This document shows positions 1-64,000 of a DNA stretch of 64,000 bases, piece by piece. Position 1 is the stretch's first letter. Each line of letters starts with the position of its first letter. The stretch comes from Pisaster brevispinus (Eukaryota > Echinodermata > Asteroidea > Forcipulatida > Asteriidae). The notes below the pieces were generated by a model. The model was given only the letters and a program-made list of their open reading frames with translations. It was not told the origin of the DNA and did no database searches. Position numbers and translations under genes: made by a program. The DNA is taken from the NCBI GenBank assembly GCA_023634235.1, contig JAMKCF010000019.1, forward strand, positions 8,449,684 through 8,513,683, written 5' to 3'.

Positions 1-2350
1 ATGCAAATTTCTTTGCTAAATGAAAAATGAATTATGGAACCAGTTGCAACTTTGTAAACTTTATGGCAATTTGGAAGGTTACATATTACTGCTTAGCGAT
101 ATTTGTAGACCTATGTGCTAAGCATAAGCAGCTTTTTGTTTTATATAATAAGGTTATCCCATCACGCAGTGGTAATTGTATACCAGTAGGGCCTACAAGG
201 TCTAATATTAGGCTTCGGCAGCGGTTGATGTGGCTAGGGCACCGTTTCATAAAGTTGCGTCTAAAACACTAGTACGGTAGCCAAAAAAAGCACTACAAAC
301 TTTATGTTACCAGCCGAAATACCATACTGGTATCGTCATTTTTGCTTACTGTTGTTAAGCAATGTTTTCTACTTAGCAGCTTTGTGAAATAGGGCACAGA
401 ACTAGTCGCATTCTTCAACGGTGTCGCTGCTGCCCAAGTGTTATGATTTTGACGCTGCTTGTATTATAAGCTATTGCACTTCTAATATTTTTTGTATATT
501 TACTTGTCATCTCTCCCTTTCCTTACACCCGTAACTTATACCGACCAAGTATCAATGCACTTCTTGTTCGGTGTTATTGTTCACATTGTTAAAGGCTAAA
601 CCTACAGGGTGTGGGCACTATGTGCATATACGCAGGTAACAGTTCATATAAATTATAAAACAGTTGTAAACGAGTAGTTTTTGTGAATGATAACAAACAA
701 TTTCGATTTTGATCACGAAGCAATTATTAATCTGTACATCGTGGAAAGTTTGTTTGTATTAAGCTGTTGTTTTTTTTAAATTAAGGTTCTTGGTTTTGCT
801 ATATTTGTTGGGCACTCGCCTTGCTTTTTGTGCCTGGAATTGTGGCAAAGTTTTAAGCCTTGTGATTCTAATCAACGTTCTGAGTGTATGCTTTGCACTT
901 ATTTCTGTATAATTATGTGTTTCCCTTGTAGACCATCTTTTTTTAAATATTTGATTTACAGTGTATCGAAAATATATGTTCTTAATAATTGTACCGTTTA
1001 TTCCCTTTTATCGTTTACCTTTTGAAAAATAGACCTAATGCTTGTGTATACCGGGCAACTCTCGCGTGTATTCGAACTTTTTAACCCGTTAAAGTTAAAC
1101 ATTAACTTTCTTTCACAAAGCAATACACCCTTGAACTCGAGGGGCCCTAAAAAAAAAATGTTTTTGTTAATAAAAAAAAACCGCCCGTGATGTCGCTCAT
1201 CCATTTTTATTTCCACGTTACACGTAATGCCGCAAGGCATTATTTATTATTGGTAAATACTTAAAGTGTTATGGCAACAAAATGTTACTTTATTTGTTTG
1301 CAGCTGCTTCTCTTGTGAATAAACTTAAGTACGACTCTCCAAACTGTATCAGACTGAAGCGCCAAAATCTCTTTTTCAATTTCCAGTTTCCTTCCTCGGA
1401 AATTGTTTTGTTCTTGTTTTGAAACAACTTCATCTTTCAAAATTCGGATTTGTGGTGGACATATTCCAGGGAAGAAGTTGTACAACTTTAATGTTATCGC
1501 TCCGCATAATCAATGTTAAAGGGGCACACTGATTTCTGATTGGGCGCTTTTGGCTGTAAGACGCGTGAAATTAATTAATGGTTGAAAAGATACTTTAAAA
1601 GTAGAATATAATGGTTCACATTAATGTCCCTTGAACTGGTGTGGTTTTTGTGTAATTTTATGACAGAACACGGTCCGCTCTTATGTAGAACCAAAGTTTT
1701 CACTCCACAAAATGGCGGACCGTTCTTCCTCAAGTGTACTTTAAAAAAAAAATTATCACAACTCAATTAATACAACACACTGTTGTAGATGTTATATGGC
1801 TTGAACAACTCTTAACGAGGAAATAAGGAGCACAATGTAATTCCAAACGGGAAATGTTCAGAGATTTGAAGGCAATGTAATGTGCCCCTTTAAGGTCTAT
1901 TGACTCTTCAAAATGCAAGCGCTAGACGGTCAGAGTCCGACCTGAAGTGGCACTACTTGTCGTGTGGCGTACGGTATAATGCCATATGTGCTTCCGGCTG
2001 AAGTTGAGGTAGGCAGGTTTTACGTTTTTATACCGTTCAGAAAGTAACCAAGCCTTACTAAGTTATCATTCAGTTGTTCTCGCAGCTAAAACAAAACTGT
2101 TTAATATCTACTTTTAAAATGAGAGCTATTGGAGAATAAGAGAGACGACGGAGTAAATTTTTTGAAAATTTGAGTTTGCAAAGTTTATGCAAATCAAGTC
2201 TGTGGTTGTCTAGTACCGACACAAACAGCAATGGTGTTTTGAATCGAATCGCCATAGCCTAATTGGCATGAATGTGCTCCATTCGGGGTTTATAAGTCAA
2301 CTGGATCCTAATCGATTTGTAATGCTGTTTATTTCTTTTTTGACAACCAG
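1..2350. other. Upstream/intron region of galectin copy 1
   Basis: No coding exon is recognised here. From about 480 onward the sequence is alignable with roughly 10160-11970, so it belongs to the duplicated galectin unit. A diverged member of the GCTAAGCA-rich MITE family is visible around 290-400, ending in a motif like GCAGCTTTGTGAAATAGGGC. A TTAA-flanked MITE lies at 1520-1889. The strong pyrimidine tract and CAG at about 2325-2350 look like a splice acceptor. The galectin ATG exon therefore probably starts at 2351, and an untranslated leader exon should lie somewhere in this stretch, but I could not place it. Confidence 0.6.
1516..1893. mobile_element. TTAA-flanked MITE
   Basis: A 370-bp element (1520-1889) begins AGGGGCACA and ends TGTGCCCCT. 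It is flanked on both sides by TTAA (1516-1519 and 1890-1893). A TTAA target-site duplication is the hallmark of piggyBac-type insertions, so a non-autonomous piggyBac-like MITE is inferred. It encodes nothing recognisable. The corresponding element in the second galectin unit keeps the left end (about 11238) but has lost the right end and carries another insertion. Confidence 0.65.
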
Positions 2351-2364
2351 GAAACGCTGACAAG

Positions 2365-5300
2365 ATGGCTGATATCATCACTAATCCTGTAAGTTTCCTT
2401 AGTTGAAGTTATTTTATGGTGGGCTCGTACCGTAGGGGTCGGGGGCTGATGGCGTGGGCAGGGTTGGTCACAAGGCTCGAATATTGATCTTTGATTATTT
2501 TATACCCATTTTTCAATTCGTGATCTTCTGTGTGTTTATTGCTATATAGGAGATTCCATATGGTGGAGGAATTCCTGCTGGACTTTTCCCGTCCAAGACT
2601 ATTTTCATACAAGGATATGTGCCACCGCAGAGTGAAAGGTAACGGCAATTTAGACTTGGCCCAGTGTCACAATGTTCGAAGAGATGTTGTTTTTTTAATT
2701 TTTTTATTAATAGAAGTTATTCCAGGCCACTCAGCTTTCTCCTTGAAGCCACAATGTTTTACATTAATTGCACCATTGCACTGTATTATAAAAGCAGTAT
2801 TTGTGCTTTAATTTGTTACACTACCAACACCGGTTTACATCTAGTTTATTCAAAGGCATACTTTGTCCGAACACCGTCATCGAAGACTCGACCCACCTTC
2901 TTCATCTATGTTTGGCCGGGGCAACTTCCTGTGTCCAAATATCATATTGGAAAAAAAAGTCCCGTCGTGAGAAATGCTTTCATAAGTCTCGGTTAAAGGT
3001 TGATGGTGATAAAAATAGATTGATGGTTCTAACATGTTTTGATAAACAGTAGTCTTGGTTCAAGACCTATTTTTGGTTTGCCACATTTTTTCCAGGAGAG
3101 GGCGCTATCATCCACGAACCGCTGTTACCGCACGATGTGGTTCAACTTTGTCCCCATTGGGGAGATCGATCTCGCCGCTCCATTTTCCCCCGAACGTAAG
3201 GTATCAATACGGTGCGTTGTCCACTGGTAGCGAGGCTGGAAGCGGTTCGTGATGTTACAGCAGTTCGTGCATGACAGCGCCCTCTTGCGGGAAAAATTGT
3301 GACAAAATGAGATCGTGCACCAACACTATGGGCACCCGAAAAAGTTTTAAGTTTTTCATACTAATGTTTGCTGAAAAATGATTTAGAAGAAAAACTATGA
3401 TTCCTTGTTTCAGAAATTATTATTATTGAATCAAGTGTGAACATTGGCGCGCTGTGGATGGATGCTGGCCATTTTCTGAAAATAAAGTGTTTTAAAAACC
3501 ACGAATTCTTGTTTTCCAGATTCCACATAAACCTCCAATCTGGTCTTCAAAGCCAACCACGGTCGGACATCGCGCTCCACTTCAATCCACGTTTTGTTTT
3601 CAAGCAACAGAAGGCCGAATATGTGGTTATGAATTCTCTGATGTCCCAGCAGTGGGGACAAGAGCAACGCGGAGGTACTTTCCCGTTTGTGAGGGGCCAA
3701 AACTTTGAGGTCATCATACTGTGTGAAGTGAACGAATATAAGGTAAGTTAGAAATCAATAAATCTACCGCACAAACCTGTACCTTTTTGGAGAGAGTAAA
3801 TCAGGTGAGGCAACGCTATGCCCCCACCCCAATCCCTCTTCCCCACTCCCTCCTTCCTCCACTCAGGCCCCCTCCCCAATCCAGACAAAATGTTCCTCAA
3901 TTGTGGCCAACTATCTTTCACCAAATTGCAAACAAAATTTACCCACACATTGCATTTTTTTCCTATATTGTAGTCGTCATGTATACTCCTTTAGTTCAAT
4001 TTTAACACAGCAATTGTTCTGGTCCCTTTTAGCCTAGACTGATCTGCATTCACAACTGCTGTTGCACACAGGGAAATCGACCAAAATTGTTGTCGTTCAT
4101 TATTTAATTTATACCTTCATGATCATACTACCGTACCCATTTCATAAAATCACTTGCAGGTTGCAGTGAATGGTGTTCACTATGCGTCCTTCCAACATCG
4201 TATCCCCGATCTTCAGAGAGTGACCTCCATTTCAATTGATGGAGGAGTGAAGATCTATAACATCCGTTACGATCCACCGTCAGTGGTAAGCGGCGTGGTG
4301 GTATATCAGTCTTGAAACACCGCGGAAATGTGTACAAAACACGGTCTTTGTCTCGGAAAGTCCGGTGTGTTTGCTGTTTTAAATTAATGAGCGGGAAAAG
4401 CCGCGAAAATTAAATGTGAGCAGACGCTTTGGAAATAGACCGATTGTGCAAACAGTTTTTACATGTCATCACGTGACTTGTAGTTGGTACTATGTCATCG
4501 CAGCTGATGGGAAAGACATGCACAGACTTTGCTGTGGCTTATCCATATACGGCTTTATTTTTAATTTTCAGTAAACAACACTGTTGCTAAGCCCTTTTTA
4601 AAATAAAAGTTGTATGTTGTGACATTGAATAAGTCACATTACTTTTTCATAAAATTACCAGTGTTCTACCAGTAAGAGGTTTAATTTGGAGTAATGCACT
4701 ACCGGCCTCGGAAGACGCTGTGTAACCACCCTCGTCCCGGTGTGCAACGGAGGAGTCCAACCTGGGCTAAAGCACCCGGTCTTTTGTTTGTTATGTAAAC
4801 CACTGTAGTAAAAGTAAAGAGCGTTGGGGAAAGTAAGCATAAGCATTGCAGGATTTCAAATAGACAAAGGAACCAAACAGTTTTGGAAAGCCTTTTCTTT
4901 TGGATGATTTCAGCTTTAATAATGTGACATTCTTGTGTTGAAAAGTGCTTGATCGCGGTCGTCCGTGTGAGCACCAAAGTCGTTCCTCGTGTAAAATTTC
5001 CAAAACTTGCCTAGTATTTTAGCGGTTCCGTAAAAACCCCGGAATATTCTTCACATATTTCAAGAAAGATAAGCCTCGATCGATTAAACAAATGCAACAA
5101 TCATCATGTACTTTACAACAACGGCAGTTTCCTATGGAGGACGCCTTTTTGTGTGTGTTTGAAACCCACTATAGGTCACGTGACATGGACATCAGCATTG
5201 GTCTGTTGTGTGTAGGCATTTCCGCTGTTGTACATGTAATGTCATTTTCCCCCTCATATCATAACGCAAAAACACATTTCTATAAAATTACGGAAATGTA

Positions 5301-8300
5301 GTTTGAAAACAGCGGAATTAATTCTAACAAATGCTTTTTGTTTTTGACGCAGTCCAAGTGTCATGGTAAGAAACGTGCAGAAAGACATTTTCTTGAAAGC
5401 CGTTAGTCTTTTCATTTTCTTTTATCTTTACACAGGTGATGCCACCAGCGGCTGCGTATCCTCCAGCTGCACATACGGTAACTGACTTTCATCATTGTTT
5501 TTTATGTGTTTACTTCCGAGCTCCCAGGAAATTCCTGGGGAATTTCAACCCCACCGAAGTTACACAATCATGTGTTTCAATGTCCCAGGGAAACTTGGCA
5601 CACTTGTTTACCATGGATAATGTTATTAAAGGAGGGAAACCTATAGTTGAAAACTTGCGTGTACGTGTACAACTATGTATAGAACTCTTTGGGAGAAGTA
5701 TTGGTTCAGAGAAGAACCGGTGTATACTGTTCGAAACGTCGATACTATCAGGGATGTGATTTCTCCGTTTTTTTCTGGAAATCCCTTTTTTTAACCCCCC
5801 CCCAAAAATGTTTTTAATTAAGATAAAACCAAATAGAATGCCCAGAGTGCAGATTAGGGTTTTTAAAAACAATTTTTAAATGTATGTATATTTAAAGTAG
5901 GCTTCGAGCTCACAAGTTTTCGCCCTCGCAAGCTTTCGCGCTTTGCGCTCACAGTTCAGGTTTTTTTTTTCAACAGCATATCACATCCCTGTTCTTCTCA
6001 GAACCAACGCTTCTCCCAAAAAAGTTTTATACCGGTACTCTTTGTACCTGCAAGTTTGCCACCATATTGTTTTCTCTCTTATGATCCACATCATGCGGGT
6101 AATGCTGCTGAGTGTTCTCCCAAACCAAACTGCTAATACCCGGGAATAGTTCCCGGGAATTTCCAGAGGTTAGCGTTTGTAAATTTAGAATTAGTCAGGA
6201 TAATTGTTGTTTTCTCATTGCAAGGGTTAGTGTTTGAACCGCAGCTATTTTTCACATTATTTTTTCGTGTCTGATTTAATTCCCTGATTTTCTTTCGTTT
6301 TTCCAAACGTGTTTTCAACCACCAACAGAACGAGTTGACAGTCATGAACCCGGTAAGTTTAAAGACCTACTTGAACGAAAACGGCAACAAGTGATCTTTG
6401 CTGAAGTTCATTCAAAATGTTTCCGATCATTAAGGAAATTGAGTTCATGCGATTAAACAGATTGTAGAATACAATAATTTTGAATACCTTTCTCCAGTGC
6501 TTTTCATCACTCATGTTATGTCATATTATGTGGGAGCTCCGTTTTGTATAGCCGCTTTGTTGAAACATAGAGATATAAGAAAGCAAACTCCCTCACATGA
6601 CGTCAAAGTATCGTCATTTTGACGAACGCCGTCAACGGCAGAAGTGTTTCTTCTTTTTTTAAACCTCGAGGTTGGGGCCTATTTTTTGGATCGATAATTA
6701 CGAAAAATTCAGAAGTTCACAAATATCAAAGTAACAATAAACAAACACCGCATAAACAAGTTTAAATAACATTCCCGTTAAAAAAAATCGCTGAAGTACC
6801 TGTTTAATTGAAAGAGAGATTGAAATGCGAAAGTCACAAAGTCAGCAACGACTTGGCTTTTGAAAAATCTCAAGGTTCTTAACTAACAAAGATTTGTTTA
6901 CCTTGTCACTCCCCGGGCTCCGTCGGGCCATTCAATATCCCTCCAAAGAAGCGACGGTGATTTGGAGGCGGGGTAGTTTTCACACGTGATTTCCTCGGCT
7001 TTGACAGCATGTCAGACAGCAGTCTTTCTTGTTAGGCTCGGTACTGACACGAAGTTCATGTTTTATAGAACTCCCAGATTGAAACTGATAGCAAAAAATG
7101 CATTCCTTTCCCTGCACCATTTGGGGAAACTGTTATAGAGCTACACTGTTTCACGTACCTATTATTGTCTCGATTCCTCCCATAAGCCGACTCCCTATGT
7201 CGGGCCGTTGAGTGGCAGTTTGCAGGATGGCACCATGATCAAAGTGAAGCTGACGGTCAAACCCAACCCCACCAGGTAAACTTCGACTAACACTGACATA
7301 ATTATATACAAATAATGAAACGCTGGGCAGATGGCACCGCCGTAGTTTGGTGGTTAATCATTTTTCTTTTTCAATATTACACGACGAATTTGGAAATATA
7401 ATTTCGTTGATGTAAAGGCTGGGCCATACATATTGCTTCTCGAAAATTATTTTGGAGTATATACAAACGTTACACTACAAAAAATACTTCAGTTGTATTT
7501 CACGGTCCGACTGAAATAGAGAGCAATGATACTATAATTCATGGATTGAACATTTTTCCATTACAAACTTAATAAATGCACCAAAAGACACATTTTAAAA
7601 CCCATAAACCATACTTTGATTTTTTCAAAAGTTCAAATCAACTCAGTTAGGAATTACACCAAGCCGAACCTGCGCCATGTTGTTTAGCATTGCAGACTTC
7701 CATTTTGTTTCCAAACGGTGACCACCACGTTGTATGGTCGGCCTCGAGTATTACAAACTATGTAACTGGGTTGGCACTTATAAGCTGCTCTTTTAATGAA
7801 AAACTTGAAGACAGTTTTGATAAAAGTATACTTTTTGTTTTTATAAGTAACGACGTTTTGTTTATCATCGATAATTATGGGTGATTTTGGTAACAAACTT
7901 GTGTTGTATTTTAGTACTATATGCTGCCCGTACGTTTGCCAAACGTGTTGGCAAAACTCGTGACTGTGACGTCACCAAAGAAAGGCCCATACATTAAAAC
8001 AAGTTTGGTTTATCTTCGTTTTAAGGTTCGACATCAATTTGCAGAGGTCCACCCAAGAGAACCCAAGACCCGACATCGCGTTTCACTTCAACCCACGCTT
8101 CAATGACGCCAGCATCCGCCGTAACTCACTGAAAGGTGGACGCTGGGACTCCGGCGAGGAGAAGGCCGCGCCCTTCTTCCCGTTTGTCGCTGGGGGAACC
8201 TTTGAGGTCAGTGCTCTATCCAGTAGTCATGCATTTCTCCCAAGTTTTTATCACTAAGAGCAAATAAAATATGGCCCAATGTCATAGAGCTGCTTAATCA

Positions 8301-9105
8301 CAACAATTTGCTTATGGCCATTCAGCTGGTTTACCTTGTTTTAGTAAGCAAAATTGGTTTGTGCTGAGCTACTTATTGCTGCTGAATAAGCAGCTAAGTT
8401 TTATTGGCTCCAGGGCCCAACTTTGTAGAGCCGCATAAGCAGCAGACTTACCAATACTGTTTCTTTTGAACACGTTTTTAAAGGAAATGTATACTTTTGG
8501 TTTTTCGAACCGTTCGATTGTTTCAATCGTACATAAATGTAGACAATAAATATACAATAAAACTAACCTGTGAAAATTTCATTTCAAAAGGGGGTAGTGT
8601 TTTTGAGATACGGCCGAAAATCAGTAATGCCGAGCAGCTATGTCCACGCAGGATGAATAATCCGTAATTGGAATAATACACTATCTGAGAAACGTATCTG
8701 ACAGTAATGTTTCTCAAATTCAAATTTTGGGGGAATACAAACTGAAATCTTTTCCGGTAGGCCTAACTACATCACTTCAAAGTGCAATGATTCTCAAAGT
8801 GTTTTATATCGAAAGCTGCTGTACTTCTAACCAAGTAAGTTTTTATTGCCATTGATTTTAAGAGTGATATTCCTTTTAAGGAAATTGCTTTCTAATAGGA
8901 AGCAAGTTTGTGGGCGTAGCTAAGCCCTACTGTTATGTGATTGTTAACATTGCAGATATCCATATTGTGCATGAAGAAATGCTACATCGTCTTGGTGGAC
9001 GGAAACAAAATGGTGGAGTACAACCATCGTCAAGGCGTGCACACTGTCAATGCTTTGTCAGTGCATGGTGATGTTATCATCCGAGAAATCTCCATGATGC
9101 AATAG
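2365..9105 (+). CDS. Two-domain (tandem-repeat) galectin, copy 1, nine coding exons, 315 aa
   Basis: Exons: 2365-2388, 2550-2638, 3520-3742, 4160-4285, 5436-5477, 6329-6352, 7187-7275, 8026-8206, 8956-9105 (stop TAG). All junctions are GT-AG and the phases fit, summing to 948 nt. The product is a beta-galactoside-binding lectin with two carbohydrate domains joined by a proline/alanine-rich linker (about residues 155-176); it has no signal peptide, as is usual for galectins. Domain 1 (about 9-154) has the full sugar-binding set: H58, N60, R62 in HFNPRF, N76, and W83, E86, R88 in WGQEQR. Domain 2 (about 177-315) keeps HFNPRF (226-231) and N239, but WGxExR is replaced by WDSGEEK (246-252). The family is typically involved in cell adhesion and innate recognition; the exact role here is unknown. 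The start ATG follows a likely acceptor at 2350. Confidence 0.92.
3082..3301. mobile_element. MITE with GAGGGCGCTAT terminal repeats, short form
   Basis: Inverted ends read CACATTTTTTCC-x-GAGAGGGCGCTAT on the left and ACAGCGCCCTCTTGCGGGAAAAATTGTG on the right in pieces; the shared cores are AGGGCGCTAT and CACAATTTTTCCC. It lies in galectin intron 2 about 220 bp before exon 3. The same insertion, longer, is present in the second gene at 13665-14661, so it predates the duplication. Confidence 0.6.
5515..6175. repeat. Foldback-type repeat in galectin copy 1 intron 5
   Basis: Inverted segments face each other: GGGAGAAGTATTGGTTC near 5692 and GAACCAACGCTTCTCCC near 6001, plus AGGGATGTGAT near 5750 opposed to ATCACATCCCT near 5983. 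The outer parts carry opposed GGAAATTCC-like motifs (5527 and 6155). A motif CGAAACGTCGA is inside. A diverged version sits in the second gene at about 15975-16380. A hairpin-forming non-autonomous element is inferred. Confidence 0.45.
8477..8880. mobile_element. MITE family A, copy in galectin copy 1 intron 8
   Basis: A roughly 400-bp AT-rich unit starts AAAGGAAATGTATAC and ends TTCCTTTTAAGG. It shares internal motifs (GAACCGTTCGATTGTTT, AACCTGTGAAAATTTCATTT, TGACAGTAATGTTTCTCA) with units at 41693-42070 and, reversed, 49427-49812. No coding content. It is absent as a full unit from the second galectin gene, although nearby traces exist around 18600-18830. Confidence 0.6.
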
Positions 9106-11971
9106 AGCTGCAAGCACGATGTGGGAGTCGGCCACGCCCTCCATCACAAAGGCTGATGGGTTTATCTTACGCCCAAAATACTCAGCACAAGACGAAGTGT
9201 TTAAACATTTCTTAACATTAATGGACTCTTTTTCTCTAATTGTTAGACAGAATACTTTGCTACTTTGTTAAATCCGCCGTCTTGAAAGAAAGCCTAATAA
9301 CCGAGTTTTATAAATTAGGAGGCGACAACTATATACGTACGTCATCACACCAAGCTGAACAAACAAAAAATCTATAACAAATGACCGAATCTTAGTGCAG
9401 ATTACGCCACCGTAATTGTCAGTTTGGTTGTTGTTATTAATTTTGGTTTTACCCTACACCGATGTGTGTTAGCACTGTATACTCAGTACTTTCCCGAGTT
9501 CTGTGGAACAAAAAATTCACAGGCATATTACTTCGGCAGCCTTTCGCGAGGCTGTTAGTTTCCTGTGGTGATTGGTCGAGGTAATTGTTTGATCGATTCA
9601 GAAAATAAAAATAAAAATGGAAATGTTGTATTTTTTATAGTAGGCCTACACAGAGAGCACACACAGACGTGTTGGCAGGAAAAAAATGAAATTGGGCCCA
9701 GATGTTGTACCATATTAATATCAGGGTAATAATTTATGTACAATGAATGGTCCGTGTGCGAACTTGACCCAAATGGGAGAGCGGCCGGGTTTGCGGTGGG
9801 TTGCGGGCCAGGTTTTGGTGCCGCACGTGATTCGTGCCGCGCGTCAACGTTGTTTTCGTTGCACATGTTTTCGTAAATCATCAGCCGCGGTTTCATACCT
9901 TGCGTTCGTTCATCCTCTTTCAAAAGAAATATGTGAAATAAATCAAATTTTGAAATACGAAGAAAATTTAAAAAATCGTATCCCTTAGTATGGATCACCG
10001 GACCAAAAAAAGGCCGTACGAAAATTTGCAGCCCAATCTATATAAGGCACCTGGGAGTTTTTCTTACACAAACAGACACGTTACTTGCATTAATAGTGTA
10101 TGGATTCCCCAATGATGTCACTAGCCCTTCCTAGTGATTTGACTTTGACCCTTCGCTATTACACTTCTAATTGTCTGTATTTTTCATTTATTTGATTTTC
10201 TTCTTATGTTTACTCGATCCGTAATTAATACCGACCAAGTAGCTATAATTAATGCACTTATTCTATTATTGTTTAGATATTATGCTAAACCAACCGAAAG
10301 CCCTAATTACCTTACTATTTTATTATTTGGATAGGCTGTGCACATATATAATAATATGTTATAAACAAGTAGATTTTGCGAATGATGTAAAACGATTCCG
10401 TACCACACGTTTTTGATCACGAAGCAATTAATAATCTCCACCGTGAAATGTTTGTTTTGCTGTATTTGGTTTACCCTCGCCCTGCTTGTTGTGCCTGGAT
10501 TTGTAGCAAAGTTCTAAGCCTTGTGATTCTAGGTTCCGAGTGTAGGCTTTGTGTATAGGTTTTGGTTTTTTTGGTGGCGCGGGTTAGCAAGGCTAGGGCG
10601 AGGACCTTATTCCATTAATTTTACACATTTTACTGCACTCTTTTCTGTGTATGCATTTCCTGTCTTTTATGTGATTTACAGTGTATCGACAATATAATGT
10701 TCTTATTATTTGTACTGTTCATTTCGTTTTATTTTTAACTCTTTAGAAGAAAAGAATGTGGGGTTTGTTTCCCCCCGGGCAACTCTCGCATGTATTCAAA
10801 CGTTCACAATTGATTTTCTTTCACAAAGCAACATACCCTGGGTCTCGAGGGTCCTCAAAATAAAATGCGCGCGAAACTTGATGCCCCCAACATGATCTCA
10901 TCGCTCAACCGTGAAGAGTTGTGCACTTTTCTTGTTTACACGTAATGGCCTTTCAGGCATTACGCATTATTGGTAAAAAAATTGAAAATATTATAGTAAC
11001 AAATGCTCAAATAGATTGTTTGCAGCAGCTTCTTTTGTAAATTAATTTGAGTTGGCTTCTCCAAATTGTATCAAACTGAAGCGCTAAAGCTCCTTTTATT
11101 ATTTTAAATTTCCTTTCTCGGAAATTGTTTCGGTTTGAGATATTCTCGTTTTGAAACAAATTCACCTTTTAAAATTTGAATTCTGTGTTAATCCGGGAGT
11201 AAGTGCACTTTAATGTTATCGCCCCGCATAATCAATGTTAAAGGGGCACACAGCAGCCGATTTCACGAAACGCTAGGATTAATCCTATTTCGAGTTAGGA
11301 CGAGTAACTAGTCCTAACTTAGGATTAATCTTAAGGTTTACATGTTACAGTGCAAGGCTGTGACTCGTCCCAAGTCCCAAGATTAATCCTAAGTTAGGAA
11401 GTGTTTGGTGAAATCGACGGCTGGTTTCTGATTAGGCGCTTTGGGCTATAAACAGCGTTTGTTATTAAATGAATTATGGTTGGAAAGATATTTAAGTATA
11501 ATAGGGCCTATAACGATTTACATAAGTATAGTCTCTTGATGCGCCAATGGTTATGGGTTTGACCTGAACAATCAAGTGGTACTATTGTGTACGAGTAAAT
11601 TCCCGGTGAATTCCATATGCTCCAGACTGAAGTTGAGGTAGGTGTATTTTTACGTTATTCTGTTCAAATCACTTTCTCACAGATACAAAAAAGGAAACAT
11701 TTAATATCTAGAAATTGTACTTTTAAATGAGCTTGCAACATTTATACAAACCAAGTCTGAAAGACTACCGGTATGTGTGGTTTTGGGGTTTTTTTTATAG
11801 CGAAAAACTGTCATAATAATTCAATATCATAACGGTTGCAATGCAACGAACATGGCCCCATAGGCTTACCTTCTTTCAGCAATTGCTCCACTCGGGGTTT
11901 TCAAATAAACTGGATCCTTAGTTTCTATACAGTCGATATATAATGCTGTTTATTTCTTTTTTGACAACCAG
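9106..11971. other. Spacer between the two galectin genes
   Basis: This stretch holds the 3' flank of copy 1 and the duplicated 5' region of copy 2. From about 10160 onward it parallels 480-2350, for example matching around 10440-10700 versus 780-1010 and 11030-11250 versus 1300-1530. AATAAA-like strings occur near 9604 but no polyadenylation site can be fixed. No coding exon was recognised. The longest open frame in it (minus strand, 9555-9998) has no domain-like character. Confidence 0.6.
11256..11421. mobile_element. Nested MITE inside a MITE remnant
   Basis: About 165 bp begins GCCGATTTCACGAAACGCTA and ends in the inverse form TTTGGTGAAATCGACGGC. It carries internal inverted blocks related to CCTAACTTAGGATTAATC. 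It interrupts the left part of the TTAA-type MITE homologous to 1520-1889, between GGGGCACA and GGTTTCTGATT. It is absent from the matching site in copy 1 (about 1530), so it was inserted after the galectin duplication, or was cleanly lost from copy 1. Confidence 0.6.
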
Positions 11972-11985
11972 GAAACGCTGACAAG

Positions 11986-14900
11986 ATGGCTGATATCATC
12001 ACTAATCCTGTAAGTTTCCTTAGTTGAAGTTATTATATGGTGGGCTCGTAGGGGTGGGGCTGATAGGCCACAAGGCTCGAATATTGGTCTTTGATTATTT
12101 TTTTAAAACCAATTTCTCAATTCGTGATCTTCTGTGTGTTTATTGCTGTATAGGAGATTCCATATGGTGGAGGAATTCCTGCTGGACTTTTCCCGTCCAA
12201 GACTATTTTCATACAAGGATATGTGCCACCGCAGAGTGAAAAGTAAGAACATTAAGTATGTATTAAACATGTTGGAAGAGGTGTTTTTTTTTAAAACTTA
12301 TTCCACACCGCTCAGCTTTATCCTAAGCCACAATGTTTTATATTTGCACCATTAATGTGTCAACGAAGGCAGCCTATTTGCTTTAATTGGTTAAAATCCC
12401 ACACCGATTAACATATTAAGTCATACTTTGTATACGAACGCTGTAATGAGTTGGTCAGAATTGAATGGTTGAGAACTTTAGCAAAGTTGAGCCCAAAACA
12501 TCAAGCTTGTCCACTTCTGCAGGTTGGTGGGATTGTGTGTTTATTTGGTGGCGCAAGCATGGAATTTGGCACACAGCCAGAGTATGTCATGAGAAACTTG
12601 GCTACACTATAGGGCCATCGCATATTTTAAAAATAAATAAAAATGCGGGCATCAAGCATGCCAGTGCCAGCTCTTTTGATAATTTATAAAATTGCCTGTT
12701 GTTCTACCAATATCTTTTTAAACATTCAAATCTGCGATGGCCATAACCAAATATCTTTCAGATGATATACTGTGAGCAAAATTCCATGCTTTTGTCATCA
12801 AAGGCACAGCGGCACCCCAAACTATCTCCCCTATCTGCCCCACTAGCTGGAACTGGGCGCAGCTGACGTAGAATTTCAAAATGTTACACTCCTTGACTAT
12901 TAAAAAAACATCGAATTCTGTGTACAAACTATACTTCAAAAAGACGAAAAACGAGAGCAGTAAAATTCGCCCTTTCCCAAACTGTTATGTTGTTTTTACT
13001 TTGCCTTTTACGTCTTTTTATAGCTCTCAATCATTCATCAAATTACACAATGAGTAAAGCGACCTTGAACGTCAACTACACATTTCGGGCCAACTTCTTT
13101 TGTTAGTGCAGACGTGGCATTATATATTATACGTTGTGGCATTGCGTGCAGGGTATCATGTTTGGGGGAAAGTCCGTCGTGAGAAATGCTTTTAAAAGTC
13201 TCAGTTGAAAGGTTAAAGGTAAGGTACATGATTTGTAACGATCGAAGAAAATAGATTGATAATCCTGACGTGTTCTTTGATAAAACTTGACACTAGACTA
13301 AAGAAAAATGTAAACAAATTTGTTCCCCGGTTCTTGCCCCCCCCCTTTTTTTTGTCAACCAAAAATAAGCAAACATGAACAAGACAACGTTCCTGAATCT
13401 ATAGATCTGTCGTTGGTGTTCTGCATGAAACTGTCGCAACCTCAGTTGTTTTGTTGAAGTTTCGGTGGTTTGATTGTTTTTTCTTCTTCAGTTTTTGTGT
13501 TTGTTTTGTTGGGCATGTTTGTTGGTTGGTTGGTTGCTTGCTTGTTGCTTTGAGGTTTGTTTTTGTTTTTTGTTAGCTAAGTGTTTTGTTTGTAAATGTA
13601 TAGGGTACATCTGGGGCACGTCCAGGGCACCTTAGTCTCGGTGGAGGACCTCTTTTCGAGTTGCCACAATTGTCTGCACAGAGGGCGCTATCATCCACGA
13701 ACCGCTGCTACGATACGGATGCACCACACTTAATAAACTGCCACAGCAACCAACGCTTAATGCTAAATATTCAAAAATACTCAAAAGATATTTAAAGTCT
13801 CACAGCCTCTTGAAAATCAATCAAACATATTCATTTCGGACAACTAAACTTCAGATTTCTTTTCAATTTTTGGCAGGTCAGCCGTTTGGTATTTTTGCTA
13901 ATTGCCCCCCCCCCAAAAAAAACAACAAACAAACAAACAAACCACCCCAGAAATGTGCTTTTCCCCAAACCGATTTGCTGCGCTATCCACTTCCCAAGCC
14001 AAGCAGGACCAACTTTAAAGCCTACATTTACCCAGTCTCCTCAAAAGTTGAAGCACCGAACCCCCGGGTTTGGATAGATTGGTATATTTACACAATCTAT
14101 TAGATGCATGACCCCCAAAACGTTATTATTCAAAAGTAACCGTGGGTTTACAAAAAATTTATAATTATAGTTTGGCACATAAATTTTGGCCCATTTAGTG
14201 CGGTGCATCCAACCTCGCTCCCAAGGGATAATTGATCTCGCCGCGCCAGTTTTCTTTTTTTTTCTTCTTTTTTTTTGCAACACGCCTTGCGACGATCGAG
14301 AGCTATCGATACGGCGCGCTGCCAACAGTAGCGAGGCTGCAAGAGGTTCGTGCTGTTATAGCGGTTTGCAGAGCAGAATATTGAGAGTTGGACAACTTGC
14401 GATAAGAACAAACGCATGAGCGAATACAGGGTGCCAGACTAGTCTGCCCATTGGGTTGTGCTGCATTTAGACCGAAGTGGCATCCAGCAACCACGTGACC
14501 GAATAAAACTGGCCCCTCTATGTCGCAACTCTCTCCCAATTTTAGCAAAACACAGTAATCTTAAAACCATTCTGCTACATCCAACCTGTATAGTTTGTAT
14601 TAGTAAGTATACGGCTCTGGTGGTTTGTGGACGATAGCGCCCTCTCGCTGGGAAAATTGTGTTAAATCAAAATGGGAAGGTCTTGCACAGAGACTAGCTG
14701 CACCTAAAATAGTTTTTTTTTGTTTTTCATTTTAATGTTTGCTGAAAACTTTGAATCTTCGTTATACAAATTAGTGCATTCAAAGGACGTGTGAACATTG
14801 GCACGCTTTGGATGGGCGTTGGCAATATTTGTCTGCAAATAAAAGTGTTTTAAACCACGAATCCCTTTTCCCCAGATTCTACATAAACCTCCAATGTGGT

Positions 14901-17900
14901 CCTGCACAGTCGGACATCGCACTCCACTTCAATCCACGTTTTATTTTCCAAAAGCAGAACGCCCATTATGTGGCTTTAAACTCTATGCTGTCCCAGCACT
15001 GGGGAAATGAGGAACGCGGAGGAACTTTCCCGTTTGTAAGGGGCCACAACTTTGAGATCATTATACTGTGTGAAGTGAACGAATATAAGGTAAGTTAGAA
15101 AGACACCAAAGCCAATAAATGTACCTCACAAACCTGTACCTTGCCTACCCCCTAACCCCCCCCCCCCCCCACTCAGACAAGAGGTTCCTCAAGTGGATGG
15201 AGCTATCTTTCACCAAATTTAACTGGAGCAGTTGGTCTGGTCACTTTGTATATAATTCTGATCCGCATTCACAACTGCTGTTGCACACAGGGAACATGTC
15301 CAAAATGGTTGTCGTACATGAAATTATTTGATTATACTACCGTACCTATTTCATAACGCAGGTTGCAGTGAATGGTGTTCACTATGCGTCCTTCAAACAT
15401 CGTATCCCTGATCTTCAGAGAGTGACCTTCGTTTCAATTGATGGAGGAGTAAAGATCTATAACATCCGTTACGATCCACCGTCAGTGGTAAGCGGCGTGT
15501 GGTTTATCGGTGTTGAAACACCGCGGAAATGTGTACAAAACACGGCGTTTGTCTCGGAAAGTCCAGTGTGTTTGCTGTTTAGTTTAAATTTAGCGATAAA
15601 GCCCGCGGAAATTGAACTAATGTGTGCGAACTCTTTGGAAGTTGTGTGGTGTGGGCTTTTCCGCTATTGTACATGTAATGTGTCTTTTTCTTTTTCTTTC
15701 TCATTATCAAAACGCAAAAAAAACCCACATTTCCATGAAGTTACAGAAACGTAGCTTGGAAAGCGGAAATATTTGTTAACAAATGCGTTTCGTTTTTGAC
15801 GCAGACCGAGTGTCATGATAAATGTTTTTAAAAAATGACATTTTCGTGAAAACTGTTAGATTATTATTATTTTTTATCCTTACACAGGTGATCCCAGCAG
15901 CGGCTGCGTATCCTCCAACTGCCCTTACAGTAACCGGCTTCCATATAGTGTTGCTTATAAATTATTATATTTACATACCAGCTCCCAGGAAATTTGTTAG
16001 GAATTTCAACCACACCGTAGTGTGTTACAACGTCCGAGGGAAACTGCACAATAAGGAGGAAAGCAGGTAGTAGCAAACTTTTGGGTACAACTATGTATAG
16101 AACTCTTTTTGGAGAACTCTTGTTTCTGACAAGAACCGGTGTATACTGTTCGAAACGTCGATAGGCTACTACATGTATACGTCGGTTCTTCTCAGAACCA
16201 ATACTTCTCCCAAAAGAGTTTTATTCTGGTAGATGGTCGTACCCTCAGTTTTACTACTAGGGCATGTAGTTTTGTTTCTTCGTATGATCTTCATCGATTG
16301 CGAGGATTGCTGAGTGTTCTCCCAAACCAAATTGCCAATACTTGGGTTAAGGGAATAGTTCCCGGGGAATTCCAGGGGTTAGTGTTTGTGAATTGAGAAT
16401 TACTCAGGATAGTTGTTGTTTTCTCATTGTAAGTGCAAGCGTTTGAACAGCATTTATCACACATTTTCGTGTCTGATTTAATTCCCTGATTTTCTTCCGT
16501 TTTTCCAAACGTGTTTTCAACCACCAACAGAACGAGTTGACAGTCATGAACCCGGTAAGTTTAATATTTTGAGGGATGCGAAAGTCACTAAGTCAGAAAA
16601 GACTTGGCTTTTGAAAAATCTCTTGGGAACGAGGTTCTTAGCTTAACAAAGATGGTTGACCACGTCGCTCCCCGGGCTCAGTCGGACCATTCGTTATCTC
16701 TCTCTGAAGGATGGTGACGTCTAGCGGAATGTCACATTTAAAATAAAATCTTGTATCTCAAATTTCAATATGACAACATGCCTACGCCCAGTATTTACCA
16801 GATATTACATCTAGTGTTAGAGTTCAAGTTCTGTTTCCCAACTTCATGACTTGCCCACATCACCCTATGCTGAAGTACCTGTTTAATATTTTGAGAGATT
16901 GAAATGCGAAAGTCACAAAGTCAGCAACGACTTGGCTTTTGAAAAATCTCAAGGGAACGAGGTTCTTAACTTAACAAAGATTTGTTTACCTTGTCACTCC
17001 CCGGGCTCCGTCGGGCCATTCAATATCCCTCCAAAGAAGCGACGGTGATTTGGAGGTGGGGTAGTTTTCACACGTGATTTTCTCGGCTTTGACAGCATGT
17101 CAGACAGCAGTCTTTCTTGTGAGGCTCGGTACTGACACGAAGTTCAAGTTTTATAGAACTCCCAGATTGAAACTGATAGCAAAAAATGCATTCCTTTCCC
17201 TGCACCATTTGGGGAAACTGTTATAGAGCTACAATGTTTGACGTACCTATTATTGTCTCGATTCCACCCATAAGCCGACTCCCTATGTCGGGGCGTTGAG
17301 TGGCAGTTTGCAGGATGGCACCATGATCAAAGTGAAGCTGACGGTCAAACACAACCCCACCAGGTAAACTTCTACAGTGACATAATTTTATACAAATAAT
17401 AATACGCTTGGGCAGATGACGCCACCTTGGTTTGTTTTTCTTTTTCAGTGTTCAGTAAACAATATTACACGACCAATTTGAAAATATCATTTCACTTGGC
17501 ACTTGGCGTACAGGCTGGGCCGTGCGTACACTGCAACCGAAAATTATTTGGGAGCATACAACCGTTGAACTGTTGGTTTTCAGTGGTCACAGTGTTCTAC
17601 TGAAAGAGAGTGGAATGATAATGACTTCCAAGGATTGAAAAATTTTCATTTAAAAACTTACTAAATACACTGAAATACGCTTTTTTAACCCATAAAACAT
17701 CAACAACGTTAGAGACAATACTAAGCCGAACCTGCGCCATGTTTTTTATTTGTGTAGTCTTCTATTTTGTATATGGTCGGCCTTGAGTGTCACAAATTTG
17801 CCCTTTTTGAACCTCTTTTTGATGAAAAGTATGTTAACTTTTTATTGTTGTTATGTGTACAATTATTTATCATGGATAATTATGTGTTATTTTGATAGCA

Positions 17901-19046
17901 ATATTGTGCTGTAGGTTTAGTGAACTGTGATGTCCCCAAAGAAAGAAATATTTTGGTTTATCTTCGTTTAAGGTTCGACATCAATTTGCAGAATTCCACG
18001 CGAGAGAACCCACGCCCTAACATCGCGTTTCACTTCAACCCACGCTTCAATGACGCCAGCATCCGCCGTAACTCGCTGAATGGCGGACGCTGGGATCCCA
18101 ACGAGGAGAAGGCCGCGCCCTTCTTCCCGTTTGTCGCGGGGGGAACATTTGAGGTCAGTGCTCTACCCAGTGGTCATGCACTTCCCCCAAGTTGTTATCA
18201 CTGAGAGCAAATAAAATAATGTTTTCAACAGTGCCGACGTCACTTTAAACTCAGCTGATGATAACCTGGTCTTAATTGCATAGAACTGCTTAAGCAGTAC
18301 GATTTGCTTAACAACTTTCTGCTTAGCAAAACTAAGCTGGAGACCAGTCAAAGAAAGTATACTATGACATTTTGGCTGGTTACCTTGTTCTGGTTAAAAG
18401 CAAAATTGTTTTGTGCTGAGCTACTTTTTGCTGCCGAAGTAGCTCTGTGAAATTGGGCCTTTGTCCTAGTCAGCAAGATTTATTGGAAGGTGGTTTTATG
18501 AAGTCGCCTCCCCCTCCTCCGTGTGACAATTTTGGCACCTGGGTCACAACGACGTCCCCGGGACAGGAAACTAAACAAAACAATTACATGTTTCAGTAAT
18601 TTTGGAAATTAAATATCGTAGTTCCTCCTGTAAGGTTAAATATTTTAATATCATCTTTAGGTTCAGCTCCATTAATTTGGAAAGGGTGCTTTGCGGGCAA
18701 AAGTCAAAGTGGAAAGTAATACTTTTCACAGGTTGGCGAACATATTTTATTCTGATCGAGAAAAGTGTTAGAACCGTGGAAGGGTATTTCATCCTACTTC
18801 ATTCTTTAAAATACATTTTTAAAGGCAATTGCTTTCTGATTGTTGAAGTCAGTTTGTGGGTCCATCTAAATCATACTGCCATGTGATTTAACATTGCAGA
18901 TATCCATATTGTGCATGAAGAAATGCTACATCGTCTTGGTGGACGGAAACAAAATGGTGGAGTACAACCATCGTCAACGCGTGCACACTGTCAATGCTTT
19001 GTCAGTGCATGGTGATGTTGTCATCCGAGAAATCACCATGCAATAG
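11986..19046 (+). CDS. Two-domain (tandem-repeat) galectin, copy 2, nine coding exons, 311 aa
   Basis: Exons: 11986-12009, 12154-12242, 14876-15089, 15362-15487, 15888-15929, 16531-16554, 17275-17363, 17973-18153, 18900-19046 (stop TAG). All introns are GT-AG and the total is 936 nt in frame. It has the same exon pattern as copy 1. Differences: exon 3 is 9 nt shorter (three residues lost in the loop before HFNPRF), exon 2 ends in AA rather than AG so the junction codon gives Lys instead of Arg, and the last exon is 3 nt shorter. Domain 1 keeps HFNPRF and a canonical WGNEER; domain 2 again departs from the motif with WDPNEEK. Both copies look functional, with no stop or frameshift. The likely role is the same family of sugar-binding functions, perhaps with altered ligand preference. 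The ATG exon probably begins at 11972 after a CAG acceptor. Confidence 0.92.
13665..14661. mobile_element. MITE with GAGGGCGCTAT terminal repeats, long form
   Basis: The inner terminal repeats are GAGGGCGCTATCATCCAC (from 13681) and, inverted, GTGGACGATAGCGCCCTC (to 14644). The outer arms CACAATT extend the ends to 13665 and 14661. It sits at the same place in intron 2 as the 220-bp element of copy 1 and shares the internal motif GTAGCGAGGCTG, but is about 780 bp longer. No transposase is visible. Confidence 0.6.
16560..17060. repeat. Local tandem duplication in galectin copy 2 intron 6
   Basis: Two related segments, about 16560-16730 and 16887-17060, both run from TTTAATATTTTGAG through AAAGTCAC, GACTTGGCTTTTGAAAAATC and CTCCCCGGGCTC. 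Copy 1 has a single version at about 6796-6990. The later segment is the one more like copy 1, so the earlier one looks like an extra, more diverged copy. Confidence 0.65.
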
Positions 19047-20690
19047 AGCTGCGAGCCCGGTGTGACAGTCAGCTACGCCATCAGGCTGATGGGCTTACTT
19101 ACTATCACACAGGCTGATGGGCTTACTGCGCCCCAAAACACTACTATGCCTGAATTGTTTGAAATTTCTTAACATCACTGGACTCTTTCCTCTAATTATT
19201 AGACATTAGAATGTTCACTTTATAAAATCCGCCTTCTTGAAACAAAGTCTGACCGAGCAACAACAAAAAAGGTTTTTAATTACAATAGGACAACTACGTC
19301 ATCACACCAAAACACACAAAAATGCACAATCAATGACCGAATCTTTATGTAGATTACGCCACCGTACATCGCAGTTTTATTGTTACTATTGTTATAATTG
19401 CTTATTATGGCTGTGCGCTTTAAGCTCGCAAAAACTCATCCTTCGCACTCTTGCTTGATGAAACCTTTTGTTGACCCAAATTACCTGACGTCATTAACCA
19501 CGATAAATCTTGGTTGCGCCATTCTCAGAGTCGAAACTTTGAGCAAGTTCGATCAAGGGACTATAGTTGACTATTGTCGACCATTGGGTGATTTTGCCTG
19601 GTACCCAGGATGTATTTCATGCATAGGTCACAATGGAACATTGACTAGTGGTTGACAAATGGTCGCTGAACAAACTTGCCCTTTGCAGTATGCATTTTTA
19701 GGCAACACGCACGCGGTTACACGCGCACAATCTTTACGTGCGCAGTTTGATTTGACTCACAGACCCTTTTTGAAATCATGGCTTGGGTTTGGGCTCCGGC
19801 TTTTGGCTCTGTCCGCCTGATAGAAGCCCCGTATCAAAGGCGCACGTTTTCAAAATAACTAACGAAGCCCCAGCCGGAGCCAACGCCCAAAACCGTGGCT
19901 TCGAAAAGGGCCACAAAATGACAGATCGCGGCAGAGAGATAGCTGCATGTGACGTCAGTGCAAGGGTCCAGTACGGTAGTAAGGCGTGCCAAAACACGCC
20001 TACATGGAGAAATTAATACGCAACGATTATTTTAATGACGTGTATATCGTATCTATAACAAGATTATCGAGAACTGTGGGTCGTCAATACGGCACCCTCG
20101 TTTTCAGTTGTCTCAAACTTTTTTCCCCGGCGATTTTAGCGTCTGACGGGAATATTATGATTTGAATGCATTTATTATAATTATTATCTCAATAATCAAA
20201 GAGCGCTTGTTATGTTTTTTTTTATAACTTTATTTTATTTAGATTAGTAAAGTTATAATCTTCGGGTCATTAAAGATCTAGTTCAAATTTGTTGCTGATT
20301 TGATCTGAAAATTATATTTTTTTATTTTAAAATATTTTTTATAGATTCGAGAAATTTAGAAGCTTTCATTTAAGATATCGCCCGAAAAAAAATGTCGCCG
20401 ATGTATAAGTGTTAGTTAATTAAACACTAAATATTAATTACTGTCGGGTTTCTATAACATTATTGTTTGAGTGTATCTCACAGAGTCTTCTTTAAAAAAG
20501 GAGACAGTAGAAGAAGAAAAAAGCAGCTGCCACACCTCACAAATGTCGGTAAATTCACGACATAAAAATTTAACAGGAGATCGGAAGGATAATAACGCCT
20601 CATATGAAGTAGGTTGTCAAAATAGCTCATGTAGTTCAGAAGATTATGATCTTTTTGAAATATGCGACTCAAGTTGTGTTATTGTAATTG
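19047..20690. other. Non-coding stretch downstream of galectin copy 2
   Basis: This is the 3' flank of the second galectin. Similarity to the flank of copy 1 persists for about 300 bp (for example AATGACCGAATCTT at about 9381 and 19332) and then stops, marking the right edge of the duplication near 19.36 kb. The remainder is AT-rich with no recognised exon. A 70-codon open stretch at about 20486-20704 after a CACAG is noted but not called. Confidence 0.5.
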
Positions 20691-20691
20691 A

Positions 20692-20740
20692 TGACGTCAC
20701 CTGATGACGTCATGGTAGAGGGACGCAGGAAGCGTATATA
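20692..20740 (+). promoter_or_regulatory. Candidate promoter: two CRE palindromes and a TATA box
   Basis: TGACGTCA occurs at 20692-20699 and again at 20705-20712, followed by TATATA at 20735-20740. TGACGTCA is the consensus CREB/ATF site, and two copies 13 bp apart with a TATA box about 25 bp downstream is a plausible core promoter reading rightward. The first recognised coding exon on this strand is the GPCR at 24662, so it could drive that gene through leader exons. That link is inference. Confidence 0.4.
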
Positions 20741-22320
20741 GCACTACATTAGGTTTTCTATCATTTCAATGTAGAGTGAATTATTTGGGTTTCTTTTTTT
20801 TTGGGGGGGGTGGGATTGGGTTTACTTTTCTTTTCTTTTTTCAAAAATTGAGCTTCACGAACTTCCCTGTTAAATAAAAAATTAGCCTACTGCATACACT
20901 GTAGCAAAAACTACACTGGCGTTGAGAATTCGGTATTTATGGAGAAACAATGGGCTTAGGCCTATAGTGTCCGATTCCATCTGACGTATTCACCCATGAT
21001 ATATATTGCAAGGTTGCACCAGTTTATCCCCCAAATCCAGTTACGGCTTAATCGGGAATTGCCTCAGTTTCACAAATCCCCCAGTTTAGGCCTACTTATA
21101 TTTAGCACTTTGTTTCGACATGAATTCATCTTTCATATCATATGTTACCCAGTATATCGTGAAGTGGAAATAAATGTTACCGGTATTGGATTGAATTGAG
21201 TTGGGGAAATGCCTGTATTCTTATGTCAATGTGCAGTGGGCATGCAGCGCAGTCTAGATGCGTTATACCGTAATCTTTAATTACAGGCAATTTGACTCCC
21301 AAAGTGGCTGAACATGGGCAGCAGACAGTGTCATTCAAAGGTGAATAACGGAAACAATTCGTTTCTGCCGAGTTGTTTCCTGTGCGTTACGAGTCTCATA
21401 GACTCGTAACTAACAGTTTCCAACAAAACCTTGAGGTCTTTCTGAGGAATCAGTTGAACCACAAGCTCATTCCATACGTGTGGATGTGCGTGACACTTCT
21501 TCTCAACCCCTTCCTTATTAAATAATGTCAAACCTTGGCGAATTTCTTTTACTTTTAAGTTAGATTTTGTATCTGCGTAACGGGTCTCGACTGAACCATT
21601 ACTTAATTGAGTTTTGAAGAAAACTTGGAGGTCATTTTGAGGAATAAGTTTAACCACTATTAACTTTCCTTGCAGTTTGTGACATTTCTTCTCACCAATT
21701 TATTTTTCAATAACTCCAAACCTTGGAGATAGGTCCCTAATGTTAATTGAGTTTGAGTTGAAATTCCAAGGCTCCAAGCTATTTTTGTATTTTTGCTGCA
21801 AAGTGACCGTTCCTTTAAAAAATGTTATACTATTGTATAATTGTGCTAGCTTCAGGTAGAGTCACGCGTTGCGGATTTTTAGCCCAATAGAAAGAAGAGG
21901 TAACAACGGAAGGGTTTTCTCTTGACAGTCAGTTCATTCATTGTCAACATAAAGCCACACACAGCTGTAGATGCAAATGTAGCCTGTATCACCGTTAACG
22001 TTTTGTTCTACTCGCCCGTACCGGACGACCGATACCCACCGGCACGCAGAGCTGTGCTTCGAAGAAACAAACTTCTTGTTTTCATCTATCGCGAGTCTTT
22101 TTGGATCGAATACGGGATGTCAGGGGGAACACTTACTACTTAATACTTCCTGTGTTTTGTTTTTCGATACAACTTACTCGGTTTGCTCGGTCAGGGCCTT
22201 CTGTTTGAAGCCCTGAAGCCCGACGCACTGCACAGACAATTAAAAGAGGCTACTGTAGGCTACCGTTGACTTTTACTGAGCTCTTCAATCTCAAATAGAA
22301 CTAAACTCTTGTTTGCGAAG
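20741..22320. other. Stretch with no recognised gene; diverged tandem repeat
   Basis: Around 21430-21560 and 21625-21740 two diverged repeats occur. Both contain a motif like CTTGAGGTC/CTTGGAGGTC followed by TGAGGAAT and a TTCTTCTCA block. On the minus strand they fall within one open frame (21331-21657) with two similar halves (VKLIPQNDL and VQLIPQKDL). There is a short palindrome around GTTACGAGTCTCATAGACTCGTAAC (21386-21410, about 25 bp). No protein family is recognised. Confidence 0.45.
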
Positions 22321-22399
22321 AACAACAGCTCTATTAGCGACATTCAACACAGAGTCTGCTGTTTCAACGATGCCACCTCTGTACTGACCTGGACATCAG
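22320..22399 (+). other. Possible untranslated leader exon end (consensus splice donor)
   Basis: CAG followed by GTGAGT at 22397-22405 is a full-consensus donor. The sequence before it contains an ATG with a stop four codons later, so it would be non-coding or a short upstream frame. It lies between the CRE/TATA cluster and the GPCR coding exon, as a leader exon would. A matching acceptor, TTTTAATTTCAG, occurs at 24492-24503. The left edge is unknown. Confidence 0.3.
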
Positions 22400-24661
22400 G
22401 TGAGTACCACATCGTTGATTTAAAAAAAAAAGTCTTAGAGCCTTATGTTTCGTATTTGCCTATTCTTTCGTGAATTAAAAGAAAACTAGATTTTATTGTT
22501 ATCTCGTATGTTTTCAATAAACAAAAGGCTGTCAAATTAACCTGTAAAAATCACAAATTCGGGGGTCACATTTACGAGAAAACAATGAATTAAGGATGAA
22601 AGTAAAGTTAGTTTGATATTTGACATTGGACATTCACATATGTTTGTACAGCGATTGTCAATGTTGCTTTAATCCAGTATCAAACTATAACTTTATTGTC
22701 ATATAGATTATATAGGGATGTTCGTGATTTTTTACGTTCATGTTTGACAGCAGACCCATCCCTTTTTTTAGAAGGTAAAATGTTGCAAATAGATTGTTGA
22801 TAAATTTTCAACGCTCAAATTACATATTATGTACAAATGTTATTTCTTCTCTCTGTCTCTTTCGGGCAAGAGGTTATTTGTTCATATTTATAGTGTGTTT
22901 TGTACTTGAGTTTCATCTAACAACCAAACTAATATGTGCATTCTGAATACTGCTTTTCTTTTCGACTTAACTTTGTGAAGTGCTGTTATATCATCAGCAA
23001 ATATCAACCAAAAAATATATATGATTTGTATATTAAATAACTTAAGTTTTTCAACCCGAAAGCTCCTCGACTATAGGCCCTATAAATTTATACCGATCCT
23101 CCACAAACAACCTATTTTGGATTGGAAAAACTGTTAACGTTGAGTTAATGTTATTTTAAGACTAAATAAGTCACCGTTGTTTACTTTGGTTACCACAAGA
23201 CCGATTTTAAAGAGCGCCAAATTCCTGACAAAACTTAAACTATTTTGTTAAATTTATTGTTTTCACTAAAAAACAAAAACGCAAGCATTTTCATAGTTTT
23301 AGCACACACTGTGGTCGTGTCATGTTTATTGAATATTGAGGGCGGGAGTTAATGTAAAATCTAGAAACAAACAGCCCATAAACAAACAACCGTGATATGT
23401 TCTTTAAAAAATATTCTTTTACCAATGATATGCGGAGGTGTGCATTCATCCCGTCGAATCCATTTTGTTGCGATTCATCATTTCATTTCATTTCATTACA
23501 ATCGGTATACAAAAGTTAATGATTACACATGCGAGTGTGTTTGCAATCGGCCTGTGGGTTTCTTTATATTCTGCCATTAGGCCTCATGAAACATTTTATA
23601 GTTGCTGTGTTCCTATTTAAACCTTGTTTGACGTCGATGGACATATTTCGTGACTATCGAGTCAAGGGGAAAGCTTTTTGGTTAATTGCTTTTGAGATAT
23701 ATCAACACCCCAACGATTGTGTTTATTTTTCCCCCCTTCAAAATTTACAATTAAACTGAGTTTTGAACAACTTTGTTTCAAACAGCCTACTTTATCACTT
23801 TAAAACCGAACACCTTTTCTGTGTTTTGAAGGACGGTCTGCACTGCAGTACGATAACTTTAATGCGTCTCAAAAAAAATTTTAAAAACCAAATACTGGGA
23901 TGGTAATTCTTTTAACCGGATATTTGTGTATTTGATTTTTTAAAGAATATCCCCGCGTGATAATGACATAGGCTCTTCAACTTTCTTGTATTGTACATTT
24001 TGACATTCTTGTAAGATTGTAAACCTTCCACAATGTTCTCTCTTTATTACACATCGATTGTGGTTCTAGTAGTCTTAAAGACATGATGTGCGCCATTGGT
24101 TTTGCTGGGGGTATGTAGGCGCCATTTTTATTAAGGTCATCGAATGAGTTGCATTTTACAGTTTCTTTTCACATAATCCACAAAAAGGCATTTCTCATCC
24201 AGGTTGATAATAACCACTCACAATACAGCATTGAAGTGAAAAGTCAAGGCAAAACTATAGTTGCTATACAACCTTCAGAATTGAGGTAATTCCTGATTGG
24301 GCTACAGAATAACAAAGGAAAATGGTCCCGTCTTATTTAATTTGTCCTATTCCAACTCCTCCAATCTTTCTGCTCTTAAATTGCAGAATTTCTGAAAAGA
24401 AGTGTGTCGATTCAGTTTGTCATATTAGAGGGGGTATAAAATTGGATTACGAATAGAAAGGGTTCCTTTGAGTTCTGTAACACACTCTGTATTTTAATTT
24501 CAGTTCGAAGGATGTTCTAACTACGTCAAGTAAGTTGACACGCAGATAACTTCGGTGTAATTTCGCGCCTGAATTGGCAAACTTCACGGCAATTTTAGCG
24601 GGAGAAAGTCTATCCTTCAAACTAGCATTTTACCAACAACATCTATACATGCATTGGTGTC
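22400..24661. other. AT-rich stretch upstream of the GPCR
   Basis: No coding exon recognised. It contains a candidate acceptor at 24503 followed 26 nt later by a GTAAGT (24530), which could be a small leader exon or chance. There are no clear repeats apart from homopolymer runs. Confidence 0.4.
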
Positions 24662-26940
24662 ATGGATCAATTGGACGTGAGCAATATAACTCTCATTGTT
24701 GAAGCCATGGACAACTCTTCAGATACAGGTTTAAATGAAGTGGACATCAAAGAAAAAGACGGCTTTTCTAAATTCGTCTTAGCTCTTTACGGCATAATCT
24801 GCATAGTTGGAATCATTGGTAACTTGCTGGTTGCCATCGTACTTCTCCGCGTGCCGTCCCTGCGGTCTAATACCAGTGATTTCTTAGTGCACCTCTCCGT
24901 TGTAGATTTCATGGTGTGTGTTCTGGTCATCCCAACGTATCTCGCACCAGCAGGGTCCAACACACCAGCCAACCCCGGAGGCTTTGGAGAGTTTTGGTGT
25001 CGATTTTACACCTCCAAGTTTCTGTACTGGAGCTTCGCGATCACTTCTGTTTTCAGTTTGATCACGGTCAACATGGAGCGGTACGTAGCCATCGTCTACC
25101 CGCACAAGTACAAGAAAGTTTTCTGCAGACGGAACAAGTACATGATGATTGCTGCTTGTTGGATCTTGGCCTCAATAACCAAACTTTACAAGCCTTGTTT
25201 GTTTGAGGTGGACAAAGTAAAAGGTTGTCGTCCTGTGCCGTGGCCTGACAAGGGAGCTCAAGCCGCATTTGGCGTGTACAATTTCACGGTCAACTTCTTT
25301 GCTCCATTTATTCTGATGGGTTTCGCGCAGTGGAGGGTGATTTCTTCACTGAACGGGCAGGTTAAGGTACTCACCAGAAGAGCAGGTAAGCAGGACTATG
25401 TAGGGTAGGCCTATACCACTTAATTAATTGGCCACATCACAAGTAGAACACTTGATGCTGGCACACCCACGTGCACACACTTACATTCTATTTTTTGCAT
25501 CCCTGTGGAGACATCTTTTGTTCTTTCCTTTGTCCCTGTAGTTAACAACCCTAGACTTTGTACACAACATTCCTTGTGCGGCACCCCAGCAGTCTTTAGA
25601 ATTTCGCTATGGGGACCATTTGTGTTCCCTTTTATGTTTTGTTCTTGTTCTCCATAAGGTAGTGAATATGAAATCACAGTTATTAGGTTGTGAAAACTTG
25701 ATGGCTTCGGCAGTGGCTACGGCTGGAACGCTGAAAAGTCATATATTCCTCAACGTTGTCATTGCAGCCGTATAGCCGAAGTCGCTTAATTCGGATAAGG
25801 TCTTATCTATCACAATCAAAGATCGATCGTATAGCGTTACTGCAAGTCGCAATATGGGGGAAACAAACTTGGCTCCTTTTCCTTCGGCGCCATCTTTGTA
25901 TGTAGTTCCCTGTCCACGTGCAGTCGTGGACACCGAGTCTCGTCATACAAACCAGATGTACCAATACATAGCTTTTTCTTTCTAGTTTGGTTACATAGCT
26001 TACCAATTATTGAAGCATTGCGCCAACGTCACACGCGGCTATTGTCTATCTCTCGCTGGCCATTTTGAGTTTAACAGCACGTGGCCTAAAATGCGCACTA
26101 CACTGTATAACACAGGGGGCATTGACTCCAAATGGCGCGCAACCAAGATAATTGCGAATATAGTAGTATGTCAAATGAATTGGGTCAATAGGGCCCATCT
26201 ATGTTATATATTCGATAAAACGTGTCCACTGTTACTTGAATATCGATGCTGACTGAAGTAATATTATTTGCCTCCTTGGGTAAACTATTTAAATAGTTTC
26301 GGTAGACCCACCTATTTCCAATCATCAAGCCATTGCCTCAAGACCCCCAAGCAGTGACGTAACCAGCGGGCTGGATGTCAGGGCGGGAGCCGCCCCGCCC
26401 CTCAGCTTGGACCCTTGAATGGTCACGATACATACCACCCCACACTAAGTCTGTTCCCCTACTTGCCCCCCCCCCTTGAAAATGCCCTCTCATCGAAAAT
26501 CGGGACATCTTTCTCAAGATTCTAAAGACGGTAAATGCACATTATCAATTGGTTTTCCTCTTCTTATTTTTTTGTTAAAAGGTTCTTCGGTCCTTAACCC
26601 CAGGGATCAGAGTGAAATGTGGCAACTCCGGGCCTCACAGACCCTGGTCAAGACCCTTCTGGCCTGCGTCATTTCCTTCGTCGTCTGCTGGGCTCCAAAC
26701 CAAGTCAGATTCCTACTGCTGAACCTGGGTGCGCCAGTCCAGCAAGGATCCCATTTCCAGTTCATCAGCGTTATCTTATCCGTGGGTAACTCCTGCGTGA
26801 ATCCAGTCATCTACACCTTGACGAACAAGCCGTTCCGTAAAGGGATCAGGGATGTGTTCTGTAAGCGGCGGAATTCGAACCAGGTCGAAGGCAGCAGTGG
26901 CAGTGGCGGTACAGTAGCCACCGTGTCTCGGACTCGCTAA
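24662..26940 (+). CDS. Class A (rhodopsin-type) peptide-receptor-like GPCR, two exons, 360 aa
   Basis: Exon 1 is 24662-25385 and exon 2 is 26582-26940 (stop TAA); GCAG|GTAAGC and AAAAG|GTTC join in phase to make Gly242. The product is a seven-helix plasma-membrane receptor. Visible landmarks: an extracellular N-terminus with N-glycosylation sequons NIT (8-10) and NSS (18-20); GN at 53-54 in helix 1; LSVVD (78-82) in helix 2; C113 before helix 3; ERY (139-141) in place of DRY; W167 in helix 4; C189 in the second extracellular loop, able to pair with C113; P215 in helix 5; CWAP (277-280) in helix 6; NPVIY (315-319) in helix 7; then a short basic tail ending in Ser/Gly-rich residues. The CWxPNQ and NSCVNPVIY pattern is typical of neuropeptide receptors (galanin/allatostatin-like group), but the ligand cannot be told. 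The single intron falls in the third intracellular loop. Confidence 0.85.
25386..26581 (+). other. GPCR intron
   Basis: A 1.2-kb GT-AG intron splitting the third intracellular loop. No exon-like or transposon-terminal signal was clear inside it. A C-rich run (about 26466-26475) precedes the second exon by about 110 bp. A GC-rich patch near 26370-26400 resembles degraded repeat DNA. Confidence 0.6.
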
Positions 26941-29900
26941 CCTGTTGTGACTTTAAACTTAACACCTCACAAAGGAGTACAACTTCGTTTGGTTTGTTTT
27001 TGGTATTTTTGTTTGCTTGTTTGCTTGGTTGGTTTTACCACAAGTTGCACTTTTTTAGTCGTGGCTAAACTGAAATCTTTAAACATAAAACAACTCACCT
27101 CATTCATATAAACAAATATCTGAATGAAAAACAGCACCGAACCGTTATCGCATGAGAATAGATTGGCGGTTTGGTAAGTTTTGAGGATTAATGGGCCTGT
27201 TGAAGGTTGGTCAATAATAATTGAAATGGAAATTTCACCTTAAACATAATCAATTCGTGAACAAAACAAAATCAGTGAAATGTCCGTCCTAATTTCGATC
27301 CTCGTCGTTGCGGCAAACACTGCGCGAGTATTTTTTGGAGGGAAGGGGGTAGGCCTTAATTCTGAACTAAAGTTCACCGTCTAGTGCAGCTGGCGCAGCT
27401 GGCTGTAGCCCTGGGTTGGCCAGGCTCTTCGAAACGTACATGTACCTGCATGCAAAGCACATTACGTACCAGACATTGGTGTGCATGAGACGTTCTGACT
27501 TTGTAAATTTTGAATAAAATAATGCTCGACCGGTTGTTATGTTCGAACTAAACGTTGCTTTCGCTTGATTTTTTTTAAATCGCCCATTTTCTTTTTCAGA
27601 TTGTGTAACTTTCCCAGTGGATATACTCGATTTATTTAACTGAGTTTAGTTTTTAGTTGTTATTTGTTTGTTTTTGTTTCTTGAGAGGGTTGTGCTTGAG
27701 CCAGTCCGCTTGATCTCAGGCTACCAACCAGCAGCACACCAAACCACCTGTGAACGGTTTTTGTCGATATCGTGTCTCGCTGAATAATTCAAGAGTAGGG
27801 TAACAAACAACCCTCTGCGTGTACATATATATATATAAACAGTGTTATATGTAACATTTAGTTAAAGTATATCACCTAATTAGCATCAAACGTCAACATT
27901 TTACATGGTGGGGTTGTACCTGGGGGTCACGTGCTCCATTTAATTTTTAAAATTTAAAGCTCCAGGTTTCAATGGTGGGGGAAAGGGAATGGATCTTGCG
28001 AGGCCGTTTTAACCTTTAACATTATTTACAGCTGCTATGAAACAAAGTCGATTGGTTGTTGATCAAGAGAGGAAGGTCCCTTGTTTTGTAACATGGCAAG
28101 GCCAAACGCCATTTTCCCCACTGAAAGCAAGAGATGTTCACATTTCCTATTTCGAAGCACGTACAATCACGTAAAAGGCCTCTCCACAGGCCTTCGCTTG
28201 CATAAGACAATATGCCATTCCTGCTCAAGCGTGTCCATCATTTGAGAGGTTTCACGAGCCACAGATTAATGGAAGAAATCGAGAGAAATAATAATATCGT
28301 CAAGCTGTTTGGGTACTTTGATGGAGAGTCATCAATTGATGGCAGGCTAATGTGAGTAGTCATAAACACAAAGTGCCATATACCATAAAACCACTAAATG
28401 TAAAATAAAGTCCTGAGACAAAGGACAGAAACTTAAATTTAACATTCGAGATGGAACAGTAGTGTTGGTTGGAATTAAATTCCATAAACCCAACTTATCC
28501 TTGGGAGGGAGGGTAAACTTTTAGGGGGCACACGGAAGAAAACCATTTTTTAAAGGGGGCACTTCTGGCAAAGTTGCCGTTTGACTTTTTCTTTAAAAAA
28601 AAACCTTTCGGCGCCTTTTGAAGTGTAATTTACTTATAAAAAAAAAGATTATTTGGTGTAAGTGTACAAACAAATGCATTGTCTGCATGTAAGTGGGAAA
28701 TAGTTTTAAAACATCGAAATTATTACATTAAAACGTAGTAAATTACCAATCTCAAGAGTTCAGTTTTGAAATGGGGGCACGGGGGGGGCGTGCCCCATGC
28801 CACCCCCGCCTTCGCTACTGGGTGTGAGAAAATGTTTTGCTGCAAGTGCAAGATGATATTTTAAAGGCTATTACCGGCCAAGTGTTCTTCTGGCCACCTT
28901 GGCCCAACTTCTTAGAGCTGCTTAAGCAGCAAAAATAGCTAAGCACAACAAAATTATGCTCAATAGAATAAGGTTACAAGCCGCATGTAACGTATTTGAC
29001 TTGTATCTTGTTTATTTTAGCTTAGCAGAAACTTTGTATTGATATATATCTATAATGTATGTTTGTTGTAATTATTGATCTGATGTGGTCTTTATTTTAA
29101 ATTGCATTGAGTATAAAATGTATAATTTCCCTTGTTGTGTATCTATAGTGTAGTATTATTTGTATTATCTTGCCTGCAGGAAAATGCCAGTGGAATGCAT
29201 ACGTAAACAAGGTGTCGTGTTCAGTATAATGTCTGAATGAGTATTGTGTAACAAATAAATACACCGTTCATTCGCTGTAATGGAGGCCATTAATCACAAC
29301 TCAAGCCAGCGTATACGAACCTGTCATCAAGACCCAGTCTATAATATAAGCTAACAAAACCACCGACAAGTTACCTTTTGACATTTCATGAACTAGGCTT
29401 GTCACGTTTTTGAAACAAAAACAGGCAGAAAACTTTCGGTTGATTTGTTAGGGCCTTTGCCCGCGTCGTAATCAAAACACAACCTGACATTGACAAATCG
29501 AATCAATCGATAAATCGATTGTTGGGGACCATCTTTCCCTCGCATCAATTGAAGAAGGCCAGGAAGTCAGAAAGTTAAGGTTTCTTATAATTATTTCATT
29601 GTTTAATTATTTCCTCCAACACTTGAGTTGGGTACGTTGGTTTGGTTGTCTTTGTTAACCAATTGGACTTTTTGTTTGGTAAATAAAACAGAGATGGAAC
29701 GAAACGAAGTTGTACATGGGAACCCAATACTTAAAAAAATGTTTTGTTTACGTGAGTCTTGCATAGTCCCCGTGTCCGATTGATTGAATTCGGCCTTTCT
29801 TCTCTTGTGTGTGTGAGTTTGTTTTCACATTCAAACCGGGGACCTATAACAAAAGAGGGCAATAGGGTCCCCGGTTGGGTAAAGGTCCCCAGTTAGAAAT

Positions 29901-30008
29901 TGTGTACAAAACCAATGGGAGCTGTTGCCCAAAAGTTAGAGTCCAAACAAAAGAGGGACAATAGGTGGTCCCCGATTGGAGGTGTTTACACACTTGTGTG
30001 TGTGTGTG
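26941..30008. other. GPCR 3' flank and intergenic DNA
   Basis: AATAAA at 27513-27518 is a candidate polyadenylation signal 573 bp after the GPCR stop. A fragment of the GCTTAAGCAGC-type MITE lies at about 28905-28995. Around 29815-29990 a diverged direct repeat is built on CAAAAGAGGG, CAATAGG and GGTCCCCG blocks. A (TG)n run at 29997-30012 abuts the next MITE. No gene was recognised. Confidence 0.5.
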
Positions 30009-30350
30009 TGTGTAACAGAGCTCAGAAGCATGAAAGCGTAGCTCTATGTTTAAAACACTACATTTAATTGAATGATTGGATTGTCATTTTACTCCATCCT
30101 AAATGAGATTAGCAGTTATCGAAAAAATAGTATTTTCAACCTGAAATTGATTTATGATTAAAGTTCACGTGATCAAACTTCACTTGGGACAGTTTTCCCT
30201 CGAAAAATTTGCGTTTGGCATACTGTTTATGTCGAGAAAACCCCACATAAATATCAATGATTGCTAAGGCAATGTAAGTGGGGGTATTCAATTAAATGTA
30301 GTGTTTTAAATATCGAGCTACGCTTTCATGTTTCTGAGCTCTGTTACACA
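30009..30350. mobile_element. MITE with ~64-bp terminal inverted repeats
   Basis: The left end reads TGTGTAACAGAGCTCAGAAG, and the right end, reversed, gives TGTGTAACAGAGCTCAGAAA. The arms continue through CATGAAAGCGTAGCTC and TTTAAAACACTACATTTAAT with only about four mismatches over some 64 bp. It is flanked by TG-rich DNA on the left and CA/A-rich DNA on the right. The 340-bp element has no coding content. Confidence 0.75.
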
Positions 30351-31079
30351 CAAAAAAAAAAACAAAGAAAGAAAGAAAGAAACAAACAAACAACCAGAGT
30401 ATCCCATCAAACTGGCACTGAGATTACTTTTTTCGTATAATAAAACAGCGCAGAGAAAAGTCATACGAGGGTTTTTATCCCTCGACTAAAAAACATCAGT
30501 TGCGCCACCAACGGGGGATGCAGAAAAACCCAGGCGCAAAACTGATACCTAATAACAAAGGGGTTTCCCCCTGAACATTAGACTTGTCCACACAGCTTTG
30601 CGTCCCTCCACTAAGCTCGTACGACTGCTGAATTGTATCATTGTTTTATTGTTTGTTTAGACTAGTTCTGTTGCCCCTTCTTCAAATATCCTTTTCTCTC
30701 TTTCTTTGTTATTGTTTTCTTTTCCACCCCCCTTTCCTTAGAGGCCCAGCTACAACACGATAAAATGTTGACATGTATACGGCGGACTCAGTGCTAATTA
30801 TCTTCACCGTGAACCATGACATTGAAGCGCTGCGTAATTGAGTCAGGGTTTATTGCGGACTGAATCATTCGTTAATCGCACGGATGTGACCATCTACTTG
30901 TCTATATTAAAGCTATCATAATCGTCCTCCGTGATACAGGTTGCAGCCCACTGTTAGTATAGCTAAACTATTCCCGAGTCTTCTAGTCAGTTGTCATACA
31001 CTGACATGAGTCCCCCTTAGATCTGTGAAATAGGTAGACAGTTGCTTGAGGACCAAACGGCTTTACACAAGGTAGAAAC
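30351..31079. other. parp1: Region upstream of PARP1
   Basis: No gene. This should contain the PARP1 promoter and 5' UTR. No TATA box is evident within about 150 bp of the ATG at 31080; a TATA-less promoter, common for housekeeping genes, would fit, but no start site can be placed from sequence alone. Confidence 0.4.
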
Positions 31080-31208
31080 ATGGCAGAGGCTGAGTCCAAG
31101 CGTGATCTTCCCTTTATGGCGGAGTATGCGAAAAGCAGCAAAGCTAAATGTAGACAGTGCAAGTGCAACATAGACAAAGACGAGCTACGGTTGGCAGAAA
31201 TAGTGCAG
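31080..31208 (+). CDS. parp1: PARP1 exon 1, copy 1 (43 codons)
   Basis: It starts at ATG and ends CAG|GTATTT, phase 0. It encodes the N-terminal half of zinc finger 1, with [14 protein letters not shown] supplying the two Cys ligands (24, 27) and [10 protein letters not shown] before the junction. At the position of human Arg18, a DNA-contacting residue, this copy has Lys21; the Arg of the LR pair (human Arg34) is kept. The full zinc site needs exon 2 (34192), which supplies WYHYKC. Confidence 0.88.
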
Positions 31209-34200
31209 GTATTTGTGTTATGTTTATGGTGATTTTAAGTGCGAGCAAGGACTGACAAGTGGTGGGACTGTTGTAAGGTGTTTTAATTTTGTTTTATACC
31301 AATATTGAAATATAGGAACACTGTTTCAGAACTAGAACATTTTAGAGCTCAACAAATCCCATCACCTCATCAATAATCCTATTAACCACGTCATCGCCAG
31401 ATCGTCGCTAAAATTTCTCATTCATCCTCAAGCACGCCACTAGCTTACTCATCACTAGACCTACCATAAAATTTGGGAGGACAAAAATATTCGTTTTTCA
31501 CGTCAATTTGATTTTTGTGTGTCAGTAAACATTATCTACACGGTAAGAAACAAATGATCTCCGGGCTTACTGCACCAAGTACACGTTCTTATACAACACA
31601 CCCCCACATGTCAACTCGACCGCGCGATCCAAACAACACTGACACGTTTTTTTACAGCAAAACTGACTGAAAAAGTCACATTTTGGTGGTTTTTACGTCT
31701 GTCATTTGGTGGCAATCATGGCAGAAGCGCCGAGAGATTTTAATTTCCGGGCAGAGTACGCTAAAAGCAACAGGGCGTCTTGTAGAGGTTGTAGAGGTTG
31801 TATCTTGAAAGACGGTCTCCGTCTTGCCAAAATGGTGCAGGTAAGATTTAAGAACCTTTAAAAAGGTATACACACAGGACAAAAAAACCTAAATTTTCAA
31901 TTCTAATCTGATCTGAAAGCTTACTGAATGTCATACTAGAACCATTTTGCCTCTGAAATATTTCCCTCTGAAATGAAGTCATATTAAATAAAACACAACA
32001 ACAGCTGAGTAATTTTGTTTGTTACAACCAAAATTAAGAAAACTTTTCAATATGATGAATGAATGTGTTTTACAGGCTGAAAATTGTGCATCGATTTCAC
32101 CATTTTCTCCCGAAGCCCATATTTTCACAGGCTTGTTATTTTATTTATTTAGGTTGATTACAAAAAACATGAACATTGTCTGTGACTTTTTCAACTCTGC
32201 CAATTCTGTATAATATTAGTACTAAAAAAATAGTAACCTTTAATCATGTTAATTATTAAATTAAACATAAAACATCACATTTTGCTGTTTTTGACGTCTG
32301 CCAATGTCAACGGTGGCAAGAGAGATTTTGAGTTCCTGGCTGAGTATTCTAAAACTAAAAGCAACAGGGCCTCTTGTAGAGGTTGTGGAGATTGTATCTC
32401 AGAACTTTTAAAAGACATTCTTCATTTAAAACCAAAATGGTGCAGGTAAGAAGATTGTTAATTGAACATAAACATTACATTTTGCTGTTTTAATTTTTAC
32501 ATGTGTCAATCATGGCAGAAGCCAGAAGCACAGACAGATTTTAATTGCCGGGCAAAGTACAGGGTGTCTTGTACTGTATGCATCTCAAAAAGACAGTCTC
32601 CATCTGACCCAAATGGATTTGAACCAACAACCTCCAGATTAACGTGCCGGCACTACCAACTGAGCTATCTAGCCCTATGTTGGCGGTCTCCCTAATTTGT
32701 CAATATTTTTGTTCGGGGTGCCAGTCAGAAAGGTGATGAAAATGTACGGTTTTCAATTTTGAGTCTTTTGTCAAATCTCAACAAATGCAGTCTTTACTCC
32801 AACAACTCATTGGATCCCATCATGATTGGTTTGTTTCTTGTTTTGCTGAAGTAATGAATAAAAAAGAAACCATGATTGGGCACTGTGGCTGAAATTTCCC
32901 AATTATTTCAGTACAAATAAGTGAATGTGGTGTTTCTTACCCGAGAGACATGGTCATTTCAACTATTGCCAATTTATGTTACTGACCAATTCAATAAACT
33001 GTTAAAAACACATTTATTCAAGTGTAGTTTTCATTGGTAATTTTTTCTCTCACTCAAAGGGACCTCTTGGTGATATGTGCTATGTAAGAACGGCCTTACT
33101 AATATTATTATCATTATTGTATTATTATACTGGCGTGTCGTTGCCGAGCAGATAAGAACACTGGACTCAAGCTCTGGTGGTTCTGACCAGCAGAATGTGG
33201 GTTTGCGTCCCGGTCATAACACTTGTATCCATAAGCAAGGCACAAAACCATTATTGCTGCATCCTTATGAAGTGTGTTGTGAAATGCACGTAAAAAAGAA
33301 ACCAGTGCACTAATCGTAACTTAGAGAAAGGGCTCGCTCCAGTGTTTCTGGTTTGATTGACTGCATATTGCATCACAGCACCTTGAACCAATACATGGTG
33401 CTACATAAAGGAATCGGGTCTTATACTTCAAAACTTACAATGTAGCTCTGTTCTGCCCCAATTTGACTATCGTCCCAACTATAGTTGGGACTGGTCCCAA
33501 CTTGAGTGTTAAAGTTGGGGCGCCCCAACTATAGTTGGGATCGCAGTAAACACAGAGCACCACCCTCCATGAATAAAGTAAAAACAATAAATTGTAAGTA
33601 GGAAGTTATTAAGACCACTTTATACTTGAGAATATTTTAATTTATTTAGAATGTTTGCTTTCCAAGAGAAGGGCCATCATCAGTTTTGACATGAGTCTGT
33701 ACAGAGCCGAGGCGCGGGTTTGAAATTAAGTATCTATCGTACTGTCTTAGTGTCACCACCTCCATGGTGTCATACAGCAATCCATGCATGATCGATCACG
33801 GTTAGCCTGTTGAGCTCTATGGGCGATCCCAACTATAGTTGGGATGATTGTCAAGTTGGGACGGAACAGCTCCACATACCTTATAGGAAAAAATACTGAG
33901 CACTTTGAGATGCCCATTGGGTGTGATAAAAAGCTAAATAAGAACTACCTATTATAGATGTATAAATGTCAAGTAATAAACCAACCCCGAACAAAGATAT
34001 TGACTAATAGGGAGACCGCCAACATAGGGCTGGATAGCTCAGTTGGTAGAGCTCCGGTACGTTAATCCGGAGGTCGTTGATTCAAGTCCCGCTTCAGTCA
34101 ATTTTTCTTTGGTCAAACCCAAATTATTATAGATGTACACACATGTTGTGTTTTTAATGTGATTTGGTGATTGTTTATATTTATTTTACAGTCGCCCTTT

Positions 34201-37200
34201 TTTGATGGGAAGCAGCCAAACTGGTATCACTACAAGTGTTTCTGGATGTTCGTCAAGAAAGTTGAATCAACCAGTGATATTGGTGAGACAAGATCTTTGC
34301 AATACAATCCTCACTAGTTTACGCATAAGTGAATAAGACTCTTTACAGTAAACTAATGTAGATTGCAGGTTAGTTTGATAAAGAAGTACTTTTTTGAGGT
34401 AATACATACAGTGCTACAAGCCAATGGCCAAGAAAATTTTCACCCTATACCTTCTTGTTTTTATTTGCCAAATGGAAGTATGCAGTTGCAAAGTGTTACA
34501 GATCGTTGTTTTGATGCAGCAAGGTCGCATCTCCAAAAATAGTGTTTACATGAAATGGGCCCAATTTCATAAAGCCTGTAAGCACAAAAACTTGCTAAGC
34601 ACAGACAAATCTTGCTTAGCAGAATCAGGTTACCAGCCAACATTCCATAATGTTTACATTGTTGCCACTGGTACCCCGCTCATTTCTTGCTAAGCATAGA
34701 AAGTTGCTAAGCAGAATTTTTTGCTTATTAGCTTTATGAAATTGGGCCATGGAAGTTTTAGAGTGACAAAAGATCTTAACTCGCCTGGATGAAAGTCAAT
34801 GGACGCCGAGATATGATGTTGTTGCACGGAGCACTTCTTCCCGAGATACAACTTTGTTGCACATGGGAGTTTGACCTTGTTGCACCGACATGACGAAATG
34901 TGCACAGATCTTATTAAAGACCATAAACCCATTGCAATGCATCATGGGTTTCTTTTCAAGAACGTGACCAGTTAATGAAAACAGGCTCTGCACTTAAGCT
35001 TTTTATAAAGTAACCCACCTGGCTGGTAAACTTTGTGTTTTATACTTGTCCCCAGGAAGTTTTAGTAGCCCAGATTTTTAACATGTATTTTTATGTATCT
35101 TCCCCATGTATTAATGGTAACGACCACAACCAGTTTATTGGGTAAACGAACTTACACTCACACACTCAAAAACAAATTAACACATTTTAAAATGTATTAT
35201 TCACATCGGAAAAGAAATATGAGCAGTTTTAAACAAGTAGGTAGCAGAGTTTAGTAGTTCACAGGGCAAGTTAAAAAGTGGTGTTTACTAGCCCACAGCA
35301 GTTTTTACTAGACAATATACGCCGGGCTAGTGTTAAGGGTGAGCCCTGGATGCAATGTGCATTGGTGGGTTCTGTTTTTATTTTTGGTTAAACTATTGAC
35401 CATGTGTGTGTGTATGCACTCTTTCAAAAACCAATGGTGAGCAGGTCTGGAATTACATGGAGGCCACTGAGGCCGTGGTCTCTGGTTCCCTAGGCCTTAG
35501 TCCCCCGTAAAAAGTTCCCCATGGACTAGAGTATTTTCCGACGGGAGTGCCCTTCGCAAAATGAAAATGCCCTCTCAAAGATGAAATTCCACTCCTGGAT
35601 AAACCATACCTTCGATTCAATAATACTGTTGCTATGAGTCTCAAGTTTTCCAAGTTCTATTTATAATTTGAAGGCTGTCAAACAGTTACCTGTAAACAAT
35701 TCACTCTTACGTTTGGGCAAGGCAAATCAGTCTTATGATAGTCCAATCCTTTGTGGACTTAGTTTCTTTAGAAAGGAGGAATCAGGAAGACCCCTAGATG
35801 AAGACGCTAGGGAGTAAGGGTTGTTATGTTCTGTACCGTTAAATCTGTTGTTATACAGGTCACTTTGATGCGTTACGCTGGGAGGACCAAGAGAGGATCA
35901 GAGAGCAAATCAGCGGAGGTGGAAGTGGAGGCGGCAAGGCAGCAGCATCCAAAAGTAGTAAGAAAACGGACACATTAGACGACTATGGAGTGGAATATGC
36001 CAAGTCCAACAGGAGCTCCTGTAAGGCGTGTGGCGACAAGATTGACAAGGTAGACAAGGCAGAGCTAGTCAGCTGTGTGTTTGACTGGCCCGAACATATT
36101 TAAACAAGCCTACATGTGTTTGACACAGGCAGGTTGGTAGTGTTTGACAAGCCAGCTGGGCTACTTTTCGTAAGAAGCAAGTCTAACTACATGTAGCCCT
36201 GTGACACCCCCCACCCCGATCTGCTTGTTGTACTCTTTTGATTACGGCTAGAAACGTTGGATGACTCCTTGGCAGTTCTTTGAGAAAAAGCCCTTCACAC
36301 TTTTTCCAAGTACCACTACTCTCACCTGCAACCCCCCCCCTCCCCTCCGATGTAAGCCAGGATTTAGAAACGGGTTCCCAACTTTGCTGTAACTTGAAAT
36401 GGATGCCTCAAAGTTGCTCATGAAAAAAGTGGTGTTTCTAACTTGAAATAAGATGTCTAACAGACTCTCAGACAGATTTATGATGAATACCTTGCCCCCC
36501 CCCCCCCCCCCCCCGCCCCAGCCTCTCCCCACCTTCTTCCTCTCTAATCTTCTTGAGCTGAAATAACTCTCTGTGAACAATTTCATATCAGGATGAGCTG
36601 CGCATTAAATATAGAAGTGCAGAAGCAGCTGCAGTGAAGGGCATCCCTGGTACCCTGGACACGTGGCATCATCTAGACTGCTTCGTCAAGCCGGACTGCT
36701 TAGCGGCCGTACAGTGGCAGGACACGTTCTCCATTAAACACCTTGAGGGGTTTAAGAAGCTGGAAGCGAATGACCAAAAACTCCTGGAGAAGAAATTCCC
36801 CTTGTAAGAGGTTTCATAACAATCCGTTTGCTTGTTAAAGCTTGTTGAACATCAAAGCTTATTTTTAAACGTAGGGTCTTAGATTACTTTCTGTTGATGT
36901 AATGCTGATTTATAGGCAAAATTGTAAAGAAAGATACAATAAAAGTCACATTTGAAAGTTTCAGCTAAGAACAGTGTTAAGAAAACAGAAAAAAACTGTT
37001 GTGATATTTTTACAAGAACGTTGAGTGAAAGCGGGTACCAACCTTATCTCTGGCCGCAGGATTCGCAACTGGACACAACCTTCAGAAATCTGAGAAACGA
37101 TTCATGCATGAATCGTTTCTCAGATTCAAATCTTTTTTTGAGTGAAAAATTTTCCAAACTATATTACTTTGAAGAGAATCGTTTCTCAATACAAATTATA

Positions 37201-40200
37201 CTACCAGCAGCTGCAGTGCTTCTCATCAAGTACTTTTTTATGGTCATTCATTTTTGGAGTATTTACATATCTATGACCCTACCTTTAAATTCCATGCTAT
37301 GTAAAATACTTTGTGGCAAGATTTTTCAAATGAGCCTCCCAGCATCCCAGAGTCTGGACTTCCTGCAGGCACAATGCGTACACAGCTCAATTGAAGAAAA
37401 CAAAATCTTACATTGCAGGGCACATTTTATTTAAGGAAAGGGGCACATCTCAAATCTTGTTCAACTGTTATTTTTTACGATACCTTTAAGTTTTTTTAAA
37501 ATTTAAGCTTCAAAGTGTACAACTTTCTGTTTCAACTGTGTAGTATCTTGCCTGCCAGGAAAAACCCAGGAGTGTGCAAGATAACTCTTTTTGTAAAATG
37601 TTACATCCCTTTAAGATGATCCCTCTCCTGCCGCTTCCCAGGTTGTATCATAAACTTGGGTGTGATCCCTGGCCACACGGCAGTTACAGATTGAATGGCC
37701 TCTGACTGGCACCCCCGAACAAAGATATTGACTAATAGGGAGACTGCCAACATTAGGGCTAGATAGCTCAGCTGGTAGAGCACCGGCATGGTAATCCAGA
37801 GGTGGCAGGTTCAAATCAAATTTTTATTGAATATTTCTTTGTTCAACACAAAATTATTTGTTAAAAAAACAGGTTATATGGACGAACAGTGTTATTCTTG
37901 ATTAATGTCCTGATAGCTCAGCTGGTAGAGCACCGGCATGGTAATCCAGAGGTGGCAGGTTCAAATCAAATTTTTATTGAATATTTCTTTGTTCAACACA
38001 AAATTATTTGTTAAAAAAACAGGTTATATGGACGAACAGTGTTATTCTTGATTAATGTCCTGTGTTGTTTTTGCAGGAAGCGGAAGTCTAAAGCCGTTGT
38101 TGATGAGCCAGACTGTAAGAAACTCAAAACACAAGTAGTTGACAAAGAGAAGGAAAAACTGAAGGTGAAGTGTTAATTTGTTTAATCATTTGCATTACAC
38201 TTTAGATATCGGGCTCGTTCCACTCTGGTGAACAACACAAACATTGGCCAGCTTACACGCACATTTTGGAACTGGAGCGCGTTGGTCACAAAAAGCGTTT
38301 GCAGTGTTTGAAAATTGGCAGATATCGGGCTCGTTCCACTCTGATGAACAACACAAACATTGGCCAGCTTACACGCACATTTTGGAACTGGAACGCGTTG
38401 GTCACAAAAAGCGTTTGCAGTGTTTGAAAATTGGCAGATATTGGGCTCGTTCCACTCTGTTGAACAACACAAACATTGGCTAGCTTACACGCACATTTTG
38501 GAACTGGAACGCGTCGGTCACAAAAAGCATTTGCAGCGTTTGAAAATTGGCAGATATCGGGCTCGTTCCACTCTGGTGAACAACACAAACATTGGCTAGC
38601 TTTTTTTTTACACGCACATTTTGAAACTGGAGCGCGTTGGTCACAAAAAGATATCGGGCTCGTTCCACTCTGGTGAACAACACAAACATTGGCTAGCTTT
38701 TTTTTTACACGCACATTTTGAAACTGGAGCGCGTTGGTCACAAAAAGATATCGGGCTCGTTCCACTCTGGTGAACAACACAAACATTGGCCAGCTTACAC
38801 GCACATTTTGAAACTGGAACGCGCTGGTCACAAAAAGCGTTTGAAAGTGTTTGAAAATTGGCAGATAGTCTAGAGGATGTGTTAGCATATGTTGCCAACT
38901 TTTACAGATTTTGGCAAAATCAGTGATGAAATTATACGGTAAAAATAATATATAAATAAATAAATAAATAAATAAATAAATGAATAAATAAATGCAATCT
39001 TCTTCCCAGACGCTATCCAGGGAGAAGATCCACATCCCTTTTGTTGACCACCTACAATTTGTAATACATTGTTTCCAATCCCCTACTTGTCCAGTCATAA
39101 GTTTACTGGCCAGACACTAAAACCACTGGCCTCGGGCCGGCGGTCAGGTGTAAAATTTTAGCCCTGGTACACTGGCCCACCTGTGGTTTTTGGTTCTGTG
39201 ACTATGAAGACTGGGTATATAGTGCTCTATTTTTAATCTTGATCTATTCTGAAAAAGTGTGTTGACATCTGCTGCTTTAGTTAGTGGGCAGATTGGAATA
39301 GATAGAAATTGTTAAGCGGTTAACAAGAGGACACAAGTTCCGTTTTAGGAAAATAATAATAATAATAGTAATATAAACATTTATATAGCGCCAAAACCAT
39401 TTAAAAGACAAATGCTCACAGGCGCTTCACATAGAATTGACATGAGCTAATAACATTTTTAAAATGCAAGAATTTAAAATACTATTAGAAGCTAAAAATC
39501 TGGACCAGCCAGTACAGGAAATTGTCAAAAAAGCATTGAAAAAGTAAGTGAAAACGGGCCTTCATTAATAATAATAAAAATAATAAATAATCAATTAACG
39601 AATCAATTAACCAACCAATTAATTAATCAATAAACCAAACCAAAAATCAATCTAGATACATAACCCTAAAGCGCTGTTTAAGAACTGCAAATCATTTTAC
39701 ACATCACAGGCGCAGAGTGAACAAGTCTGGAAAATCCGAGATGCCTTGAGGAAAAATTTGACAACAAATGAGATGAAGGAGCTCCTTGAGGCAAATGGCC
39801 AGGAGATACCATCTGGGGAGAGCAAGGTATGTCTACTTCATCCACTGGAGTGTTTACTCTTGATTCTAGATTCACATCTTTTTTGAAGCCTCTCGGCAGC
39901 AGACACTATTTGTTGCATGTGTCTGACTGAGGAAAGGTCTCAATTTCACACAAAAATCTTATCTATTTTTTTTTATTGTTTGTGAAAAAAGTGAGTGCTA
40001 AAACTGACAAGCTATCATTTTTTTGTGCCTCTTGCATCAACATGCGCAGGCAAATTGTGCACATTTATTGATTGGCCATTCTTTTTCTTGTCGTACTGAA
40101 AATTTGTTGTCTATTTCAAGCTTTTACAAGGTTTGTACTCAAACACAGGTGCAGCCACAACATTTTAAAAAGCAATGTGATTTATGCTCGTGTTATTATC

Positions 40201-43200
40201 TACACAGAGAGCTCTATGACTTATTTTATTCCAAATACAACATATATCACATGCAGTAGTTTCTCATGTTACATTGATGCAAAAAATTGGCTGCACACAA
40301 GACATGCCTAAAAAAAGTGACTCTGTGAGGTCATTTAGACACAGTACTAAAGTCGGTTTTAAGGCAGTTTTAACTCAATCGGGTTTAACTTTGTGTGTCT
40401 GAACGCTCTTAAAACTTAACCGAATCGGGTTGAACTCAAATGAGTTAAATCGGTCGTCGAGGGTGGTTTAACGCTAAACCACTTCGGGTTTATCTTTTAG
40501 CACGGTGTGTGGACAGAATAAAAATGCCAACATCCGCTTTAACTCACAACAGATGACCGCTGACCTGTGTAAGGTCACTGAGTAAATATGCCTACGTACG
40601 CCTCAATGTGCGCGTGCTTTTGTGAATAAACCAGATGTTGTTGTGTTGGGTCACGGTGCTGTGATAAACCGTATCGGGTTTAACTTCGAGCTGTCTGAAC
40701 GCAAGGTAGTTTTATTTTGACGACCGCCCCCCGCTGCTTGTAAAGTTAAACCGGTTCTGGTCTAACTTTAGTACGCTGTCTGAACATGGCCTTGAAGAGA
40801 TTTGCCTTTGAAAATAAGTTAAAGAAAAATACATGGTTACACTAAATAAACTTAATTAAAAGACCAAACAAAATCTACATACTTAGGGACAAACCAGCCA
40901 ATTGAATATAACGTGAAGATGGGTAGAGAGAAAAGCAAGGAGACTATGTCACATCATGGGAAATGAGAGACTTTTTATAAGATATTGTAAACCTGACCAA
41001 AGAGGATAAAGCTTTGATGGAGTGGTCAACCAAGTTCCAAAAACAAGGACCATATTTACATAATGTAATCGGCAGTAGAATAAATAGCAAGACAAGTTCT
41101 CAAAGAACAAACCTACACAGCAAAGTAGATATAGACACATGGTGTTACCTCAAACGTAATATACTTGATACCTCACCATGCAATGCCTCAAGTTCCATAC
41201 TCAATGGATTCCGTAACTGCATTACACTTACCAATATGATAGCAGGTAAACTCACAAATTAAACAAAATAAACAATTTAAAAAAAAAAAAAAAAAGCAAA
41301 GCATAAAAAACTACTCCTCTGCCTCATATTTTGAAAGCTGCAGTTAATTTGATGTATTCCCTCAACGGCACCAATAATTTTTTGTTTAAATGTTTGTGTC
41401 AACAAAGCTGTTGGATCGCTTGAGTGACATCATGACCTTTGGCCCCCTGGAGCCATGCAGTGAATGTGACCAGGGTCAGCTGGTCTTAACAACAGGTGGC
41501 TTCCGTTGCCAAGGCAACATATCATCGTGGACTAAGTGCACGGTATTCACCCAAGATGTAAAGAGGCGGAAGAAATTCATCATTCCGGACGACTTTGAAG
41601 TCTGCAGCTACCTGTAAGTTTTTTATGTTTAAACTTCCTCATTTTTTGCTTTTAATTAGTTTTGAACAGTTTGGTGTGATTGTAATTCTATTTAAGGGAA
41701 CGTATACCTTTGGTTTTTGGAACCGTTCGATTGTTTTAATCTAAATGGTGATATATACCATAGAACTAACCTGTAAAAATTTAATTTCAAAAGGTGGTAG
41801 CGTTTTTGAGATACCGCCCAAATTCCAGAGTGGTTATGTCCAAACAGGAAACGTCTTAGAAACGTCTCAGAAACGTATCTGACAGTAATGTTTCTCAGAT
41901 TCAAATTTGGGTATAAAACTGATATCTTTTTCCATAACCACATTACTATTTACTTTGTAGTAAAATGATTCTCAAAATGCTTTTGTACTACGGAAAGCTG
42001 CTGTACTTTTAACCAAGTAAGTTTTTGTTGCCATTAACTTTAAGAGTGATACCAAATGTAAACCTTTCCTTCAAAGTGAATTTAAATATGGAAGGTGATG
42101 TGGAGAGTTTACAGCCTCTACCACTCTACCTCATGCATAATAATAATAATAATAATAATAATAATGGCTATTTATATAGCGCTCATATCTGTCACTCAGT
42201 GACACTCAAGGTGCTTCAACATTCAGTATTGTCCTGCAAGGTATTTTGGGGCTACGTTTGAAGTATGAGACCTACTCCTTTACATAGCACCATGTAATGG
42301 TTTACAAGGTGCTGTGGTGCAATATGCAGCCAATCAAACCAGGAACACCGGGGCGGACCCCTTCTCTTTTCGATAAGTGCACTGGGTTCTTTTACGTGTG
42401 TTACACAACACACGGGACCAACGACTTTACGTCCCATCCCAAGGACGAAGCAATCATGGTTAAGTGTCTTGCTTAAGGACACAAGTGTCACGACCGGGAC
42501 TCGAACCCACACTCTGCTGATCAGAAACACCAGTGATCTTATCCGCTCGGCCACGACACGCCATGAGCAAGAGCAAGAGCCAAATTCTCACTGGTCTTCA
42601 CTACCATACCTCATACATATTCATGATCAAGAGCCAAATTCTCACTGGTCCATTCACCACCACATGTTATTTTTGCTGTTAACCAAGCATGCATGCAAGT
42701 AGATTCACGCGCTTGCAAGGCATAATACATGTACCTGCTTTTTCACTCTGTCATCAAACTTTAGTTTTGCTGGAGTGATTGTGTTAATTTAAACCAAATA
42801 TTAAGAAATCATGTCTCCTGTTGCTCCCAAACCAGAGAATCTTTCAAGTTTAAACCCTTCAATGGTGGCAAGCGGATGTTTCCAAAAGAGGAGCCAGGAC
42901 CATCAAAAAGGTTGAGGTAGTTTACTCTCTTGTCTCTACTTTTTAAATTTTTTTTTACAGTATGTGGTTTTCATTGCATTGAGAAATTAGTATGTTGTGG
43001 TTCAGCCACTTTGCTTTTTTTCCATTCAAATCAATGTGTAATCAAACTGAGGCTGTAAGATAAAATAGTCGGTCTCTTTTTTATACATAGATTATGAGTG
43101 TTGCTTTATGTTATTGAATACAGGGAACGAGACTAACATGGCTGCTACATCATGAAGGCCTATCAATCAATTGACACTTATGTCCATACTGTCATAAACA

Positions 43201-46200
43201 AAGTAACAAAGTAGTTAGTGGCCTGACGTTTCGACCCTAGCAGAGTCTTTCTCGAAGGCTAAATGACAAGACATTTAGCCTTCGAGAAAGACTCTGCTAG
43301 GGTCGAAACGTCAGGCCACTAACTATTTTTTTTGCATTTATACCATATGTCCTTTTGGTTGGTAAGCAGTTTGCAACAGCTAATACTATTTTTCAAACAA
43401 AGTAATACAATACATGTAAAAGGTAATAATGAACATGAACAGGATAAACTAATTTATTAGGCTAGAATAAGCAAAGAAAGAAACAGTATGGAGGCCGATT
43501 TGATAAGCCAAGGCTTGTAGTAATCAGCCTGTGGACAGTCGGAGACAAGACAGACAAATTGAGACTCGGTGTATAAAGACCAATAAAAAACAAAAGTGAC
43601 TTTGTGCATTTAAATTTGACACAGCAGAAGTGCAACGATTGAAACAGGCTGTGGTCTTATGTCACTTTGTCCTCTTGAATTTAGTCCGGCAATAGTACGA
43701 GGACCCAAGAACCCATTGCAGAACGTGGAGGTGACATCAGCAGGGAAGCTGAGCCTTTCCATCAGTGTGATCAAGGAGATCATAGCTCAGCTTGGGGGGA
43801 AGTACTCTACCTCTGTCACGTCATCCACTGCATGTGTTGTCAGCTCAGAAGGTCAGGCAAAGTTCCTATACACTTCCATTCCTACTTATCAGTGTAATTC
43901 TAAGGGTAACCAACCCATGATTCACAATGCCACAAAAGTTGCACTTTGATTTACACACATGCTTATGTAGAGGGTACGGCCATTGCCCAAGGTGCTCCAT
44001 TTAAAGTGGTTAATCGAAGAGGCTGTGTTTAGTTGCAGTGGAAATTGGGGCTACTCTCAGTGGGCCTTAAGGCTCTCACACTTCAGTTTTTACAGTGGCA
44101 ATACTTTCAAGTTTTCAACAAACACATGAACTTTACTTTGACCTTTTTTGTTGAGTGGAAGTAGGTGAAATCTTGCGGCTGTTTGCAACCTCTATGAGCA
44201 TCTTAGTACAAGCCACTTGCAGCTAATTATGGTCTCTAAATGGTCGAGTAGCAAGGTCGAAAAGCCCACAGTCCAAGCCCCATTCACATGCTAACCTACA
44301 CATGTATTGGCTAAATTAAGCAGTGCTGATTTATTCCATTTTTTTCCCCATTCTCAACAATAAACTCCAGGAGAGGTGAAGAAAAGGTCGCCGAAGATTA
44401 CCAAGGCTGAAGACCTCATGATTCACGTAGTCTCTGTTGAATTCCTAAACGAGATTGAAAAAAGCGGAGATATACTCAAGCTGATCCCACAACACAGCAT
44501 AGCTCCCTGGGGTTCAGATGTAAGTCCAACTTATGGTCATGCTCCCAGTATCCAACAATAGTAATCAAACCTAACATTCATTTGACGAAAAAGAACCAGA
44601 CTATTTCTGCTTCCAGCCTCGGTTTGGTTGCAATTATTTGAATGGGAGAAAATCAAGATGGCCTCACCATGTTAAAGGTTTATTGACAACTAACATTCTG
44701 AAGCTGATGGTGATATTCAAGGTTGGAAATCTGCCTTGCACTGAAATATCTTGCTTAGCAGAAAGTTAGCGGGTTTACCAGCTGAAATGCCATTTGTTTT
44801 ATATTGTAGTGACTAGTGCTCTGCACTATTTACATGTGCTTGCAGATTAAATTGCTGAGCAATATTTTCTGCTTAAACAAAACATAAAAAATTGGTTAAG
44901 GGAATAGTTCAGGGAAACCTGTAGATAAATTTGCCAGCCTGCAATATCGTGTGGTTAATGCATCTATACAGTACACAGTGAACCCTCCTACTGTCTTACC
45001 ATTCAGTATCAGTCACTGTGGCTTTGAATGATTGATGCAATATGATTTCATGTGGTAAATACATATATTTACCCAACTCATCTGACAAGGCCTTTATAAT
45101 AACGTGGTTGCACCATTTTGGGAGTTAATGTCCTTGTGTGCGTTTAAGGCCACTCTATATTTAAATGCTTACCATAATTTTTACATGCAAATTGACCCCC
45201 AAAGAAGCGAGGGTGGTGTGACACTGGTGCAAGGCTATCAGTACATTACATAAGAAGTTCTGTACATAGTTGTTCTACCACATACACGGTAGGATTTGAA
45301 ACTTTGCATGGTGGAAGTATAACTAAGAGAGGTTTGCGGTAACACCATGTGAAAATCTCTTTTGAGTAGTGTTGGTTCTGAAAAGAGCCGGTGGTTAACG
45401 ATTCAACGTTTCAATCAGTATGCTCTGATAGTCTTCAGGAGAATGTATGATCGTCTTCAGGAGAATATATTCAGCATTCTCCTGAAGATGATCAGAGCAT
45501 ACTGATCGAAACGTTGAGTCGTTAACCACCGGCTCTTTTCAGAACCAACACTACTCAAAAGAGATTTTCACATGGTGTTACCGCAAACCTCTCATAGTTA
45601 CACATACATGGTAAAATCCTTGTTGTTGCTGCAGCCATTGTCCACAGTCATTGTGAAAGTCGCTTGATTCGGGCACAGCCTTAAATACCAATTATACTGT
45701 CTGCAGTCCGCCTAACACTTGTGCTGTCTCATGCCTTGCAAGTCTAGAGAATATACGCCAGCGAGCCTACTCTCAGACCATTCAATATCATCCACTGGTT
45801 TTGAAGGATAGATCCGCTATACCAGCCTGCAATATGACATCATGTAGGGAATGCATCTACACCATACACATATGGTCTGTGCATAGTTGTGCCACCTTGC
45901 ACAACCCGTTTCATAGCATGGTTTTGAATGGTCAGTCAACTCACTGGCAAATTTACACTGAAAGTAGGATGGTGAAAGGATCCAATTGACAGGTTTACAT
46001 GTGTATTTTCTCATTTAATTGTAGGTTGCAGATAGGATAAATAAAGATCAAACAGACAGTAAAGGATCATTTCCATCAACCAGTTACAGAGGTGAAGACA
46101 GTGCAATGGGTAAGCCTTAATGACCACATTCACACTTGATCCGGCAAGGGCGATCAAAGGAGGATCAGATCCTGCAAGGGCGATCAAAGGGCGATCAACA

Positions 46201-48143
46201 GCTAGTGTGAACGCAAGAGCGATCAGGATCTGATCCTCCTTTTTGATCTCCCTTTATTGTGGGATCAAAGGAGGATCTGATCCTGCAAGGTGGATCAAAA
46301 ACATAGTGTGAACGCAACGCAGGATCAGACCCCGCAATTTGACCCACCGACTTCCGGTCTAATCAAACAGACTGGAGCGCGAGTTGAAACAAAAAAAACG
46401 CGAAAGTTTGTAAACAACTAGTGTTGGTTGTTATTACACTGGTTCCAACAAGTAACACAGCATTTCTGTGCACAAAAGAACATTACACGACTTGAATGGT
46501 ACTTGGCATTTGCATTCCTGTTCTGCATGCAACAACTGTGCGTGACGAACCACGTGCTTCAACCATTTCTACCTCTATGCATCGACCAGTTTCCTTCTCA
46601 TCAGGCTTTCGTGTTTTTTTTTCTTCATAATACCACGGTTTTCATTAGTATTTGAAAATCATTTTGTATATCCATATTTTGTATTTTCTTGTCGCAGTAT
46701 TATAGTTCACTTAAGGTTTAGTGTTGTTGGTGGTTGTTTATGTTATTTCTTGTACGACATGGCCGAAGCTGCTGCTGTTGTACGGGGTCGAATGTGGTCG
46801 GAGGGGGAGCTGGCATGTTTTTTGGACATCTGGGCCAGCGAAGAGATTCGTGGTAAGTTGGATGGTACCAACATAGCGTCAAAGATGTCAGAGATGGGTT
46901 TCGAAAGAACTCCGAAAGAAATAAAAAACAAAATGAAAAACATGAAACGGGATTATAAGAAGATAGTGGACCACAACAAGAGGAGCGGTGTGGCTCAGTT
47001 GACCTGTCACACGAGCAGTGTGGAACATCCGTTGAATCGACGGTCCGGCAAAGGGGATCAATGCGCGATCAGACTCGAGTGTGAACGCGTCCGCGATCAG
47101 TTTGATCGCCCTTGCAGGATCTGATCCTCCGTTGATCGCCCTTGCCGGATCAAGTGTGAACGCGGTCAATGTTCTTGAAATAACTTCTCATTCACGCTTA
47201 AAAACCACAGAGCCTGGACTTCCTGCAGGCACAAAGACAACATAGCTCAATGACAGAAAACTTTAAAATCTGACATTTCCCAGAACATTGATGTGTGATT
47301 TGTACAAGCTGTTGACATGACGTAACAAACACCAAGGGTATATCTGAGAGGCAAACTCTAAATTATCCTAGGATTAAACAAGGTTGTACCGAGTAATTTT
47401 TTACCTTTCACTTTCACCAGCCAAATCTTAAGAAGTTCCCTGGCCAGGTCTTGGTACTTTTGGATCTTTTCTACCTGCTCTTTCGAAGCTACCCTTATAT
47501 CACCCGGCACAGCTATGTCAATGAGATGACACATCTTATTCGTCTTATCTAAGGCTACAACATCTGGACGCCTATGTTCTATAACATGATCAGTCTGAAT
47601 GTTAAAGTCCCCAGAGGATCTTGACCTGGTCGGTCTCTACAACTTTATCCGGAACATGGTCGTACCATTTTGCAGTCACTTGGACACCATTCTTTTTAAA
47701 CAGATCCCAGTGAATCACCTTGGCCAACTTGTCATGTCCCGGCCTTTGTACTCCCTCTGTGCCATCATACTACATTCACTGACAATATGAAATACAGTCT
47801 CCTCCGCCTTATTACACATTCTGCACATAGGAGAGACGTTTGCTTTCTCTATCCTTGCCTTCATTACATTTGTCCTTAGAGACTGGTCTTGTGCCGCAGT
47901 AATCAAGCCCTCGGTTCCCTTCTTGAGTTCTCCGCTCTTTAACTAATGCCAGGACTTGCTGCTGGCAACTTCTTCAGTACATCTCAAGAACCGGCCATGA
48001 AGTGGTTTGTTCCACCAACCTTGATGTCTTTCCTCTTTCCTTGCATTTCTATACAGGGTATGGGCGATTTAACAACAAGAGTGCTTCTAGTGGAATGAAG
48101 AAAGTTCAGCTCAAGGGCGGAGCAGCAGTGGATGGAGAATCAG
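31080..48143 (+). CDS. parp1: Poly(ADP-ribose) polymerase 1, N-terminal half (twelve exons; 3' part outside the window)
   Basis: Exons: 31080-31208, 34192-34282, 35859-36049, 36592-36803, 38077-38164, 39710-39826, 41408-41613, 42836-42910 (or 42916), 43685-43851, 44371-44519, 46025-46109, 48057-48143. All are phase-compatible and give about 532 residues. PARP1 senses DNA breaks in the nucleus and makes poly(ADP-ribose) from NAD+. Visible parts: zinc finger 1 with C24, C27, H56, C59; zinc finger 2 with C128, C131, H164, C167; a basic nuclear-localisation-like segment (KRKSK ... KKLK, about 209-224); zinc finger 3 with C293, C296, C310, C320; a BRCT domain (about 382-470) ending in a PWG motif; and the lead-in to WGR ([12 protein letters not shown]). 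The spacing of finger 1 ligands is the same as in human PARP1. A Gly/Ser-rich linker joins fingers 1 and 2. The caspase-3 site DEVD of vertebrates is not present; the aligned stretch reads VVDEPD. WGR, helical and catalytic exons are not found before 64000. Confidence 0.93.
31718..31840 (+). CDS. parp1: PARP1 exon 1, copy 2: intact alternative first exon (41 codons)
   Basis: It has an ATG at 31718, an open frame of 41 codons and a consensus donor CAG|GTAAGA, in the same phase (0) as copy 1. It could therefore splice to exon 2 at 34192 and give a complete zinc finger 1. The encoded motif [14 protein letters not shown] keeps the CxxC pair and, unlike copy 1, has Arg at the human Arg18 position; GLRLAKMVQ closes the exon. 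A pyrimidine-rich acceptor-like TTTTTTTACAG ends at about 31656, so the exon might be reached from an upstream leader, but a stop two codons after that point means translation would still begin at the 31718 ATG. No decay is visible. Whether it is transcribed is unknown. Confidence 0.75.
32302..32445 (+). pseudogene. parp1: PARP1 exon 1, copy 3, decayed
   Basis: [20 protein letters not shown] and GCGDCIS are recognisable, and a donor CAG|GTAAGA survives at 32445/32446. The ATG at the homologous place is lost. An extra two codons (Lys-Thr) split the YAKS motif, and small indels after CGDCIS change the donor phase, so joining to exon 2 would be out of frame. It is closer to copy 2 than to copy 1 and shares upstream flanking sequence (ACATTTTGCTGTTTTTGACG-like) with copies 2 and 4. 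Confidence 0.75.
32512..32612 (+). pseudogene. parp1: PARP1 exon 1, copy 4, decayed and truncated by a SINE
   Basis: ATGGCAGAAGC is preserved at 32512, but a short insertion shifts the frame to a stop after ten codons. In the original frame [15 protein letters not shown] is still recognisable; one codon group (Ser-Asn-Arg) is partly deleted. The copy stops at about CCAAATGG (32612), where a minus-strand tRNA-derived SINE begins, so the splice donor is gone. Confidence 0.7.
32613..32730 (-). mobile_element. tRNA-derived SINE (GGATAGCTCAGTTGG type), minus strand
   Basis: Reading the minus strand, TAGATAGCTCAGTTGGTAG (A-box-like) is followed by GGTTGTTGGTTCAAATCC (B-box-like). The outer part (CCGAACAAAAATATTGAC ... 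GGGAGACCGCCAACATAGGG) also flanks the copies at 34000 and 37705. It interrupts PARP1 exon-1 copy 4. Confidence 0.65.
33131..33433 (+). mobile_element. tRNA-Leu-derived SINE
   Basis: The head runs GGCGTGTCGTTGCCGAGCAG, ACTGGACTCAAGCTCTGG and TGTGGGTTTGCGTCCCGG. The body (ACACTTGT, AAGCAAGGCAC, GCACGTAAAAAAGAAACCAG, GGTGCTACATAAAGG) is shared with 59381-59700 and, reversed, 42129-42562. In PARP1 intron 1. Confidence 0.65.
33442..33873. mobile_element. MITE with palindromic TCCCAACTATAGTTGGGA ends
   Basis: The ends are inverted copies of about 45 bp (left GCTCTGTTCTGCCCCAATTT, right inverse GAGCTGTTCCGTCCCAACTT), each including the 18-bp perfect palindrome TCCCAACTATAGTTGGGA. A further copy of the palindrome core is just inside the left end (about 33523-33540). 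About 430 bp, no coding content; in PARP1 intron 1. Confidence 0.7.
34000..34100 (+). mobile_element. tRNA-derived SINE, second copy in PARP1 intron 1
   Basis: CCCGAACAAAGATATTGACT and GGGAGACCGCCAACATAGGG lead into GGATAGCTCAGTTGGTAGAG, then ATTCAAGTCCCGC. The anticodon-loop region reads GTACGTTAATCC; the base before the apparent GTT anticodon is C, not the invariant T, so it is a degenerate tRNA-like head rather than a tRNA gene. Confidence 0.6.
34557..34748. mobile_element. MITE family B (GGGCCCAATTTCATAAAGC ends)
   Basis: A 192-bp element begins GGGCCCAATTTCATAAAGC and ends GCTTTATGAAATTGGGCC, a near-perfect terminal inverted repeat. Its interior is rich in TTGCTAAGCA and contains GTTACCAGCCAACATTCC and TGCCACTGGTACCCCGCTCA. 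It is almost the same as 60075-60267. Confidence 0.8.
35442..35598 (-). mobile_element. MITE with CAGG(C/T)CTGGAATT ends, diverged copy
   Basis: It starts CAGGTCTGGAATTAC and ends near GAAATTCCACTCCTGG. In between, GAGGCCACTGAGGCC, TCCCATGGACT-like and GCCCTCTCAAAGATG match the reverse complement of 60267-60435. In PARP1 intron 2. Confidence 0.5.
36480..36517. repeat. Poly(C) tract in PARP1 intron 3
   Basis: A C run of about 20 (36495-36514) follows a shorter one (36332-36340) about 160 bp upstream. It lies roughly 80 bp before exon 4 at 36592, within reach of the pyrimidine-rich region of that acceptor. Confidence 0.8.
37087..37126. repeat. Perfect 40-bp palindrome
   Basis: AATCTGAGAAACGATTCATG is followed directly by its exact reverse complement, CATGAATCGTTTCTCAGATT, centred at 37106/37107 with no spacer. 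It lies in PARP1 intron 4; a further GAATCGTTTCTCA copy occurs at about 37176. Confidence 0.9.
37605..37830 (+). mobile_element. tRNA-derived SINE in PARP1 intron 4
   Basis: The body (CCAGGTTGTATCATAAACTT, GTGTGATCCCTGGCCACACG, CCCCCGAACAAAGATATTGA) precedes a tRNA-like part GATAGCTCAGCTGGTAGAGC ... AGGTTCAAATC. The same body, reversed, is at about 56770-56890. The tRNA-like end is included in a tandem duplication (next entry). Confidence 0.6.
37762..38061. repeat. parp1: Two exact 150-bp tandem copies next to PARP1 exon 5
   Basis: 37762-37911 is repeated base for base, as far as I can compare, at 37912-38061. The unit runs from GATAGCTCAGCTGGTAGAGC to ATTCTTGATTAATGTCCT. The second copy ends 15 bp before the start of exon 5 (38077). 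The near-identity implies a very recent duplication or an assembly artefact. Confidence 0.85.
38205..38863. repeat. Minisatellite, six units (116 bp; two shortened to 97 bp)
   Basis: Units start at GATATCGGGCTCG: 38205, 38321, 38437, 38553, 38650, 38747. The first three are 116 bp. Units 4 and 5 are 97 bp: they lack the 25-bp tail (GCGTTTGCAG ... TTGGCA) and gain a T-rich insert before ACACGCACATTTTG. The last unit regains the tail. Identity between units is very high. It begins 41 bp after PARP1 exon 5. Confidence 0.9.
38950..38995. repeat. (AAAT)n microsatellite
   Basis: A run of ATAA/AAAT tetranucleotides with one ATGA interruption, just downstream of the minisatellite. Confidence 0.85.
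40329..40792. mobile_element. MITE family C (GTACTAAAGT ends), copy 1
   Basis: It begins AGGTCATTTAGACACAGTACTAAAGT (in pieces) and ends with the inverse ACTTTAGTACGCTGTCTGAA. Internal TTAACTC..GGGTTTAACTTTG and AAACCACTTCGGGTTT blocks recur. It is shared over about 460-510 bp with 61891-62402. In PARP1 intron 6. Confidence 0.7.
41693..42070. mobile_element. MITE family A, second copy
   Basis: It starts AAGGGAACGTATACCTTTGG and contains GAACCGTTCGATTGTTTTAA, AACCTGTAAAAATTTAATTT, GTATCTGACAGTAATGTTTC and AACCAAGTAAGTTTTTGTTG, colinear with 8477-8880. It begins 79 bp after PARP1 exon 7. Confidence 0.65.
42129..42562 (-). mobile_element. Full-length tRNA-Leu-derived SINE with (ATT)n tail
   Basis: On the minus strand it starts GGCGTGTCGTGGCCGAGCGG, then GTGGGTTCGAGTCCCGG (B box), ACACTTGTGTCCTTAAGCAA, and ends in AGCGCTATATAAATAGCC followed by (ATT)n at 42131-42165. 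Head, body and microsatellite tail are all present, about 430 bp. In PARP1 intron 7. Confidence 0.75.
43212..43325. repeat. Perfect 54-bp hairpin (foldback) with 6-bp loop
   Basis: The arms 43212-43265 and 43272-43325 are exact reverse complements (TAGTTAGTGGCCTGACGTTT at one end, AAACGTCAGGCCACTAACTA at the other), separated by ACAAGA. It contains TTTCGACCCTAGCAGAGTC and CTTCGAGAAAG. In PARP1 intron 8. Confidence 0.9.
45320..45600. repeat. Large foldback element (arms ~125 bp)
   Basis: The left arm begins TAACTAAGAGAGGTTTGCGG and the right arm ends in the inverse CCGCAAACCTCTCATAGTTA. The arms include TTGGTTCTGAAAAGAGCCGG and AACGTTTC(A/G)ATCAGTATGC, with about five mismatches. The centre has two direct copies of GTCTTCAGGAGAAT. 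In PARP1 intron 10. Confidence 0.85.
46122..47167 (+). mobile_element. Harbinger-like non-autonomous transposon with a Myb/SANT frame
   Basis: Inverted ends of about 65 bp: GACC(A/G)C(A/G)TTCACACTTGATCC, then GGCAAGGGCGATCA and GGAGGATCAGATCCTGCAAG on both sides. They are flanked by AAT (46119-46121 and 47168-47170), consistent with a 3-bp target duplication. Harbinger/PIF elements carry a DDE nuclease and a separate Myb/SANT protein; here only the latter is seen, so an internally deleted derivative is inferred. In PARP1 intron 11. Confidence 0.75.
46759..47124 (+). CDS. Myb/SANT-like DNA-binding protein fragment inside the transposon
   Basis: The frame begins [19 protein letters not shown] and shows a SANT-like tri-helix pattern: W in the first helix ([14 protein letters not shown]), then [20 protein letters not shown], then [14 protein letters not shown]. 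The region between helix 1 and helix 2 is shorter than I would expect (GTN runs directly into IASKM), suggesting a small deletion. After about codon 82 the frame reads into the right terminal repeat and stops at 47124, so the C-terminus is not native. An upstream in-frame ATG exists at 46750. In autonomous relatives such proteins help bind the transposon ends. Expression is unknown. Confidence 0.6.
   Translation: MAEAAAVVRGRMWSEGELACFLDIWASEEIRGKLDGTNIASKMSEMGFERTPKEIKNKMKNMKRDYKKIVDHNKRSGVAQLTCHTSSVEHPLNRRSGKGDQCAIRLECERVRDQFDRPCRI
47398..47935 (-). pseudogene. Decayed non-LTR retrotransposon (LINE) ORF2 C-terminus
   Basis: On the minus strand, frames carry [20 protein letters not shown], then [20 protein letters not shown] (a CxxC...H....C zinc-knuckle-like motif), then after frameshifts [56 protein letters not shown] and a final IWLVKVK. 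This layout is typical of the region after the reverse transcriptase in a group of animal LINEs. Several frameshifts and stops show that it is dead. In PARP1 intron 11, beside the Harbinger element. Confidence 0.65.
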
Positions 48144-48847
48144 GTCAGTCATTTTACCAATTTATTCAATGTTTTTTTACAGCCATCATTGTGGAGAATT
48201 TTCATGAAAGTTGTCGTGAATAGTTCATCAGCTCCGGTCAGAAGATCCTTATTGCCATTTGAAGTCACTGGTTCTGCCTATACCCAACAATAAACCCTTT
48301 TTACTTCATGAGCTCAAACAGCGCCCTCTCTGAGATCAGAGGAAGATCTCCCACTGGTTGGTAGTTGGTATAAACCATGTAAATCTTGCACATATTTGAA
48401 TGATGAGACTGGTTAAACTGTGCAGTTTTGTTTCCCCAACAATCAAAGCAGGATTCAGGGTGTGTTTGATTACGCTTGAAACTTGTTCAGTCTCTATTAC
48501 TAAAGTCTGTCTTTACTGGAGGGGAAACATTCTACATTATGCCTGAGGCGTTCACTTTTTACACTGTCCAATGATCTGAATTTTGTGTAAGTTAATTATT
48601 ACCAACCACGTAAGGTTAACAAATACAGTGGTCCGTATAAGTTTGTACTTCGACAGCGTCATACAGTGATTTCTCCCATACCCCAAAATGAGTAATGTGG
48701 ATTTATAAACCTTCATTGTGCTATGGCAATCTTAGATGGTACCTTCTATGAAAAGAGAGTTTAAATGCAGTTGTAGGGAACAGTTCTCTTTCATTTCTGT
48801 TTCCAATAAATATACTAGGTGTTGATGAGATAGTCTAAAGGTTGGGC

Positions 48848-49115
48848 AGTCGGGTTAGTGTAGTGGTGTCTGTCCTCGCCTTCCACCTCTAGGACTTTGG
48901 TTCGATTCCCGCCGGGGGCACTATGTGGATTGGGTTTTCAATCCCTACCTGACTGTGTGGGTTTTCCCCGAGAATAATTCTCCGCCCACATCTAAATCTG
49001 AAACTTCTTTCCTTGTCTTCTCTCCATTGGGTTCTTGGCTAGTATAGTGATTAAATTTGCTTTTCTGAGAGTCCTTGGCTTCACAATCAGAATAAATGAA
49101 ATGGTTGGTTGGTCA
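48848..49115 (+). mobile_element. tRNA-derived SINE, third type
   Basis: A-box TAGTGTAGTGG (48856-48866) and B-box GGTTCGATTCC (48899-48909) are Pol III promoter elements at the right spacing. The body continues CCTACCTGACTGTGTGGGTT, TTCCCCGAGAATAATTCTCC and ends in AATGAAATGGTTGGTTGG. It differs from the two other SINE types in the window. Confidence 0.7.
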
Positions 49116-49426
49116 TGCTAGAGGCAGTGGTAGTGAAAGTTGACAGGTATAGTGTCGGTTTGACCAGCATGGGATCTCTGAGTGGATTTAGATTCGATGA
49201 GACTTCATCCTGCTTAGTTCTGAAGGAACTAGTTCTGCTGTTTTTCTACTATTGAAGGGAATTGGGGACTTCTGCTTTTGCTTGGTTAGCCTCACAATCC
49301 ATGAATTGTCTTTTTTCTTTGCTCTATTGCACTAACTCGGCCACTACCCAATGCCTGTAAATTGTCACATTCCCATTTCAAAACTTTTAAATCACTTTTA
49401 CCCGATTTAGAAATGTTTTTAATCCT

Positions 49427-49812
49427 TAAAAGGGAATGTTTATGTTTGGTAATCACTCTAAAAATGAATGGCAATACAAACTTACTTGGTCAGAACATGT
49501 ACAGCATCTTTCAATAGTATAAAGTATTTTAAGAAGCATTTCAATTCAAAATAATGTGGTTATGGAAAAAACTTTATCAGTTTTTATCCCCCAAAATTTG
49601 AGTCTGAGAAACATTTTTGACAGAAATGTTTATATTAGGGATTATTCTTTCTGCGTGGACATATTTGCTCCCGATTTTCGGCGATATCTCCAAAATGCTA
49701 CTACCTTTTGAAATGAAACTTTCACAGGTTAGGTTTATTCTTTATATCTTAATTTATATAGGATTACAACAATCGAACGGTTAAAAAAACCAAAGGTATA
49801 CTTTCCCTTTGG
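49427..49812. mobile_element. MITE family A, third copy (reversed)
   Basis: The reverse complement of the 8477 and 41693 units: CCTTAAAAGGGAATGTTTAT at one end, AAAGGTATACTTTCCC at the other. Internal CAATCGAACGGTTAAAA and AAACTTTCACAGGTTAGGTT match in inverse. The ends show a TIR of about 22 bp of the form AAAGGGAAxGTxTAxxTTTG. Confidence 0.65.
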
Positions 49813-50088
49813 TGCACAGATTATTTTTATTGTTTTAAATGTAAAACACAAGGAATAATGCAACTCATTTAAAAATGGTGCTTGGTGCTTTACCTGGTTG
49901 AGATACAGAGATGAACCTGTGGAATTATTTTTAGCCAAGGGGATAATCTTTCAGAATATGAAAAAATTTATATATAAAAATGTTTTTATGATTATAATAA
50001 CCATGGCAACGGAATATAGCGCATTTTTATGTAAACAAAACAAGAAACAAGGTTGTGAATATCTACCTAGTGGAGATACAAGTAAGAA

Positions 50089-50479
50089 GTATGATCCAGT
50101 GTCATAACCATCGTTCACCATGTCATTGCTTCCATCACTTATTTCGTCTTCTAAATCAGAATCATCTTGTGATATATTTTCAAGGAAATTCAGTGCTTCA
50201 TCAGGCCCAAAACGAGACGCCATGTTGAGATAATAGTCGCTTTTTATTGCGAAATCGAAAAAAACCCAAAAAACACGTTCGCCATGTTTTTCTCGAATTT
50301 TTCAATAGCACCCCCTATTGAACAGCACATCAAACGAAAGCTCAACAATCGCTCTAAACAACCGAATGAGGGCGGTATATATGGGCGCCGTAGTTTTTAA
50401 GTTATGACCGTTTATAAAAGTCCAATTTGAACGTGTTTTTGGCGGTCGCTAGCGACCGTCCTGTGCACTAGAGAGTTAA
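50089..50479 (-). mobile_element. Possible piggyBac-like element, 5' end only
   Basis: On the minus strand, TTAA (50476-50479) is followed by CTCTCTAGTGCACAGGACGG and a palindrome GGTCGCTAGCGACC. About 250 bp further an ATG (50223) opens a frame starting MASRFGPDEALNFLENIS with acidic DSDLEDEISDGSND. An acidic N-terminus containing an EAL.FL motif is seen in many piggyBac transposases. The frame loses this character after about codon 45 and no transposase core is present, so this is a truncated remnant or a first exon. Confidence 0.4.
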
Positions 50480-51271
50480 AACACAAATCACTTACCTATA
50501 AATTTACCCACTGTAGGATATCACCTCCCTCTTAAGAAAAAAACCCCCCACATACAGCTTGTAAGTTGGTAAACGTTAATTTCCAGCCTTGCCTGAGTGA
50601 GATGAAAATTGAACCCCCATCATGATCATTAAAGTTCCATCAACTGTAGATAGTACACCATAGAACTTACATAAAGAAGCTTCGACCAGGAGGCTCAAAG
50701 CCCTGTTATTGATTCTGTAAGACATGCATCATGGTCAATTGCTGTGAGTAGCGCCCTCTTACACTTGATTGCATGATGTAGACTAAGAGATCAATGTGTG
50801 ATGTACTCGGAGTCCCTTTGAATAACCCCACCTGCCTGTCAAAATCTGTTGGCTGTAAGGCCTTTGGATATATCCCTCCTCGCCTTTGGAACAATCTCTC
50901 CTGCAATATCTGCTCTTCAACCTCAGTAGCTACATTTAGGAAATGCTCAAAATTGAGCTGTGTCTTTTCAAACGTATGGCCGTATCCAAATTGGAGTATC
51001 CAACTTTTTGAGTGTTTCTAAGTGCGTCCTACATGTATACTTCAATGATGACGTGGCGATCCAGCCATAGCCAGAGCTGTAGCCGCCAATTCGGACACCG
51101 CATCTGTACCATGCTCTCAGTGCCTTGATCTGGTACTCAGGATGTGTGCGCTATTTAAGAACTAATTGTTGTACAAAGTAGACTTGCCTCAAGACCACCT
51201 TAAAATTAACCATTGCATCATCACCAAGCAAACAGTTGCAGGCGCTATTCGTGCTAATGCCATCAGTATAG

Positions 51272-51788
51272 GGCAATGTTGTAGTAAAGTACTTTTCAGT
51301 CAAGTATCAAATACTGCCAAGTACAAGGGTGGCCGAGTAGTACTCAAGTACTAGTACTTGGGCCATCAACGACCAAATATTCTGATACCCGAGTACTGAG
51401 TCTAACAGCCGAGTACTAAGTATGAGTACTTTATAAAGCAAAATACTGCAAAATGAAGTATAAAAACTTTTGGTTTTTTTAACTAATTTTTAGACAACAA
51501 TATGTGCTTGTTATGATAATTTTTCAAATATGAACACATCATAGACAACTTCAATTTTTACTTTTTCCAGAACGCATGGAACATAATTTATAGGAAAGTG
51601 GTATTTTGACCATAACTGCAGAATCTGAGTACATTTTCTGTCAAGTCTTGAGTACATCATTGTACTTGGCCTGAGGTACAGCTTATTTTTCTGTTGAATA
51701 TTGAGTATGCACTTCTGGTACTTTGCAAGGCGAGTACAAGTCAAATCAAAACAAGTACAGGTACAAAGTTCAAGCACATACAACACTG
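51272..51788. mobile_element. Possible hAT-like MITE rich in AGTACT
   Basis: Ends CAATGTTGTAG (left) and inverse CTACAACACTG-like TACAACACTG (right). The interior is dominated by AGTAC/GTACT strings (for example CAAGTACTAGTACTTG near 51344). An expected 8-bp target duplication is not clear. Confidence 0.4.
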
Positions 51789-52311
51789 TCATATACCTCA
51801 ATGCATACATGTGTAATGATCCTGTTGTAACCAATGCTGAATGTTATAAAAACCGCACACAGCACAGAGTCACAGCTTCTTGAAATGGTACCAAAAATAT
51901 GCATTTATATTGTACACGTAAATTTTATTTCCTGCTGAACTTAATGGATGTTGTACAATGGCCTTTTGATCTTAGCCGTTAGAAATAATTTTCAGTTCGT
52001 GCATTTGTTAGTCAGAATCAAACAGAATGAAACAAAGCATGCAGATGGGTTTTGATGGGTTGGTTGGTTAGTGTTAACAAATTTGATGATCTTTTCATAG
52101 ACTGTCAATTGAATTTACATTATCTTTGATATGTTTGTCTAAAATACAGTTCTATCAAACATTGATCATCTTTAATCTCCAAAGAAAGTACTCAAAAAAA
52201 TAAGTTTTTGTGACAAGTTGAAATGTTGTTGTTTAAGTGAATACAAAATATGTTGAATAACATCATCTGAAGCACAATACCCAAGTGAGCTCATTAAGAG
52301 AAAATCAAACC

Positions 52312-52382
52312 TGGAAGGGCAAGGCATCAGTTAGAATGCCTTGCCCTTCTGTTAGAATGCCTTGCCCTTCCGTTAGAATATT
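52312..52382. repeat. Short tandem repeat of TTAGAATGCCTTGCCCTTC
   Basis: Two direct units of about 25 bp (TTAGAATGCCTTGCCCTTCT/C) follow an inverted partial copy (GGAAGGGCAAGGCAT), so the array can also form a hairpin. Confidence 0.7.
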
Positions 52383-53670
52383 AGAATGGCTTTTGGTATG
52401 TTCACCCCAAATAACATTTTTAGTGACGAGTCGGTAACAAGTTAAATTTTCATTTCACAGGTCTGTCAGTTTTTCACTGGGTCATGTGAGAGGCTTGTTT
52501 TTCAATATCGTGTATTTAAATCTCCAATTGTTATAGATTTTCATCTTGTAAACTGAAGGTCTAAATTTTGCTCATGACCCTGTACTGTTTGAACATGGGT
52601 AAATTTCTGTTTACGTACAATTGTGGCCTACTGCACCATACTACCAGCCAGTTTTAATGATATGTTTACATCATTGATACATTATTATCGTGGTACTGGG
52701 ATCACATTAAAGGGTAATTCCTATTTGAGTAACTATCAAACTTCACTTTAAAATTAATACAGTCTCACCCGACCAAACGTGGTACTGGAAAATACTTCTT
52801 CATAAGTATGAATTTGAAGCACGTTTTAACAATTTGTTCTTGTTTTCTAAAAAAAGTTTAAAATTACGTCGGCCAGTTTTCATGGCTCTGTTTTCCACCA
52901 AACTCTGTGCTTGCGATCACCATTCTTTGCTTACAGGGCAAGTAGTGAGGTTCTGCACTTGCTATGTGAGCAAAGAATGCCATGGAGTTCGCACGCGCAC
53001 AAGCAAAAATTCCCTGCTAACCTGTGAAACACTCTTGACATAAGTGCGGGATTCTCTGCTTCTGTAAGCGCCGATTCCTTTGCTTACAGTAATCTGAGGC
53101 ATGAAATTGGGCCTTGCTGGAACCTTGTTTGTAAAAGTACTCAGTTTAATTTTGTGAATTGAATAAGTGGGTCTCAGCTGTCAGCATGTCCCTTGTCTAT
53201 CATTTTTTCGAGTGCAAAAATGTTTTGCTTGGCTTTTTTTTCCTACTCTGAAATGATATCGATAAACTGGTGTAAGTATAAATGTACACATTTGTTTTAC
53301 TCCCCTGTTCATATGTATTGTGTGGAACACGAATGTTCTACCACAATGTACCGAATATGCCTCGTCGTTGTTAGTGTGAAACAAAATGTGATTATTAAAC
53401 AAGCTTAGACACCCTGTGAATATTGTTCAAATAAGTCACTAGCAGAGTATAAGGCAACTTCAATAAATGAATGTAAATAAAATTTTCTGACAAACATTAT
53501 TAGAGTGAACTTAATTCCACCTCCATACTTGACAAATGAAAACAAGTTATTCTCTTCTCTTTTATTCTTTATGACTGAAAGATAAAAACAAGTTCACCAC
53601 AGGATGTAATCTATACCTTATTCATTGTATTGAACAAACCATACTTCACCTATCCAAACACACAAAACGT

Positions 53671-53940
53671 GGGCCCAATTTCATGAAGCTGATTCAAAGA
53701 AAATACTGCCCAGCGAATTTCTTTGTAGTGAATTTCATCAAGTTGATCCAAACACACACAAAACGTGGGCCCAATTTCATAAAGCTCGTTTGCAGAAAAT
53801 ACTGCCCAGTGAATTTCTTTGCTAAGCAAAAACGAGTGGGGCACCAGTTGCTACAATGCAAACTTTATGAAATGTTGGCTGGTAATCTGTTTCTGCTCAA
53901 GCAACTTTTTTGTGCTTAGAGGCTTTATGAGATTGGACCC
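53671..53940. mobile_element. MITE family B copy with a duplicated left end
   Basis: GGGCCCAATTTCAT occurs at 53671 and again at 53767, both followed by related TGCCCAG(C/T)GAATTTCTTTG. The right end GGCTTTATGAGATTGGACCC is at 53921-53940. A partial duplication or nested insertion within the family. Confidence 0.6.
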
Positions 53941-55086
53941 TGATCTTTGTAGATTTACTTTGGAGAGTTGCCCTGAATTTTCCTTCACTAGCCAGTGTAT
54001 CCAGAAAGTTTGATCCTAGAATGTCCAAGTGCAGTTCACTGTTGCTTATCTTCATTTTGCTTTCTTTAGACCTTTTTTTTTTAATGATGGCACATCTGCG
54101 AGTTTTGCCAAAGTTTTGCTGACCTCAAACGATCGGGCGTCCTTCACTGCAAAAAAAAAATATATATATAGCAATTTAACATTCAGTAAGTTTTTCATTC
54201 GATAAGTTACCCATATCACTATATTAAATAAATTGTGATACCCAAAACAAAAAGTACACATTACATGTTCTCATGTGTTCTTCTTTAATTTTTTTTAAAG
54301 GGCAGTTTTGTGTCAACCTAGTTATGTATTTTGCGATACCAAATGGTAGTCAGTGTTTGTAAACAAAAGACAAGTCTATTACTGTTAGTGCGGTGGCTAG
54401 TGTGTTAGACATATACATGCAGGTCAGATATTCCTCAATGGGGCATCATATTGTAACATAAAAATTGTATTAATTTGAAGACTTGATTTTTAAAGGTTGG
54501 ATAGAGTAGCGTGTGATCATTGTACAGATTAGTTTCAATCTCATCTTGAAACTAATTAGTTCAGAAAAACTCATCAATCATGAAGTCTTTTCCAGTATCA
54601 ATTCTCCGAACAGATATTTCCAACTGGAATGCTTTCAAAGTTAAGAAAATGATGTTTGAAAGCCCGCCGAAAAAATAACTTTTGCCTTCAAAAACACGCA
54701 TGTGAACCTGCAAAAAATAATAATAATCTCCTGTTCTTTTTATGGTGCTCACAGAAACATGACGACAGGCTGTTTTGTTGTACTGTGAGTTTATTGATAA
54801 ACTAGAGGATGGGAATGAATTTACTTCCCCAACAAATATTGATATATCATCCCCTTAAAGCATACTAAACGGTCTCAAATATGTCAAAGTGGAGTGTACT
54901 TTATTAATGACTGTTCTACATTTAATATCGATTTTGGAAGCTGTCTGTTGGACTACTAGGCAGCTAGGAGAGAAGCTTCCAGCTGTTTGAACTTGTGCCT
55001 GGCCAGCCGACCAATATTAAAGTAGACCCCTGTAGACTCTTTGTTTTTGACGGGGTGTATGGAGGTGAAATGGAATTCTCTCCTGA

Positions 55087-55695
55087 CCGTACCAAAATGT
55101 CTAATTTATTCCAATCAAAATTAGTTGGATTGATTTGGAAAGAATTGGATTGAGTTGGTATTGAGTTGATGTGAGTTGGTTTATTTTAGAATACTGAATT
55201 TCCAATTGGAATACAATTTTAGACCAACTCAGTCCAATTGGAAATCCAGTTGTAGTCAGTTGGCTTGATTTAATTGAGTTGGAATTAGTTGGAATTTGTT
55301 TCTACCAATTGGAAATTTTACCTCCCAATATTTTTCCATTTGGAAATTTTATTTCCCAATAGGGTCCAGTTGGAAAAACAATCTTCATATTTTTGTCCAA
55401 TGTCACCAAATAGGATATCCCCATAAGTTTTTGGACTGTCAACCCAATGGGTTTAAACTACTTGTTTTTCTCAATGGTCTAATGATTGGTATCAATCTGT
55501 CGAACTATCAATCTGTCAGACTGATGGGCTGTCAGACCAATGGGCTGTCAGACCAGTGGATAAAAACTTAGTTTTGGGTGTAGTTGAAAATATCCAATTG
55601 GGTCTAGTTGGAAAAAAAATCAGACTGAATCTAACTGAGTCCAATTGTGTCCAAATGTTTCCAATTGCAAAATTGAATTGGAAATTTTGGTACGG
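55087..55695. mobile_element. Large MITE made of CCAATTGG-like repeats
   Basis: The ends CCGTACCAAAATGTC (left) and inverse ATTTTGGTACGG (right) bound about 600 bp saturated with TTGGAATTGG/CCAATTGGAAA motifs in both orientations and a later block of GGGCTGTCAGACCA(A/G)TGG repeats (about 55526-55560). Confidence 0.55.
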
Positions 55696-56410
55696 GGACC
55701 TACATGTAGACATTCCCTTCAGTCCTAATCCTCCAAAATCAGCCAAGAAGAGTGTATCGTTGGATCCATATCGTTCCTCCAATCCACTCTTGCAATTTAA
55801 TGTACTTCTTGTACTTTAGATGTCTTTAAAAAATAATAATAACACTAATTATGTTTAGAATGTAAATTTATTTCCCAGACCATACCTCCTTGAATTATGA
55901 TTCTGTCTGGTTCTTGGCACTAGTGTCCTTGAGCAAGATTTCAAATATCATAATTGCTTTGTCATTTGGATGGGACATTAATTGGTAGGCCCCTTGAGAT
56001 GGGATTGTTAGTGCACATAATAGAACCCAGAACACTTATCAAGGAAGAGGAGGGGTTAACCCCAGTGACACTGGTTTACACAGCATGCACCCTTTTTTAC
56101 AGATTTCCTCAGGCTTGCGAGCTACAGTGATGAAGTTCACTTAAGAGGCATCCTTGGTTTCATTACCAGAAATATAAAAAAATAAATAATAATAAGAATG
56201 TCGAAAGGAATGGTTTAGGTCAGACATATTTTTAAAGTGCAATAGTTAGTGTATTTTTTTTTGCTAAAACCACATACTAATGCCCTTAAAAAATATTTTT
56301 TTTTTTTTACAATTAACTGTTATTGTTTTATGTTTATATTGTTACTAAGAAAAATTGACAAGCCAGAGCGGAATTTGCTTTAACAACTGAACTATCTAGC
56401 AATATGTGGA

Positions 56411-56530
56411 GTGTCATGGCCTAGCGGTTAAGAGCACCGGATTCAAGCTCTGGTGTTTGATCAGCAGAGTGTGGGTTCGAGTCCCGGTCGTGACACTTGT
56501 GTCCTTAAGCAAGACACTTAACCATGATTG
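56411..56530 (+). mobile_element. SINE head resembling a foldable tRNA-Leu(CAA)
   Basis: 56411-56496 can form a class II tRNA shape: a 7-bp acceptor stem (GTGTCAT with GTGACAC, one G-T pair), A-box TGGCCTAGCGGTTAAGAGC, anticodon stem CCGGA/TCTGG around loop TTCAAGC giving CAA, a long variable arm, and B-box GGTTCGAGTCC. The following CTTGTGTCCTTAAGCAAGAC is the SINE body shared with other copies, so it is called a truncated SINE rather than a tRNA gene. The T-stem has one mismatch. Confidence 0.65.
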
Positions 56531-56769
56531 CTTTGTAAAGTTGGGGAGGTAGTGCTTTCTGCTCTACCAGCCAGGCTTCTGATGGATGATACCCAAGCCT
56601 ACATCCGTATGGACTGTAAAGGGGGTAACCCTGTTTCAGCCCCAGGAGTAGGTGGCAACGGCCCCCTGGAAAAAATAGTTGATTGTAGCCCACACCTTGA
56701 AGTGGCCTCAGGCCTTGTGTGTCTGGCGACTTGCATTAAAAAATTTTTTTTTTTTTTAAAGTTGGCAGC

Positions 56770-56890
56770 GTGTCTATTTTGTCGATATCTTTGTTCGGGG
56801 TTGCCAGTCAGAAGTCACACAACCATATACTGCTGTGTAGCCAAGGATCACACCCAGTTTACAATACAACCTGGGTAGCAGCAGTGTAAG
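56770..56890 (-). mobile_element. SINE body fragment (same family as 37605)
   Basis: ATATCTTTGTTCGGGGTTGC, AGCCAAGGATCACACCCAG and TACAACCTGGGTAGCAGCAG are the reverse complement of the 37620-37720 body. The tRNA-like part is missing or degraded. Confidence 0.5.
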
Positions 56891-59380
56891 GGGTATGTAA
56901 CTTTACGGATTTGTTTACTCTCAATCTGAAAGTTCACTGACAATATACAAGTGTTACCAGAACCAGTTCTCCATAGAAAATGTTTCTGTACGACATGCTG
57001 TCAAAGTCAATTAAGAAACTACAAATCACTGATGCTTGCTGCAATTTAAGTGCTGTATGCTCCGTGCTTATCACACATTCGGTGACAATTTTTTCTGCAG
57101 GATTTGGGTAAACACTGAGAAGACCTATAGATACAGTCTGTGTAGAGTAAAACAAAATAACACACATAATTTGTTTAGTGCACGTAAGCATCACCATTGT
57201 GATGACATTTTCATGGGTTGGTTTTATGCAGGGATGTGCTTTCTCAATTTTTTTCACGGAAATCCGTTTTTATGTTTTTTTTCCCCATAACTTGACTCGT
57301 TTGAATCAGGTAAATCCAGTGATTAAAAAAGGGGGGTAAAATATAAGCACAATCACGATAGATTTGCGTTTTAAAAATCTTTGACAATGGATAGACTGAT
57401 AGAAAAATAATAATAACAACAAAATCCCTACCTAACTACCCTACTTTTTCTGGCAATAACAATTTTTTTAGTGTCTAGAACCCTTAAAATATGTACTTTT
57501 TAGGGTGAAAAATGTGAATATTTTTCCGCCGGGGTTGCACCCCCTGGACCCCTTCTAAACGCCTTGCTCAAACGCTCCGGCCTCGTTTCGCTCGGCTGAA
57601 GTGTAAAATTAACCGGTTCTAGACTGAAAAGCTCTGGTGACAACACTGGTCACATGTACCATCCTTGACTGTTATTTCTGCTTGTTTTTATTTAGCAGGA
57701 ATTTGTTAAGCAAAATTTGATGCTTAAGCAGCTCTATGAAATAGCGGGGCCCTCATCGAGTACTTCGGTATTCAACTGGCATTTGGATCACTGTGCATTG
57801 CGAAAGTTTCAACAGAATTTGTTTTGTTTTTTATGGAGAGAATACACTTAGCAAACAACAGTTCTATTTTATTTATGTGACCTTTAAAAAAGGTATACTG
57901 CATTACATCATTGTTTTGGGGAAGAGTAAATTAATTCCCAACCTGTAGTTTAACAAATCTGTGGAAAAAAAAATCACATTAGGTCGCCCTGTCTGAGTGA
58001 AAACATTAACAAATGGTTTCTCTTGAGTTAAACTTTGAATAATAGTCCTTTTATAGTACTTTAATATTTTTAATTTACCAGTTTGACCGGTTTGTAGTTT
58101 AGTTTGATCCACATGTACGGACAGTGCCTCAACATTCATTGGTCTTAATACAGAAACCAAACACATCGGAATTTAATTACAAAATGCAATTAGACCAACA
58201 AACCAAGTTTGACATAATTTATTGAGTTAAGTCTTGTGTACTCTTGCATGTTTATGCATCCCCTCCCTGGAAAGTACAGTGGAAAGGGTCGCTAAATGTG
58301 AACAATTCTGCTGGTGCTTCAGAGTAAACTGGATGATGTGTAGATCATGCTAGTAAAACAATTGAAACTACTCCAGCAAGGTAAACAAGTGGGTGGATTT
58401 GTTTTCCCTCTGGACTCAGTGCTTATCATGCTTATTATGTTGGGTAAAAACACAGCTAATATTCTTTATCCCTGATGCACTTATCACATCTATTTAAAAT
58501 CCTGTTGTTGAGCGCGTACATTGTGGATACGTTAGGGCAAAAAACAAAATTTGTTATGTTGGCGTAACCCGACCGACACTAAAAATACGGCCGACCCTTT
58601 TTCTTTCTTTTTTTAGGAAAGATGAATAATAATTAGAATCTATAGAAATTAGTTTTTAATTTGTTTGAAACCATATCTGACCATTTCTATTCAATTGTAT
58701 GACGATAGCGCGTGTGGAACTTTGGAGTGCACAATGTTTCGCACAGCGAACATGCAGAAAATTGCGCAGGCGTTAACAATGTCACTGAAACATGTCATTT
58801 TCGTTGCTGGGATTATTGAAAAGAGAAAAAAAAAAACCTACCTACCCTATTTTTTTCTGGCCCGTCACGCCAACAGAATTTCTTTTTTTAGGCCTTAGAA
58901 ACACATCACCAAGCATTTCTGAACAGCTTTTACCAAGCGTACATCACCAAGCAATTCTGAACAGCTTTTACCAAGTGCACATCACTGCAGAGACCCATCT
59001 GGTTTTCTTCACATAGTTTGCAGCTCAATAAACCCATGTATGTTGTGTGTCCAGGCTGGCTACATGATTTATGCGTTTATATAAGTAAAGGCGTTCACAC
59101 TAGAGACAAAAACATGCCGTTTTTTAATATTACAAGCACATGTCTAAGTTGAAAAGATGTCCTAAATTAAATATTGTCATAGTAACACCTACATGTATGC
59201 TGAGACTTTTTTTTCTAATGCGCTTACAAGTCCACATGGGTAAGAGACTGAACGGAACATGTACAGTGCACTCTTCATGTTAAATGTTTCAGACATTTGC
59301 TCCGGTGTTTCAATAACAACTCCTTTGAGTGCGCTAGGACCCTTCCTGTGCACTAGTATCCTTCCTACCTGTCACTTTTG

Positions 59381-59700
59381 TCTTGGCGGGGCAGTCAAGC
59401 GCACTGGACTCGAGCTCTGGTGTTTCTGATCAGCAGAGTGTGGGTTCAAGTCCCGATCTTGACACTTGTGTCTTTAAGCAAGACACTTTTATAATAATTA
59501 TTGCTTCGTCCTTTGGATGAGACATAAAGCCGTAGGTCTTGTATGTTGTGTGATGCACGTAAAAGAACCCAGTACACTTACCGGAAAGAGAAGGGGTTCG
59601 CCTAGGTGTTTCTGGCAGTGGCTGCCAAGTTCACCGCAGCACCTTGCAAACCCTTATAAGGTGCTACATAAAAGGTATCTCATTTATAAACTTCAAAAAC
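59381..59700 (+). mobile_element. tRNA-Leu-derived SINE
   Basis: CACTGGACTCGAGCTCTGG, GTGGGTTCAAGTCCCGATC (B box), ACACTTGTGTCTTTAAGCAA, GATGCACGTAAAAGAACCCA and GGTGCTACATAAAAGG are colinear with 33131-33433 and with the inverse of 42129-42562. Confidence 0.7.
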
Positions 59701-60074
59701 TGTCTTGAAAAGTGTTTCTCGTTGTTCAAGTGCCTTGAGAATCTTATTGATGAATGCGTGGGCCATATACGACTTCATTTAATGTTCCTGTGCTGGTATT
59801 TATAGCATAAAAACAATCAAACATTTTACAATCGGTTTTCATAAAACACTATTTTGCACCCAATTTCCTTCTGCCAGGCCCATGATGTAGTGTAGTTTGA
59901 TTAAATAAAAGCCATGGCTATGGCATAAACCGTTCTCTGCCTTAGCATCAGACCCACGTGTATAAATTTCAAAAATATGCATGATATTTGCTTGACTACA
60001 CAAAGTGTACCTGGAAGCAAGCTCTGTTGATGTCGGTGTTCAAATCCCGGCTGTGTTGTAATTGTACAACACCA

Positions 60075-60267
60075 GGGCCCAATTTCATAAAACCTGTAAG
60101 CACAAACGCTTGCTAAGCACAGGACATTCTTGCTAAGCAAAAACAGGTTACCAACCAGCATTCCCTAAAGTTTACATTGCTGCCACTGGTACCCCGCTCA
60201 TTACTTGCTAAGTAAAGACATTTGCTAAGCAGAATTTTCTGCTTGACAGCTTTATGAAATTGGGCCC
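60075..60267. mobile_element. MITE family B, intact copy
   Basis: GGGCCCAATTTCATAAAACC at the left and AGCTTTATGAAATTGGGCCC at the right, 193 bp, with interior GTTACC.ACCAGCATTCCC and CCACTGGTACCCCGCTCATT. It directly abuts the next element. Confidence 0.8.
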
Positions 60268-60435
60268 AGGCCTGGAATTTCATCTTTGAGAGGGCAATGC
60301 AATTTTTCATTTTGCAAAGGGCACTTCCATTGGAAAATCTTACAGTCTATGGGAAACTTTTGAAGGGGCACAAAGGCCAAGACCAGGGGCAACAGAGGCC
60401 ATGGCCTCTGTGGCTTCCGTATAATTTCAGGCCTG
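60267..60435 (+). mobile_element. MITE with CAGGCCTGGAATT ends
   Basis: It starts CAGGCCTGGAATTTC and ends in the inverse ATAATTTCAGGCCTG, 169 bp. CAG-starting termini suggest a hAT-type end, but no target duplication is clear because it abuts the 60075-60267 element. A diverged, reversed copy is at 35442-35598. Confidence 0.6.
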
Positions 60436-61890
60436 CAACACTTTTGACCAAAATTTACTCATTCATTCTGATGACAGTTGCACCTGTGTTGTGTAAGGCC
60501 AGTTAAAGAACATATCTTATTCTGAAAAAGTGGTGTGCTGAACTGTTTGCTGCCATGGGTTGGTTCATTGGTTGCAGATTGTCCCACAGCATCTTGCAAT
60601 TCCAACAGGGCACCATACATATATGAATGGGCCTCATTCCCCAAAATATGCTTTAAAAACCTCTCATTTTAAAAAATGATATCAGCCACTATGAGGAAAA
60701 CCAGCATTATACTAAATGTTCAGTTATTATTTGTGACTCGTCACTCATGAAAACTGCAGGTCTGATACTTTACCCGGATGCAATGGAGGCATTTGCCTCC
60801 ATGCCCCTAGTCATTGCCGCGATCCCCCTTGAATTGTTTGAGTACAAATTTAAATCAAATGCCCTTTAACTAGGAAAAACTGTCTTGCCCTTACATGGAT
60901 GAAGTATCCGCCTTGAAACTGTATATTACTGAGAAGAAAAATATGCCACAGTGAAAATGTTGTCAAAGGTATTTCATTTTTTTCATTTTTTTTTCCTCCT
61001 CGTCTTGTCTTGCCTCCTTAGAGACGTCTCAGCCCATCAGGTTGTCTGTCTTTTAACAGTGAAGGATAATTGTCCAATTAGTGTGTAATTCGGTCTTAAT
61101 ATTTGCATCAATTATTTACCAACCGCTCCAGGAGATGAAGTTTGAATCATTCAGAGACTCATTAAAATGGTGATTAAATGCTGCAAGGTCTCAACAACCA
61201 AAAAGGGGTGAAAAAAGAGAGACAGAGAGATCTAAGGGGTACAAATTGTTACTGTTTGCATTTCTAGACATTTGTGGCAATGAAACTTAGGATACCATAA
61301 GAGCTAGCATGAACCTATTTCACACTGGAGAAAAATATAGTTAAAACCTATTCACATTTGAAGTACTAACCCCTGCAAACATCCAGCATTTTCCCAGGAA
61401 ATAGCTACCCCTTCTTGGGAATAGGTTTAAGCAAGACAACTCCCTGGGTTTAGCATACTGAATGTTTTATTATTTTTTTCTCAGGAAAACTGCATCAAGT
61501 GTGAAACAAATATGGGATGGCGGTGGGGTTGAGATCCCCCAGAGTTTTCCTGAGGGTTTTATTTCCTCGGAATTGATTTAATAGTTTTAAAAGGGCTGTG
61601 GCTGGGAGACCTTAGAGAAAATTTGTTATTAAGAAGAGTGCTTGCCTTAAACCAGGAGCACTGGGAGTCATTCCAGCCCTAGATCCATCCATGAAATTAA
61701 GTGTTCTGGATTTTGATTTATGTGCACTACCTAGCTAAGTACGTTATACGCAAGATGGCGTATTGTCGCATCCAGAGGACATAGCAGTCATGGTAAAGTG
61801 TCTCACTCAAGGACACAAGCTCCATGAAAGCCAGCCAGCAGGGATTTGAGCTGGATGATATATGTCTTCGATGTACAGGTTTGTCCTCTA

Positions 61891-62402
61891 TGAGGTCGTT
61901 CAGACAAAGTACTAAAGTCAGTTTTAAGGCAGTTTTAACTCATTCGGGTTTAACTTTGTGTGTCTGAACGCTCTTAAAACTTAACCGAATTGGTTTGAAC
62001 CCGAACTAGTAAAATTGGTCGGCTAGGGTGGATTAATGCTAAACCACTTCGGGTTTTTCTTTTAGCGCGGTATGTGGACAGAATCAAGTTAACTTCATCC
62101 GCTTTAAGTCCTCACCGGCGACCGCTGACCCAGGATGTGTTGTGTAACACGCCATAAATTGTGAAAGCGCGGGTCTTTTGTACACGTTTGTTTGTATGGT
62201 TTGCGGGGTTTATGTAAATGTAGCGGATGTTGTTGTGTTGGGTCACGGTGCTGTTTTACCTAAAACCAAAGAGTGAAGATAAACCATGTTGAGCTTCGAG
62301 CTGTCTTACCTCAAGGTAGTTTTATTTTTATGACCCCCCCCCCCCCACCCGCTGCTCGAAAATTAAACTGGTTGGGTCTAACTTTATTACGCTGTCTGAA
62401 CA
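61891..62402. mobile_element. MITE family C (GTACTAAAGT ends), copy 2
   Basis: It starts TGAGGTCGTTCAGACAAAGT then ACTAAAGT and ends AACTTTATTACGCTGTCTGA. Colinear with 40329-40792 (TTTTAAGGCAGTTTTAACTC, TGTGTGTCTGAACGCTCTTA and others). A C-run near 62336 has expanded. Confidence 0.7.
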
Positions 62403-62778
62403 AAACTGAAGTGTAATTGGGAAGAAACAGTCAACAAAGAGAACATTGGAAGATCATCTATGTACACAGTTGTATGGAACAGAAGTAGGCCTACTGAACA
62501 TTCAAAGGGTTTCACACATACACAAAGCATCAAATATTACTGGACCTATTCCTCAGGCCCCTGCAATGATGATTTTTCCCTCTCTAGGTTTGGAAGGGGG
62601 GAAAAAAAGAAAAGAAAAAAAAAACCACCAGGCCCCCAACTTGAAAGCTGTTCAACTGATTGCTCCATTAAACATACAATTTTGTCATAATTCACTAATT
62701 GAAAATATCTAGCGATAAAAGGCAACAGGTGTTATTGGATTAAGAATTGGATTATCTGGTTCCAAATTGTGTAGGAGG

Positions 62779-62859
62779 ACCCAAGTGCCATGACCGGGAC
62801 TCGAACCCACACTCTGCTGATCAGAAACACCAGAGCTTGAGTCTAGTGCGCTTGACAAA
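62779..62859 (-). mobile_element. tRNA-Leu SINE head fragment
   Basis: The reverse complement of CACTAGACTCAAGCTCTGG, TTTCTGATCAGCAGAGTG, GGGTTCGAGTCCCGG. Only the tRNA-like head remains. Confidence 0.6.
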
Positions 62860-64000
62860 AGTTTCATTGGAAACCGTTTAAAATAACGAATGCATAATTA
62901 TAGATTTTGTTTTTTAATTGATGAAGCCAGTGTGTTGAGATATTTGCTCTTATCTGTGGATCAGTGCAGTTCACGTTAAAGTTATGTGTAAGGCTTGAAT
63001 TGCCTTTAAGTAAAAGGTCAGTGGCATGGCTTCCCACCTGCCTTCTGCAAATATTAACAAAACTGGATTGATTTTCTATGTTTTTATTTATTTTTTTGTG
63101 GGGGTGGTGGTAACAATAAATATTCCACAAGAAAAAGAGGAAATTCCAAATCCCCTGAAGACAGTTCAAGGGTAGGGGGGATCCACACACAACCCCTCTG
63201 GCATATTAAATGGGGAAAATAACATAAAGTACGCCATCCATAACTTGATAAATATTTAAATGTTGCTAGTATGCAAGATAATTGCAATAAACTTAAAATC
63301 TAGCTGCACTAATGCATTTTTAGGTTTTGGGTGTGAACAAACCATTTTTCACTTGCAACATAAGGGGTTGTGGAAAGTCCAGTCTTCCACCACCCCGCCC
63401 CCCCCAATCAATCTTTCAAACCATAATTTATTCATGACATCACCAACCTGTGTAGAAAAACAAAGTTGTGGTAGTTACCACAAAAACCATTTGGCAAAAA
63501 CCATTTGCACCCCTTTAGATGTTTTAAATGGGAACATTTTTGGGGAAACCACTCACACCGCCTCCCCCCCCCCCCCCCGGACATTTTAAATGGGAGAAAG
63601 ACCACACATGGAATAATATGGTAGTTGGGGTGTAACTTTCTGACAGAGGTGGTAAACACTCATCAAAGTATGCATTAGCAACAACAGTAATAAATGTAAA
63701 TAACTACTAATACACACACTCTCAGTCTGTGCTCAAATGTGTTCAAATCAAATTTCTGAAAAAAAGCATTAACAAGTTATCAACACAACAAACAGAGGAA
63801 AAAATCGTACCTCCACTCAACTTGATGTAATAGTCTGTATTTGAATGGCATCCGATATCCTTCAGGGCCGGCATTAATTTATTCAGGGGGATGACATTTA
63901 CTTTAGGTGTCTTGTTTCCGTAGGATAATTGGTGCCTTCCCTGGCCCTGAGGGATGTGATTTAGCTCCTAGATGTGTTGTCTGATCTCTTTGAACACGAC

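Follow-up and report, generated by a model that had tools for sequence, protein, structure and literature searches.

The first coding exon of PARP1 in the sea star Pisaster brevispinus is present in four tandem copies, starting at positions 31080, 31718, about 32306 and 32512 of the analyzed 64-kb stretch of DNA (hereafter, the window); copies 1 and 2 are open and copies 3 and 4 are broken. The best among the readings we tried is that copies 1 and 2 represent alternative first exons of one full-length PARP1, derived from an old tandem duplication, and on the sequence evidence presented below we consider it, on balance, probable. Either intact copy would start the protein and would be spliced in phase 0 to a common exon 2, giving products of 1005 or 1003 residues with distinct N-terminal halves of zinc finger 1. 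Copy 2 would be the conserved and probably main version. Copy 1 would be a diverged but constrained version, most simply driven by a promoter of its own, further upstream, and used in a given tissue, at a given stage or under a given stress; copies 3 and 4 would have arisen later, by duplication of the copy 2 unit, and have died since.

Copy 1 (31080–31208, plus strand) has 43 codons, begins with an ATG, encodes C21/C24, R34 and Q40, has a Lys at the position of Arg18 and ends in a phase-0 donor (CAG/GTATTT). Copy 2 (31718–31840, plus strand), the counterpart of the first exon of the Asterias rubens protein, has 41 codons, an ATG, C21/C24, R18, R34, Q40 and a phase-0 donor (CAG/GTAAGA). The translation is stop-free in both. 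Copy 3 (32306–32445, plus strand) lacks an ATG at the corresponding position, and its insertions shift the donor to phase 2, incompatible with the frame of exon 2. Upstream, at 32246, there is an ATG in frame with this copy, from which the frame is open. The donor letters of copy 3 are identical to those of copy 2, with a score of 10.2 for both. In copy 4 (32512–32612, plus strand), the frame from the ATG at 32512 runs into a stop after 10 codons; there are internal gaps, and the match ends short of any donor. In a repeat search, all four copies form one family with start-to-start spacings of 632, 588 and 213, and ungapped identity to copy 2 over 42 nt is 67% for copy 1, 79% for copy 3 and 62% for copy 4. 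The sequence-only reading of this locus had claimed four tandem copies, two of them intact, with an ATG, the CxxC pair and a phase-0 CAG/GT donor, and two decayed; translation and the repeat-family search bear this out. When scanned as bare exons with the zf-PARP profile, copies 1 and 2 score 31.8 and 33.7 bits, respectively, and copies 3 and 4 are absent from the genome-scan matches at E≤0.001. When joined to exons 2 and 3, the Pfam zf-PARP scores are 95.1 bits for copy 1 and 94.6 bits for copy 2, and the best E-values to human PARP1 chains are 8.3e-38 and 4.5e-46, respectively, mostly reflecting common exon sequence. The sole match of copy 1 DNA in the genome is copy 1 itself.

The zinc pair of copy 2 lies within a short internal repeat, TGTAGAGGTTGTAGAGGTTGT (31781–31801), translated as CRGCRGC with a third Cys, which is also present in A. 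rubens; copy 1 has an additional Cys one residue earlier. Intron 1 contains a pair of repeats in opposite orientation (32615–32719 and 33984–34089), 86–96% complementary in pieces. The pair was taken to resemble a tRNA; an ARAGORN scan of the 64-kb window gave no tRNA gene.

With 200 kb of downstream DNA added (twenty 10-kb stretches of the same contig), the PARP1 gene is whole. It consists of 23 coding exons on one contig, with no run of N inside the gene and a single open frame over all exons that amounts to 1003 aa with copy 2 and 1005 aa with copy 1. Exon ends were hand-picked among GT/AG candidates on the basis of frame and homology, so that the GT-AG ends are partly by construction. All exons within the window are on the plus strand. 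Exon 2 (34192–34282), common to both versions, encodes the second half of zinc finger 1. It is followed by exon 3 (35859–36049; end of zinc finger 1 and start of zinc finger 2), exon 4 (36592–36803; zinc finger 2), exon 5 (38077–38164; basic linker), exon 6 (39710–39826; PADR1/third zinc domain), exon 7 (41408–41613; PADR1 zinc ribbon), exon 8 (42836–42910), exons 9 and 10 (43685–43851 and 44371–44519; BRCT), exon 11 (46025–46109) and exon 12 (48057–48143), the last within the window. Exons 13–23, encoding the WGR, regulatory and catalytic domains, lie outside the window (109765–125933 on the window scale), beyond a 61,621-base intron 12, which is twelve times longer than the next longest; the other introns span 519 to 5150 bases. 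Seven Pfam families score above the cut-off in the 1005-residue copy 1 version, namely, zf-PARP, PADR1_N, PADR1 zinc ribbon, BRCT, WGR, PARP_reg and PARP, and the domain order is that of a full-length PARP1: zf-PARP fingers 1 and 2, PADR1, BRCT, WGR, regulatory and catalytic domains. Cys21 and Cys24 are kept in both copies and WYHYKC is provided by exon 2; we take the zinc ligands of finger 1 to be C21xxC24 in exon 1 and the His/Cys in exon 2. The earlier placement of the exon 2 start at 34192 stands, with the small correction that this exon extends to 34282 and leaves phase 1, and the proposal that either intact copy can be joined to it in frame holds within a complete, apparently single PARP1 gene.

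Since the window itself contains exons 1 to 12 only, with no WGR or catalytic exon, and short proteins are recorded for A. rubens and Patiria, a truncated or pseudogenized PARP1 was considered. This reading was rejected because the absent exons are found 61.6 kb downstream with the frame kept. The short database proteins, one from A. rubens (535 aa) and one from Patiria (537 aa), end just past the donor at 48143 (..ESGQ..), and a separate Patiria record, on a contig of equal length, contains the WGR and catalytic part only. The two Patiria records probably stem from a single gene that annotation divided at the long intron; a short PARP1 ending past this donor may also be a real short isoform. 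As for polyadenylation behind such an isoform, there are three AATAAA signals in the first 2.9 kb of the 61.6-kb intron and 0.76 per kb over the part of the intron inside the window, a comparison that carries no weight either way. Intron 12 (48144 to 109764 on the window scale) also hosts, at 71981–73108 of the same scale and on the minus strand, a single-exon frame for a rhodopsin-type receptor (376 aa; 7tm_1, 140.2 bits). The nearest coding matches noted upstream of PARP1, at 24626–26940 on the plus strand, are two frames that each match one part of a rhodopsin-type receptor (92.6 and 46.8 bits for 7tm_1).

A zf-PARP profile scan of the 549.7-Mb assembly (512 contigs; the window corresponds to C19:8449684-8513683) yielded four matches at E≤0.001, three in the PARP1 gene and one on contig C2; none was found in the 14 control genomes of the scan. 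The C2 frame, MADNRYSIDYARLGTSKCKKC, is presumably a DNA ligase III-type finger, as judged by resemblance. The catalytic half of the Patiria protein gave 18 exon matches in the genome, 10 in the PARP1 gene and eight elsewhere (four on C8, two on C4 and two far off on C19). The latter eight were taken for putative other members of the PARP family. By the zf-PARP matches, PARP1 appears to be a single gene in this genome.

The two open copies were compared with 79 distinct exon 1 tails, many of them vertebrate, taken from protein search matches; exon 1 sequences without a following SPxFDG or outside 32–48 residues were left out, a filter that by itself makes Q40 invariant, and one row is shifted out of register. 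Of the near-invariant residues, copy 1 retains E12, Y13, A14, K15, S16, C21, C24, I28, L33, R34, A36 and V39. Relative to residues held by at least 70 of the 79 tails, it departs at four positions (R18K, S20K, K22R and M38I) and copy 2 at K22 only. At position 18, copy 2 has Arg and copy 1 has Lys, the latter shared with a single one of the 79 tails (Acanthaster). In human finger 1, Arg18 reportedly inserts into the DNA minor groove (PMC4678113). Given this contact, the two versions of the finger would differ, conservatively, at a site of DNA contact.

Copy 1 shows signs of coding constraint. Over 38 codons aligned with copy 2, there are 13, 11 and 23 mismatches at codon positions 1, 2 and 3, respectively; thus, third positions differ in 23 of 38 cases versus 24 of 76 for the first and second positions combined (Fisher P = 0.0045). 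The NG86 estimate of dN is 0.376 and dS is beyond range, which is why simulations were used (equal branch lengths, kappa of 2, no indels). With copy 1 neutral (omega of 1) and copy 2 evolving at an omega of 0.1, differences this few without a stop arise with P = 0.0067, and with omegas of 0, 0.05 and 0.2 for copy 2 the P-values are 0.0073, 0.0060 and 0.0013, respectively. The best fit among the seven omegas tried for copy 1 is 0.2; an omega of 0.5 is not rejected (P of 0.11 to 0.26) and an omega of 0.75 gives P = 0.053. On a neutral branch with 0.62 changes per site, 1 to 2% of exons keep the ATG, the frame and the GT, with indels uncounted, and about 0.01% do so once an assumed indel rate is added. 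This speaks for selection having acted on the coding sequence of copy 1 over most of its history, although the signal is an average over that whole history and is blind to a recent loss of use.

The upstream flanks suggest an order of duplication. The flank of copy 3, common with copy 2, scores 41 against the latter (shuffle maximum, 28) and that of copy 4 scores 51 against copy 3 (34 for shuffles), whereas copy 4 compared directly with copy 2 does not exceed shuffles (21 versus 30). The flank of copy 1 displays no similarity above shuffles to any stretch compared, copy 2 included. This pattern of sharing suggests that copies 2, 3 and 4 form a younger set, from which copy 1 split off earlier. 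That copies 3 and 4 are broken, despite their younger age, counts in favor of the alternative-exon reading. The best protein match is a PARP1-like protein of A. rubens, with 87% identity over the N-terminal half (exons assembled here). Its exon 1 is identical to copy 2 at 38 of 41 residues and has 22 identities with copy 1 over the last 38 residues, so that the duplication of copies 1 and 2 would, most simply, predate the split from A. rubens. Exon 1 sequences of Acanthaster and Patiria resemble both copies. In the exon 1 tree (17 peptides, 41 columns), copies 1 and 2 group with A. rubens with a support of 34/71, copy 1 forms a long branch, and the data do not reject a topology that forces copy 1 together with the exons of Acanthaster and Patiria (AU P = 0.488). 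Given this lack of resolution, neither copy is named ancestral. Patiria miniata has a second PARP1-like protein (1024 aa), encoded on another contig; its exon 1, of 43 residues, scores 49.7 bits against copy 1 and 35.0 bits against copy 2. The sequence-only reading had held that decay of copy 2 in relatives, together with a lack of junction reads from 31840, would refute two versions; as to decay, the opposite is seen, copy 2 being well conserved in A. rubens, and it is copy 1 that needs proof.

The earlier suggestion that two N-terminal versions could be made from one gene thus gains from the in-frame joining to a complete gene and from the constraint on copy 1 since an old duplication, and loses from the A. 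rubens protein being of the copy 2 type, from the failure to find a protein with copy 1 and from the weak copy 1 donor. The donor of copy 1 deviates at +4 (no A) and at +5 (no G) and outscores three of the 21 other donors of the gene; that of copy 2 outscores 20 of 21. In the A. rubens database protein, whose title names no isoform, an exon of the copy 2 type is joined to exon 2. A copy 1 protein query gave eight matches among 30 candidates, none of them seen with copy 1; the records are clustered at 90% identity, such that isoforms differing only in exon 1 would share a cluster, and the A. rubens cluster has three further members beyond the record compared. The CpG observed/expected ratio is 0.62 to 1.00 over 30501–32000 (window mean 0.68, SD 0.29) and low, 0.34 to 0.45, over 31751–32500, around copies 3 and 4. 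Such a mild rise in CpG around the two intact copies hints at promoters weakly at best.

These observations leave room for a history in which copy 1 was long a working first exon, recently went out of use, and copy 2 alone now starts PARP1. We regard this as rather unlikely, even if the weak donor, the substitutions at R18 and M38 and the protein records, which include no copy 1 type and show only the copy 2 type in A. rubens, fit such a loss, and the constraint, averaging the whole history, would not reveal it. On the other hand, the ATG, the frame and the donor GT are still intact over 43 codons, and the bare-exon zf-PARP score of copy 1 is close to that of copy 2. More doubtful still is a role of copy 1 as an upstream decoy, whereby transcripts that start at the upstream promoter and include the ATG of copy 1 would be spliced or read into the leader of copy 2 and a short upstream frame would tune the level of PARP1. 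Copy 1 does lie upstream of copy 2 in equal orientation, and each ATG is flanked by A at −3 and G at +4. However, such a frame would need no zinc-finger residues, yet copy 1 kept them, and there is no outstanding acceptor before copy 2: the site suspected near 31659 is outside the ten best of 30500–32520, and those ten score 5.8 to 10.3, values common in the intron (4.8 sites per kb at a score of at least 6). Finally, an artifact or chance, in the form of haplotypes joined by misassembly or of a truncated pseudogene derived from PARP1, as might be suspected from the window alone and from the A. rubens and Patiria proteins stopping at the equivalent point, is very improbable considering that the remaining exons follow in frame in the same contig, that the gene is free of N runs and that the divergence between copies 1 and 2 is far too great for two haplotypes. 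Under the preferred reading of copies 1 and 2 as alternative first exons, we infer present-day transcription of copy 1, a separate promoter for it and any difference in DNA binding between the two fingers. More tentatively, and with less than even confidence, we propose that the sea star makes two PARP1 proteins, with an Arg18 and a Lys18 finger 1, which would differ in their grip on breaks or in expression and would both have been kept since before the split from A. rubens.

By this arrangement, the PARP1 array would join the tandem alternative first exons already described, for example in UGT1A, where homologous first exons each have their own promoter (PMC9013439). The two loci share tandem homologous first coding exons, each of which can be joined to common downstream exons, for different N-termini and a common C-terminal part; in PARP1, two of the four copies are tandem homologous first exons with equal donor phase, with dead exon copies beside the live ones. 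There are also differences: UGT1A has thirteen first exons with promoters demonstrated experimentally, whereas PARP1 has two intact copies with putative promoters, and the part swapped would be half of a DNA-binding zinc finger. A further likeness is found in oyster AOX (PMC5589949), in which a coding exon (exon 10) forms a tandem pair, with one member conserved across taxa and the other changed near key functional sites; there, expression of both variants has been demonstrated, and it is the last exon that is duplicated, rather than the first as in PARP1. PARP1 of A. rubens, Acanthaster and human resembles that of P. brevispinus in domain order and in the end of exon 1 (...VQ before SPxFDG), and none of the compared records of these three contains two exon 1 versions. 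Among the open-literature papers listed, judged by titles and the beginnings of abstracts, we found none on alternative first exons of PARP1.

Finger 1 of PARP1 is central to the cellular sensing of DNA breaks. If the proposed reading is true, a DNA-repair enzyme would join the genes that vary their N-terminus via tandem first exons, and one enzyme with a natural pair of finger 1 versions would offer a ready comparison for Arg18 and its neighbors in regenerating animals, in which a single PARP1 gene would yield two DNA-damage sensors.
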